Shown: positions 1 to 64,000 of the stretch, piece after piece
How positions within the stretch are numbered: the stretch's first letter is position 1
Layout: each line of letters opens with the position of its first letter
NCBI GenBank assembly: GCA_964019135.1
Contig: OZ025265.1
Location: forward strand, 19,071,143 to 19,135,142
DNA: 64,000 bases
Direction of reading: 5' to 3'
From: Arenicola marina
Taxonomy: Eukaryota > Annelida > Polychaeta > Arenicolidae
Translations under genes and position numbers: made by a program
Notes under the pieces: model-generated
Seen by the model: the letters and a program-made list of their open reading frames with translations, nothing else
Database searches by the model: none
Told to the model about the DNA's origin: nothing

Positions 1-36
1 AGCATGTGTCCTATCGAATCGCGAAGACCAACGTAT

Positions 37-400
37 GAATAAATACAGGTTCGGGAAATTCCGAGGTCTTCCATGTGAGTTAGTAGTATTGACATCAAAG
101 TATAAATGTTACATGTACTGCTGATATATCAACGTATATTGCAATTCAAAAGTTATAAACGACTCTCACGTAAAACATGTAGAATGAAATAACTGAAAAA
201 GACTCCCTCAAACATGTTGCAATTTGGCCGTCTGTTCCCGTCCCCTTAACCTGTAGCTTAAGGTCCACCTAAAAGAACACAACGACAGAGCCATGTCCTC
301 TGAGTAGATGTGGTGCGACACCCCCCCCCCAACCCCCCTTCCATTTGCGAAAGAGGACATGGCATATTTATCCGGGACAAACATATGCAGTCACCCAGTT
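37..400. other. Left edge: no gene seen
   Basis: AT-rich unique sequence with a C run at 312-330 and a SINE-A-like scrap at 338-375. Confidence 0.6.
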
Positions 401-401
401 T

Positions 402-637
402 GATTGGTTGTATATTCAGGACGCTTTAACCAGTTTTGGTAATTTCGCGTCAATGGGAGAAGGGAGGAAGTGTGGAGCCACGTCCCTGGGGGTCACTCCC
501 TACTCTTTGCGAAGAAGGACAAGGGATCTTTATCCTGCGACCACACAGACATGGCCACAGCGTGCCTTAATTAATGCTCTCAGGTGGCCAGGGCACACAA
601 GGCGAGCGCTCCAACCCGCTGAGCTATCGGGCCGGCC
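402..637 (-). mobile_element. SINE-A copy
   Basis: Reads (on plus) TTGGTTGTATATTCAGGACG at the 3' end and GAGCTATCGGGCCGGCC at the tRNA-like head. Box B region is altered by a deletion. Confidence 0.8.
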
Positions 638-1330
638 TCCGTCAAGCAGCTTGAATCGCACCCCGTGAACGCGTTGCAGACAAGACGGCTGATTGGATTG
701 ACATACGCCTCTTAATTAACCACCGGTTCATGTCATTCGAATGACCCCCACAGCAAGCCGACATGAGCCCCGCGGCGCAACAAATCAAGTGCATCCCAAT
801 TAGTCACGTTCCGTACATATATGCATATACTATACGCCTGATTGATGAGTATAAAACTCCTGTTTTATGCGACGTTGTCGAGTATTTGAGGCAGGTATTC
901 CGCCTCGGCATACAGTTCTCCGCACTGGTGAGGCGACAGTAAGAGCTATTAACTCTGTGGTGAGTGCCACCGACTGAGCTCTGACTTCTGACTTCCTCTA
1001 TTCGAGAAGTGTTAGGTGTAAGATGAGATAACCCCGTGACCCGTTGATTGGCACACGAGGCGGGGTCAAGATAAAGTGCGTAACCGAGTAATAAAACAGC
1101 ATCTAAGTTTTATGCCACGTCTGTGCACAGTAAGGCGATAGCGGACCAATTGAACCGATGGGATAGTGAGATGCAACAGTCCTAGGCACATGTGGGGGGC
1201 TCGAACCCCTAACCGCTTTCTCTGCAGCCGAGTGCGCTACATCACGACCATGAGGGCTTCCCATGGGGTGAGACAACAACCCTTGCGGCGCAGAGAGGGG
1301 AACACTGGGATATCTTAGCTTTATATATTA

Positions 1331-1587
1331 TTGGTTGGTTGGTTGTATGTTCAGGACGCTGTAACCACTTTTGGTCATATCGCGTCAATGTCAGAAGGAA
1401 GGGAGAGTGGAGCCATGTCCCCGAGGGCAACCCCCTACTCTTTGCGAAGAAGGAAATCTTTATCCTGCGACCACACAGACATGGCCACAGTGGGGCTCGA
1501 ACCACCGATCCACGTGCCGTTAGGCTCTCAGGTGACCAGAATACTCAATGCGAGCGCCCTAACCCACTGAGCTATCGGGGCGGCCCC
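1331..1587 (-). mobile_element. SINE-A copy, near full length
   Basis: Tail (GGTT)n then GTATGTTCAGGACGCTGTAA; body with AGAAGGAAGGGAGAGTGGAG; box B complement GGGGCTCGAACCACCGATCC; head GAGCTATCGGGGCGGCC. Confidence 0.88.
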
Positions 1588-2084
1588 TCGGTCAGACAGA
1601 AACGGCCGCCGGTGCCAGAACGGCGAGGACGTGTTTACCACGTGTCTTGGCAGCCGGCCCCGCTGCTCCTCCTAACACCTGGAGCGCCGATACCGCAGCG
1701 CCATCTACGTCAGCGGCGATTGCGTCACCACCTCATCCTCGCAAGGCAATGCTGGCGGGTCTGGCAATTAGGCCTCAGCCCGTGCCGGGGGGGTCGCGGC
1801 GGCATGAATAGACAGAACCCGCGGACAGGCGTCGTGCATCATAATAGACAGGTAAAGAAAAGGGAAGTTTGCACCATAGACACGCGTGTGTCTCCCCATG
1901 TATGGGATACTGTGGTATATATATATATATATATGCAGAAACAGTAGAACAATGCAGGAAGACGTGGCGAACACGACCTTGCATGGATCCACGGCGGACG
2001 GACGGATGGATGGACAGATGGGTGGATGGACGGACCGACGGGCGGTCTGACAATGGCTTCACCGGCCAATTTCAATTTGCCATT

Positions 2085-2200
2085 AATCACCAACCGACCG
2101 ACCAACGAACCGGCCGCCGAACAGCGAGGGCCGGGGCCAGGGCCGGGGGCGGTGGAGGTGGGGGGGGGGGGGGGGGGGGCGGGGCCAGGGCTGGCTGGGC
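2085..2200. repeat. G-rich tract with homopolymer of about 20 G
   Basis: GGCCGGGGGCGGTGGAGGTG followed by a long pure G run (about 2159-2179). Quadruplex-prone; flanked by the TATATATA run at about 1917-1935 and a C-rich stretch. Confidence 0.8.
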
Positions 2201-2837
2201 GGGCGGGCGCCATAGTACGTGAGGCGAGAGTACGGTACACCAGGACGTCCCGGGACCCCACTGGGACCCGGAACGAGGCACAGCGCCCCCGCGCCCTCCC
2301 CCCCCCCCTCGCTTTCCCCATCCCCACCGCCAACCCCGGGACGGACAGGCCGAGAGGGGCAAGGGCAGGGGTGGGGTCGCACGGGGGAAGAGTGGTGGTG
2401 GTAATGTCGCTGGTGGCATCATTGGTACGCGGGGCCAAAGAGTTGAGGTCAGGAACCCCGTTATTCAATGACAAATTCCCCTCTGACATTAACGCACAGC
2501 ACAGTCCCCCCCCCCCCCCCCCGTTACCAGCCTTTACCCCCACACTTCAGCCCTCACCCCCCCACGCCATCCCTCACCCCCTATTCATTACTCGAGTTCT
2601 CGGAACAAAATCAATATGTCAGTCAACAAGGAACGGACAAAAACAGACACCACGCAAACACAAATATATATAGATACACCTATTCCAAAAATAGGCACGG
2701 GTGCGTTCGCCATCGGTCCAGTTGCTTCAGTTCCGAACGGTAAAATTCCATTTGCCACATTTCCACGCCGAAACCCAACCAACAGAAACACGAGGCCCCA
2801 ACCGCCCACCCCTATACACACATACATCTCCGCCGCC

Positions 2838-3670
2838 CTCTGTCCCTACGCAAGCCTCCTCACACCCCAGACCCCGTCCCTGCCGCCCTCTCTCCTTACG
2901 CAAGCCTCCTCACACCCCAGACCCCGTCCCTGCCGTCCTCTCTCCTTACGCAAGCCTCCTCACACCCCAGACCCCGTCCCTGCCGCCCTCTCTCCCTACG
3001 CAAGCCTCCTCACACCCCAGACCCCGTCCCTGCCGCCCTCTCCCCCTACGCAAGCCTCCTCACACCCCAGACCCCGTCCCTGCCGTCCTCTCTCCCTACG
3101 CAAGCCTCCTCACACCCCAGACCCCGTCCCTGCCGCCCTATCTCCCTACGCAAGCCTCCTCACACCCCAGACCCCGTCCCTGCCGCCCTCTCTCCCTACG
3201 CAAGCCTCCTCACACCCCAGACCCCGTCCCTGCCGCCCTATCTCCCTACGCAAGCCTCCTCACACCCCAGACCCCGTCCCTGCCGCCCTCTCCCCCTACG
3301 CAAGCCTCCTCACACCCCGGACCCCGTCCCTGCCGCCCTCTCTCCCTACGCAAGCCTACTCACACCCCAGACCCCGTCCCTGCCGCCCTCTCACCCTACG
3401 CAAGCCTCACACCCCAGACCCCGTCCCTGCCGCCCTCTCCCCCTACGCAAGCCTCCTCACACCCCGGACCCCGTCCCTGCCGCCCTCTCTCCCTACGCAA
3501 GCCTACTCACACCCCAGACCCCGTCCCTGCCGCCCTCTCACCCTACGCAAGCCTCACACCCCAGACCCCGTCCCTGCCGCCCTCTCCCCCTACGCAAGCC
3601 TCCTCACACCCCAGACCCCGTCCCTGCCGCCCTCTCTCCCTACGCAAGCCTCCTCACACCCCAGACCCGC
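2838..3670. repeat. 50-bp C-rich minisatellite
   Basis: About 17 copies of a unit with CCCTACGCAAGCCTCCTCAC, ACCCCAGACCCCGTCCCTGC and CGCCCTCTCT; a few copies lack three bases (CTCAC for CTCCTCAC). Open frames through it are repeat artefacts. Confidence 0.95.
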
Positions 3671-3789
3671 CAATCACCCCCTAACCCCAGCATGGCAGGT
3701 AAAACTAGACCAGGAACCCACTCTTCCATCATCTCTCTCCCTCTGTAGGATCCAGCAGCGACACGGGATTTTGATGAAGTTTAACAACA

Positions 3790-4385
3790 ATCTAACCAGC
3801 AGCATGCCGCCCCCTCTCCCCCCACCCCCGGATCCCACGTCATCACCCCCCTCAGCTACCTCACACCCCTCGCCTCACCCCTCTCCCCTCACCCATCTCT
3901 CCTCACCCATCTCTCCTCACCCCTCTCCTCATTCCCCTCTCCTCACATCCCTCTCCTCACACCCCTCTCCTCACACCCCTCTCCTGACCCCCTCTCCTCA
4001 CCCCCCTCTCCTCACACCCTTTCTCTCGCGCCGGCTGATCGGCACCAGCAGTACGCCACCAGCAATTTTGATTCTTTTGACGTACAAAGCCATCGACGAC
4101 CAACAGACGCGGGCAAAGAATCCATTGATTTCTCTGTCCGTTGGCCGACCGCGCACCCAGCCGGCTCCAGACAGCAACCCCACAGCTCTCCAAACCAAAC
4201 CGAGACACTGGCGGCCTCCACCGGCCTCCACTGTTCTCCACTGGCCTCCACCGGTCTCCACCCGCCTCCACTGGCCTCCACTGGGTTCCACCGGTCTCCA
4301 CTGGCCTCCACCCGGCTCCACTGGTCTCCACCCGCCTCTATCGGTCTCCATCCGCCTCCACCGGCTTCCATCCGCCTTCACCGGA
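3790..4385. repeat. Two pyrimidine-rich minisatellites
   Basis: 3840-4020 holds CCCCTCTCCTCACAC-type units; 4205-4382 holds 11-12 bp CTCCACCGGTCT / CTCCACTGGCCT units. The 4030-4200 interval between them is unique sequence with no recognised gene. Confidence 0.85.
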
Positions 4386-4464
4386 AATCGGATGGCACAG
4401 CTGCCAAATTACCGCTCTTGCTCTCCCTCTTTACCCCATATAGGCAGCACGGGGCGGCTTGAGG

Positions 4465-4623
4465 TACATGTATATTCAGGACGCTTTAACCAATTCCAAT
4501 CCTGCGACCACACAGACATGGCCGCAGCGGGGCTCGAACCACCGATCCACGTGCCGTTAGGCTCTCAGGTGGCAAGAGAGCCCAATGCGACCGCTCTAAC
4601 CCACTGAGCTATCGGGGCGGCCC
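4465..4623 (-). mobile_element. SINE-A copy, internally deleted
   Basis: Tail GTATATTCAGGACGCTTTAA joins directly to CCTGCGACCACACAGACATG and the tRNA-like head, so about 100 bases of body are missing. Confidence 0.82.
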
Positions 4624-4798
4624 TCCGGGCGACTTAAGGACCCTCCAGGCGTATGATTCAGCATTCCAGAGGACGGGACTGAGCGGGGATGAGGCCAGAG
4701 ACATGGTGTCCGCGTTACCATGCATTGTGGTTGCCAGCCAACAGAGAGGGCCGATCCGATATGATTTGACCCAGCACTTTTGAGTCCCACTTCGGAGG

Positions 4799-5056
4799 GG
4801 CCGGCGCGATAGCTCAGTGGGCTAGAGCGCTCGCATGGAGTGCTCTGGTCACCTGAGAGCCTAACGGCACGTGGGTCGGTGGTTCGAGCCCTGCTGTGGA
4901 CATGTCTGTGTGGTCGCAGGATAAAGATCCCATGTCTTTCTTTGTAAAGAGTAGGGGGTTACCCCCACGTACATGGCTCCACTCTCCCTTCTTTCTCCTA
5001 TTGACGCGATATGACCAAAAGTGGTTAAAGCGTTCTGAATAACCAACCAACCAACC
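4799..5056 (+). mobile_element. SINE-A reference copy with clear tRNA-like head
   Basis: Box A GATAGCTCAGTGGGCTAGAG and box B GGTTCGAGCCC spaced as in tRNA genes. Then GTGTGGTCGCAGGATAAAGA, a C-rich body, TGACCAAAAGTGGTTAAAGC and a tail of AACC repeats. A tRNA-derived SINE of about 255 bp. Confidence 0.9.
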
Positions 5057-5462
5057 CACTTCGGACACCAACATATGTGGGCATGAAAGGCGTTTCGTCA
5101 CCCGCTAAGACTGTTCTCTTGTTTGCTGAGAGGAGAGGAAAACACTGGGAAAAGATATAGATTCCTGCAAATCACGCACTTAAATATTACATAGCGGCCT
5201 ATCGAAGACAAACCAGGACTTCGACACAAGATAAACTCGTTATAAAGATACAATGACGAAATATAACAAAATAAAATCGTGATCTGTGTTCACCTCCTAG
5301 GTTAACATCATACTTGTATTCCCTATTTGTATACCGGCAAAATATAGAAATCTAATATAATTTAAACACAAGAAGAATGAAGGTAAACCAACTTGGTAGT
5401 CAAATATGAACCCGATATTTATACACGTTGCATAATAAACGGAATGGAATTATTTTAGGTGT

Positions 5463-5626
5463 GTTGTGTACACACGAGGGCTAACTAAGCCCAGGTCAAG
5501 AAACCTCCGGCAGACAACGAATGATTTGTGTGAGAGATGCCTCCGGTTATATCGCCCAGACCGAGGGTTTCGAACGAGAGACCTATTGATCTGCAGTCTA
5601 ATGTTCCACCACGGAGGCTCCCCCAT
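5463..5626 (-). mobile_element. SINE-B-like copy
   Basis: TGTTGTGTACACACGAGGGC, then box B complement GGGTTTCGAACGAGAGACC, CTATTGATCTGCAGTCTAAT and CCACCACGGAGGCTCCCCC. A second tRNA-derived family, diverged here. Confidence 0.6.
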
Positions 5627-5627
5627 C

Positions 5628-5975
5628 AGTAAAACCCCGTTAATTTAGTATACAAGGAACACACTGTTTCACAGGCAATAACTATTGGGTTGGAGTTATA
5701 AGAAGCCATCATTATTTGGACACATTTAAATTCTACCCACACTGAAGTCACTTCTAAGCGTACGCAGAATTCGCTGCCAACGATAAGACATCACATAACA
5801 AAAACTCCGTTAATTTAGTATACAACGAACACACTATTTCACAGGCGATATCTACCATCTACCTGAATTATAACAAGAAACCATTCATATTAAGACACGT
5901 GGATATCCCATCACTGAAGCCACTTCTAGGAGTAAAAGTCAACCGTGTTGCCAACAATACGCCACCCCACGGCAG
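5628..5975. repeat. 170-bp tandem duplication
   Basis: CCGTTAATTTAGTATACAA occurs at 5637 and 5807, with TTTCACAGGCRATA, GAAACC or AAGCCATCATT, and CACTGAAGYCACTTCTA following at the same spacing in both copies. Confidence 0.8.
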
Positions 5976-6370
5976 AGACGGGTGACTGAACCACATAAAC
6001 AAGGAACCAGCTATGCGTAAACAAGCCGACATCCATGCCAGCTAGGACATGGTTCATTCATAGGTATCCCGACCTGAGGTGGGGCAGCCATTTTCGGCCT
6101 CTGGAGCGGGCTAACTTAGCCCCTATAAATGTACTAGGTGCACCTGGTCCCCGTGGTGTCCTCAGTACAGGAGTCTATGGGATCGGTGGGTTCCGGGGTT
6201 AATACTTACCGGGATGATAGAAGGCCCGCATCTCTTGGGTTTAAAACTACGGAATTGCGCCCACGGATTTTTGTGCGCGGCACTTTTGTCCTGGCATGCT
6301 TGCAAAGGACACTTTTATAATAACGAGACGAATGATATGTGAGGGAAGCACTAGATGGATAGGCCCAGCA

Positions 6371-6488
6371 TGATTGGTTGGTTGTATATTCAAGACGTTT
6401 TAGACATGGCCACAGCGGGGCTCGAACCACCGACCCACGTGCCGTTAAGCTCTCAGGTGGCCAGAGCGAGCTCTCTAACCCGCCGAGG
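6371..6488 (-). mobile_element. SINE-A copy, internally deleted
   Basis: Tail GATTGGTTGGTTGTATATTC joins to GACATGGCCACAGCGGGGCT and box B. A diverged relative follows at about 6520-6775. Confidence 0.75.
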
Positions 6489-6519
6489 TAAGGCCGAGCA
6501 TGAGGGAGTATAGATGGTG

Positions 6520-6775
6520 GGTAGGTTTTACGCAGGACGCTGTAATCATGGTATTTCACATGGCGACAATGGGGAGGATCAAGGCGGAGAGGAGCCATGT
6601 CTCCGGGAATAACTCCCTATACTCTTTGCGAAGCATGATCTGGGATATGTATCGTCTACAAACATAAGACAAATATATGCACAGGTGAGATTCGAACCAC
6701 GCACCGGCCGCTCGGGCTGGCCTAGCAGAGCACACTCGACGGCAACAGCCGAACACGCTAGGCCACAGGATGACC
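6520..6775 (-). mobile_element. Diverged SINE-A-like copy
   Basis: Tail TACGCAGGACGCTGTAATCA; body CTCCCTATACTCTTTGCGAA; box B complement GAGATTCGAACCACGCACCG; a long head of unlike sequence. Confidence 0.5.
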
Positions 6776-6810
6776 CCCCGGGGAAGGGTGGAACCCTGAT
6801 CCGTTGATCT

Positions 6811-7062
6811 GATTGGTTGTATATTCAGGACGCTTTAACCACTTTTGGTCATATCGCATCAATGGGAGAAGGAAGGGAGAGTGGAGCCACGTCACCGGGG
6901 GTAACACCCCAACTCTTTGCGAAGAAGGATATGGAATCTTTATCCTGAGACAACACAGACATTGCCACAGCGGAGCTCGAACCATCGATCCACGTGCCGT
7001 TAGGCTCTCAGGTGGCTAGAGCACTCAATGCGAGCGCTCTAAGCCATTGAGCTACCGGTCGA
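6811..7062 (-). mobile_element. SINE-A copy, near full length
   Basis: Tail GATTGGTTGTATATTCAGGA, box B complement GAGCTCGAACCATCGATCCA, head CATTGAGCTACCGGTCG. Confidence 0.85.
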
Positions 7063-7365
7063 TGTAGAGATTGGCGTTTTATGTGATCTTTCGTGCGCAC
7101 ATGGAAACAATTGGATAAATCTTTTCGGGGTAACGATAAAATAAAGTAATGGTAAAATTGATACCGATTTCAGAAGGCGATAAATTACACCGAAAGCCAA
7201 TCCATCAACAACAAAAAACGTGAAACGTTAACTGTCAACCCACAAAAGCTTCCAAATTCCGCCACAAGGGGGCGACACGACTTCAACGCGACGGACGGAC
7301 TGATGTTTTAAGCCACCTTTGTGTACACATGCACGAGTAGTAGTAACCCGGTTTGAGCCATTTGT

Positions 7366-7628
7366 CGGTTGGTTGGTTGGTTATTCACGACGCTGTAACC
7401 ACTTTTGGTCATATCGCGTCAATGGAAGAAGGAAGGGAGAGTGCAGCCATGTCCCCGGGGTAACCCCCTACTCTTTGCGAAGAAGGATATGGGATCTTTA
7501 TCCTGCGACCACACAGACATGGCCACAGCGGGGCTCGAACCACCGACCCACGTGCCGTTAGCTAGGCTCTCAGGTGGCCAGAACACTCAAGGCGAGCGCT
7601 CTAAGCCACTAAGCTATCGGGGCGGCCC
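7366..7628 (-). mobile_element. SINE-A copy, near full length
   Basis: Tail (GGTT)n with GTTATTCACGACGCTGTAAC, box B complement GGGGCTCGAACCACCGACCC, a short GCTA duplication, head AAGCTATCGGGGCGGCC. The left neighbour (7290-7345) is a SINE-B tail fragment. Confidence 0.87.
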
Positions 7629-8035
7629 CGGAGCCATGTATCGGACTCGTATGCTGGAATAATGTACGGGGTCGTTGACGCAGGATTTGTCGCAGATAGC
7701 AAATGAATCGACGAGAGCGTTGATTGCTCCAAAAGACGGCCCCCGGGCATAACTAAAAGAAGGAAGAATTAAAAAGACTATTCCCCAATGACGGCCAACC
7801 GTCGCGGTGCACAGCCTAATTCGCCGAGAGTCTCCTCAAATGGCGGAACCATTAAAAACTATAAGCTGAGGAGTGACAGATGAATCGATGGCGGGGTTAT
7901 TCGTACAGACATCGGCGCCACCGCTTCCTGGAGCTACGGAGGTTACAGTAACGCCCATTTGGTGGCGGGCTGCGGTGTGGTGTGGTGTGGTTGGGGAGCT
8001 CTGTGCGTCTCTCGGTGCCTGCAATGCTGCCATTC

Positions 8036-8612
8036 CATTGTCTAGGACACTACAATGGTGCCACTCCAATGTCTGACACTGCAACGGTGCCACTCCAATG
8101 TCTATGACACTACAATGGTGCCACTCCAATGTCTATGACACTACAATGGTGCCACTCCAATGTCTATGACACTGCAATGCTGTCACTCCAATGTCTATGA
8201 CACTGCAATGCTGCCACTCCAATGTCTATGACACTGCAATGGTGCCACTCCATTGTCTATGATACTGCAATGCTGCCACTCCAATGTCTATGACACTACA
8301 ATGGTGCCACTCCAATGTCTATGACACTACAATAGTGCCACTCCAATGTTTATGACACTACAATAGTGCCACTCCAATGTCTATGACACTACAATGGTGC
8401 CACTCCAATGTTTATGACACTACAATAGTGCCACTCCAATGTTTATGACACTACAATAGTGCCACTCCAATGTCTATGACACTACAATGGTGCCACTCCA
8501 ATGTTTATGACACTACAATAGTGCCACTCCAATGTCTATGACACTACAATGGTGCCACTCCAATGTTTATGACACTACAATAATGCCACTCCAATGTCTA
8601 TGACACTGCAGG
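8036..8612. repeat. 31-bp minisatellite
   Basis: About 18 copies of a unit with TGTCTATGACACTACAATGG and TGCCACTCCAA. Variants TTTATG and AATAGTG recur in an alternating block, a sign of multi-unit duplication. Confidence 0.95.
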
Positions 8613-9696
8613 GTGACACAGTGTTTTCTTGTGGTTTTATGTTACACAACGGTATGGTTCCCACACACCTTCAACCATTTCCCACTTATTTCGACAAGAA
8701 GCAACCGTAGCATAGTTCATTTCTGTTCCTTTTAACCTGACAACCCTGATATTGTCACCACCTATCAGTGACTGGGAGCGATTCTTATTCGGCCCATGGG
8801 AGTCGTAATAAATATTACGAACAACGCCGGCTTTGACCATTTAACCCCAAAGCCTACGCAACGCAGACCGCGAGAACATCTCGTACGTCTCTACAAACAG
8901 AGCGACCTCATTCGGTAAGCGTGAAAGCACACGAGACTGGTTAGATGTCCAGTCGGTGGTCGCCCGTGAAGCACGATCAGTGTGTAAGGAGAGACCGGGA
9001 GACGGAGGGAAATTAAGATGGCGGCAGACACACAGACAGGGCCTTACGTCCTGACCCACATTGCGGCATCAATAGGGCCCCCCACCCCCACACACCACCA
9101 GTCAACAGACCGACGCTTCCTGTGCGGTTGCATATCAAGGTCGTGACACTGACCTTGAGCGTCCTTTCTTCTCACCTGCGTCCGTTCTCGCCACGCGGTG
9201 GCCACGCGACGAGATCGGATATCCCTTCGTACCCGCTGAAGAGCTTAATAACCTTATAAATATATAGACATACAGGGCGGTAGGTCTGTCACCATCCACG
9301 CATCCACACTCGGCCCACTTATTACGGCATTAATTACCCTGCTCCCCCCCCCACGCCCCCAACCCCTCCTACTGACCCACTCTACTCAGCCGATCCGGCA
9401 GGTATATATTACGTTATCCCACCCAGGTAGGCCAGTGGGTGGGTCCGAGAGTCCCAGGGCTGCTTAAAATTAGGTGACATTCGAAAAATAATGCGACATT
9501 AATTGATATGAAATATTGCATATAGTCTGCTCACTATGTATTTACAATGCGTCACCATATCCCCTCATAGCTCAATGAAATGCGTCATTTGAAATGTGGC
9601 TGTGACAAATGACGCATAATCGCCGCCCACCTTTCACCAGGGTCACACATGTATATATCCACCACGTGTCCGTGTGAGACACGGAAGGGAAATGGA

Positions 9697-9876
9697 ATGA
9701 AAGGTTGGTGTTTTTAGGCCACTTTTGTGCACACAAGGGCTAAACTGGGCCAAGGAACTTCCCTGGGACGATGGAAGGTTGAATCGATGAACCATGCCCC
9801 AGATGACGCGCCCATGCAGGCCCGGGTACGAACCCATAATGATCTGCGATCTCGTACGCTAACCACTAACCCAGGA
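9697..9876 (-). mobile_element. SINE-B copy
   Basis: GGTTGGTGTTTTTAGGCCAC, TTTTGTGCACACAAGGGCTA, box B complement GGGTACGAACCCATAATGAT and CGCTAACCACTAACCCAGGA. Confidence 0.78.
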
Positions 9877-9881
9877 AGGGG

Positions 9882-10133
9882 GTGGTTGTATATTCAGGAC
9901 GCTTTGACCACTTCTGCTCATATCGCCTCAAGGGGAGAAGGAAAGGAGAGTGGAGCCATGTCCCCGGGGGTAACCCCTTACTCTTTACGAAGAAGGACAT
10001 GGGATCATTATTCAGCGACCACAGACATGGCCACAACGGGGCTCGAACCACCGATCCACGTGCCGTTAGGCTCTCAGGTGGCCAGAGCACTCAATGCGAG
10101 CGCTCTAAGGCACTGAGCTATCGGGTCGGCCCC
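9882..10133 (-). mobile_element. SINE-A copy, near full length
   Basis: Tail GGTGGTTGTATATTCAGGAC, body with CTCTTTACGAAGAAGGACAT, box B complement GGGGCTCGAACCACCGATCC, head GAGCTATCGGGTCGGCCC. It abuts the head of a SINE-B copy at 9697-9876. Confidence 0.88.
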
Positions 10134-10147
10134 TCAATTATAATGGG

Positions 10148-10325
10148 CGCCTCCTGAGGTCAGTTGGTAGGCAGGCTGATCATGGCAGATCAACAGGTCA
10201 TAGGTTCGAACCCTGCATCTGGAGCAGGCTTCATCCAACCCCATGCCATTGTCCCCGGAGGTGTCTGGGCCCAGTTAAGCATTTATGTGCAAGGTTCATG
10301 TGCACAAAAAGCGGCCTTAAAACTC
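10148..10325 (+). mobile_element. SINE-B-like copy, forward
   Basis: Box A-like TGAGGTCAGTTGGTAGGCAG, box B CATAGGTTCGAACCCTGCAT, then GTCTGGGCCCAGTTAAGCAT and CATGTGCACAAAAAGCGGCC, the reverse of the SINE-B tail. Confidence 0.72.
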
Positions 10326-10508
10326 CAACTGATAAATCTGTTACAATATGTTTTATTCTTTTCCTGAGTGCTGGTATGTGGTGGATATATATACATTATC
10401 CCTGTTCAGTGAGGAGAAAGATATATTCTTCCCGGGTGGATGGACCACCCACGAAGTGCCCATCACACAACACCGTACCACAGCAAGTCTCTACCATAAG
10501 TCTTGGGA

Positions 10509-10767
10509 GCCGGCCCGGTAGCTCAGTGGGCTAGATCGCTCGCTTTGAGTGATCTGACCTCCTGAGAGCTTAACGGCACGTGGATCGGTGGTGCGAGCGG
10601 AGCTGTGGCGGTGTCTGTGTGGTCGCAGGATAGAGAGATCATGTCCTTCTTCGCAAAGAGTAGGGGGGTCACCCCCGGGGACATGGCTCCTCTCTCCTTT
10701 CCTTCTCCCATTGAGACGATATGACCAAAAGTGGTTAAAGCGTCCAGAATATACCACCAACTAACCA
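10509..10767 (+). mobile_element. SINE-A copy, near full length
   Basis: Head AGCCGGCCCGGTAGCTCAGT, diverged box B GGTGGTGCGAGCG, body TTCGCAAAGAGTAGGGGGGT, tail GTCCAGAATATACCACCAAC. Confidence 0.87.
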
Positions 10768-10769
10768 TA

Positions 10770-11609
10770 AGTCCTGTCCACTGTCACCAAGCGAAAGTAG
10801 TGTTATAGATCTCTATACTTACCATGGTGATCCCACTCATCCCACCCGATCCGTTATCAGGCGCTACCCTCCTCCCCAGACCCTTTCACCCAACCCTCTA
10901 CAGCCATGCACCCCTGCCCTTGCCCCTCCACCCCTGCTCCTCTCCACCCCTGCCCCGCCACCCAACCCATGACACATACACCCCCGCACTGACCTGATTT
11001 GTTATCAGTTTATTTCTACTCAACTCCTCCACTGGCTCATACCCTGCACTTCAGACCGAATTGGGGCTAATCAAAGCTTCTTCAGGCCTGACTGGCAGGC
11101 TCCATCCGCTCAAGAGCAAATGTCCCGCTCAAGAGCACATGTCCCAGAGACATAAGACCTTATTCTTTCTTAGAATTTTATACCATACTTTGAAAAATGT
11201 ATCCCCCAGATTTTCTCTAATAACATACATATTGGTCATGACAGATAAAAACTAGCATAAATATATATAGTCATAAACCAAACATTGCTGTTCTATCACA
11301 TAATGGTAACCTGTACCACAACCAGGGCAACTACAGTACACAAAGGTCATCAGGTACACAATGTCCCAGTTTGACTGGTAAACCCAATTAATCTTACTCA
11401 TTACCTCTATTAGTCTACAGTTAATGTCAACACATTTCATTGGGAATCAGACATCTAGACAGGCTACTCCAGAGAATCTAATTATCAGGTTTTCCAAAAT
11501 GGAGCTTTTCATGACAAGATGAACAATGCTAATACTGAGTCTGTTAGTTGCAACTCTCAAACTTTTGTATGTAAATTATTTACTGGTACATTGAGGATTT
11601 CCATATTCT
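10770..11609. other. No gene seen
   Basis: Unique sequence with a C-rich low-complexity stretch (10830-10985). No frame above 64 codons and no homology recognised. Confidence 0.6.
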
Positions 11610-11767
11610 TAAAGCTGGGCTCTTAACCAATATATTCTTAAAGCTGGGCTCTTAACCAATATATTCTTAAAGCTGGGCTCTTAACCAATATATTCTTAAA
11701 GCTATGCTTTTAACCAATATATTATTAGAAGCTGGGCTCTTAACCAATATATTATTAGAAGCTGAGT
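11610..11767. repeat. 29-bp minisatellite
   Basis: Five to six copies of AGCTGGGCTCTTAACCAATA followed by TATTCTTAA, the last with TATTATTAG. Confidence 0.9.
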
Positions 11768-11768
11768 A

Positions 11769-12555
11769 ATATCATAATTTCCGGTGTATAAGTCACACCT
11801 TTTTTCCTTGCGGCCAAGGGGTGCGACTTATACACCGGTGCGACTTATATATTGCCCAAGTTGAAGTTTGTCTCTCTGGACCCTCCCCCCTCCCACCCAA
11901 CTTGACCAGGTGGGAGATCGGGAGTCGCTGATGCACCGTCCCCACCTACCGTAATCCCATCCGGCTGAAGAAGCAAAGATGCCAATTACTCTGGCTTGGT
12001 TCTACTGCCCAGTCGCACCGACACGGTATCAAGTTTCTGTCTGGCCTGCTTAGTCTAAAACGGCAGCTAGCTGTATCAAGTTAGACCAATGAATGCCGCC
12101 TCCCAAGTTATGCCCCGCCACTCTATGAGTCAAGTCAAAATTGGGCACACTGCAGCCGCCAACGACGATGACTGACACCTCACTCCACCCCCTCCCGTGC
12201 AACACGGCTTCACTGATCATGCAATGCGCCGACAACCTGTATAAACAATACAACTATTGACATGCCCTGCTCTTTTGGTCGACTGTTAGCAGGTGTTAAG
12301 TTGGTGCCTCTGAAACTGTGTTCTGAGTGCATATCGAAGAAACACAGATCCGTCTCTTCTTACGGCCTTTGACAACAAACATTAGCACAGGAAGCCACTT
12401 TTGGTGTGAATGCTGTGCTAAAGCGTGGGTGAATCTCACACTGAAGGTGCGACTTATACCCTGGTGCGACTTATGTACAGCTCAAGTCTCACTATTTCTC
12501 AAAATCGGCGAGTGCGACTTAAACAGCGGTGTGACTTATACCCCAGAAATTACAG
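11769..12555. mobile_element. DNA-transposon-like element with GTATAAGTC termini
   Basis: Left end TAATTTCCGGTGTATAAGTC is inverted at the right end as GGTGTGACTTATACCCCAGA then AATTAC. The internal part repeats GGTGCGACTTATA and has no long open frame. Related copies are at 12843-13150 and 24190-24480. Non-autonomous DNA transposon by structure; superfamily not assigned. Confidence 0.6.
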
Positions 12556-12842
12556 CAGTCAGAATGTTTGTCAGTGCTGCTTGGCAGGTATGTAAATAAA
12601 TAGCAGCAGTTCTTGTTATCATAAAAAATTGTTGGGTTTTATGATTTTCTCATCCAGATATTGTGCCAGAAAATCCCTTTTTTTAGATGAATATACAGTA
12701 GCTGAGTGCCTGCCCATCCTGAGACAACATGGGGAAGCAAAATCTTCAATCCTAAACAGTTATTCCAAGAGTATTCTGAAAAGTTATTCAGGAAGTCCTG
12801 CCAGTTCAGTTTGTTTCTTTTTTTAAAAATAGAACATGTCTA

Positions 12843-13150
12843 CCGTAATTTCCAGTGTATAAGTCACACCTTTTTCTGTCTGCTCTGTTGGTCGACTGTA
12901 AGCTGCAGGGTGTTAAGCTGGTGCCGCTGGAATTGTGCTCTGAGTACTCATCAAAGGAACATAGTTTTGTCAGTTCCTACGGTTGAAAACAAACAGCGTG
13001 GGAGTGCCATGTTAAATGCAATTATGGGCAATAATTAACAATAGTGGGCACATGTCAGAATATCAAGTTTGGCTTCCTCAAGGCAGAATTGTGGAAGTAC
13101 ATGTATACTGATTCCCGCCGGTGCAATTTCTACCCTAAAAATTATGGTAT
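12843..13150. mobile_element. Shorter copy of the GTATAAGTC-terminus element
   Basis: Begins CCGTAATTTCCAGTGTATAA, shares TGGTCGACTGTAAGCTGCAG and GTTAAGCTGGTGCCGCTGGA with 12275-12320 and ends CCTAAAAATTATGGTA. Confidence 0.6.
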
Positions 13151-13806
13151 ATGCTAATGTACCTTTTTTATGAGGCTTCCTCACTTACATGATTTACTAC
13201 TTTCTACTTTCTGTATTTAGTTTTTCTACTTTCTGTATTTGGGAATGCAGTACCTCTCTTTAGTGTCATTATTGACAAGTCAACATGGCTGCTGCACTGA
13301 AGGTGTCTTTATGTGTCAGGACACAAATTAATGTTTACTGTCAATTCTTTTAGGGATAGAACTCGGCATATTTACCACTTTGAGAACATGACACTCAAAG
13401 ATTCAGCAAGGGTATGTCACTATCCTTCTAATAAACAACTTTTTTCCATATTTAATTCTAAATGACTGCTACAGGGAAATGATATGTAACTAATCAAAAC
13501 CCTAACCTTGTATGTATAGGTTTTGATGTCAAAGTGCAACAATTCCCATCATTGCTATATATTCATACCTTTCAGATAAATCTGGTATGTAGCATCATTA
13601 AAATGTATTAAAATACAGATTTAGACAAATCTTCAGATACTGATATTGTCAAAGTGTCATGAATAAGTAGGAAAAGAGAACCAGACATATTAATATTTGA
13701 CTTGCTGTATATTACGGTTTCAATGTCATGTCTTATGATGCCAAAACGTAGATGCATCCCTTTTATTATACGACTTTATATCAGTATACATTGCTACACA
13801 TCCAGT

Positions 13807-14303
13807 AACCTGAAAATCAGACGTTAATGTCGTGACAGTCTGAAGGATCGACACTAACGTCTGAAATCATAGGTCTTGGGCGCTGTTCACAAAACCTATT
13901 TGACTACCTTGACTAAAACCCTCACTTGCCAGCCACCAAAAAATGGATTTTTAAAATCACTAAAAATTACATGCAGTTTTTAATTCCCAACAACCCGATA
14001 GGTATCACCACTAGTCACAACGCCAAGAAAAAATGGCGGCTGACACCACAGAAAGAAACGCATGGTGTTTAAAAATCAAGTTTACAGAGTAATCTTGCGT
14101 TTAAGACCTTGAATCTCGTCTCCCCAAGCTTCGATTAAGATTAAAGAAGGGAAAAAATCCATTTTTTGGTGGCTGGCAAGTGAGGGTTTTAGTCAAGGTA
14201 GTCAAATATATTTTGTGAACAGCGCCCAAGGCCTATGATTTCAGACGTTAGTATCGATCCTTCAGACTGTCACAACATTGACGTCTGATTTTCAGGCTAC
14301 ACA
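13807..14303. mobile_element. MITE with inverted repeats of about 145 bp
   Basis: CCTGAAAATCAGACGTTAAT at the left matches, inverted, ATTGACGTCTGATTTTCAGG at the right, and the arms continue through CAGTCTGAAGGATCGA, TTGGGCGCTGTTCAC and ACTTGCCAGCCACCAAAAAA. The flanks share CTACACATCCAG on both sides, a candidate target-site duplication. No coding capacity. Confidence 0.85.
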
Positions 14304-14309
14304 TCCAGA

Positions 14310-15424
14310 TACTCTTTTACCTGGATTGGATGAACTTGGCATGCTGCCTGTTATCTGGTTATATCATATGCCTCTGTCATTCATAACAATGCAAGAAAAA
14401 AGAACACAGATTTAGGAACTCAAGTTACTGGCTGAAATCATGCAAACCAATGGGCACATTTAACAATAAGCATCGCACGTTATCCGTAACCTGCAAAACA
14501 TTACCAGAAGGTACAGCATGCAGCCATAACAAAACAACGACACAAACGTCCTTGAACTTTGGGAGACTATCCGTCGAGAAGAAAACAAAGCATGTTGAAT
14601 GATGTTCGCCTGTGAGACCACAAACCCTGGGCAATTCGTGGCTTACAGACGCCAAATATTAATCGTTCAGTGTCGCACTTACCTCTGGTGAGTTGTATTG
14701 CGGCTTTAAGGTTGACCTTCAGTTAGATATTTAGCCTAATGTTGCGCGCCAGTCACAAGCATGACAGGCGGTAGCGGTGTTTCCCTCACGGAAATAAGGC
14801 CGTCCCACAAGACACCGGGGATTTTCGCGCGAAACGTTCGCATTCAAATGGGATGACTTCCGCCAACGACGCACTACTTATATATCGAGGCGCTTTGGAG
14901 TGCACTTCAATCGTTCCGTTATCTGAAGATGAAGCGTGCTACGCTAAGTGGTGATGCGTTATCAATATGACTATTCTCATTCATGTGGACGAACAAAGAT
15001 AACTGACAGCCGACTCTTCGCAACAAGAAAGAAAAAGGTACCGGCTGTGACTTTATAATTAAAGGCGACCCTGTACCGATACAACCGACACATTTCTACC
15101 GGTTATATATTTAATGACGTTCAAAATTACTTTGACAATATATACTTGATTTGTTGTGTGATGTTGTTAGTGTTATCTCTATGTGAGATGCATGCATTAT
15201 CATATCTATGTCTGCGCCGAAGCCCGGTGCACGATACGCCTCTTGATATACATGGTATATTATTCATAACACCTTTTTAAACACAACTGTTTCCCGCTAA
15301 CCGTGAAGAGACCTTATTTATATCATCCAGTTTTAGTTTTGACACAATATAGTATTTCTTTTAATTGTAACTTACATCAAAATGCGATTTCCGCGTATGA
15401 TCTATTAATGGTCACGTTTTGATG
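14310..15424. other. No gene seen
   Basis: Unique AT-rich sequence. A 76-codon minus frame at 14425-14655 shows no family features. Confidence 0.6.
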
Positions 15425-15610
15425 AATGGAATGTTGGTGTTTTAGGCCACTTTTGTGCACATACAGGCTAAATTGGGCCAAGGAACCTCCCGAGACGATA
15501 AAGGATGAAGGAATGAAACATGCCCCAGATTAGGTGCCCGAGCCCGGATTCGAACCCAGGACCTATTGATCTGCGGTCTAGTGCGCTAACCACTACACCA
15601 GGGAGGCCCC
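15425..15610 (-). mobile_element. SINE-B reference copy
   Basis: GAATGTTGGTGTTTTAGGCC, ACTTTTGTGCACATACAGGC, box B complement CGGATTCGAACCCAGGACCT, and CTAGTGCGCTAACCACTACA then CCAGGGAGGCCCCC. On the minus strand this begins like a tRNA with box A TAGTGGTTAGCGC. Confidence 0.82.
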
Positions 15611-15619
15611 CTCGTTTTG

Positions 15620-16500
15620 ATGAAGGTTCTTTGTCAAGTTTTGGAGAGAGCTTTAAATGGAGAAGGTTTTAACCGACACGTCTTGGCATTGCATGGTCTT
15701 ATACGACCGTCTGCCTACATCGGGGATATATATATATAGGGTGTGTGAAATAAATACAGGGTATACGATGAATTAATATTGGTATATCGCATGAGGCATA
15801 TCAAAGTAGCGTTTCTGTCGTTTGTAAAATCTTATATCGACTTCAGCAATGTTAAATTTGAATACGACTGACAGCACAAGATGGAACAGCATAACTTGCT
15901 TAAATTACAGTTGTAAGCTTTTGTACACCAGGCCAAAAGAAACGTACGAAATGTGTTTCATGTGCTTGAAGAATAACTCATCATAAAAGGTAAAGGACCA
16001 GCGGTAAACGATTCAGTAAACAGGCATATTACAAGATGTGTCTAATTTGTTTTCCTTAAAAGTTCAACGTAGAGTATAGCTCTATTGTTCAGCAGGTCCT
16101 ACAACAATCGCCATCCACGTAAGGACGTTCTCGCGTAAAGGAAAGATACTGGAAATTGTGGACTACTTGATATTGTGGAACAGGATATATTTAACTAAAC
16201 ATATTGTCACAATGTCCAGAAACGACTCGCATTTCTGAGGACGCCGTTAGCATCTTTCCAGCGCAGAACTATGCAGCTGGCAAAAAAACACCATTCGATT
16301 TTAGTTCTTTTACTTTACTTTATGGCATTTTATTTATGCAACAATTGTTACAGACGTATAATCAATTCGATTTAAAACCCAGTCTTGTACCAGGGTAAAA
16401 CTGTTACTTTAACACCTGAGTAAATTTAAAACCATAATCCAAACGGATAAAGAAGAGCCTCAGACAATAACAAACATAACCCAACACTCCGTATCAGCCA
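15620..16500. other. No gene seen
   Basis: AT-rich intergenic sequence downstream of TSFM; a short TATATATATA run at about 15728. Confidence 0.6.
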
Positions 16501-16535
16501 GTTTATTTAGTTGGCATAATTATGAACGCTGGGAT

Positions 16536-16732
16536 CGCCTAGAGTGGAGTGAGACCCAGCTAGGAAGGCCGGACACCAGTACGGCCGCACAGCCGGAGGT
16601 CTCACGCCTAGCAGTCACCCTCTGCACAGAACACGGCACTCGTTGGCACACGTGGGATTCAAACCCGCGACCAGGACCATTGTCCTCGTTAGGGTTCACG
16701 TCATTGGACACCGACGCGGCCAATCAAATCAA
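16536..16732 (-). mobile_element. Third tRNA-derived SINE-like element
   Basis: The minus strand shows a tRNA-like head GGCCGCGTCGGTGTCCAATG, box B GCGGGTTTGAATCCCAC, and a body ending TAGCTGGGTCTCACTCCACT. Single copy in the window. Confidence 0.6.
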
Positions 16733-16768
16733 ACAAGTAATCGTTTGTTGCGGAAGAGTCACGCACAT

Positions 16769-16774
16769 TTTATT
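16769..16774 (-). terminator. Possible TSFM polyadenylation signal
   Basis: AATAAA on the minus strand, about 620 bases after the TSFM stop. A variant ATTAAA also occurs near 16895. Neither is supported by more than position, so the 3' end is uncertain. Confidence 0.25.
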
Positions 16775-16863
16775 TAGAACTTCGTCCATTAGCGCGACAT
16801 AAAATGTATTCCGCAGTGATACCGGATCTTAGTGGATAACTCTACAAGTCATCTGTGTGTTAT

Positions 16864-17165
16864 ATTCGATGTTATATGCCACAGAAAGATTCCACCTTTA
16901 ATGTTACATATCACAGAAAAGTTTTCTTCAATGTTACATGGCAAAAGAAAGATTCCACCTGCAATGTTATATGGCACAGAGAGGTTTTCTTCAATGTCAT
17001 ATAGCAGAGAAAGGTTCTTTCTTCAATGTTATATAGCAAAGAAAGGTTCTACCTTCAATGCTATATGGCAAAGAAAGGTTCTTTCTTCAATGTTATAAAG
17101 CAAAGGCATGTTCTACCTTCAATGTTATATGGCAAAGAAAGGTTCCACCTTCGATGTTACATGGC
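16864..17165. repeat. 32-bp minisatellite in the TSFM 3' flank
   Basis: About nine diverged copies of a unit containing 'AATGTTATATGGCAAAGAAA' followed by GGTTCTNCCTTC. It lies 230-530 bases after the TSFM stop, so it would be in the 3' UTR if the AATAAA at 16774 is used. Confidence 0.8.
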
Positions 17166-17395
17166 GGACAAAGACACAAGCGATGCAGTATGTACCAAGG
17201 CAGCTAATATGGAAGTTATGCGGACACAGAAACTGGGAAGGATCACGCCACTCTTTCGAATAGAGCCACCCACCATTGATGGGCGTCAACAATTACATTG
17301 GTTCCGTTGGGACGCACAGTGAACATCCGGGTCTCGACCACGTGCACATCAATGCACACACACACACATGTAGAAGTCAAGCGCTTAGAAAGTCG

Positions 17396-17727
17396 TTAAG
17401 AGTCGTCCTCCGGCAGATTCTCGCCGCACTCAAACCGCAAGAAATCGACCACTTCGGCGCCGTTTTGTTGCAAGAAGTCTCCAACGCTTAGCGTGGTGTC
17501 CAGCAGGAATTCCTGGTGAACCAGCGCCGTCTCGGCGTCCTGGTCGGCGGCCGGAGGGTCCTCCAGACTCCCCACGCTGCGGGGATTCATCCCCACAACG
17601 TGCTGCCCCAGCTGGCGGGCCAGGTCGGCCAGGGTCAGGCCCGGCTCACCCTCACTCTCTCCCTCGCTCGCGTCCCCCTCAGAGGGCGGCTGCGCGCGCC
17701 GCACGGTGACCATCGCGCCGTACTTGC
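17396..17727 (-). CDS. TSFM: TSFM exon 6: C-terminal core and stop
   Basis: Residues 195-304 run from [12 protein letters not shown] through [20 protein letters not shown] and end [18 protein letters not shown] with TAA at 17398-17396. The human counterparts are [27 protein letters not shown] and VVDFVRFECGE. The acceptor is TGCCTCCTAG. A SINE tail lies about 60 bases upstream in the intron. Confidence 0.96.
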
Positions 17728-20700
17728 CTAGGAGGCAGCTTCCCGCCTTTGGTGACGTCATACCTGCAGCAGACGACACAAACAAATGTTGGTTGGTTGT
17801 ATATTCAGGACGCTTTAACTACTTTTGGTCATATCGCGTCAATGGGAGAAGGAAGGGAAGAGCGGAGCTTCGGCCCGGGGGTAACCCCCCGTACTCTTTG
17901 CGAAGAAAGACATGGGATCGTCACAAAGTTGGAATCGGATAAAACAAATATGCAGGCGTCCAACCACATGTATATTACGATTATAATAAGGTGTAAACGA
18001 TGGCTCAAAGTGCTGCAATAGCTAATGATCACATTAAATATTGCGTTATGATAAAACACTGCCATTATTATGGTATAAGGGCAGTAAATGTTGTTCTTTT
18101 TCATTATGCCATCACGAGTAATATAATTATGGAAACAATAATTAGGTTATACATACATCGGCCATAAGGTTACGTATTATAGTAACAGTGAATTGTCCTT
18201 TAGACTGCCCTTGCGCACACACGGACCACAAGACCTCTTTAGACAAGTAACCAAATGATAAGTGAAACAATCCCAAGGTACAGATGCCGAGCAAGCACGG
18301 GTCCTTTGGTCTAAACCTCTATGCGCTACCAACCGAGTTACACCATCGCTTGGAATAATTTCAAGTGATGACTATGCCAATTCAATAAGTCAGAATTTAT
18401 TTTATTTAAGGGTAGAGCGAAGCTATGTTTCGCACGTAGACCCCTACTGCAAAGAAACACATGGGAGCTTTATTACCTATACCATCAGTTTTGATTGTCA
18501 ATTTCCTACTCACTATTAACGAAAAGGGACTCACGAGTGGGCGGGGCTTAGCTCGGAGTATGGAATGGTATACAACCGAAAGCTCTACCGACAGGGCCAT
18601 GGAGTCACCCCCCCACCCCTCCCCCAGTGACACAAACCGACCAATCGGGGCGCACGCTGTCCTCACCAGTGGAATGGACGTAGCTGGACAGCAGCGTTCC
18701 CTCAGATGCCCGGATGTAGGCGGCTCGACGCAGCGCCATGTTCTCACCGATGTTACCAATCTCCATGGCAACTAGGTCAGCAATTTTTTTGCCACTGTCG
18801 GTTGCCACTTCACCAATTTCTTGCTGGTTCAATAACAACTGTGGGAGAGAGCAAATGCGAAGAACAGTCAGCATTTAGCAACTAACTAAACCTCGCATTA
18901 ACGGGACAGTACTTTCCATTTTCCATAACGAACAAAAATTTACTAGCTAATCCCAAATATCTGTTTCTTCGTAAAGAGTAGGGGGTTACCCCCCGGAGAC
19001 ATGGCTCCACTCACCCTTCCTTCTCCCATTTACGCGATATGACCAAAAGTGCTTAAAGCGTCCTGAATAACCAACCAACCAAATATCTGTATTTTACCGT
19101 GTCATATTTGTCCAGTTTTTATGACATTTTGGGGCTCATCCTACATAACATTTTCATGTCACAAACAGACAACATTAGAGTTAGGCTAAATTGGGGTTGG
19201 AATGATAATTGCCCGGGCTGCAGGTGCCAGGGTTCGAACCCACGACCTGTTGGTCTGCAGCTCAGCCTGCTTAACTGAGCTGGGGAGGTACCAGGGTTCG
19301 AACCCACGACCTGTTGGTCTGCAGCTCAGCCTGCTTAACTGAGCTGGGGAGGTACCAGGGTTCGAACTTACGACCTGTTGGTCTGCAGCTCAGCCTGCTT
19401 AACTGAGCTGGGGAGGTACCAGGGTTCGAACCCACGACCTGTTGCTCGGCAGCTCAGCCTGCTTACCCACCGAGCTGGGGAGGTACCAGGGTTCGAACCC
19501 ACGACCTGTTGATCTGCAGCTCAGCCTGCTTACCCACCGAGCTGGGGAGGTACCAGGGTCCGAACCAACGACCTGTTGATCTGCAGCTCAGCTTACCAAC
19601 CGAGCTGAGGAGGTGCCAGGGTTTGAACCCACGACCTGTTGATCTGCAGCTCAGCCTGCTTACCAACTGAGCTGAGGAGGTGCCAGGGTTCGAACCCACG
19701 ACCTGTTGATATGCAGCTCAGCCTGCTTACCCACTGAGGTGAGGAGGTACCAGGGTTCGAACCAACGACCTGTTGATCTGCAGCTCAGCCTGCTTAACAA
19801 CTGAGTTGGGGTGGCTTCTCTGAAGTAATCCAACCTGAACCATTACCACAGGGTTAATACATTTTTATATGTCGCCAACCCTGTAACATCCTCACCTTTG
19901 ATTTACCAGTTTGGTTGCCGTAATTGAGGCATATTGCTGTTGCCTTTGCAACAAGCATCTGGAACTTGTCATTCCGGGCGACAAAATCTGTTTCACAATT
20001 CATCTGAAAGGCAAGCGACGAGGAGCGATAATTTCAAGCGTATAACATTTGCTGAATGCGTGCATATCAAAGTTGAAGTATTGAAGTAAGCTAGAAGTAG
20101 CGCAATTGTTCCTCCTGTTCAGTAACCATTTACACTCCACTGCGACACGAGAAACCGTGAGATTTATATCCTGCCCACACAGATCATGGGATTCAAAACA
20201 CCAACCAAGCAGAGGACCCGCGACAAAACACGACAATACACCGTTCCACACTCCCAGCTAAGCCCCGCCCACGCTAAGCCCCGCCCACACTAAGCCCCGC
20301 CCACACTAAGCCCCGCCCACGCTTGAGTCCTTTCGTCGTTAATCGTGAGTATTAGTATGAAATTGACAATCATAGCTGATGGTAGATACAATTAAAACCT
20401 TGTGTGACGTCACTCTATCTTGTGTTCGTTATCTTGAAGAATGAATCGAAAAACAGACCTAGCCGTGCTGTATTAACGTAAGTGTGCGTTATTCAAATAA
20501 AGAACTGTAAAACAGTGCTTTATTTTAATAATGAACGGAAAAACTGTGCATTATCTAGATAAAGAACAGTTGTTAATATTGACTCGCCAAGTGTCACGGT
20601 ATAATCAGTCGAGCTGAGCTGAGCGGAGCCGAGTTGGCTGGTGTTGACTTTCCAATTTCAAGACAAACAATGGAATGCATAATTCAATGTTAAGCACCAA

Positions 20701-23700
20701 AGGGGCGGGGGTTAGATCAGAAATCTCAAAATATATGGAAATTCCACAGTTATCGATTGCATACATTCTCATTATATCATTCCATTGTTTGTCTTGTGAT
20801 TGGCAAGTTCTGTCAACACCAGCCAACTCGGTTCCGCTCAGCTCAGCTCGTCTGATTATACCGTGACGTTAAAGAACGAGCTGGAGTGCATTCGCCAAAA
20901 TAAAGCATGAGACGCGATTAGTACGTAGGAAAAAATACATCAGTTTGAAACTGACAAGGAGGTAATATGCTGCTTTGTTTGTCCGACTTGTTTGTCCGAA
21001 CTAACGCACTTGGAAGACCTTTTTGCATCACATGGTTGGATATAAGTGACGTCAGCGAATGATACTGTCTGGATCGGTCTATTGACACGATATTACCAGA
21101 ATTGGATAAAGCGTCCTGAATATACAACGAACCTCGACCATGGCTGCTGAGCTGTGGTTGTCGACCAGCACGCCGACCAGCCCCTGAGACATCGCGCGGC
21201 TCTGCAGCTTGGACGCCTTCGCCCAGCCTTCCTTCTGAGCCTCCTCTCGGAGCCAGGTCTCCGCCTGCAGCGGAAACACAGGACACGTGGTTATACACAG
21301 GACACGTGGTTATACACAGAATACGTGGTTATACAAACACGTGGTTATACACAGGGCACGTGGTTATACATAGGGCACGTGGTCATACCCAGCATACGTG
21401 GTTATACACAGGACACATGGTCATACACAAGACACGTGGTTATACACAGGATAAGTGATTATACACAGGATACGTGGTTATGCACAGGCCACGTGGTATG
21501 CACAAGTCACATGGTTATACACAGGACACGTGGTTATACACCGGAGACGTTGTGATACACAGGACATGTGGTTAACAACAGGACACGTGGATATCAGCAG
21601 TCCACATGTGCTTGCACACAGGCTACCGACAGTCAACATGTGCTTGCACACAGGATATCAACAGTCAACATGTGCTTGCACACAGGACAACAATTCAATA
21701 TGTGCTAACACACAGGACATTAACAGTCAACACATGAATTTTTAATTCTTCTTTCCAGTATTCTGCTTCATATCAATTAACCCTGAATCCCTGTGTAATT
21801 TTGACAGAAAGTGGGGTCCACTAATATTTGGAATGATAAGTTTCACAGTTTATTGTTTATTTGTATGCATGTGCCTTGCAATATTTGTAGTCAATACCTG
21901 CAACAGATGAAATGTAAACAAAATAAAATTGTACAAACCTGTTGGATGTCATTATTAAACTTTTCTAAGGCTTTCCTACAGTTGACAAATGGAAAGCCAG
22001 TCTTCTTTCGTAGTTTACTGAGAAGGGACTTGTTAACCGCTTCATGACTGGAACTTGTATGTAGGGGCCGCAATAGAGCTCGCCATGGACCACCTGTCAA
22101 GTAATGACACATATATCATCCAATACACCAATACTAACCTCAAGTAATGACACATATATCATCCAATACACCAATACTAACCTCAAGTAATGACACATAT
22201 ATCATCCAATACACCAATACTAACCTCAATTAATGACACATATATCATCCAATACACCAATACTAACCCATAGCGGTGCTATGTATACATCTGGTCTTTA
22301 CCTCTTACAGTCCTGATATTAATGGAAAATATTTATGTTCAGATACTTTCTGTGGATATATATATACTGGGCTTGACATTATTGAAAATTTAAGCTGTAG
22401 CTTTTAAGAGTTAAAGATGCTAAAGCTATTCATACAACAACTTTTTACCAACATTATAGTTTTCTTTATCTCTTGTAGAAATATTCTGGATATAAATTGT
22501 CTGACTGGGTGTAAATGTTAAATTTAAATAAAATAGATATATATCATATGTTATGTATAAATCTGATATAAGTAAGGCTGAAGTAACTGAATTAATAAAC
22601 AATGCCTAAAGGGTGCAAGCCAAGTGTGTCACAGCTGGAGACTTGGATATCAGCATCGCATTATACGGCCATTAAGGGGTTGCCGAACAGAAGTTGTATC
22701 ACGCAAGGACCACTGCATGTGCATATGTAAGGGGTGGTGGGTGGGGGGCATCCAACAGGCCAAATAATCTAGTATAATAGCCCTGCATTATACAACTTGT
22801 GTTCTGCCAGCCTGAAAAGACTGTAAAAAGGAGGGAGTTGTATAACGGAGAGCTGCCCCAAGATCAGCCATCTCTAGGGAGAGACATAACCGACTGCCTG
22901 GGACAGTTGAATAATATGGACGAACAGGTCAGAATACTGGTTGTATGCCCAACGTGGCAGGTGTAGATTTAGACCGCGTTCTCTCGCGGTTCTGCAATGT
23001 TCAGCAGTTACACTGAGCCAACAATGTGCAGGCACTGATCAATGCGAACAAAAACTGCACAGTAGCTTTCATTTTTTTGTATCCAACAATATTATATCGA
23101 AAAACTGTGCATTCAGTTATAGTGGCTCACTTTTTAGAATAAGACATTGCAAAATTTGTTTCAAAATCCTTGTAAATAAATTGATTATTAGTGGTATCGA
23201 AGTTGATAGGACAGTTAAATTATCTGGCGGGCTGGTCAATCTCAATACCCCGGGCCCGACATGACAGGCAACATCCAAAGTTAATGTCTGTCCTTACATC
23301 TTTAGGGTCAAGTATCATAACATGCTAAATTTTAAACCATAATACCTTTGCTTAAGCCAGTCAAATATCAATACATCCCGGTACATCGTTATAGCGGAAC
23401 CGAGCGAAACCGGGTGAAAAGTAGCAAAACCGGGCGCAAATTACCAGTTAGATGAGGAGTAGGAAGTTCAGTTTTGCTTAAAAGTACACTCATCAATGCT
23501 TCTGTTATATTCGTATAATATTTACGTAGAAATGTGAAGGTGTTGTCTAGTAACAGAAGGATTTGTCTCCGAGTGCTGAGCCAAGTGCCAGGCCGCCATT
23601 TTGGTTGTTGTCATAGTAAGACTCTTAGAGTCTACGACAACAACCAAAATGGCGGCCTGGCACTAGGCTCAGCACTCGAGACAAATCCAGCTCTCTTCTC

Positions 23701-24619
23701 TCATTTAATTATGACAGCACTGACATCTGAAGAATATTGTCTGCATCTGTGTGTCAACACACTCAAATGATGCTGATAATAAGGTCAGTAGCGCCAAGAT
23801 TGTCAATTGTGCCTGAATACCTCTCTCTGGTCCACAAATGACTGTATTTTCTAAGGGAATAAGTCGTACTAGTGTACAAGTTGCATCCACCGATTTTGAG
23901 AAATATTTCGACTTGAGCATTATATTATTTGCTCATTTATTATTGTGATTAATTATATTATATTTGTACATCTAACAAATATATAAACTTACTACCCTTC
24001 TTGCTCAGTTTCTTGTGAAATTGTTGTGACAGACATCAGTGTGCCTTGTAAAAAAAATGGACTTGATACTCAAGACTTGTGCCAACCATTATTAACTATT
24101 GCCATTTAACTTGGCACTCTGACACAGTTTGTTGCCAAGGCAAAGGTCTTGAGAGGAGACTGATCTATATATCTTTTATTGGTACTTGATGCACAGTTTC
24201 AGCGGCATCTGCTTTATACCCTGTGGCTAACAGTCGACCAAAAGAGCAGGCATGTCAATTAGGCATTGTTTATACAGGTCAGACAGGTGGTTGACACATT
24301 GCATGGTCCCTATAAGTTTATAAACATGTTGTATTGGTAGGGAGGGGGTGTAGTGAGGGACCACTTTTGAATTCACATGTGGAGTGCCTGGACATGGTTC
24401 AGGAAGCTGCAGTCGATGGTGTAACTTGAAAAAGCTGACCATATAAGTCACACCAGTGGCAGTGTATAAGTCGCACCACTCGGCAGCGAGGCACCACAGC
24501 CTGCACAGGCAGCACAGCCACAGCGGCTTGCTTGAAGCCTGACGGACTCTTTTGCCACTTTGGACGCTGTAATTTTTCTATGACGATGTCGTGAATCACT
24601 TACGCAATACCAAGAGCAT
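17396..24619 (-). CDS. TSFM: Mitochondrial elongation factor Ts, six-exon gene (joined exons)
   Basis: The join is 24604-24619, 21939-22093, 21133-21264, 19896-20003, 18667-18838 and 17396-17727, all on the minus strand. Lengths of 16, 155, 132, 108, 172 and 332 bases sum to 915, giving 304 residues plus stop, and every intron phase matches. EF-Ts is the guanine-nucleotide exchange factor that recycles EF-Tu in the mitochondrial matrix. Visible in order are an Arg-rich presequence (1-25), a UBA-like domain with [17 protein letters not shown] (about 32-70), the EF-Ts signature [10 protein letters not shown] (103-112), a core segment with [11 protein letters not shown], and a C-terminal core with [18 protein letters not shown] and [11 protein letters not shown]. 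Length is close to human TSFM (about 325). The first exon is inferred; the other five are firm. SINEs or minisatellites lie close to several exon borders. Confidence 0.9.
17788..17925 (-). mobile_element. SINE-A copy truncated before the head (TSFM intron 5)
   Basis: Tail TTGGTTGGTTGTATATTCAG and body to GAAGAAAGACATGGGATCG. It lies 60 bases from the TSFM exon 6 acceptor. Confidence 0.85.
18667..18838 (-). CDS. TSFM: TSFM exon 5: core subdomain
   Basis: Residues 138-194 start [20 protein letters not shown] and include [18 protein letters not shown] and SSYVHSTG, matching human LAIGKLGENMILKRAAW and GSYVHG. The acceptor is CTCTCCCACAG and the donor ACTG|GTGAGG (phase 1). About ten residues found in human between the SYVHG and GKYGA motifs are absent, a length difference rather than a break. 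Confidence 0.93.
18963..19081 (+). mobile_element. SINE-A 3' half (TSFM intron 4)
   Basis: TTCTTCGTAAAGAGTAGGGG through GTGCTTAAAGCGTCCTGAAT and AACCAACCAACC; head absent. Confidence 0.85.
19205..19812 (-). repeat. Tandem array of tRNA-like SINE heads
   Basis: Ten or so copies of a unit of about 64 bp. On the minus strand each reads CAGCTCAGT..., then about 30 bases later GTCGTGGGTTCGAACCC, which are pol III box A and box B spacings. The SINE body is missing from all but the leftmost copy. Copies differ by a few substitutions and small indels. Confidence 0.85.
19896..20003 (-). CDS. TSFM: TSFM exon 4: EF-Ts signature exon
   Basis: Residues 102-137 read [20 protein letters not shown] and continue to GNQTGKSK. 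The signature (E)[11 protein letters not shown] is diagnostic of EF-Ts and contacts the EF-Tu G domain in the family. Phase 0 at both ends; acceptor CTTTCAG, donor AAG|GTGAGG. A tandem array of tRNA-like heads follows about 80 bases into the intron. Confidence 0.95.
20258..20322. repeat. Four 16-bp copies of CTAAGCCCCGCCCACA
   Basis: Short perfect or near-perfect tandem repeat, GC-box-like (CCCCGCCC). The same sequence with the same flanking 'GACTC' context occurs singly at about 18535-18552 and 48228-48247, so this is an amplified piece of a dispersed repeat. Confidence 0.8.
20594..20866. mobile_element. MITE with terminal inverted repeats of about 95 bp
   Basis: The left end TCACGGTATAATCAG is repeated inverted at the right end. 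The arms continue with matching GAGCTGAGCTGAGCGGA and GAGTTGGCTGGTGTTGAC and AAGACAAACAATGGAATG. The loop has no coding capacity. It lies in TSFM intron 3. The superfamily is not assignable from this alone. Confidence 0.8.
21078..21131 (+). mobile_element. SINE-A 3' fragment abutting TSFM exon 3
   Basis: It reads ...CCAGAATTGGATAAAGCGTCCTGAATATACAACGAACC, the 3' end of the SINE-A family, oriented opposite to TSFM. Its terminal (AACC)n becomes the GGTT of the TSFM exon 3 donor. Confidence 0.8.
21133..21264 (-). CDS. TSFM: TSFM exon 3: UBA-like to core linker
   Basis: Residues 58-101 start [20 protein letters not shown] and end HSSAAMVE, matching human [20 protein letters not shown]. The exon is 132 bases, phase 0 at both ends. 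The acceptor is CCGCTGCAG. The donor GAG|GTTCGT is formed by the (GTTG)n end of a SINE fragment that abuts the exon. Confidence 0.95.
21276..21570. repeat. 19-bp minisatellite at the TSFM exon 3 acceptor
   Basis: About 15 copies of GGACACGTGGTTATACACA, beginning within 15 bases of the exon 3 acceptor on the intron side. Each copy contains CACGTG, an E-box-like hexamer. Confidence 0.85.
21590..21735. repeat. Second short minisatellite in TSFM intron 2
   Basis: Four copies of a unit of 30-40 bp with CAACATGTGCTTGCACACAG. It follows the 19-bp array directly. Confidence 0.75.
21939..22093 (-). CDS. TSFM: TSFM exon 2: presequence end and UBA-like domain
   Basis: Residues 7-57 read [17 protein letters not shown], then [17 protein letters not shown] and [13 protein letters not shown]. 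This matches human LRRKTGYSFVNCKKALE with a conservative Lys to Arg change in the signature. The acceptor TTGACAG lies directly before, and the donor GTTTGTAC follows CAACAG. A 43-bp tandem repeat starts at the intron side of the acceptor. Confidence 0.93.
22096..22267. repeat. 43-bp tandem repeat at the TSFM exon 2 acceptor
   Basis: Four copies of a unit that includes CAAGTAATGACACATATATC and CATCCAATACACCAATACTA. The first copy starts 3 bases from the acceptor AG, so the repeat includes the native 3' end of intron 1. Confidence 0.88.
22270..23555. other. TSFM intron 1 (inferred): no exon seen
   Basis: AT-rich sequence with ACCGGGYGAAA-type repeats near 23398-23440. No EF-Ts-like frame. Confidence 0.5.
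23560..23688. repeat. Near-perfect hairpin with arms of about 55 bp
   Basis: GGATTTGTCTCCGAGTGCTG ... GTGCCAGGCCGCCATTTTGG and TTGTTGTC are repeated inverted after a spacer of about 20 bases. Each arm contains CCGCCATTTTGG, the YY1-type core. Confidence 0.85.
24190..24480 (-). mobile_element. Inverted partial copy of the GTATAAGTC-terminus element
   Basis: CAGTCGACCAAAAGAGCAGG followed by CATGTCAATT...GTTTATACAGGTC is the reverse complement of 12237-12285; the right end carries GTGTATAAGTCGCACC. Confidence 0.6.
24604..24619 (-). CDS. TSFM: TSFM exon 1, coding part (candidate)
   Basis: The ATG at 24619-24617 opens five codons plus one base (MLLVL and the first base of Arg), then GTAAGTG. The phase fits the next exon exactly and restores an MTS-like start, [20 protein letters not shown], rich in Arg and Leu with no acidic residue. 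This is inference from splice consensus and phase. An alternative is initiation inside an extended exon 2 at 22112, which reads MCHYLTGG before the same sequence. Confidence 0.45.
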
Positions 24620-24699
24620 TTCCACGATACTATTCCCGAAGTCCACACTGTGCAAACAAAAGGAACGCGTGAAGAAGAATTATTATGTAGCGTGACTTA

Positions 24700-26855
24700 C
24701 AACCAGTCTGCTCTGGCCGGTGTGTCAGACGCAAGGTCAAGGCCGCAGGGCGGTTTACCTCGAGATTCGACAACATACAAAGGTGATCATGCGAGCTAGG
24801 CGTATGAACGGTCACAGGTGGGGTAGTGGTGGAAGTCTGGCTGTTGCTCAAATATTAACATTAATATTTTCCATAACTAAGACAAATACTCATTGCTTTG
24901 TAAATTGGGCTTTTGTTTTTTTCATAATTTCCATTTATTTGGCCACTACATCAATAGCAAATGTAAAATATAAATGAAAGCCGGAGTATTTAAAAAATGT
25001 GTCATAACGCGCTCCTTGAATACCGTCATAGGTTTACGTCATTATTCTCAGACCGTAACGTAACGAGTTGTGATATCGTCTGTATCCACCGGCACTGCTA
25101 CTACAGGATCATTTCATTAAAGCAATATATTCTGTAATTTTTTGTATTACCAACATCTTCCCCATGTCAAATAAGTACATTGTGTCTTCAATTTAAATCC
25201 CAAAAGCCTGTGGGCTATCCGGAGAGAAGCAATTTGGTCACCGGAGCAGAAATTGGTGGCCGGCTTTATATCCCTGCGCGCCTGTTCGCCGTTCGGTATT
25301 TTGTGTGTGATGTCGACCGCGGCTCGCTATCACGTCCGCGCGCGATATAAATAGACCGTGCAGTTTGACGTTGAAATGTTTGTTTTACAGATTCAAAGAG
25401 ATATAAAACATATGCATCATAATTTTTGAGATATTTTTAGTCCTGATTCTAAAATGTAAAAAATCTAAGATGGCGCATGTAAGTATATCGCTTTAACATT
25501 TTAAAATGTTTGCCCTCAAATTTTATAAAGTGTATGGAATGGCCGAACATGGGAGAAAGTTAGTTATAAGGTACATGTACTTGATAATCATAATGATCTT
25601 TTATCTTGCCACAAAGATAATTTTGGATAGTATTGAAAACTGAGAAGCAACTTGCATGGAGATGGTTGCGCGATAATATCGTCGTTGCTGGATCAGTGAT
25701 CGTTAGATTAGCATTTAAAAGATGTTGTAAAGGAGCGCCATAAAGCTCGTAAATGAATCGGTATCATTTTCCTGCGATATCCTCTCGAATTAACCCGAAT
25801 AAACGCTGTATTAAAACTAGTAGGGTAATATTGCAATTAAGTTGTAAAGCAAATATCCATGAAAGTTCGGCCGAAGCCGAAATATGCGCACTGTATTTGA
25901 TCAATGGTAAAAGCCCTAACTTTAGCGTTTAAAAATAACAAAACAACAAATGTCCACGGATCCCATATATTCTACGCGCTTGGTGAGCTAACATGAGAAA
26001 AGTTAAAAATCGCCCCAAAAAAATGATCGCCGTTTAATCTCGATCGTATAGTGAACTATATTTTACTGCAGAAGTAAATTCTCACTCGAAAAAAAAAAAG
26101 TTCTTGATAAGCGAATTGGGTATGCCTAGATAATTTTTGTTTTGTTTTCGGGATCGATGGACTTTTAACGCCAAGTGAGCGGGCATTTCTTATGAAACAG
26201 ATACCCGGCCTATGGAGCGGACATTTTTTACAAACAAATACCTCTTTAGAACTAAAATACTCTGCCCAACAGAACTGATATTTCACATGTAAATCAAAGC
26301 TAAATTTGTTGAGGATGACTGCATGAGAAGTACAATAGTCTGAGCGGGTTTGCTTGGAAATGCGACGAAGAGCAGGTCAATTACCAAACATATCACCGTA
26401 GAGCGAATGTTGGTGAAAAACGAGGGCTTCTCTGGCACACCTGCGCTGAGTAATTAAACAAAACACATCGAATTATTTGTTTCCAGTGATAGAAGTGGTG
26501 CAGGTGCGATGAATACAATTTTACACATCTTCACATGACAAAGAATTGCACGGAAGCAATCAAGTGTGGCGTGAAACCACCAGGCAACTGATTCAGTGGT
26601 GCCACCTATCGATCGAAGGAACCGAGACTACGTAATCGACTTCCGTTTAGGTGAAGAGTTACGCTCTGGTTTGACAACTGCATGCGTACGAACGCTGTGT
26701 CCAGTATCGATCCAGATGGCGAGATGCCGCCTGGTTCCCCTGCACGCACCCAAGGAACCAGTTTTGTTCATAGCCTATCAGCGGCGACCAGGCACCAGGC
26801 TGCCTGACAACGGTGACAACATCCGGTAGAGGGCGGTCCAGGCTAGGGTAGCATG
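24700..26855. other. Divergent intergenic region: no gene seen
   Basis: AT-rich unique sequence upstream of TSFM. CpG-bearing stretch at 25250-25345. Possible promoter of TSFM near 24650-24800, not demonstrable from sequence alone. Confidence 0.5.
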
Positions 26856-26859
26856 GCAT

Positions 26860-27640
26860 GGGACTGCGGTCGGTGAGCCGACGAGAGAGTGTGTAGGCTG
26901 GCTGGGAGGGGTCGGAGGGTGGCGCGGCCGGGCGAGCTCAGTCTAGCGGGCGTCGCTTGAATAATCGACCACGAGACACAGCTAGAGTACATCAACAGAA
27001 ATTTGGCTCTGGATTACGAGCTAATGTGTTGACCCAGTAAAGGTAAGCATTATTTGGCGGCTAATAGGGTTATATATATGTAAATAAATACGCTTGGTCT
27101 TCTAAGATGTCATTTTCAAGCCCGACAAGCATGGGTGAATATTTTGGCTACACTGATTTTGCAGCCTTTGATTGTCTCCTTATGACAAGCCAGTCGTCGA
27201 TGACATATATAGCCCCACGGCGGCCCCAACTCTGCCCCCCCCCCCGCACTTCCCCAGAAATGACGGGCTGCACGTTAAGACGTCACCGGTGGGAGACGTT
27301 CAGCTACCCCCGGTCACCCCCCTGTGGCAAGATGTCCGACCTCCCGCTCCCCCGGTCGCCAGTTTGAGCTGCGTCCGCCCCTCTAATTTCGCTTTGCTCC
27401 CGACGTATGTGACATTGTTGGTTTCACACGAAGCAACAACTGTCGCAAATGGGGCTAACTTTTATTCCGACGTGCTGCCATACATGGATCCACTCCGCCA
27501 GCAGAGGGAGCTCGTTCCTCACATCACAGGGATTGAACGCCCTCTGCCGGGAGATGGGTCTATAGATGTGGATCTATGCAACGCACTATTTTTGCCAAAA
27601 AAATGTGGGGAACACCCCACTTAATTTTATGTTAGGAATA
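26860..27640 (+). other. Possible first-exon region of an unidentified gene
   Basis: GC-rich sequence with many CpG at 26870-26960 leads to CCCAGTAAAG|GTAAGCATT (27043), a good donor. An acceptor-like CTTGGTCTTCTAAG precedes ATG 27107, which opens 86 codons starting MSFSSPTSMGEYFGYTDFAA. Another frame at 27172-27624 reads SPYDKPVVDDIYSPTAAPTL and QLPPVTPLWQDVRPPAPP, also protein-like. The two frames are separated by a stop and a long C run. I do not recognise the product; it may be the start of a gene with an indel, or neither. Confidence 0.2.
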
Positions 27641-28099
27641 CGGCTTTCGAGGGGTGTGGGTTCTAGTACATTGCCAGGGTGGGCTTTTCATTTCACTGGG
27701 AATGAGGAAATGAATTCTTCGTGAACTGCGCGAATGGGATATTATTTCATCGTCGAGATCAAAGATTTTCAATAATGGTGAACGGAGAGTCTTGATTTTG
27801 AATAACCGTAAATAGGGAAATCGCCAATTTATATCATGTATCCGCCCCTCCCATTGTAGTTGCGGGGAGATTTCTATCTAATTCATCGTGACCTAGGAAT
27901 AAAGAAATAGATTTTTCGTGATTTGGGAACACGACCTCCCCCTCCCTCCCCGCCCCCCCCCCCCCCTCCCCATTTATGTGACACAACTCATCCTTTAGAA
28001 GGAAGGAGTAAATAAACGAGTAGATTTCGAGAAGTTCTTACCCCCACTCCACTCCTAGCCCCATCTCTGCGTGGCCCTGTCACTATCGACTGTAAGTCA

Positions 28100-28380
28100 G
28101 TAACGTTTACGCCGCTAATACAAAAAAAATGCCGGCTGCCCACATACGTATACATATGGGTCTGGATGGGGCAAATTGCGACACGCGGCACAGGCATATT
28201 TGAAAAATCGACATTCGACATTGATCCCCAAATTCCGACACTGGGGATCTGAAAAAAAGCGACATCGAGACAGATAGTGACATCTTACAAAAAAACGACA
28301 CTTCAAACAAATCGAAATTCGACGCTGAGAATTTTGAAAAATCAAAATCGACACTGGATACTGGACCCCCCCTTTTCACA
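28100..28380. repeat. Degenerate repeat with TCGACATT / CGACACTG motifs
   Basis: Loose repeats of GAAAAATCGACATTCGACA and GAAAAAAAGCGACATCGAG at 25-40 base spacing. Confidence 0.4.
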
Positions 28381-28732
28381 ATCCTATAGTACTTAGGTCC
28401 CATATTTACATGTTAAAAGCACATAAGGAGGCCGGGACTGTGACTGTGGTTTGATCCTCATTCAGCGCATGTATCATCTTTATTCTCATCCTGGTTTTCA
28501 AGCGTGCGATACAGAGTAGAGTAACTACGCAGTCCCACCAGGGTCGTCAGCCTTGACATAAATACTTTATTCGTGGTACAGGTTCGTGGTACAAGATACA
28601 AGACAGGTGGAAGCCGCATGCGAATACCCGAGGGAAATAGGGGGGCCTATAGGTGTCATTATGCATAAGGACGCGGCGCCACTGAGGGGTCCATCGATTC
28701 ACATGTATAAGACATGCATAATATACCACTGG

Positions 28733-28893
28733 GTTTGGTTGTATGTTCTGGTATGTTGTATGTTGAACCAATTCTGGTCATAACGACCCAATGGGAGAAA
28801 GAAGGGAAGAGCGGAGCCACGTCCCCGGGGGGTAACTCCCTACTCTTTGCGAAGAAACACATAGGATCTTTATTCTGCGACCACACAAATTAA
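28733..28893 (-). mobile_element. SINE-A copy truncated before the head
   Basis: Tail GTTTGGTTGTATGTTCTGGT with a small internal duplication, body CTCCCTACTCTTTGCGAAGA, ending CTGCGACCACACAAATT. The 24-bp minisatellite starts about 20 bases later. Confidence 0.8.
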
Positions 28894-28911
28894 TACACTG
28901 GTAGCGCCGTC

Positions 28912-30860
28912 TAGCGTGTCACTGGGAGCGCCGTCTACTGTGTCACTGGGAGGGCCGTCTACCGTGTCACTGGGAGCGCCGTCTATTGTGTCACTGGGAG
29001 GGCCGTCTATTGTGTCACTGGGAGCGCCGTCTATTGTGTCACTGAGAGGGCCGTCTATTGTGTCACTGGGAGCGCCGTCTACTATGTCACGCCGTCTCTT
29101 GTGTCACTGGGAGCGCCGTCTACTGGGTCACTGGGAGCGCCGTCCACTGTGTCACTGGGAGCGTCGTCTACTGTGTCGCTGGGAGCGCCGTCTACTGGGT
29201 CACTGGGAGCGCCGTCTACTGGGTCACTGGGAGCGCCGTCTACTGGGTCACTGGGAGCGCCGTCTACCGTGTCACTGGGAGCGCCGTCTACTGGGTCACT
29301 GGGAGCGCCGTCTACTGGGTCACTGGGAGCGCCGTCTACTGGGTCACTGGGAGCGCCGTCTACTGGGTCACTGGGAGCGCCGTCTACTGGGTCACTGGGA
29401 GCGCCGTCTACTGGGTCACTGGGAGCGCCGCCTACTGGGTCACTGGGAGCGCCGTCTATTGTGTCACTGGGAGCGCGGTCCACTGGGTCACTGGGAGCGC
29501 CGTCTACTGTGTCAATGGGAGCGCCGTCTACTGTGTCACTGGGAGCGCCGTCTACTGTGTCACTGGGAGCACCGTCTACTGGGTCACTGGGAGCGCCGTC
29601 TACTGTGTCGCTGGGAGCGCCGTCTACTGGGTCACTGGGAGCGCCGTGTACTGTGTCGCTGGGAGCACCATCTATTGTGTCGCTGGGAGCGCCGTCTACT
29701 GGGTCACTGGGAGCGCCGTCTACTGGGTCACTGGGAGCGCCGTCTACTGGGTCACTGGGAGCGCCGTCTACTGTGTCACTGGGAGCGCCGTCTACTGTGT
29801 CACTGGGAGCGCGGTCTACTGGGTCACTGGGAGCGCCGTCTACTGTGTCAATGGGAGCGCCGTCTACTGTGTCACTGGGAGCGCCGTCTACTGGGTCACT
29901 GGGAGCGCCGTCTACTGTGTCACTGGGAGCGCCGTCTACTGGGTCACTGGGAGCGCGGTCTACTGGGTCACTGGGAGCGCCGTCTACTGTGTCAATGGGA
30001 GCGCCGTCTACTGTGTCACTGGGAGCGCCGTCTACTGGGTCACTGGGAGCGCCGTCTACTGTGTCACTGGGAGCGCCGTCTACTGGGTCACTGGGAGCGC
30101 CGTCTACTGTGTCACTGGGAGCGCCGTCTACTGGGTCACTGGGAGCGCCGTCTACTGTGTCACTGGGAGCGCCGTCTACTGGGTCACTGGGAGCGCCGTC
30201 TACTGGGTCACTGGGATCGCCGTCTACTGGGTCACTTGGAGCGCCGTCTACTGGGTCACTGGGAGCGCCGTCTACTGTGTCACTGGGAGCGCCGGCTATT
30301 GTGTCACTGGGAGCGCCGTCTACTGGGTCACTGGGAGCGCCGTGTACTGTGTCGCTGGGAGCGCCATCTATTGTGTCACCGGGAGCGCCGTCTACTGTGT
30401 CACTGGGAGCGCCGTCTACTGGGTCACTGGGAGCGCCGTCTACTGGGTCACTGGGAGCGCCGTCTACTGTGTCACTGGGAGCGCCGTCTATTGTGTCACT
30501 GGGAGCGCCGTCTACTGGGTCACTGGGAGCGCCGTCTACTGTGTCACTGGGAGCGCCGGCTATTGTGTCACTGGGAGCGCCGTCTACTGGGTCACTGGGA
30601 GCGCCGTGTACTGTGTCGCTGGGAGCGCCATCTATTGTGTCACCGGGAGCGCCGTCTACTGTGTCACTGGGAGCGCCGTCTACTGGGTCACTGGGAGCGC
30701 CGTCTACTGGGTCACTGGGAGCGCCGTCTACTGTGTCACTGGGAGCGCCGTCTATTGTGTCACTGGGAGCGCCGTCTACTGGGTCACTGGGAGCGCCGTC
30801 TACTGTGTCACTGGGAGCGCCGTCTACTGGGTCACTGGGAGCGCCGTCTATTGTGCCACT
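28912..30860. repeat. 24-bp minisatellite (about 81 copies)
   Basis: Unit GTCACTGGGAGCGCCGTCTA followed by CTGG or CTGT. It has no stop in three plus frames, hence long spurious open frames. An 11-unit block (264 bp) around 30291-30554 is repeated directly at 30555-30818 with the same rare variants (GCCGGCTATT, CCGTGTACTG, ACCGGGAGC). Confidence 0.97.
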
Positions 30861-30869
30861 ATAGGTACG

Positions 30870-32500
30870 CCATATACTCTCAGCGCACTACAGTACCAAT
30901 TAAATAGTTCATATGGGCTTCCGTACTACGCGCAGTGATATATATATCCCATGTGTTCGTTTTGCATGGTTGGTATGTTACTGTATATTATAGTCCATAT
31001 GAAGTCCATTTCTGCCAAATCTGACAACCGCACAGATTGTTTCCTTAGATACTGGCAACACTCAACTCACGTGGAGTGGGCAAAGCTAGATATTCTACCA
31101 CAGATCTGTGGAGATCTAGCGTCACGCATACCCCGCTGTTTGTGGCAGTTGTATACATATAGCAGGTACTGACACCCAGTGACCTACTTCAGCCGCGTAA
31201 CGAGAAAACCCAAACCCAGCGGTAAACCGACCGTGTGCAGTCTTCCGCGAAAAAACTTCTCCATGCAGTGTTTGTAGCCCGGTCTCACCGATCAACCAAC
31301 CAACTAACTGACTGGCTGGCTGGCTGACTGGTAGCTTTTGAGGCCCGCCCGCCACCCACACCCTCGCACCCCCTCAGCCCCCAACCCCCTCACAGGCACA
31401 CATACACAAGCACACGCTTTGGTTGGTGGGGTGGGTGAACTTACCACAGACCACGACCCCCACTGCCAGCCAGCCAGCCAGCCAGCCAAACGAGTCTCTC
31501 AAACAAATCTGATTCACTTTTAAAACTCAATACATGACATCCAGTTTGTCAGGTCCTGCCTACGTACCAAGGGATCATATTCTGGATCATCGGATCTACT
31601 TAAGACGGCAGCTGATAGAGGGTATACATCGATCCAGACTGATCGAGAGTATCCTTCTGGCTGGCTGGCCGCTGCAGCGAGTGCACGCGTCGTCTGCGCC
31701 CCGGATACATACGCACAGGACAGGACCTCATGTCGGATTTGTACTATAGGAAGGTCCATCCACAAGTCCTTGATTCGGAGTGAGGTCATTCCGGATATGC
31801 TGACCCCCGACTGGTGTCAACCAAGGAGCTTTCTGGAGCATGAAAGTGGCTTCTTTCTCTGCGGCAGCTATATTTATACATAGGCGCCTTACATATAGGA
31901 CACAAATGATCAAGTGGTGAAATCTAGCTGACCGGAGGTTTGGTTAACAACGAGTTGACACACTACTTTATTTCTGGCACCAAAAAATGTATTCAGTTGT
32001 TGTTCCTGGTTGGGTGGGTGGTTGCCAGTTGCGTACGTATATAGAGACTGTGATATGCTTGTTGAGGTTCCGGTTGCTCAGAAGTGGTGGTGGTGGGGGG
32101 GGGGGGGGGTGGTGAAGTGGGTGAATACTGATCATGAGTCAGTGTAAGCAATAGCCTTTAATTATGCATTCGCGGAGGAGGTCGGCACCGCCCTACCCTG
32201 CCCGAGCTCACCCGCTAAGGACCCACCTCACACCCATCCCCACCCCCACCTCACCCCCACCCCCACCGTGTAATATACCTTTTGCAGCCTTCCGTAAACT
32301 CGATCGAGTTAAAGGCATTGGTTTACTGACCAGGATACGATCGCTATCGATTGGTTTAGGTCGCGTCTGGATCTGTCCGGATCTGGCTTAGTCTTTTAGT
32401 ACGTTAGCACTGGATAATATGGGATTGGGCATTAGGGCTGAACCCTTTAGCTGGTACAACTGGCATGGACATGTGCCGTTTAATATATATGTACGTAGCT
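30870..32500. other. Intergenic: no gene seen
   Basis: Unique sequence with a G run at 32090-32110 and CACCCCCAC low complexity at 32225-32270. Confidence 0.55.
31300..31500. repeat. GGCT/CCAG simple repeats around a low-complexity stretch
   Basis: GACTGGCTGGCTGGCTGACT at 31309-31332 and CAGCCAGCCAGCCAGCCA at about 31467-31488 are inverted to each other, about 140 bases apart. Confidence 0.7.
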
Positions 32501-32504
32501 CACA

Positions 32505-32815
32505 CCCCATCCAGGGGCGTCTGTAGAAATTCTTGAAAGGGGTGTAGGGGCAGGGGGGCATAATAACTTGTTCCACTGTTCTACAAAGAGACGTAGGCGA
32601 CCGCGGTGCACATAAAGGGGGAGGGGGCGGGGGGGGGGGGTAAGATATATCTTACAGGGTCTGAACGGGAAAGGGGGCATTTGCCTCTTCACCCATGGCC
32701 AGGGGAAACAGAATTTGAAAAGTGGGGGGGTACATATATATCTTAGGGTCTCAAAGGGGGGGGGGGCAGATACCCCCTCTGCTCTGTCCCCCTGGAAACG
32801 CCCATGCCATCCTCG
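32505..32815. repeat. G-run dispersed repeat, intergenic
   Basis: Begins CATCCAGGGGCGTCTGTAG and ends CCCCTGGAAACGCCCATGCC, which is roughly inverted, with internal GGGGG tracts. Resembles the two intronic G-run elements. Confidence 0.4.
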
Positions 32816-33159
32816 CTAACTAGAGGTAGTGGGGAGGGAGGGATGTTAACAGGGAAATTGGGCTATATGGGAAATGATATAAAAACATTCTGGGAATCCA
32901 TAATTAACGAATAAAATTTTAATATTTATAATTAGTTTGCTTCAAGCCTAGCGACCGGTGACCAAGTGACGAAAAAAGTTGAAATTATGTTATTGTGCCC
33001 CCCACTCCTAATTTTAATGTGTTTAAACTATATATATAGGTGTCCATAGGTTGGGTAACATCCGGGTCCGACGACTTTAATTTACGATATAAACAGTAGA
33101 GAACGTGGTTATAACTGTAAACGGGACACATTCAAGCTTTTATATGATTGCCCTGTCCA

Positions 33160-34275
33160 CCAAATCGTACCCAACTGTGTGGTACACGACCCATATCGTA
33201 CCCAGCTTTGTGTGGTACACGACCCATATCGTACCCAACTCTGGTTGGTTCACGATCCATATCGTACCCAGCTCTGTGTGGTACCCGACCCATATCGTAC
33301 CCAGCTCTATGTGGTACACGGTCCATATTGTACCCAGCTCTGTAAGGTACACGATCCACATCGTACCCAGCTCTGTAAGGTACACGATCCACATCGTACC
33401 CAGCTCTGTGTGGTACACGGTCCACATCGTACCCAGCTCTGTGTTGTACACGATCCATATCGTATCTAGCTCTGTGTGGTACACGATCCACATCGTACCC
33501 AGCTCTGTATGGAACACGATCCATGTCGTACCCAGCTCTGTATGGAACATGATCCATATCGTACCCAGCTCTGTATGGAACACGATCCATATCGTACCCA
33601 GCTCTGTATGGAACACGATCCATATCGTACCCAGCTCTGTAAGGTACACGATCCACATCGTACCCAGCTCTGTGTGGTACACGGTCCACATCGTACCCAG
33701 CTCTGTGTTGTACACGATCCATATCGTATCTAGCTCTGTGTGGTACACGATCCACATCGTACCAAGCTCTGTATGGAACACGATCCATGTCGTACCCAGC
33801 TCTGTATGGAACATGATCCATATCGTACCCAGCTCTGTATGGAACACGATCCATATCGTACCCAGCTCTGTATGGAACACGATCCATATCGTACCCAGCT
33901 CTGTGTGGTACACGATCCATATCGTACCCAGCTCTGTGTGGTACACGATCCACATCGTACCCAGTTCTGTATCGTACACGATCCATATCGTACCCAGCTC
34001 TGGTTGGAACACGATCCACATCATACCCAGCTCTGGTTGGTACACGACCCATATCGTACCCACCTCTATATCGTACCCACCTCTATATCGTACCCACCTC
34101 TATATCGTACCCACCTCTATTTCGTACCCAGCTCTATATCGTACCCAGCTCTATATCGTACTCACCTCTATATCGTACCCACCTCTATATCGTACCCAGT
34201 TTTATATCGTACCCACCTCTATATCGTAGCCAGCTCTGTGTGGATCGTGTTCCATACAGAGCTAGGTACGATGTG
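33160..34275. repeat. 33-bp minisatellite with 17-bp derivative
   Basis: About 27 copies of TCGTACCCAGCTCTGTGTGG followed by TACACGATCCATA, then (34058-34235) units of CTCTATATCGTACCCAC. An 8-unit block (264 bp) near 33440 recurs at 33704 with the same rare TCGTATCTAGC variant. Confidence 0.96.
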
Positions 34276-34499
34276 GATTTGTTACGACTCGCCTTGCAGT
34301 CTGCACAAACATTCCATCCACGCCGGTGTACAGAACTAGGTGCAATCAGGATTAAGGATGCAGCGCACTGTACATACGCCTGAGCAAATCCAGGTGTTTC
34401 AGGAGTTGGCAAGGAGCCGACGTGGAAAAAAACAAGAACATGCATCTTGTAATTGACGCAATCCACTGGATGTTATCCGAATCGGACGCATAAATCACG

Positions 34500-34720
34500 T
34501 TTGACCTCATTCAGTTGTCCAGCCAGACGCCTTGACCTTTGACCTCATCCGGCAGTCGATCCAGACAGACGCCTTGACCTTTGACCTCATCCGGCGGTCT
34601 ATCCAGACAGACGCCATGATCTATGACCCCATCTGGTTGTCCAGCCAGGCGCCTTGACCTATGACCCCATCCGGGGATCCAGACGCCTTGAGCTTGACCT
34701 ATGACCCCAGTCTCCTGAGC
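34500..34720. promoter_or_regulatory. Tandem repeat containing direct-repeat-1 nuclear receptor-like sites
   Basis: Four to five copies of a unit of about 42 bp. Two contain TGACCTTTGACCT (34533-34545 and 34575-34587), the reverse complement of AGGTCAAAGGTCA, a DR1 element of the type bound by RXR, HNF4 or PPAR. Others carry TGACCTATGACC or TGATCTATGACC. It lies just upstream of the candidate 5' INVS exon. Regulatory use is inference. Confidence 0.4.
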
Positions 34721-34755
34721 ATCCCGCAGGCGGATGGCGGAGGGGTGTGATCAGG

Positions 34756-35007
34756 ATGCTGAGGCGATGTCTGGCTTGCTGCGTGATCCACCATCAGATA
34801 CACCCTCTGGAGAACATTCTGGATCTGACCCAGGGGGAGGATGGGGAGGAGGAGGAGGAGAAGGAGGATGCTGAGGAGAGGGAGGGGGACGGGAGAGGGG
34901 AAGGGGATGGGGATGGACATGGGGACGAACGTTATCTGGACACGCAGCCTTGTATTCGGGATTCCACGACGGCAACGACCACCAAGTTCCGGAGCTTGGG
35001 AATCCAG
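34756..35007 (+). CDS. Candidate 5' exon of INVS (acidic N-terminus)
   Basis: An open frame from ATG 34756 encodes MLRRCLACCVIHHQIHPLEN, an acidic Glu/Asp/Gly stretch (about residues 30-60) and ends KFRSLGIQ at a donor CAG|GTGTGT, phase 0. The phase joins the candidate exon at 35604 and then the firm exon at 36379. An overlapping frame from ATG 34734, starting MAEGCDQDAEAMSG with a better start context, stops after 46 codons. Vertebrate inversin has no such extension, so this could be 5' UTR, a separate exon or chance. Confidence 0.3.
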
Positions 35008-35603
35008 GTGTGTGTATACATGTGTGTGTTCGGGATCGTCAAGTTGTTGGTGGGGTTGCTAGGGGGTGGGGGGGGGGAGGGAGGGCTATGAGCATACTTC
35101 CGATCTAGGGATCATCCGTTACTTTGGGCATATATATAGTGAGGGAGGGGGGGGGGCGGTGCATTGTACGCAATGTTTCCTAAGGGTAACTCTTATCGCC
35201 CATCTAAGTCGAAGTTAAACAATAAATCTGCTAACTAATGAGTAGTACGCCTAATAAAACTTTTAACTATTGAGTAGTAAGCCTATTGCGTTACATTTCG
35301 GTATGTGATATGTACGTGCTATTTACGGTTATATCTTTAACATGTAACTACCAACCTCAGTTTTCGCTGACGTTGCACATCTGTAGCCTAAGAGAGTTAG
35401 TTTTCCCTCCTAACTTAACTAGTAAGTGCTAAGGTTCAATTACGGATTCAATTTGATAGGAACTTACGTAGCAGTAATTAACCACACTCTGCTCATTACC
35501 TATCCGAATCCCCCGTTTACTAAAAAGATCGGATGTTTACAAAAAAGATCGGATGTTTATTTTACATCAAGCATGTATTTTGCCATTGTTTCTGTCTTTG
35601 CAG

Positions 35604-35648
35604 AATATCGGCTTTAGAGATGGCACTATGACACAGACGGTGTCTAAG
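35604..35648 (+). CDS. Candidate 45-base INVS exon with possible start codon
   Basis: An acceptor TTTCTGTCTTTGCAG is followed by 45 open bases reading NIGFRDGTMTQTVSK and the donor AAG|GTTGGT, phase 0 at both ends. If translation starts at ATG 35628, the product begins MTQTVSK and continues [19 protein letters not shown] from the next exon. That gives an N-terminus about ten residues longer than in human inversin before the first ankyrin repeat. Confidence 0.42.
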
Positions 35649-35939
35649 GTTGGTATAGCTACGCGTTTGCTTTAGATAACATGGGGGTCAGTTGATTTCT
35701 AGATTAAGGTGCTGGTAAAATATGTAACGAAGGCATATCATCTGAACCACCTTACCCGGGCCGTGTCAGTTGTTTGGTGTTCTGGGTATATCGGGATCAT
35801 ACCGTGGCCGCACTGCTAGCGTGGCCAGTCAGTAACCGTATCTTACCTTATCTTATAGGACAGTTTTCTTCTGAGGTGATAACTCATACAAGGTTAGAGT
35901 GACGTCAGATTTTAGACATGGTATAATTGATAACGTCAT

Positions 35940-36350
35940 GTCAGGTTTGATACCTGATTTAATATCAGATTGGATGTCTGATATGATATCTGACATGATG
36001 TTAGATGCGTTGTCTGATGTGACATGTGATGTGATGTCTGATGAGATGTCTGATGTGATGTCTGATGTGATGTCTAATGTAACGTCCGGTCGAAGTCTAG
36101 TGTACGTCTCATATTATGTCTGATGTGATGCCAAATACGACATTTGATATCTGATCAAATGTCTGATATAATGTTTTATGGTTGATTACAATTTAATGGG
36201 GTGTCCAATGTAATATCTGATGACATGTCTGACGTGATATTTGATAAGACGTCTGATGAGTTGTCTGATGCGATGTCTGATGAGTTGTCTGATGCGATGT
36301 CTGATGAGTTGTCTGATGCGTTGTCTGATGAGTTGTCTAATGCGATATCT
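35940..36350. repeat. GATGTCTGAT-type tandem repeat before the firm first INVS exon
   Basis: Degenerate 10-12 bp units such as GATGTGATGTCT and GATGAGTTGTCT fill the region up to about 30 bases before the acceptor at 36378. Interrupted near 36090-36190. Confidence 0.85.
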
Positions 36351-36378
36351 GACGTCAGTCTGCTGTGTATCCATCCAG

Positions 36379-36490
36379 ACGGAGACCAGTCGGAGTCTGG
36401 AGTCAGCCAGCAACCGGGACTCTGACATCACTGCCATCCACGCCTCGGCGGTCAATGGAGACAAGTCGTCCCTCGCCAAGCTGCTGCTGT
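36379..36490 (+). CDS. INVS: INVS exon: N-terminal segment and ankyrin repeat 1
   Basis: It reads [19 protein letters not shown] then [18 protein letters not shown], matching human VHAAAVNGDKGALQRLIV. The acceptor is TATCCATCCAG; the donor T|GTAAGT is phase 1. The last 25 exonic bases and the donor are the founder of the 43-bp array that follows. Confidence 0.93.
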
Positions 36491-39400
36491 GTAAGTACGC
36501 TAGACAATTCGTACCCCGCCAAGCTGCTGCTGTGTGAGTACCATAGACGATTAATACCTCGCCAAGCTGCTGCTGTGTGAGTACCATAGACGATTCGTCC
36601 CTCGCCAAGCTGCTGCTGTGTAAGTACGCTGGACAATTCGTACCTCGCCAAGCTGCTGCTGTGTGAGTGCCATAGACGATTAATACCTCGCCAAGCTGCT
36701 GCTGTGTGAGTACCATAGACGATTCGTCCCTCGCCAAGCTGCTGCTGTGTAAGTACGCTAGACAATTCGTACCCTGCCAAGCTGCTGCTGTGTGAGTACC
36801 ATAGACGATTCGTACCCCGCCAAGCTGCTGCTGTGTAAGTACCCTAGACGATTAATACCTCGCCAAGCTGCTGCTGTGTGAGTACCATAGACGATTCGTC
36901 CCTCGCCAAGCTGCTGCTGTGTAAGTACGCTAGACAATTCGTACCCTGCCAAGCTGCTGCTGTGTGAGTACCATAGACGATTAATACCTCGCCAAGCTGC
37001 TGCTGTGTGAGTACCCTGGACGATTCGTACCCCGCCAAGCTGCTGCTGTGTGAGTACCATAGACGGTTAATACCTCGCCAAGCTGCTGCTGTGTGAATAT
37101 CATAGACGATTCGTCCCTCGCCAAGCTGCTGCTGTGTGAGTACCCTAGACGATTCGTCCCTCGCCAAGCTGCTGCTGTGTGAGTACCATAGACGATTCGT
37201 CCCTCGCCAAGCTGCTGCTGTGTGAGTACCATAGACGATTAATACCTCGCCAAACTGCTGCTATGTAAGTACCCTAGACGATTAATACCTCGCCAAGCTG
37301 CTGCTGTGTGAGTACCATAGACGATTCGTACCCCGCCAAGCTGCTGCTATGTGAGTACCATAGACGATTAATACCTCGCCAAGCTGCTGCTGTGTGAGTA
37401 CCATAGACGATTCGTCCCTCGCCAAGCTGCTGCTGTGTGAGTACCATAGACGATTAATACCTCACCAAGCTGCTGCTGTGTGAGTACCCTAGACGATTCG
37501 TACCCCGCCAAGCTGCTGCTGTGTGAGTACCATAGACGATTAATACCTCGCCAAGCTGCTGCTGTGTGAGTACCATAGACGATTCGTACCTCGCCAAGCT
37601 GCTGCTGTGTGAGTACCCTAGACGATTCGTACCTCGCCAAACTGCTGCTGTGTGAGTACCATATACGATTTGTACCTCGCCAAGCTGCTGCTGTGTGAGT
37701 ACCATAGACGATTAATACCTCGCCAAGCTGCTGCTGTGTGAGTACCCTAGACGATTCGTACCTCGCCAATCTGCTGCTATGTAAGTACCCTAGACGATTC
37801 GTACCCCGCCAAGCTGCTGCTGTGTGAGTACCATAGACGATTAATACCTCGCCAAGCTGCTGCTGTGTGAGTACCATAGACGATTCGTCCCTCGCCAAGC
37901 TGCTGCTGTGTGAGTACCATAGACGATTAATACCTCGCCAAGCTGCTGCTGTGTGAGTACCATAGACGATTCGTACCTCGCCAAGCTGCTGCTGTGTGAG
38001 TACCATAGACGATTCGTACCTCGCCAAGCTGCTGCTGTGTGAGTACCATAGACGATTCGTACCTCGCCAAGCTGCTGCTGTGTGAGTACCCTAGACGATT
38101 CGTACCTCGCCAATCTGCTGCTATGTAAACACCCTCGACGATTCGTACCTCGCCAAGCTGCTGCTGTGTAAGTACCCTAGACGATTCGTATCCGGTACAA
38201 AAGATTCCATGGGGCAATGTGATGAACGGATGGAACAGCCTGAAACCCAGATGTAATCGTATGGTTTGCTGTCATATGCGCTACCACGGCCAATACTTAA
38301 GAATGTCAGAGCTGTTTGTTTAGGAAAATCTACATTCCTATAATTTATTATGTTAAATTACATTACATGGCATTATTTTATATGATATTATACTGTGTCA
38401 GGTCATGTTCTATGTACTATACTATACTATATCATACCATACTATACTATACTAGTATATTATAATATACTATAGTTCATCACATTGTATTGCATTGCAT
38501 TGCAGTCCATTTTATTCAATTTTATTTTAATATTTCATGTATATTATTATTATTATTATTATTATTACAATTTTTATATATATTGTATATAATTGATTTT
38601 TAATTACACCACCCAGCCCAGAGCCTCGATCTGGATGCGGGCGACAAGTTTGGTCGGACTGCGCTGATGTACTGCGTGCTGGGGGACCGGCTGGAGTGCG
38701 CCGAGATGCTGTTGCGGGCCGGGGCGGGGGTCAACATCCACGACGTGGGGGGGCGCACGGCGCTCCACTGGGCCGCCCACCGGGGCAACTTCCGCTGCCT
38801 CAAGTCGCTGCTATCCCGCGGCGCCAACTGGCAGACGAAGGACAACGAAGGTCAGACGGCGATGCACCTGTCGACACGTCACAAGTCGCCCAAGTGTCTG
38901 GCGCTGTTGATGAAACAGCTGGAGCCGGGGAGGTGGACGGGCAGGACAAAAATAAGGTGAGAGGGGGACGGGGGAGGGGGAGGGGGGAGGGGGGTGGGTG
39001 GAGGGGTGGGAGAGGTAGACGGGCAGGACAAGAAGGTGAGGGGTGGGGGGAGGAGGAGGAGGGGGGGGAGTGGACGGCTAGGACAAGAATGGGGTGAGGG
39101 TGGGGGGAGGGGGAGGGGGAGGGCATGGGGGAGTGGTGGGGAGGGGAGGTGGGAGGTCGACTGGCAGGACAAGAATAAGGTGAAAGGGGAGGGGGAGTGG
39201 GGGTAGGGGAGGACAAGAACAAGGTGAGAGGGGAGGGGAGGGGAGGGGGAGGGCGTGGGAGGAGGGGTGGGGGGAATGGGGAGGTGGACGGGCAGGAGGG
39301 GTGGGGGGAATGGGGAGGTGGACGGGCAGGACAACATTTAGCTAAGGGGAGGGGGAAGGTGGACAGGTGGTAGGTGGACAGTAGGACGGATGGCGTAAAG

Positions 39401-42400
39401 TTTGTGACGGTTAGAATGATTCTAAACCGCCCACCTTTATAAACCGGCTATATCCGCGCCAATCGCGTCAATCGCGCCGTCCACTGTTGATAGTAATAGT
39501 GACTCAACATCAGCTTCTACCGCTTTTTACCGTATCTTTCATACCTCTTTCGTTCATATATGGATGGTAACGATCAATCTGTTCTCCCACGTCCCATTGT
39601 TGATAAATCTATGGGTTGACTTGCACGTGGTTTGTGAGTATGTATCGCCATGGTAACCCTTCCCTGATTCACTCTCATAGCGGACGGCGCTGCACTGTGC
39701 GGCGAGCTACGGCAACATGGAGCACGTCCGGATGCTCATCAAGCAGGACTCCAACATCGGGATCCCGGATGTGGAGGGCAAGACGCCGCTGCATTGGGCG
39801 GCCAGCAGCGCGGACGGCCAGGCTGTGGGGTGCGTCAAGCTTATCCTGGTGAGTGGCGCTCTCTATGTGGAGCTTGTCCTGGTGAGTGGCGCCCTCTATG
39901 TGAAACTGATTCTGGTGAGTGGCGCCCTCTATGTGGAACTGATCCTGGTGAGTGGCGCCCTCTATGTGAAACTGATCCTGGTGAGTGGCGCCCTCTACGT
40001 GGAACTTGTCCTGGTGTGTGGCGCCCTTTTTTGTGAAACTGATCCTGGTAGGTGGCGCCCTCTATGCGAAACTGATCCTGGTGAGTGGCGCCCTCTATGT
40101 GAAGCTTGTCCTGGTGAGTGGCCCTCTCTATGTGAAACTGATCCTGGTGAGTGGCGCCCTCCATGTGAAATTGATCCTGGTGAGTGGCGCCCTCTATGTG
40201 GAGCTTGTCCTGGTGAGTGGCGCCCTCTATGTGAAACGGATCCTGGTGAGTGGCGCCCTCTATGCAAAGCTGATCCAGGTGAGTGGCGCCCTCTATGTGA
40301 AACTGATCCTGGTGAGTGGCGCCCTCTATGTGAAACTAATCCTGGTGAGTGGCGCCCTCTACGTGGAGCTTGTCCTGTTGAGTGGCGCCCTCTATATGAA
40401 ACTTATCCTGGTGAGTGGCGCCCTCTACGTGGAGCTTTTCCTGGTGAGTGGCGCCCTCTATGTGAAACTGATCCTGGTGAGTGGCGCCCTCTATGTGAAA
40501 ATGATCCTGGTGAGTGGCGCCCTCTAGGTGAAACTGATCCTGGTGAGTGGCGTCCTCTATGTGGAGCTTGTCCTGGTGAGTGGCCCTCTCTATGTGAAAC
40601 TGATCCTGGTGAGTGGCGCCCTCCATGTGAAACTGATCCTGGTGAGTGGCGCCCTCTATGTGGAGCTTGTCCTGGTGAGTGGCGCCCTCTATGTGAAACG
40701 GATCCTGGTGAGTGGCGCCCTCTATGCAAAGCTGATCCAGGTGAGTGGCGCCCTCTATGTGAAACTGATCCTGGTGAGTGGCGCCCTCTATGTGAAACTA
40801 ATCCTGGTGAGTGGCGCCCTCTACGTGGAGCTTGTCCTGTTGAGTGGCGCCCTCTATATGAAACTTATCCTGGTGAGTGGCGCCCTCTACGTGGAGCTTT
40901 TCCTGGTGAGTGGCGCCCTCTATGTGAAACTGATCCTGGTGAGTGGCGCCCTCTATGTGAAAATGATCCTGGTGAGTGGCGCCCTCTAGGTGAAACTGAT
41001 CCTGGTGAGTGGCGTCCTCTATGTGGAGCTTGTCCTGGTGAGTGGCGCCCTCTATGTGAAACTGATCCTGGTGAGTGGCGCCCTCTATGTGAAACTGATC
41101 CTGGTGAGTGGCGCCCTCTATGTGAAACTGATCCTGGTGAGTGGCGCCCTCTATGTGGAGCTTGTCCTGGTGAGTGGCGCCCTCTATGTGAAACTGATCC
41201 TGGTGAGTGGCGCCCTCTACGTGAAACTGATCCTGTGGAGTGGCGCTCTCTACGTGGAGCTTGTCCTGGTGAGTGGCGCCCTTTTTTGTGAAACTGATCC
41301 TGGTAGGTGGCGCCCTCTATGCGAAACTGATACTGGTGAGTGGCGCCCTCTATGTGGAGCTTGTCCTGGTGAGTGGCCCTCTCTATGTGAAACTGATCTT
41401 GGTGAGTGGCGCCCTCTATGTGAAACTGATCCTGGTGAGTGGCGCCCTCTATGTGGAGCTTGTCCTGGTTAGTGCCGCCCTCTATGTGAAACCGATCCTG
41501 GTGAGTGGCGCCCTCTATGTGAAACTGATCCTGGTGAGTGGCGCCCTTTATGTGAAACTGATCCTGGTAGGTGGCGCCCTTTATGTGAAACTGATCCTGG
41601 TGAGTGGCGCCCTCTATGTGGAGCTTGTCCTGGTGAGTGGCGCCCTCTATGTGAAACTGATCTTGGTTAGTGGCGCCCTCTATGTGAAACTGATCCTGGT
41701 GAGTAGCGCCCTCAATGTGAAACTGATCCTGGTGAGTGGCGCCCTCCATGTGGAACTGATCTTGGTGAGTGGCGCCCTCCATGTGCAACAGATCCTGGTG
41801 AGTGGCGCCCTCTACGTGGAGCTTGTCCTGGTGAGTGGCACCCATTTTTGTGAAACTGATCCTGGTAGGTGGCGCCCTCTATACGAAACTGATCCTGGTG
41901 AGTGGCGCCTTCTATGTGGAGCTTGTCCTGGTGAGTGGCCCTCTCTATGTGAAACTGATCCTGGTGAGTGGCGCCCTCTATGTGAAACTGATCCTGGTGA
42001 GTGGCGCCCTCTATATGAAACTGATACTGGTGAGTGGCGCCCTCTATGTGGAGCTTGTCCTGGTGAGTGGCGCCCTCTATGTGGAGCTGATCCTGGTGAG
42101 TGGCGCCCTCTATGCGAAGCTGATCCAGGTGAGTGGCGCCCTCTATATTAAACTGATCCTGGTGAGTGGCGCCCTCTATGTGAATCTTATCCTGGTGAGT
42201 GGCTCCCTCTATGCGAAACTGATCCTGGTGAGTGGCGCCCTCTATGTGGAGCTTGTCCTGGTGAGTGGCGCCCTCTATGTCAAACTGATCTTGGTGAGTG
42301 GCGCCCTCTATGTGAAACTGATCCTGGTGAGTGGCGCTCTCTATGTGAAACTGATCCTGGTGAGTGGCGCCCTCTATGTGAAGCTGATCCTGGAAATGAT

Positions 42401-45400
42401 GGAATTAGGTCCGCCGTGTTTTGTCCTTTGGCACGACTAGCAATGTCATAAAGCATTAAACACTAAACATGTTTAATTGAGCAATTTAAAAATTCTAACC
42501 ACGACTAATGCAAGTAATATGTGAGCTGTGCGGGGATAAAACGAACGAACGATTTGCTCCCGCATGACGCTGTATGGATGTTGGGTGAACTGAAAAGAAA
42601 CCTTGAAGTTACTGTTTTATTACAGGAGACAACTCCCAGTGTAATCAACTGGCAGGACTTCGAGGGCCGGACAGCGCTCCACCTAGCGGTAGCGGACGGC
42701 AATGTAGCCGTGGTCAAGGCTCTGGTGAGTCACGTGGGAGTCACCGGTTATAAGTATTTGTGTCGCTAGGTGGCGTCCCGACTGATACCAATTTAATTGG
42801 AATTAAACTTACGGCCAAAAAGGCTATTTCGTATTTTACTGCGTAAAATCATAATGATGAATTAAAAAACAACTAATCGGCAGTTGGCGGTTATATGGTG
42901 GGCGGTTATCAAAAGTTGTGAGGTACAAAGCAGAGGGAAGTATTCGTTCTCATCGTAGAATATTTGGAGAACCGTAGAACCAAAGTCGTTCCGGTTTTGC
43001 CTCCGACCTTATGGTTCTTTACTCATACACTGTGTCATTCAACGTTCTGCTTAACGATGTTTTTAGATATTAGAATCTATGTTAAGTAAACGTTATATTT
43101 CGGTGTGTGATTCTTCTTCTTCTTCTTCTTACTATTATTATTATTATTATTATCATCACTACTGTATATATTCCAGGAATTATTTCCATATTAATGATAG
43201 AAATATTATATGTTATTACTGATATTGACATCACTGTTGAGGAACAATAACACTTATTACGCGCCTCATAATACAGCAACTATTATTAATACAATTATTT
43301 TATGTTTTAAACTTAATAGTTTCACCTTCATTGTATATTTGTTATTGTAGGTACTACTGTCGCTTACTGATGGTCGTCTGATCGGTTTGTGTTTTGCAGG
43401 TTTCCTTGGAGACGTGCAACGTGTCAGCGCTCGACAACTCCTTCCGGACGCCTCTACACTGGGCCGCCGTGCTAGGTCGGTAGAGGGCGCCACGGGTGTT
43501 TCATCAAACGCTAATTATATTTACCTTTCTCGTTTTAACATAAGAGAATATAACACTTCATTTAACGTTGGTACAAAGGGTTGAAATTAACACTCAGTGG
43601 CCGCTCCAGGATTTCGCCAAAGGTGTGTGTTTGGGGGGGGGGGGGGGGGGGCACAAGTCTGAAAGATGTGAGTTTAGCGTCTAAATCCCGCCAAAAATCT
43701 TTCCACGACGTGCCCCCTGTGCCCCCTGGATCCGCCACTGACACTTACCCGCTATTAACCGTCAATGACATCCGGATGACACTGTATGAACCTTCATCTC
43801 AATACTCTGTCAGTAATTAAAGCTGCTCATTAATGTTTCACCTTATTATTACCACACTCTCCATCCAATTGGCTTTAACGCTTTTATTTCCACATACACC
43901 GTATACTGTGTCTTTACTCCCTATCTAGTTAAGTTAGTGTCTTTCGTAAACGGCATTGGATGATGAGTTAAAGATACATTCATACGCTATTAGAAATGCC
44001 AGTGAAGCCCAAACTACCGCTGCGTGACCGGAACAAATATACGGAATCGGGTCAGAATTGACTACACACGTGTGACTGAAACCTTCATCCTCTTCAATCT
44101 CACTGTCCTGAGGTTATTGTTCCCAACTCCCAACGAGTGACGTGGTTTATCTAATAAATAAAGATCATATGTGTTTCCCACACATTGCCAGGACACTCGC
44201 AGATCTCGGAGATGTTGCTGGAGGCACAAGCAGACTGGTCCAGCTCAGACGCTAGCGGGGCGGTCCCTCTACACTACGCAGCGCAAAACGACTTCGCCGT
44301 AAGTGTGACTGACCAAGTCACGGCATTTGCCTCTTTACCGGCTCGACTGTTTGACCGATCTTTCTCACTTTCATTTTAATTTAGAATCAAAAATGCTGCT
44401 GGAAATCTGATGTAATTTCCAGATGTTTCGATTTAATGTTAGTATTATATATACAAATATAATATCAAATTTTATGTCAATAAAATACATCAGAATTGGT
44501 TAAAGCGTCCTGAAGATACAACCAACCAGCCAATGTTTTATAATGGAGTAGTAGCCCAAATAAAGGCACTCGGCTAAGCGGACTTTATTAAGATCAATGA
44601 TTTTACTGGCGGTATAAAGGTTAATACGTGTGATGCGGAAGCAATGAAATCTATTAAAGTGAGTAGTAAAGACTGTACGCTTTGTCTGTGATGTTTTCTA
44701 AAAAGCAAATATGAATGAAATAAATGTATTTTTCATTGTGATCTCGTTGAACTCTCGCCAGGACACGGTGCGGGTGTTCCTGAAGTGACCAGAATTGGTT
44801 AAAGCGTCCTGAATATACAACCACTCCTCTCTCCAGGACACGGTGCGGGTGTTCCTGAAGTGACCAGAATTGGTTAAAGCGTCCTGAATATACAACCACT
44901 CCTCTCTCCAGGACACGGTGCGGGTGTTCCTGAAGTGACCAGAATTGGTTAAAGCGTCCTGAATATACAACCACTCCTCTCTCCAGGACACGGTGCGGGT
45001 GTTCCTGAAGTGGCCCGGGATGAAGGACGAGCCAGACATCGAGGGGAGGACGGCCTTCTGCTGGGCCGCCAGCAAGGGAGCTGACCTCGTGCTCCGGACG
45101 TTCCTGGCCCAGCGGGTCGACATGCTCCAGACAGACAAGACCGGAGGCACCGGTCAGTGACGTCACAGACGCCATCCCACGCCTCAACTTGAAATTTTTT
45201 TTTTAATATTTAAAGTTTTGGCTAGTGTCATCACCATCGTAGGCCTAAGCTTTAATATTTATTAACTTTTATTTATATATAAAGTTTTGCATAGTTTCGT
45301 CACCATCGTCGGCCTAAGTTTTAATATTTACTCTTTATATTTAAGGTTTTGGTCAGGGTCATCACCATTGTAGGCCTGAACTTTAGCATTTTGAATTATA

Positions 45401-48400
45401 TAATATTTAAATCTTTGTCCGTGTCTTCACCACCGTAGGCCTAAACTTAAAATTTTAGGAATTGTTTAATATATATTTAGGTTTCGTCAGTGTCTTCAAC
45501 CTTTAATATTTATTAGCGCTTGATATATATTTTAAATTATTGATGAATTATGTCAGCATCTTAGGCCTCAATTTGGATATTTGTGAACGTAGCTTTAGAT
45601 ATTAGAGGTGTTGGTCAGTGACGTCCCCATCATTGGCCGGTTATACTTATTAACTTTGTTCACATATAAATTATTGGTTAGTCACGTCACTACCATGGGC
45701 CTAAAATGTAATATTTATACTTTTTGTAACATTTAAAGCATTTGCCAATGATAACCCTAGCATTGGCCTAAACATTCACACTTAACTTTAATATTTATTA
45801 ACTTTTTAAACATCTGAAGTATCGATGAACGACGTCACCATCCATCCTGAATTTCTACTTTAATATAAATTTGCCCCCCCCCCGCCCGCCCTCCACCCCC
45901 CCCCCTCTAGCGCTGCACGCCGCTGCCATGGCTGGCCACCCCGGCACCGTGCTGCTGCTGCTGGACAGGGGCGCCCACATCAACATGACGGACCTACAGA
46001 AGCACACGCCGCTGTTCCGCGCCTGTGAGATGGGTCACATGGAGGTCGCACGTTCGCTGATAGACCGGGGGGCCAAGGTGGACATGGTCGACCTGGACGG
46101 CAGGGCTCCGCTCCACTGGTAGGTTTGGGGGGGCTGGGGGGGAGGTGGGGGGGGGCGCCAAGGTGGACATGGTCGACCTGGACGGCAGGGCTCCGCTCCA
46201 CTGGTAGGTATGGGGGGCCTGGGGGGGAGGTGGGCGGGGGGGCGCCAAGGTGGACATGGTCGACCTGGACGGCAGGGCTCCGCTCCACTGGTAGGTTTGG
46301 GGGGGCTGGTGGGGAGGTGGGGGGGGGCGCCAAGGTGGACATGGTCGACCTGGACGGCAGGGCTCCGCTCCACTGGTAGGTATGGGGGGGCTGGGGAGGA
46401 GGTGGGCGGGGGGGCGCCAAGGTGGACATGGTCGACCTGGACGGCAGGGCCCCGCTCCACTGGTAGGTATGGGGGGGGGGGGGTGGGGCCAAGATGGACA
46501 TGGTCGACCTGGACGGCAGGGCCCCGCTCCACTGGTACGTATGGGGGGGGGGGGGGCGGGGGGGAGGGGGAGCGCCAAGGTGGACATAGTCGATCTGAAC
46601 GGCAGGGCCCTCCTCCGCTGGTACGTATAGAGGGGCTGGAAAGGGGGAGGGGTGGAGAGGCCGGAGGGGGGCTAGAAGAAGGAGGGGGGTGCGGCAGGGG
46701 GGACGGCGGGGGGTGGTCGCAAAACCATTTTGCCCAGAAAAAATGTACCAGGGGGGCGGTAAGATACTTTGGCCCGAAAAATTGGGGGGAGGGGGGCATT
46801 ACTTATTTTTTGATTCCCGCAATTGGCAGCCTGCAATTAACTGTTGAACATTTTGTGTCCATCCTGATTTGTACTATTCTTGGGTCAACGCGAAGAGCCT
46901 TAATTACCTTGATCCGCTACAACACTCACGAAATAATTGTTGTATTATCATCCTAGATATTGGTATATCTAGAATTTAAATATATGTTGTTATTTATTCC
47001 TGTTATAATGGTGTTTTTAGTTTATTTTACTGTTAAATGTAACGATTACAATGTGTTAATGTGTTAGTTCCCGAGTCTTTACAAGAAAGTAACATAGTCT
47101 GCCTCCGTTAATTGCATTTCTTTTCAAATGAATGGCAGAAGCTGGAATTTCGTCACAGACGTGAACTTGACCTGATATTTTCATTCTCCCGCAGGGCGGC
47201 GCTGGGTGGACACGCACTCATCTGTCAGACACTCATCAAGTATGGCATTAGCCCAAACATACGGGACAACTCCGGGTAAGCCTACAATGTGGTGTGCAGA
47301 GAAACCTTCATCCTGGTATAAATTCGAAACAGTCCCGAAGTCCCCAAGTTCTCCTATATAAATGATATATAATATAAATAAATATTATAAATAGTATATA
47401 AATGAGTTTCACTTCTTGGCATCCGAAAAATTTTCATTCTCATGATTCGTTATTTCTCAATGACCTAATGTAACTATACAAAAGTACGATTTTGCCAGAT
47501 GTAGTTGACATTGCGTGTGGGTTGTCGTATTGTAAGTGACTTGAACAAGGAGTAGGCTGCCGGTGGAAGAAAATCTGCGCTAACTCTCAATGTGCCCATC
47601 AGAGACTGACTTTTTTTCTTCAAAACTGCATTTCTTGACTATATCTTCCAGTTTATATCAAAAGCGTTCATATAATTAATCTCCGTATACTTTGCAAGAA
47701 TTGTCAGTATATATTTTGCATGCCATTTTTAGCCAAATAATTCTCTCCGAATGACCACAAAAAACGCGCACTTTTATTTCATTCTCCAAATGCCCTCTAT
47801 GGCCTGGGCGACACCTCCTCCCCCCCCTCCCCCCCCCGGGGGTGGAAGGTTGTTGCTTTATGTGATGATCTACGTCTCCAGTTGACGGTCTCTGTGTGTC
47901 CCGCAGACGGACTCCGCTGCAGTGCGCGGCATATGGCGGATTCGTCAACTGTATGTCAATCCTGATCGAGCACAAAGCTGACCCGGATACCCGAGACAGA
48001 GAGGTCAGTCAGTCAATCCACCAGCCGCTACCAGACCGATCCAGGCTGTCAATCATTCACTGACGTCACCGTAGCTTTTATCCAATCATGTGGCGAAAAA
48101 AAAGTCTTCGGTGTGCGTCATGTCGGACAAACAAGTTGGACAAACAAAGCAGCATGTCACTTTCTTGTCATTTTTAGAGATGAGTACTCTCAATTTTAAT
48201 TTCATGCTTACGATTAAGGAAAAGGACTCAAGAGTGGGCGGGGCTTAGTGTCAGAGTGTGGATGGGTCTATTGTCTGTCTGTAGAAACTTGCGCTTGGAA
48301 AACGACTTTGCATTACTTGTATATATATGGACTCGATCCGCCTAGAAACTTGCGCTTGGAAAACGACTTTGCATTACTTGTATATATATGGACTCGATCC

Positions 48401-51400
48401 GCCAGTATTTCTGCTACAACTTCCCAGGGTGGCTGGGGAAAATAAACAAATCTGGCGGCCCATTTTACATATTTTATTCTGATTGGTGTCATACCCAGCA
48501 AATGTCGCAACGTCGCAAACGTAATGTACCCATTTCCGGCAGGCAAACATGGCGGCATGTCTTGAAACTCCTTGAACGTGTCAAAATCGGTCGCGTGATC
48601 AATTTTTATATTTTATGCTTGTAAATCCATTATTGTCATAAAGGGAACGATTGATGGTTCATAAAACGCGGCGCACTTGTTTAGCCCTGTGGGTGTGCGA
48701 TAAGCGTGGGTGATAGTACGTGGCTTTATGTCTATATCCGGAGTGCAAGAGCGGATCCAGCTGGGGGGTGGGGGGCGAGGGAGGGGTCCCAGCCGGTCTT
48801 AAAAAAATGGTGAACCCCTGGTCGCAACTTTTCTAGAGCCCCCCATCCCGGTCGCCAAATTTCAGTGGACCCTCCCCCACTTTTTTTCAATCTTCCTGGA
48901 TCCGCCCCCAGGTGGGGCCCGGCTTGGTTAGTGGTAGAATATGATCCCCTGACAGAACGTAGATCGGCTGCTTAAATAATGTTGTTCAGCCGAGTAACAC
49001 AGTAAATATCTCCTCAACTTGTATTACATTATTTACGGTATTTCAATGCCATAATTATACATCTTGTATAACATTATTTACGGTATTTCAATGCCATAAT
49101 TATACATCTTGTATTACATTATTTACGGTATATCAATGCCATACTTATACATCTTGTATTACATTATTTACGGTCTTGAAATGTCATAATGTGGCATATT
49201 ATCTGCCATAACCTGCTTGCGTGATGTATTTTTAGGGTATGACGTCACTGCACTGGGCCTGCAGTAAAGGTCACCTTGACGCGGTCAAGTTGCTGATCGA
49301 GCACCACGCATTCCCTAACAACATGGAGTTCACCGAGGACAGGTGCGAGCCTCGGCAATATGCCCGGATGTACCGCCATTGGGATAGATTTTTTCGAAAT
49401 TTGGATTTTTTCTTGTGATGCGTTTCAAAGTGTCATAGTGGTTGATACATACTCACGGAAACGCACTTCTTACAGAGGCGTAGGCAGGGACTCGAGCAAG
49501 TGTACACACCAGCTGCACAGTAAATGAAACAAATTACTGCCAAACAACAGGATTGCACTTACGGACACGTGCGTACGTGCTTACGGCTGGCTACGCCCCG
49601 GTCTTATATTTTAATAACTAAGATAGGGTCATAAGAGTGACACACATCCTAACCTAAGCACAGACGCGGTCAGGCTTCACCAAATGACAATTCCAGCAAT
49701 TTATCCCTATAACCGTTTTAGTTCTTTTGCGAAAGTTCTTGAAATCAAATCCATTGCTTGAATAACAATATTTGGACAAAAAATAAAAAAATGGTGCCTT
49801 CCGTGAGCATATGATCGGGCGAACAACTCCATCCCATATCGATTGAACTAAACGAACGATCTTGCTTTGTGGCATCAGGTCCGGGATAAACCCACCCCGC
49901 ACTCTGTGACAGGCTACGTCTGAAAACGTGGGACCCTTGGCAAACTTGGCAAACTACGATTTGCCCTGGCGATGGGATTTTCGCGCGAGAAAATGCATGT
50001 GATTTTGCAATCGCTTTCTGATGCATTCTGTTTAGCCCAGTGTGTAATGTAGCCAGCGGGTGCACAAAAGTGGCCGAACACACTAACCCATGCATCCATC
50101 CATCCATTCATCCATCCATCCATCCATCCATCCATCCATCCATCCATCCATCCATTCATCCTTGCATTCTCTCTTGCTATGGAAGATTGCATTATAGACG
50201 CTTGTGTTTTGTGTTATAGGTACACCCCGCTGGACTATGCGCTGATGGGTGAGCACTATGAGGTGGCTCAGTACATGATAGAGTCTGGAGCACTGTCCAT
50301 CACAGGCATACAGGACATAGCCGCCCATAAGATACAGGCAAGTACCTCCCCTAGCGTACAATATCCTGTAGCTCAGTACATGATAGAGTCTGGAGCACTG
50401 TCCATCACAGGTATACAGGACATAGCCGCTCATAAGATACAGGCAAGTACCTTCCCTAGCATACAATATCCTGTAGCTCAGTACATGATAGAGTCTGGGG
50501 CACTGTCCATCACAGGCATACAGGACATAGCCGCTCATAAGATACAGGCAAGTACCTTCCCTAGCATACAATATCCTGTAGCTCAGTACATGATAGAGTC
50601 TGGGGCACTGTCCATCACAGGCATACAGGACATAGCCACCCATAAGATAGGGCAAGTACCTCCCCTAGCGTACAGTATCCTGTAGCTCAGTACATGATAG
50701 AGTCTGGAGCACTGTCCATCACAGGCATACAGGACATAGCCACCCATAAGATACAGGCAAGTACCTCCCCTAGCATACAATATCCTGTAGCTCAGTACAT
50801 GATAGAGTCTGGAGCACTGTCCATCACAGGCATACAGGACATAGCCACCCATAAGATAGGGCAAGTACCTCCCCTAGCGTACAATATCCTGTAGCTCAGT
50901 ACATGATAGAGTCTGGAGCACTGTCCATCATAGGCATTCAGGACATAGCCACCCATAAGATACAGGCAAGTACCTCCCCTAGCATACAATATCCTGTAGC
51001 TCAGTACATGATAGAGTCTGGAGCACTGCCCATCACAGGCATACAGGACATAGCCGCTCATAAGATACAGGCAAGTACCTCCCCTGGCATACAATATCCT
51101 GTAGCTCAGTACATGATAGAATCTGGAGCACTGTCCATCACAGGCATACAGGACATAGCCACCCATAAGGTACAGGCAAGTACCTCCCCTAGCATACAAT
51201 ATCCTGTAGCTCAGTACATGATAGAGTCTGGAGCACTGTCCATCACAGGCATACAGGACACAGCCACCCATAAGATACAGGCAAGTACCTCCCCTAGCAT
51301 ACAATATCCTGTAGCTCAGTACATGATAGAGTCTGGGGAACTGTCCATCACAGGCATACAGGACATAGCCGCCCATAAGATACAGGCAAGTACCTCCCCT

Positions 51401-54400
51401 ACCGTACAATATCCTGTAGCTCAGTACATGATAGAGTCTGGAGCACTGTCCATCACAGGCATAGAGGACATAGCCACCCATAAGATACAGGCAAGTACCT
51501 CCCCTGGCGTACAATATCCTGTAGCTCAGTACATGATAGAGTCTGGGGCACTGTCCGTCACAGGCATACAGGACATAGCCACCCATAAGATACATGCAAG
51601 TACCTCCCCTAGCATACAATATCCTGTAGCTCAGTACATGATAGAGTCTGGAGCACTGTCCATCACAGGCATACAGGACATAGCCACCCATAAGATACAG
51701 GCAAGTACCTCCCCTAGCATACAATATCCTGTAGCTCAGTACATGATGGGAGTCTGGAGCACTGTCCATCACAGGCATACAGGACATTGCCGCCCATAAG
51801 ATACAGGCAAGTACCTCCCCTAGCATACAATATCCTGTAGCTCAGTACATGGTGGAGTCTGGGGCACTGTCCATCACAGGCATACAGGACATAGCCACCC
51901 ACAAGATAGGGCAAGTACCTCTCCTAGCATACAATATCCTGTAGCACAGTACATGGTGGAGTCTGGGGCACTGTCCATCACAGGCATACAGGACATAGCC
52001 GCCCATAAGATACAGGCAAGTACCTTCCCTAGCATACAATATCCTGTAGCTCAGTACATGATAGAGTCTGGGGCACTGTCCATCACAGGCATACAGGACA
52101 TAGCCGCTCATAAGATACAGGCAAGTACCTTCCCTAGCATACAATATCCTGTAGCTCAGTACATGATAGAGTCTGGGGCACTGTCCATCACAGGCATACA
52201 GGACATAGCCACCCATAAGATAGGGCAAGTACCTCCCCTAGCGTACAGTATCCTGTAGCTCAGTACATGATAGAGTCTGGAGCACTGTCCATCACAGGCA
52301 TACAGGACATAGCCACCCATAAGATACAGGCAAGTACCTCCCCTAGCATACAATATCCTGTAGCTCAGTACATGATAGAGTCTGGAGCACTGTCCATCAC
52401 AGGCATACAGGACATAGCCGCTCATAAGATACAGGCAAGTACCTCCCCTGGCATACAATATCCTGTAGCTCAGTACATGATAGAGTCTGGAGCACTGTCC
52501 ATCACAGGCATACAGGACATAGCCACCCATAAGATAGGGCAAGTACCTCCCCTAGCGTACAATATCCTGTAGCTCAGTACATGATAGAGTCTGGAGCACT
52601 GTCCATCATAGGCATTCAGGACATAGCCACCCATAAGATACAGGCAAGTACCTCCCCTAGCATGTAATATCCTGTAGCTCAGTACATGATGGGAGTCTGG
52701 AGCACTGTCCATCACAGGCATACAGGACATTGCCGCCCATAAGATACAGGCAAGTACCTCCCCTGGCATACAATATCCTGTAGCTCAGTACATGATAGAG
52801 TCTGGAGCACTGCCCATCACAGGCATACAGGACATAGCCGCTCATAAGATACAGGCAAGTACCTCCCCTGGCATACAATATCCTGTAGCTCAGTACATGA
52901 TAGAGTCTGGAGCACTGTCCATCACAGGCATACAGGACATAGCCACCCATAAGGTACAGGCAAGTACCTCCCCTAGCATACAATATCCTGTAGCTCAGTA
53001 CATGATAGAGTCTGGAGCACTGTCCATCACAGGCATACAGGACACAGCCACCCATAAGATACAGGCAAGTACCTCCCCTAGCATACAATATCCTGTAGCT
53101 CAGTACATGATAGAGTCTGGAGCACTGTCCATCACAGGCATAGAGGACATAGCCACCCATAAGATACAGGCAAGTACCTCCCCTAGCGTACAATATCCTG
53201 TAGCTCAGTACATGATAGAGTCTGGGGCACTGTCCATCACAGGCATACAGGACATAGCCACCCATAAGATACATGCAAGTACCTCCCCTAGCATACAATA
53301 TCCTGTAGCTCAGTACATGATAGAGTCTGGAGCACTGTCCATCACAGGCATACAGGACATAGCCACCCATAAGATACAGGCAAGTACCTCCCCTAGCATA
53401 CAATATCCTGTAGCTCAGTACATGATGGGAGTCTGGAGCACTGTCCATCACAGGCATACAGGACATTGCCGCCCATAAGATACAGGCAAGTACCTCCCCT
53501 AGCATACAATATCCTGTAGCTCAGTACATGGTGGAGTCTGGGGCACTGTCCATCACAGGCATACAGGACATAGCCACCCACAAGATAGGGCAAGTACCTC
53601 TCCTAGCATACAATATCCTGTAGCACAGTACATGGTGGAGTCTGGGGCACTGTCCATCACAGGCATACAGGACATAGCCGCCCATAAGATACAGGCAAGT
53701 ACCTCCCCTAGCATACAATATCCTGTAGCTCAGTACATGGTGGAGTCTGGAGCACTGTCCATCACAGGCATACAGGACATAGCCGCCCATAAGATACAGG
53801 CAAGTACCTCCCCTAGCATACAATATCCTGTAGCTCAGTACATGATAGAGTCTGGAGCACTGTCCATCACAGGCATACAGGACATAGCCGCTCATAAGAT
53901 ACAGGCAAGTACCTCCCCTAGCATACAATATCCTGTAGCTCAGTACATGGTGGAGTCTGGGGCACTGTCCATCACAGGCATACAGGACATAGCCACCCAT
54001 AAGATAGGGCAAGTACCTCTCCTAGCATACAATATCCTGTAGCTCAGTACATGATAGAGTCTGGAGCACTGTCCATCACAGGCATACAGGACATAGCCGC
54101 CCATAAGATACAGGCAAGTACCTCCCCTAGCATACAATATCCTGTAGCTCAGTACATGGTGGAGTCTGGAGCACTGTCCATCACAGGCATACAGGACATA
54201 GCCGCTCATAAGATACAGGCAAGTACCTCCCCTAGCGTACAATATCCTGTAGCTCAGTACATGATAGAGTCTGGAGCACTGTCCATCACAGGCATACAGG
54301 ACATAGCCACCCATAAGATACAGGCAAGTACCTCCCCTAGCATACAATATCCTGTAGCTCAGTACATGATAGAGTCTGGGGCACTGTCCATCACAGGCAT

Positions 54401-57400
54401 ACAGGACATAGCCGCCCATAAGATACAGGCAAGTACCTCCCCTAGCATACAATATCCTGTAGCTCAGTACATGATAGAGTCTGGGGCACTGTCCATCACA
54501 GGCATACAGGACATAGCCGCCCATAAGATACAGGCAAGTACCTCCCCTAGCATACAATATCCTGTAGCTCAGTACATGGTGGAGTCTGGAGCACTGTCCA
54601 TCACAGGCATACAGGACATAGCCGCCCATAAGATACAGGCAAGTACCTCCCCTAGCATACAATATCCTGTAGCTCAGTACATGATAGAGTCTGGGGCACT
54701 GTCCATCACAGGCATACAGGACATAGCCGCTCATAAGATACAGGCAAGTACCTCCCCTAGCGTACAATATCCTGTAGCTCAGTACATGATGGAGTCTGGA
54801 GCACTGTCCATCACAGGCATACAGGACATAGCCGCCCATAAGATACAGGCAAGTACCTCCCCTAGCATACAATATCCTGTAGCTCAGTACATGGTGGAGT
54901 CTGGAGCACTGTCCATCACAGGCATACAGGACATAGCCGCCCATAAGATACAGGCAAGTACCTCCCCTAGCATACAATATCCTGTAGCTCAGTACATGAT
55001 AGAGTCTGGGGCACTGTCCATCACAGGCATACAGGACATAGCCGCTCATAAGATACAGGCAAGTACCTCCCCTAGCGTACAATATCCTGTAGCTCAGTAC
55101 ATGATGGAGTCTGGGGACTGTCCATCACAGGCATACAGGACATAGCCGCCCATAAGATACAGGCAAGTACCTCCCCTAGCGTACAATATCTTGTACCTCA
55201 GTACATGGTGGAGTCTGGGGCACTGTCCATCACAGGCATACAGGACATAGCCGCCCATAAGATACAGGCAAGTACCTCCCCTAGCATACAATATCCTGTA
55301 GCTCAGTACATGGTGGAGTCTGGGGCACTGTCCATCACAGGCATACAGGACATAGCCACCCATAAGATACAGGCAAGTACCTCCCCTAGCATACAATATC
55401 CTGTAGCTCAGTACATGATAGAGTCTGGGGCACTGTCCATCACAGGCATACAGGACATAGCCACCCATAAGATACAGGCGAGTACCTCCCCTAGCATATA
55501 ATATTCTGTAGCTCAGTACATGATAGAGTCTGGGGCACTGTCCATCACAGGCATACAGGACATAGCCACCCATAAGATACAGGCAAGTACCTCCCCTAGC
55601 GTACAGTATCCTGTAGCTCAGTACATGATAGAGTCTGGGGCACTGTCCATCACAGGCATACAGGACATAGCCGCCCATAAGATACAGGCAAGTACCTCGC
55701 CTAGCATACAATATCCTGTAGCTCAGTACATGATAGAGTCTGGAGCACTGTCCATCACAGGCATACAGGACATAGCCACCCATAAGATACAGGCAAGTAC
55801 CTCCCCAAGCGTACAATATCCTGTAGCTCAGTACATGATAGAGTCTGGAGCACTGTCCATCACAGGCATACAGGACATAGCCACCCATAAGATACAGGCA
55901 AGTACCTCCCCAAGCATACAATATCCTGTAGCTCAGTACATGATAGAGTCTGGAGCACTGTCCATCACAGGCATACAGGACATAGCCACCCATAAGATAG
56001 GGCAAGTACCTCCCCTAGCATACAATTTCCTGTAGCTCAGTACATGATAGAGTCTGGGGCACTGTTCATCACAGGCATACAGGACATAGCCACCCATAAG
56101 ATAGGGCAAGTACCTCCCCTAGCATACAATTTCCTGTAGCTCAGTACATGATTAAGGCTGGGGCACTGTCCATCACAGGCATACAGGACATAGCCACCCA
56201 TAAGATACAGGCAAGTACCTCCCCTAGCATACAATATCCTGTAGCTCAGTACATGATAGAGTCTGGGGCACTGTCCATCACAGGCATACAGGTCATAGCC
56301 ACCCATAAGATACAGGCAAGTACCTCCCCTAGCGTACAATATCATGTAGCTCAGTACATGGTGGAGTCTGGGGCACTGTCCATCACAGGCATACAGGACA
56401 TAGCCACCCATAAGATACAGGCAAGTACCTCCCCTAGCGTACAATATCCTGTAGCTCAGTACATGGTGGAGTCTGGGGCACTGTCCATCACAGGCATACA
56501 GAACATAGCCGCCCATAAGATAGGGCAAGTACCTCCCCTAGCATACAATATCCTGTAGCTCAGTACATGGTGGAGTCTGGGGCACTGTCCATCACAGGCA
56601 TACAGGACATAGCCGCCCATAAGATACAGGCAAGTACCTCCCCTAGCATACAATATCCTGTAGCTCAGTACATGATAGAGTCTGGAGCACTGTCCATCAC
56701 AGGCATACAGGACATAGACACCCATAAGATAGGGCAAGTACCTCCCCTAGCATACAATATCCTGTAGCTCAGTACATGATGGAGTCTGGAGCACTGTCCA
56801 TCACAGGCACACAGGACATAGCCGCCCATAAGATACAGGCAAGTACCTCCCCTGGCATACAATATCTTGTAGCTCAGTACATGATAGAGTCTGGGGCACT
56901 GTCCATCACAGGTATACAGGACATAGCCGCCCATAAGATACAGGCAAGTACCTCCCCTAGCATACAATATCCTGTAGCTCAGTACATGATAGAGTCTGGG
57001 GCACTGTTCATGACAGGCATACAGGACATAGCCACTCATAAGATACAGGCAAGTACCTCCCCTAGCATACAATATCCTGTAGCTCAGTACATGATAGAGT
57101 CTGGGGCACTGTCCATCACAGGCATACAGGACATAGCCGCCCATAAGATACAGGCAAGTACCTCCCCTAGCATACAATATCCTGTAGCTCAGTACATGAT
57201 AGAGTCTGGGGCACTGTCCATCACAGGCATACAGGACATAGCCACCCATAAGATACAAGCAAGTACCTCCCCTAGCATACAATATCCTGTAGCTCAGTAC
57301 ATGATAGAGTCTGGAGCACTGTCCATCACAGGCATACAGGACATAGCCGCCCATAAGATACAGACAAGTACCTCCCCTAGCGTACAATATCCTATAGCTC

Positions 57401-60400
57401 AGTACATGATAGGGTCTGGAGCACTGTCCATCACAGGCATACAGGACATAGCCACCCATAAGATAGGGCAAGTACCTCCCCTAGCATACAATATACTGTA
57501 GCTCAGTACATGATGGAGTCTGGAGCACTGTCCATCACAGGCATACAGGACATAGCCACCCATAAGATACAGGCAAGTACCTCCCCTAGCGTACAATATC
57601 CTGTAGCTCAGTACATGGTGGAGTCTGGGGCACTGTCCATCACAGGCATACAGGACATAGCCACCCATAAGATACAGGCAAGTACCTCCCCTAGCGTACA
57701 ATATCCTGTAGCTCAGTACATGGTGGAGTCTGGAGCACTGTCCATCACAGGCATACAGGACATAGCCGCCCATAAGATACAGACAAGTACCTCCCCTAGC
57801 ATACAATATCCTCTAGCTCAGTACATGGTGGAGTCTGGGGCACTGTCCATCACAGGCATACAGGACATAGCCACCCATAAGATACAGGCAAGTACCTCCC
57901 CTAGCATACAATATCCTGTAGCTCAGTACATGATAGAGTCTGGAGCACTGTCCATCACAGGCATACAGGACATAGCCGCCCATAAGATACAGGCAAGTAC
58001 CTCCCCTAGCATACAATATCCTGTAGCTCAGTACATGATAGAGTCTGGAGCACTGTCCATCACAGGCATACAGGACATAGCCGCCCATAAGATACAGACA
58101 AGTACCTCCCCTAGCGTACAATATCCTGTAGCTCAGTACATGGTGGAGTCTGCGGCACTGTCCATCACAGGCATACAGGACATAGCCACCCATAAGATAC
58201 AGGCAAGTACCTCCCCTAGCATACAATATCCTGTAGCTCAGTACATGATAGAGTCTGGAGCACTGTCCATCACAGGCATACAGGACATAGCCGCCCATAA
58301 GATACAGACCAGTACCTCCCCTAGCGTACAATATCCTGTAGCACAGTACATGATAGAGTCTGGAGCACTGTCCATCACAGGCATACAGGACACAGCCACC
58401 CATAAGATACAGGCAAGTACCTCCCCTAGCATACAATATCCTGTAGCTCAGTACATGATAGAGTCTGGAGCACTGTCCATCACAGGCATACAGGACATAG
58501 CCGCCCATAAGATACAGGCAAGTACCTCCCCTAGCGTACAATATCCTGTAGCTCAGTACATGATAGAGTCTGGAGCACTGTCCATCACAGGCATACAGGA
58601 CATAGCCGCCCATAAGATACAGACAAGTACCTCCCCTAGCATACAATATCCTGTAGCTCAGTACATGATGGAGTCTGGAGCACTGTTCATCACAGGCATA
58701 CAGGACATAGCCGCCCATAAGATACAGGCAAGTACCTCCCCTAGCGTACAATATCCTGTAGCTCAGTACATGATGGAGTCTGGAGCACTGTCCATCACAG
58801 GCATACAGGACATAGCCGCCCATAAGATACAGGCAAGTACCTCCCCTAGCGTACAATATCCTGTAGCTCAGTACATGATGGAGTCTGGAGCACTGTCCAT
58901 CACAGGCATACAGGACATAGCCGCCCATAAGATACAGGCAAGTACCTCCCCTAGCATACAATATCCTGTAGCTCAGTACATGATAGAGTCTGGAGCACTG
59001 TCCATCACAGGCATACAGGACATAGCCGCCCATAAGATACAGACAAGTACCTCCCCTAGCGTACAATATCCTGTAGCTCAGTACATGATGGAGTCTGGAG
59101 CACTGTCCATCACAGGCATACAGGACATAGCCGCCCATAAGATACAGGCAAGTACCTCCCCTAGCGTACAATATCCTGTAGCTCAGTACATGATGGAGTC
59201 TGGAGCACTGTCCATCACAGGCATACAGGACATAGCCACCCATAAGATACAGGCAAGTACCTCCTCTAGCGTACAATATCCTGTAGCTCAGTACATGATA
59301 GAGTCTGGAGCACTGTCCATCACAGGCATACAGGACATAGCCACCCATAAGATACAGGCAAGTACCTCCCCTAGCATACAATATCCTGTAGCTCAGTACA
59401 TGATAGAGTCTGGAGCACTGTCCATCACAGGCATACAGGACATAGCCACCCATAAGATACAGGCAAGTACCTCCTCTAGCGTACAATATCCTGTAGCTCA
59501 GTACATGATAGAGTCTGGAGCACTGTCCATCACAGGCTTACAGGACATAGCCACCCATAAGATACAGGCAAGTACCTCCCCTAGCATACAATATCCTGTA
59601 GCTCAGTACATGATAGAGTCTGGAGCACTGTCCATCACAGGCATACAGGACACAGCCACCCATAAGATACAGGCAAGTACCTCCCCTAGCATACAATATC
59701 CTGTAGCTCAGTACATGATAGAGTCTGGAGCACTGTCCATCACAGGCATACAGGACATAGCCACTCATAAGATACAGGCAAGTACCTCCCCTAGCGTACA
59801 ATATCCTGTAGCTCAGTACATGATGGAGTCTGGAGCACTGTCCATCACAGGCATACAGGACATAGCCGCTCATAAGGTACAGGCAAGTACCTCCCCTAGC
59901 ATACAATATCCTGTAGCTCAGTACATGATGGAGTCTGGAGCACTGTCCATCACAGGCATACAGGACATAGCCGCCCATAAGATGCAGGCAAGTACCTCCC
60001 CTAGCGTACAATATCCTGTAGCTCAGTACATGATGGAGTCTGGAGCACTGTCCATCACAGGCATACAGGACATAGCCACCCATAAGATACAGGCAAGTAC
60101 CTCCTCTAGCGTACAATATCCTGTAGCTCAGTACATGATAGAGTCTGGAGCACTGTCCATCACAGGCATACAGGACATAGCCACCCATAAGATACAGGCA
60201 AGTACCTCCCCTAGCGTACAATATCCTGTAGCTCAGTACATGATGGAGTCTGGAGCACTGTCCATCACAGGCATACAGGACATAGCCACCCATAAGATAC
60301 AGGCAAGTACCTCCTCTAGCGTACAATATCCTGTAGCTCAGTACATGATAGAGTCTGGAGCACTGTCCATCACAGGCATACAGGACATAGCCACCCATAA

Positions 60401-63400
60401 GATACAGGCAAGTACCTCCCCTAGCATACAATATCCTGTAGCTCAGTACATGATAGAGTCTGGAGCACTGTCCATCACAGGCATACAGGACACAGCCACC
60501 CATAAGATACAGGCAAGTACCTCCCCTAGCATACAATATCCTGTAGCTCAGTACATGATAGAGTCTGGAGCACTGTCCATCACAGGCATACAGGACATAG
60601 CCACTCATAAGATACAGGCAAGTACCTCCCCTAGCGTACAATATCCTGTAGCTCAGTACATGATAGAGTCTGGGGCACTGTCCATCACAGGCATACAGGA
60701 CATAGCCACCCATAAGATACAGGCAAGTACCTCCTCTAGCGTACAATATCCTGTAGCTCAGTACATGATGGAGTCTGGAGCACTGTCCATCACAGGCATA
60801 CAGGTCATAGCCACCCATAAGATACAGGCAAGTACCTCCCCTAGCATACAATATCCTGTAGCTCAGTACATGATGGAGTCTGGAGCACTGTCCATCACAG
60901 GCATACAGGACATAGCCACCCATAAGATACAGGCAAGTACCTCCCCTAGCATACAATATCCTGTAGCTCAGTACATGATAGAGTCTGGAGCACTGCCCAT
61001 CACAGGCATACAGGACACAGCCACCCATAAGATACAGGCAAGTACCTCCCCTAGCATACAATATCCTGTAGCTCAGTACATGATAGAGTCTGGAGCACTG
61101 TCCATCACAGGCATACAGGACATAGCCACTCATAAGATACAGGCAAGTACCTCCCCTAGCGTACAATATCCTGTAGCTCAGTACATGATAGAGTCTGGGG
61201 CACTGTCCATCACAGGCATACAGGACACAGCCACCCATAAGATACAGGCAAGTACCTCCTCTAGCATACAATATCCTGTAGCTCAGTACATGATAGAGTC
61301 TGGAGCACTGTCCATCACAGGCATACAGGACATAGCCGGCCATAAGATACAGGCAAGTACCTCCCCTAGCGTACAATTTCCTGTAGCTCAGTACATGATA
61401 GAGTCTGGAGCACTGTCCATCACAGGCATACAGGACATAGCCACCCATAAGATACAGGCAAGTACCTCCCCTAGCATACAATATCCTGTAGCTCAGTACA
61501 TGATAGAGTCTGGAGCACTGTCCATCACAGGCATACAGGACACAGCCACCCATAAGATACAGGCAAGTACCTCCCCTAGCATACAATATCCTGTAGCTCA
61601 GTACATGATAGAGTCTGGAGCACTGTCCATCACAGGCATACAGGACATAGCCACTCATAAGATACAGGCAAGTACCTCCCCTAGCGTACAATATCCTGTA
61701 GCTCAGTACATGATAGAGTCTGGGGCACTGTCCATCACAGGCATACAGGACATAGCCACCCATAAGATACAGGCAAGTACCTCCTCTAGCGTACAATATC
61801 CTGTAGCTCAGTACATGATGGAGTCTGGAGCACTGTCCATCACAGGCATACAGGTCATAGCCACCCATAAGATACAGGCAAGTACCTCCCCTAGCATACA
61901 ATATCCTGTAGCTCAGTACATGATGGAGTCTGGAGCACTGTCCATCACAGGCATACAGGACATAGCCACCCATAAGATACAGGCAAGTACCTCCCCTAGC
62001 ATACAATATCCTGTAGCTCAGTACATGATAGAGTCTGGAGCACTGCCCATCACAGGCATACAGGACACAGCCACCCATAAGATACAGGCAAGTACCTCCC
62101 CTAGCATACAATATCCTGTAGCTCAGTACATGATAGAGTCTGGAGCACTGTCCATCACAGGCATACAGGACATAGCCACTCATAAGATACAGGCAAGTAC
62201 CTCCCCTAGCGTACAATATCCTGTAGCTCAGTACATGATAGAGTCTGGGGCACTGTCCATCACAGGCATACAGGACACAGCCACCCATAAGATACAGGCA
62301 AGTACCTCCTCTAGCATACAATATCCTGTAGCTCAGTACATGATAGAGTCTGGAGCACTGTCCATCACAGGCATACAGGACATAGCCGGCCATAAGATAC
62401 AGGCAAGTACCTCCCCTAGCGTACAATTTCCTGTAGCTCAGTACATGATAGAGTCTGGGGCACTGTCCATTACAGGCATACAAGACATAGCCGCCCATAA
62501 GATACAGGCAAGTACCTCCCCTAGCGTACAATATCCTGTAGCTCAGTACATGATAGAGTCTGGGGCACTGTCCATCACAGGCATACAGGACATAGCCACC
62601 CATAAGATACAGGCAAGTACCTCCCCTAGCGTACAATATCCTGTAGCTCAGTACATGATAGAGTCTGTGGCACTGTCCATCACAGGCATACAGGACATAG
62701 CCGCCCATAAGATACAGGCAAGTACCTCCCCTAGCGTACAATATCCTGTAGCTCAGTACATGATGGAGTCTGGAGCACTGTCCATCACAGGCATACAGCA
62801 CATAGCCGCCCATAAGATAGGGCAAGTACCTCCCCTAGCATACAATATCCTGTAGCTCAGTACATGGTGGAGTCTGCGGCACTGTCCATCACAGGCATAC
62901 AGGACATAGCCACCCATAAGATAGGGCAAGTACCTTCTCTTGCATGCAATACCCCCCGTCATCAAGTGAGTTAAACTTTGTGAGTCACAATAAAATCGCA
63001 ATGAATCACGCTGAATCGCAATAAAGTTACATAAATCGTCATAAATGACGCTGAATCGCAAATGAAGTGTTATCCGTCGTCGTGGATCGCGCTGAATTGC
63101 AACGAAGTGCTATGCATCGTCATGAATCGCGCTGAATCGCAATGAAGTGCTATGCATCGTCATGAATCGCGCTGAATTAAAATGAGATGCTTTGCATCGT
63201 CATGAATCGCGCTGAATCGCAATGAAGTGCTATGCATCGTCATGAATCGCGCTGAATTGCAACGAAGTGCTATGCATCGTCATGAATCGCGCTGAATTAA
63301 AATGAAGTGCTATGCATCGTCATGAATCGCGCTGAATTAAAATGAAGTGCTTTGCATCGTCATGAATCGCGCTGAATCGCATTTACGCATCGCCATGAAT

Positions 63401-63745
63401 CCCAATGGGGTGCTATGCATCGTCATGAATCGCTCTAAATTGCAATGAATCGCAATGAATCACACTGATGCGCAATTTATCGCACTGAATCGCATTAAGT
63501 CCCAATGAATCGCTATGATGTGCTATAAATCGTCTTGATTTGCGCTGAGGCGTCATGAATCGTCATGAATAACGCTGAATTACCACAAATGACAAGAAAT
63601 GTTTCACGTTCCATAATACTAGTTGTTAACTACTTGTCCTGTGTCTGCTCCAGGCCATATTCCGTGGGTATCGTGTCCGGAAGACCTTTCTGGAGCGGAA
63701 GAGACTACTGATGAAACACGAACAGCTGCGGAAGGATGCCGCCAA
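36379..63745 (+). CDS. INVS: Inversin orthologue, 5' half (joined exons; gene continues right)
   Basis: The join is 36379-36490, 38617-38956, 39681-39848, 42626-42724, 43400-43475, 44192-44298, 44987-45152, 45911-46118, 47195-47275, 47907-48003, 49236-49342, 50220-50337 and 63654-63745, about 590 codons. It aligns collinearly with human inversin from AAAVNGDKG to HEQLRKDAA, and sixteen ankyrin repeats can be counted, the number in vertebrate inversin. The first IQ motif [11 protein letters not shown] follows. In the family, inversin marks the proximal ciliary inversin compartment with NEK8, NPHP3 and ANKS6, binds calmodulin through IQ motifs and opposes canonical Wnt signalling at Dishevelled. 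The D-boxes and C-terminal half are outside the window. The phases agree everywhere except for a 1-base shortfall in 38617-38956. Confidence 0.95.
36466..38190 (+). repeat. 43-bp minisatellite made of the exon end plus 5' splice site
   Basis: About 40 copies. Each contains CTCGCCAAGCTGCTGCTGT followed by GTGAGTACCATAGACGATTC or GTAAGTACC variants, so each copy repeats the exon end of 36379-36490 and its donor. Exonic content per unit is 19-25 bases. 43 is not a multiple of three, so downstream donors would shift frame. Copies alternate between 'CGATTCGTCC' and 'CGATTAATAC' forms, the former closer to the exon. Confidence 0.95.
38400..38566. repeat. AT-rich simple repeats (TACTA)n and (ATT)n
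   Basis: ACTATACTATACTATA stretch followed by GCATTGCATTGCA and a run of ATT triplets, in the INVS intron just before the acceptor at 38616. Confidence 0.85.
38617..38956 (+). CDS. INVS: INVS exon: ankyrin repeats 2-4, with apparent 1-base deletion
   Basis: It reads [20 protein letters not shown], then [20 protein letters not shown] and [20 protein letters not shown], matching human DQFGRTPLMYC and [15 protein letters not shown]. After LEPG (about 38929) the frame reads RWTGRTKIR and stops at TGA, whereas one base later it reads EVDGQDKNK, the human-like PGEVDTQDKNK, up to the donor AAG|GTGAGA. One G appears missing from the CCGGGGAGG run. The acceptor is ACACCACCCAG. Confidence 0.93.
38957..39345 (+). 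repeat. Degenerate G-rich array carrying copies of the preceding exon end
   Basis: Imperfect copies of GAGGTGGACGGGCAGGACAA recur near 39012, 39069, 39150, 39280 and 39316. Several are followed by AGAATAAG or AGAACAAG and GTGAG or GTGAAA. Spacers are [11 protein letters not shown] and variable. This is the same exon-end-plus-donor pattern as the neighbouring arrays but older or less homogenised. Confidence 0.8.
39681..39848 (+). CDS. INVS: INVS exon: ankyrin repeats 5-6
   Basis: It reads [20 protein letters not shown], then [20 protein letters not shown] and VGCVKLIL. The run [12 protein letters not shown] is identical to human inversin. Exactly 56 codons, phase 0 at both ends, acceptor ACTCTCATAG, donor CTG|GTGAGT. 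The final 12 bases and donor seed the 33-bp array. Confidence 0.96.
39837..42393 (+). repeat. 33-bp minisatellite made of the exon end plus 5' splice site
   Basis: About 77 copies of a unit with AAACTGATCCTG (exonic) and GTGAGTGGCGCCCTCTATGTG (intronic). In the exon's own frame each unit encodes [11 protein letters not shown]. The frame stays open from the exon to about 40030, where a variant with GCCCTTTTTTGTG changes it. A block of 14 units (462 bp) near 40090-40560 is repeated directly after itself, both copies carrying the same TAG variant at 40525 and 40987. Confidence 0.96.
42626..42724 (+). CDS. INVS: INVS exon: ankyrin repeat 7
   Basis: It reads [20 protein letters not shown] then [13 protein letters not shown], matching human LLNWQDYEGRTPLHFAVADGNVTVV. 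33 codons, phase 0 both ends, acceptor TGTTTTATTACAG, donor CTG|GTGAGT. Two residues shorter than human at the previous junction. Confidence 0.96.
43105..43152. repeat. (TTC)n(ATT)n simple repeat
   Basis: TTCTTCTTC run followed by ATTATTATT run in an INVS intron. Confidence 0.9.
43400..43475 (+). CDS. INVS: INVS exon: ankyrin repeat 8, first part
   Basis: It reads [20 protein letters not shown] then WAAVLG, matching human [24 protein letters not shown]. Acceptor TGTGTTTTGCAG, donor CTAG|GTCGGT, phase 1. Confidence 0.94.
43596..43742. repeat. G-run dispersed repeat in an INVS intron
   Basis: GGCCGCTCCAGGATTTCGCC at the left and CCTGGATCCGCCACTGACAC at the right form imperfect inverted ends around an 18-G run. 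Same type as 48741-48915. Confidence 0.45.
44192..44298 (+). CDS. INVS: INVS exon: ankyrin repeats 8-9
   Basis: It reads (G)[20 protein letters not shown] then [15 protein letters not shown], matching human GHAQIVHLLLE and GATPLHYAAQSNFA. Acceptor CACATTGCCAG, donor GCC|GTAAGT, phase 1 in and 0 out. Confidence 0.95.
44493..44533 (+). mobile_element. SINE-A 3' end fragment
   Basis: CAGAATTGGTTAAAGCGTCC followed by TGAAGATACAACCAACCAGC. It lies 230 bases upstream of the 75-bp array that contains the same SINE segment, in the same intron and orientation. Confidence 0.8.
44762..44986 (+). repeat. 75-bp tandem array: 3' splice site, exon start and SINE piece
   Basis: Acceptor copies at 44761, 44836, 44911 and 44986 are spaced exactly 75 bases. 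Each unit has the first 26 exonic bases GACACGGTGCGGGTGTTCCT..., about 36 bases of SINE-A 3' end (GACCAGAATTGGTTAAAGCG and on), then CTCCTCTCTCCAG. The three extra copies read DTVRVFLK followed by TGA, so only the last acceptor gives a full exon. Confidence 0.95.
44987..45152 (+). CDS. INVS: INVS exon: ankyrin repeats 9-11
   Basis: It reads [20 protein letters not shown], then [20 protein letters not shown] and ends DKTGGT, matching human ETVKVFLKHP, LEGRTSFMWAAGKGSDDVLRT and DKYGGTALH. Start chosen as the last of four identical acceptors because only this copy lacks the TGA. Donor ACCG|GTCAGT, phase 1. Confidence 0.95.
45911..46118 (+). CDS. INVS: INVS exon: ankyrin repeats 11-13
   Basis: It reads (A)[20 protein letters not shown], then [20 protein letters not shown] and [14 protein letters not shown]. 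The human match includes [20 protein letters not shown]. The acceptor follows a long C tract; donor CACTG|GTAGGT, phase 2. Confidence 0.95.
46119..46625 (+). repeat. G-rich array of exon end plus donor (72-87 bp unit)
   Basis: Donors GTAGGT or GTACGT recur at 46119, 46204, 46291, 46376, 46463, 46535 and 46621. Each follows GCCAAGGTGGACATGGTCGA, CCTGGACGGCAGGGC and CTCCACTG (the last copy more diverged). Spacers are long G runs. About 50 exonic bases are carried per unit. G runs could form quadruplexes on the coding strand. Confidence 0.93.
46630..47190 (+). other. INVS intron sequence
   Basis: G-rich decay of the exon-edge array to about 46800, then AT-rich unique sequence up to the acceptor at 47194. 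Confidence 0.7.
47195..47275 (+). CDS. INVS: INVS exon: ankyrin repeats 13-14
   Basis: It completes HW, then reads [20 protein letters not shown] and NIRDNSG, matching human WAALGGNADVCQILIENKINPNVQDYAG. Acceptor TTCTCCCGCAG, donor TCCGG|GTAAGC, phase 2 both ends. Confidence 0.95.
47907..48003 (+). CDS. INVS: INVS exon: ankyrin repeats 14-15
   Basis: It reads [20 protein letters not shown] then [12 protein letters not shown], matching human [32 protein letters not shown]. Acceptor GTGTCCCGCAG, donor GAG|GTCAGT. Confidence 0.96.
48283..48405. repeat. 61-bp direct duplication
   Basis: Two nearly identical copies beginning AGAAACTTGCGCTTGGAAAA, adjacent in an INVS intron. Flanked on the left by the dispersed GTGGGCGGGGCTTAG sequence. 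Confidence 0.85.
48741..48915. repeat. G/C-run dispersed repeat
   Basis: Starts GGAGTGCAAGAGCGGATCC and ends CTTCCTGGATCCGCCCCCAG, with long G or C runs between. Similar 'GGATCCGCCAC' ended elements are at 43596-43742 and a related one at about 32505-32810. Probably a non-autonomous element; family not recognised. Confidence 0.45.
49018..49200. repeat. 45-bp tandem repeat upstream of an INVS exon
   Basis: Four copies of a unit with TTGTATTACATTATTTACGG and CAATGCCATAATTATACATC, ending about 35 bases before the acceptor at 49235. AT-rich, no exonic content. Confidence 0.88.
49236..49342 (+). CDS. INVS: INVS exon: ankyrin repeat 15
   Basis: It reads [20 protein letters not shown] then [15 protein letters not shown], matching human GRTALHWSCNNGYLDAIKLLLDFAAFPNQME. 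Acceptor GATGTATTTTTAG, donor ACAG|GTGCGA, phase 2. Confidence 0.95.
50091..50160. repeat. (CATC)n simple repeat
   Basis: Seventeen or so tetranucleotide units with a few CATT variants, about 60 bases before the acceptor at 50219. Confidence 0.93.
50220..50337 (+). CDS. INVS: INVS exon: ankyrin repeat 16 and start of IQ motif
   Basis: It reads (R)[20 protein letters not shown] then [19 protein letters not shown], matching human [40 protein letters not shown]. Acceptor TTTTGTGTTATAG. The donor is GC type, ATACAG|GCAAGT, phase 0. The last 72 exonic bases are amplified in the following array. The native first copy is distinguished by GAGGTGGCTCAG in place of CCTGTAGCTCAG. Confidence 0.96.
50338..62950 (+). 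repeat. 12.6-kb array of a 105-bp exon-plus-donor unit (about 120 copies)
   Basis: Each unit has 72 exonic bases (GCTCAGTACATGATAGAGTC through CATAAGATACAG), the GC donor GCAAGT and about 33 intronic bases (GCAAGTACCTCCCCTAGCGT and on). 105 is 35 codons, and the exon's frame encodes [17 protein letters not shown] plus [18 protein letters not shown] repeatedly. Frame is open from the exon to a stop at 50685, and again without a stop for about 51 units at 57510-62855. About 14 units have GATAGGGCAAG instead of GATACAGGCAAG (104 bp), which shifts frame into CTGTAG stops. Blocks of units are themselves duplicated. Confidence 0.97.
62975..63600. repeat. 40-bp minisatellite before the last INVS exon in the window
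   Basis: Copies of a unit with GCTATGCATCGTCATGAATC and GCGCTGAATCGCAATGAAGT, decaying at both edges, ending about 50 bases before the exon at 63654. No exon-derived bases are evident. Confidence 0.88.
63654..63745 (+). CDS. INVS: INVS exon: IQ motif completion and basic helix
   Basis: It reads [20 protein letters not shown] then [10 protein letters not shown], matching human [30 protein letters not shown]. Joined to the preceding KIQ it makes [11 protein letters not shown], a calmodulin-binding IQ motif (IQxxxRGxxxR). Acceptor TGTCTGCTCCAG, donor CCAA|GTGAGT, phase 2. The gene continues past the window. Confidence 0.95.
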
Positions 63746-63764
63746 GTGAGTCCAGCCTTGTCCC

Positions 63765-64000
63765 CCAACCCCTGGTCCTCTAATCCTTGGTCCCCTAATC
63801 CTTGGTCCCCTAATCTTTGGCCCTCTAATCCTTCTCCCTTAATCTCTGGTCCCCTAATCATTGGTCCCCTAATCTTTGGCCCTCTAGTCCTTGTCCTCTA
63901 ATCCTTGTCCCCTAATCCTTGGTCCCCTAGTCTTTGGGCCTCTAATCCTTGTCCCCTAATCCTTGGTACCCTATTCCTTGGTCCCCTAGTCTTTGGCCCT
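63765..64000. repeat. 15-bp minisatellite after the last INVS exon in the window
   Basis: Copies of CCTTGGTCCCCTAAT with variants (CTTTGGCCCTCTAAT) begin about 20 bases after the donor and run off the right edge, so its length is unknown. Confidence 0.88.

Follow-up and report, generated by a model that had tools for sequence, protein, structure and literature searches.

Which process repeatedly turns the edge of an exon, splice site included, into a tandem array in the neighbouring intron, and is it peculiar to one gene? The question is raised by INVS in the window analysed here (the whole stretch of 64,000 nucleotides), where the original prediction described six such arrays, five at donors and one at an acceptor, in what it took to be amphioxus DNA. 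The identity of the gene was upheld by sequence comparison with the INVS of relatives. The species assignment was wrong. The best COX1 match was the phyllodocid annelid Pilargis wolfi (92% identity) and INVS was nearer to annelids (76% identity to Paralvinella compared to 66% to Branchiostoma lanceolatum), and these two comparisons rule out amphioxus as the host. Tandem arrays are abundant around the gene, with TRF arrays covering 89,591 of 264,000 bases (34%).

Anatomy of the exon-edge arrays in INVS

The exons concerned, their arrays and the sequences discussed with them are as follows.

36379 to 36490, forward strand: INVS exon, its last 32 bases opening the 43-bp array
36459 to 38190, forward strand: 43-bp donor-edge array (TRF, 40.3 copies; units aligned)
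38617 to 38956, forward strand: INVS exon with decayed copies of its end downstream
39018 to 39345, forward strand: degenerate donor-edge copies in G-rich DNA, read by eye (TRF rows within 38961 to 39331)
39681 to 39848, forward strand: INVS exon
39843 to 42393, forward strand: 33-bp donor-edge array (TRF, 77.2 copies; units aligned)
44491 to 44530, forward strand: a further, detached SINE-like tail remnant within the intron of the 75-bp array, possible template of its 39-bp insert
44752 to 45012, forward strand: 75-bp acceptor-edge array (TRF, 3.5 copies)
44987 to 45152, forward strand: INVS exon, its acceptor being the final copy of the 75-bp array
45911 to 46118, forward strand: INVS exon
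46067 to 46639, forward strand: 85/86-bp donor-edge array (TRF), intron part G-rich
50220 to 50337, forward strand: INVS exon with a GC donor in place of GT
50266 to 62951, forward strand: 105-bp donor-edge array (TRF, 120.9 copies, 95% matches)
63653 to 63745, forward strand: following INVS exon, without an edge-spanning array

TRF and reading of the sequence bore out the five donor arrays and one acceptor array within the window, with units drawn from the adjoining exon edge and its splice site; TRF showed this cleanly for five of the six and the sixth was recognised by eye. The 43-bp unit consists of 32 bp of exon tail and 11 bp of intron head, and the 105-bp unit of 72 bp of exon tail and 33 bp of intron head. 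By length, the 121 units of the latter array comprise 106 of 105 bp, 14 of 104 bp and one of 97 bp. Alignment revealed that the units of INVS arrays differ among themselves by point changes. The sixth case consists of about six decayed copies of the last ~30 bases of exon 38617 to 38956, which TRF did not resolve as a single array; by eye, AAG/GTGA is kept in at least two of them.

A seventh array, with a 66-bp unit, spans the donor of the exon at about 66850 to 67023 (window-extended coordinates), roughly 3 kb outside the window, bringing the tally to six donors and one acceptor. Seven of 36 INVS edges lie within an array unit compared to 2.0 expected (P = 0.0018), in a gene that was picked for its arrays. 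A 15-bp array begins about 10 bp into the intron after exon 63653 to 63745.

Frequency of edge arrays in other genes

A sample of 70 exons from myosin, kinesin and TCP1-family genes (29 gene clusters), chosen without regard to repeats, was examined for the same structure, with splice sites placed by a matrix and inspection confined to 12 loci. One edge array (L089) proved to be a misplaced splice site and was struck from the count. After inspection, edge-spanning arrays were present at 13 of 140 exon-match ends compared to 6.0 expected from local array density (P = 0.0025), falling in 11 of the 70 exons and seven of the 29 gene clusters, with seven at donors and six at acceptors. Four of the seven array-bearing genes had two exons affected. 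Among edges backed by a matching adjacent exon, nine of 100 carried an array compared to 4.28 expected (P = 0.015). The exon-edge array anatomy thus recurs in unrelated genes of the same genome, and INVS is not alone in it, contrary to what had been proposed. An excess over chance, given array density, is present but modest, at about twofold the local density; this small excess rests on 100 to 140 edges and on arrays that are clustered by gene.

With each array collapsed to one unit, array incidence was 11% at the edge (11 of 100, a count that includes the misplaced L089 donor and an acceptor array, L040, that merely touches the edge), 10% at 1 to 25 bp, 7% and then 6% as far as 75 bp, and 0.6 to 4.2% in bins from there to 350 bp. 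Array units in the sample are thus densest in the first 75 bp or so from an exon edge. An annotation-free test for strong donor motifs in the 99 array units outside INVS (264 kb) gave no significant enrichment at thresholds from 7 to 11 (score of at least 9, three compared to 2.9 expected; at least 10, three compared to 1.1 expected, P = 0.08).

Long arrays are difficult to assemble, and the frame of exon 38617 to 38956 is broken by one base within a G run, which may be a sequencing error, both of which would be in keeping with arrays produced by misassembly. It is nevertheless extremely improbable that the arrays are an assembly artefact. The same structure occurs in 11 of the 70 other exons, several of those arrays consist of 2 to 14 short units and terminate within the 900-bp stretch, and the INVS units carry point differences from one another.

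Birth and growth of the arrays

The arrays are best explained, with a probability somewhat better than even, as minisatellites of the mirage type described from amphioxus, that is, as short segments duplicated in tandem, with the first unit lying across an exon edge, and expanded afterwards. Each birth would duplicate a segment some tens of bases long, in a genome with very many such arrays, either by fill-in of nearby opposing nicks with end joining or through slippage at short direct repeats. Selection would remove most duplications that touch an exon, while those reaching across the splice site may be tolerated, since use of the authentic outer site in splicing would leave the extra copies in the intron. 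Slippage or unequal exchange could account for later growth in copy number, and births may in addition be modestly more frequent at exon edges, perhaps in connection with G-rich transcribed DNA. The arrays need no function in this explanation.

Possible early stages were found as perfect two-copy edge duplications of 65 bp (L063/L064) and 34 bp (L073), with no identity past the unit. Eight of 21 two-copy rows had 100% matches; junction homology was absent from three of these (61 bp at 48282, L063 and L073), one of the other five fell short by 9, and four carried 4, 6, 7 and 34 bases. With junction homology so mixed, blunt joining is not established. Two INVS arrays terminate with 12 and 7 bases homologous to the unit start, which fits slippage. 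In cultured cells with induced breaks, small tandem duplications arose when closely spaced nicks underwent fill-in and end joining (PMC8355091, in the part available). Those duplications resemble the present ones in measuring tens of bases, and some young cases here likewise lack junction homology; as described there, unlike here, they have no tie to exon edges.

Under another explanation, R-loops, G-rich nascent RNA or spliceosome pausing would nick or stall the DNA at donors, so that edges would be true hot spots and not just sites of survival. This splice-junction mechanism, previously raised as conceivable, we consider rather unlikely. Array incidence is highest at the edge and drops within about 75 bp, and donors outnumber acceptors six to one in INVS with the out-of-window case included; in the sample, however, they are nearly even (seven and six). 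In an exploratory comparison in which five measures were tried, array-bearing donors had longer G runs, with a run of at least six in the first 60 intron bases at five of 13 array donors compared to one of 51 others (Fisher P = 0.0009), and in the sample combined G-run length (P = 0.004) and the number of G3 runs (P = 0.003) also differed. The G-run difference was, however, not significant in INVS alone (P = 0.21), GC skew did not differ (P = 0.33), C runs were longer too (P = 0.03), and the G runs lie partly inside the units and may result from expansion.

The 75-bp acceptor array may have an origin different from the other edge arrays. Its predicted derivation from the exon edge holds for 36 bases (acceptor and exon head), whereas the remaining 39 of the 75 align with a dispersed repeat, at its tail, over up to 38 bases at 95%. 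We call this repeat SINE-like, a label of our own, as no tool names a repeat family. The 36-bp part occurs four times and the 39-bp part three times, a lone 36-bp copy ending the array. Because a SINE-like tail fragment lies between two 36-bp copies, the array could have been born by retroposon insertion with target-site duplication, for which 36 bp is long, or by templated insertion during end joining. As a general source of exon-edge repeats, retroposon insertion with target-site duplication is very unlikely. This array has the arrangement that it would produce, but when 17 edge units were searched against the 264 kb, no other unit held a dispersed repeat; the comparison left out L069, L086 and the decayed INVS array, and repeats outside the 264 kb are invisible to it. 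The remaining few matches of the 17 units were G-rich stretches. With no repeat in 16 of 17 units against the 264 kb, a retroposon origin of edge arrays in general was rejected.

Related systems and the choice of splice site

The closest known system is the amphioxus mirages, whose likeness to these arrays had been noted in the original prediction and is confirmed. In the available parts of the reports, mirages are minisatellite-like duplications over 5' and 3' exon/intron boundaries with units of 10 to 160 bases (PMC3087553, PMC3902484), described from Adh3 and the globins BflGb6 and BflGb9 (PMC3087553) and from PGBD5 and troponin C (PMC3902484). Boundary-spanning repeats, splice signals in many copies and the involvement of both edge types are common to mirages and the worm arrays. 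The present case differs in its annelid host, in having seven arrays in one gene, one of them with 121 copies over 12.7 kb, and in that frequency across other genes was sampled. A cephalochordate host, absent here, is where mirages were reported and not a mechanistic criterion. Undisturbed regular splicing and length instability between haplotypes or somatic cells are further traits of mirages; in the present assembly an INVS exon gave a single match. In human segmental duplications, variable internal tandem repeats at exon-intron boundaries (mean 30-bp units, four copies) are reported to produce new introns and alternative transcripts in paralogs of recent origin (PMC2812944, in the part available); these are minisatellites across boundaries like those of INVS, but the INVS arrays are far larger. 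Intron gain via tandem duplication across an intron-exon boundary has been described for potato RdRp (PMC4974935, in the part available), where the duplication crosses the boundary as here but gave a new intron, whereas here the copies apparently lie inside an existing one. An earthworm metallothionein gene has an intron-1 minisatellite, with no exon-edge claim in the available part of the paper (PMC12783039). No report of annelid mirages was found in the literature on mirages and exon-boundary minisatellites, covered mostly outside subscription papers. The worm arrays take mirages beyond amphioxus, and since they range from a pair of perfect copies up to 121 units, they offer a graded series in which to study how minisatellites are born and whether exon edges attract them.

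The arrays could instead be kept by selection, with repeated donors or exon copies used to give alternative isoforms or in-frame peptide repeats. Unit lengths of 33 and 105 bp are divisible by three and these units are mostly open. The exon frame continues into the 33-bp array as far as 41291, an open frame of 1797 codons runs within the 105-bp array, and only two of the 106 full-length units of the latter have an in-frame stop. Even so, selective retention is very unlikely. Units of 43 and 86 bp put the frame out of register, and in the 75-bp unit the exon head is followed by an in-frame stop. Of the 121 units in the 105-bp array, 14 measure 104 bp and so disrupt the frame, and no such inserts were seen in the four INVS relatives whose sequences were read. 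Donor bases diverged less than the rest of the unit in two of three arrays (0.047 compared to 0.060 and 0.032 compared to 0.087), which would fit selection, but not in the third (0.036 compared to 0.028); the direction thus differs among arrays, and donor bases may be under some constraint.

Whatever their origin, the donor arrays confront splicing with many candidate sites. Twelve donor arrays (five in INVS, seven in the sample) contain 275 decoy donors, of which 212 match or exceed the score of the authentic donor on a simple matrix, and sequence strength alone could therefore not single out the authentic site there. We tentatively raise the broader possibility, to which we give well under an even chance, that exon edges are a general mutational hot spot at which minisatellites arise in certain lineages of animals, separately in amphioxus and in annelids, so that splicing routinely meets tens to more than 100 equivalent 5' splice sites and still chooses the outermost, by position and not by sequence. 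If the rate of 13 in 140 holds, the genome could, by our extrapolation from the sample, contain thousands of natural tests of splice-site choice. Individual arrays vary in this respect: in the 33-bp array 63 of 77 decoys equal or outscore the true donor, and in the 43-bp array eight of 39 do, so that sequence strength might there suffice to pick the authentic donor.

Edge arrays in INVS and the host animal

The window lies on a 33-Mb sequence (C20) of an assembly of 867 Mb and 762 contigs. The gene was identified as inversin (INVS), the name of most matches among the best 120 of 6,119 in a protein search, and its exons were read from the sequence with reading frames traced through. Five of the six exon-edge arrays predicted in this gene were located by TRF at their predicted places, and sequence inspection found the exon edge and splice site in every unit. 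The sixth, 3' of exon 38617-38956, was recognized by eye as approximately six decayed copies. Towards its end, this exon displayed a one-base frame break within a G run (LEPG continuing as EVDGQDKNK in the next frame), which may reflect either misassembly or a genuine change. Beyond the window, an exon at approximately 66850-67023 (window-extended numbering) matched the AARVIQRAWK part of other inversins and was followed by a 66-bp array with a unit made of the exon's own end and donor. Since this adds to the six in the window, INVS carries seven edge arrays in total; six of them sit at donors and the other at an acceptor.

All extend from the exon edge into the intron, and their units are a contiguous exon tail and intron head, or the reverse. 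The exception is the 75-bp acceptor unit, which shares 39 of its bases with the tail of a dispersed repeat, a candidate SINE-like element (our own label). The tail (GGTTAAAGCGTCCTGAATATACAACCA) occurred 27 times at ≤5 differences in the 264-kb region around the window, and also in four sampled loci (L038, L073, L084, L089). The 27 take in the three copies within the array as well as one remnant elsewhere in that intron. The sequence GGTTCGAGCCC, found near one repeat copy (window position approximately 6378), is one that we take to resemble a tRNA B box. A segment of approximately 1 kb, holding both the 66-bp array and the exon after it, was present twice inside INVS (L002, window-extended 66984-69084):

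67975-68085, following exon, first copy
68974-69084, following exon, second copy

COX1 of the mitochondrial contig matched that of Pilargis wolfi at 92% identity over its full length, and the next-best matches included other phyllodocid annelids. INVS had 76% identity to the annelid Paralvinella (93% covered), 74% to Lingula and 66% to Branchiostoma lanceolatum. On these identities the host is an annelid, probably near Pilargidae, and not the Branchiostoma of the original prediction. The proposed likeness to amphioxus held: the same exon-boundary structure is what the amphioxus authors name mirages (PMC3087553, PMC3902484). The INVS arrays differ from these in phylum, number in one gene and size (one array of 12.7 kb and 121 units), and these differences are new together with a sampled estimate of frequency and excess.

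Edge arrays in other genes and their excess over chance

Genome searches, with only the best candidates scored, gave exon matches for myosin head (77), kinesin (133) and TCP1 (49). Pairing matches adjacent in both model and genome yielded 92 junctions and 150 exons, 70 of which were sampled with 350 bp either side. An array holding coding bases and the splice site spanned 13 of the 140 match ends. Seven of the 29 gene clusters were affected, spread over six large sequences (C1, C7, C10, C11, C14, C17). The phenomenon is not limited to INVS, and the idea of a single exceptional gene was abandoned.

Sampled loci with edge arrays
Donor: L032, L040, L053, L064, L071, L083, L086
Acceptor: L032, L039, L066, L069, L071, L073

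Each unit of the L086 donor array combines a C tract and CACAG with a short copy of the exon and GTACGT, and therefore looks like a possible micro-exon.

Tandem arrays made up 89,591 of 264,000 bases (34%) around INVS (C20 18961143-19225142); collapsed to one unit, coverage was 2.9% of this region and 4.2% of the 70 loci. Under a null with the same units placed randomly in the same loci, excluding positions wholly within an exon and with the edge arrays themselves included in the density, 6.0 match ends were expected against the 13 seen (P = 0.0025). For supported edges the count was 9 of 100 against 4.28 (P = 0.015), and for INVS, a gene selected for its arrays, 7 of 36 against 2.0 (P = 0.0018). 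Collapsed coverage in the sample was 11% at the edge (11 points, two of them, L089 and the L040 acceptor, doubtful), approximately 8% to 75 bp and 2% at 75-350 bp. The excess over random placement at exon edges was modest. Array units outside INVS, where a share of the DNA may be intergenic, showed no significant enrichment of strong donor motifs, which counts against the above-chance reading. Two arrays outside INVS, at window-extended -65775..-65074 (L017) and -1308..-610 (L011), hold strong donor-like sites, AAGGTGAGT (minus strand) and CAGGTGAGA; these could be additional edge arrays belonging to unannotated genes.

Array formation and splicing

Arrays could be born by end joining after nearby nicks, which PMC8355091 describes as a route to small duplications, or by slippage between short repeats. 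Junction homology of young duplications was mixed, so both routes are still viable: four of the eight perfect rows carried 4 to 34 bases of it, whereas both perfect two-copy edge duplications had none. Homology at array ends was 12 bases in the 43-bp array and 7 bases in the 33-bp array. G runs were more abundant at array-bearing donors, which points weakly to a role for R-loops or quadruplexes; C runs were longer too, with skew unchanged. Relative to the remainder of the unit, divergence of the donor bases was lower in two of the three large arrays but higher in the third, so the copies may or may not be under selection.

Twelve donor arrays hold 275 decoy donor sites, 212 of which scored at least as high as the authentic donor in a simple matrix. 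As a by-product, decoys of such predicted strength would pose a splicing puzzle; splicing at amphioxus boundary arrays is apparently undisturbed, according to PMC3087553. Tolerance by splicing would call for arrays running from the edge into the intron, the layout seen.
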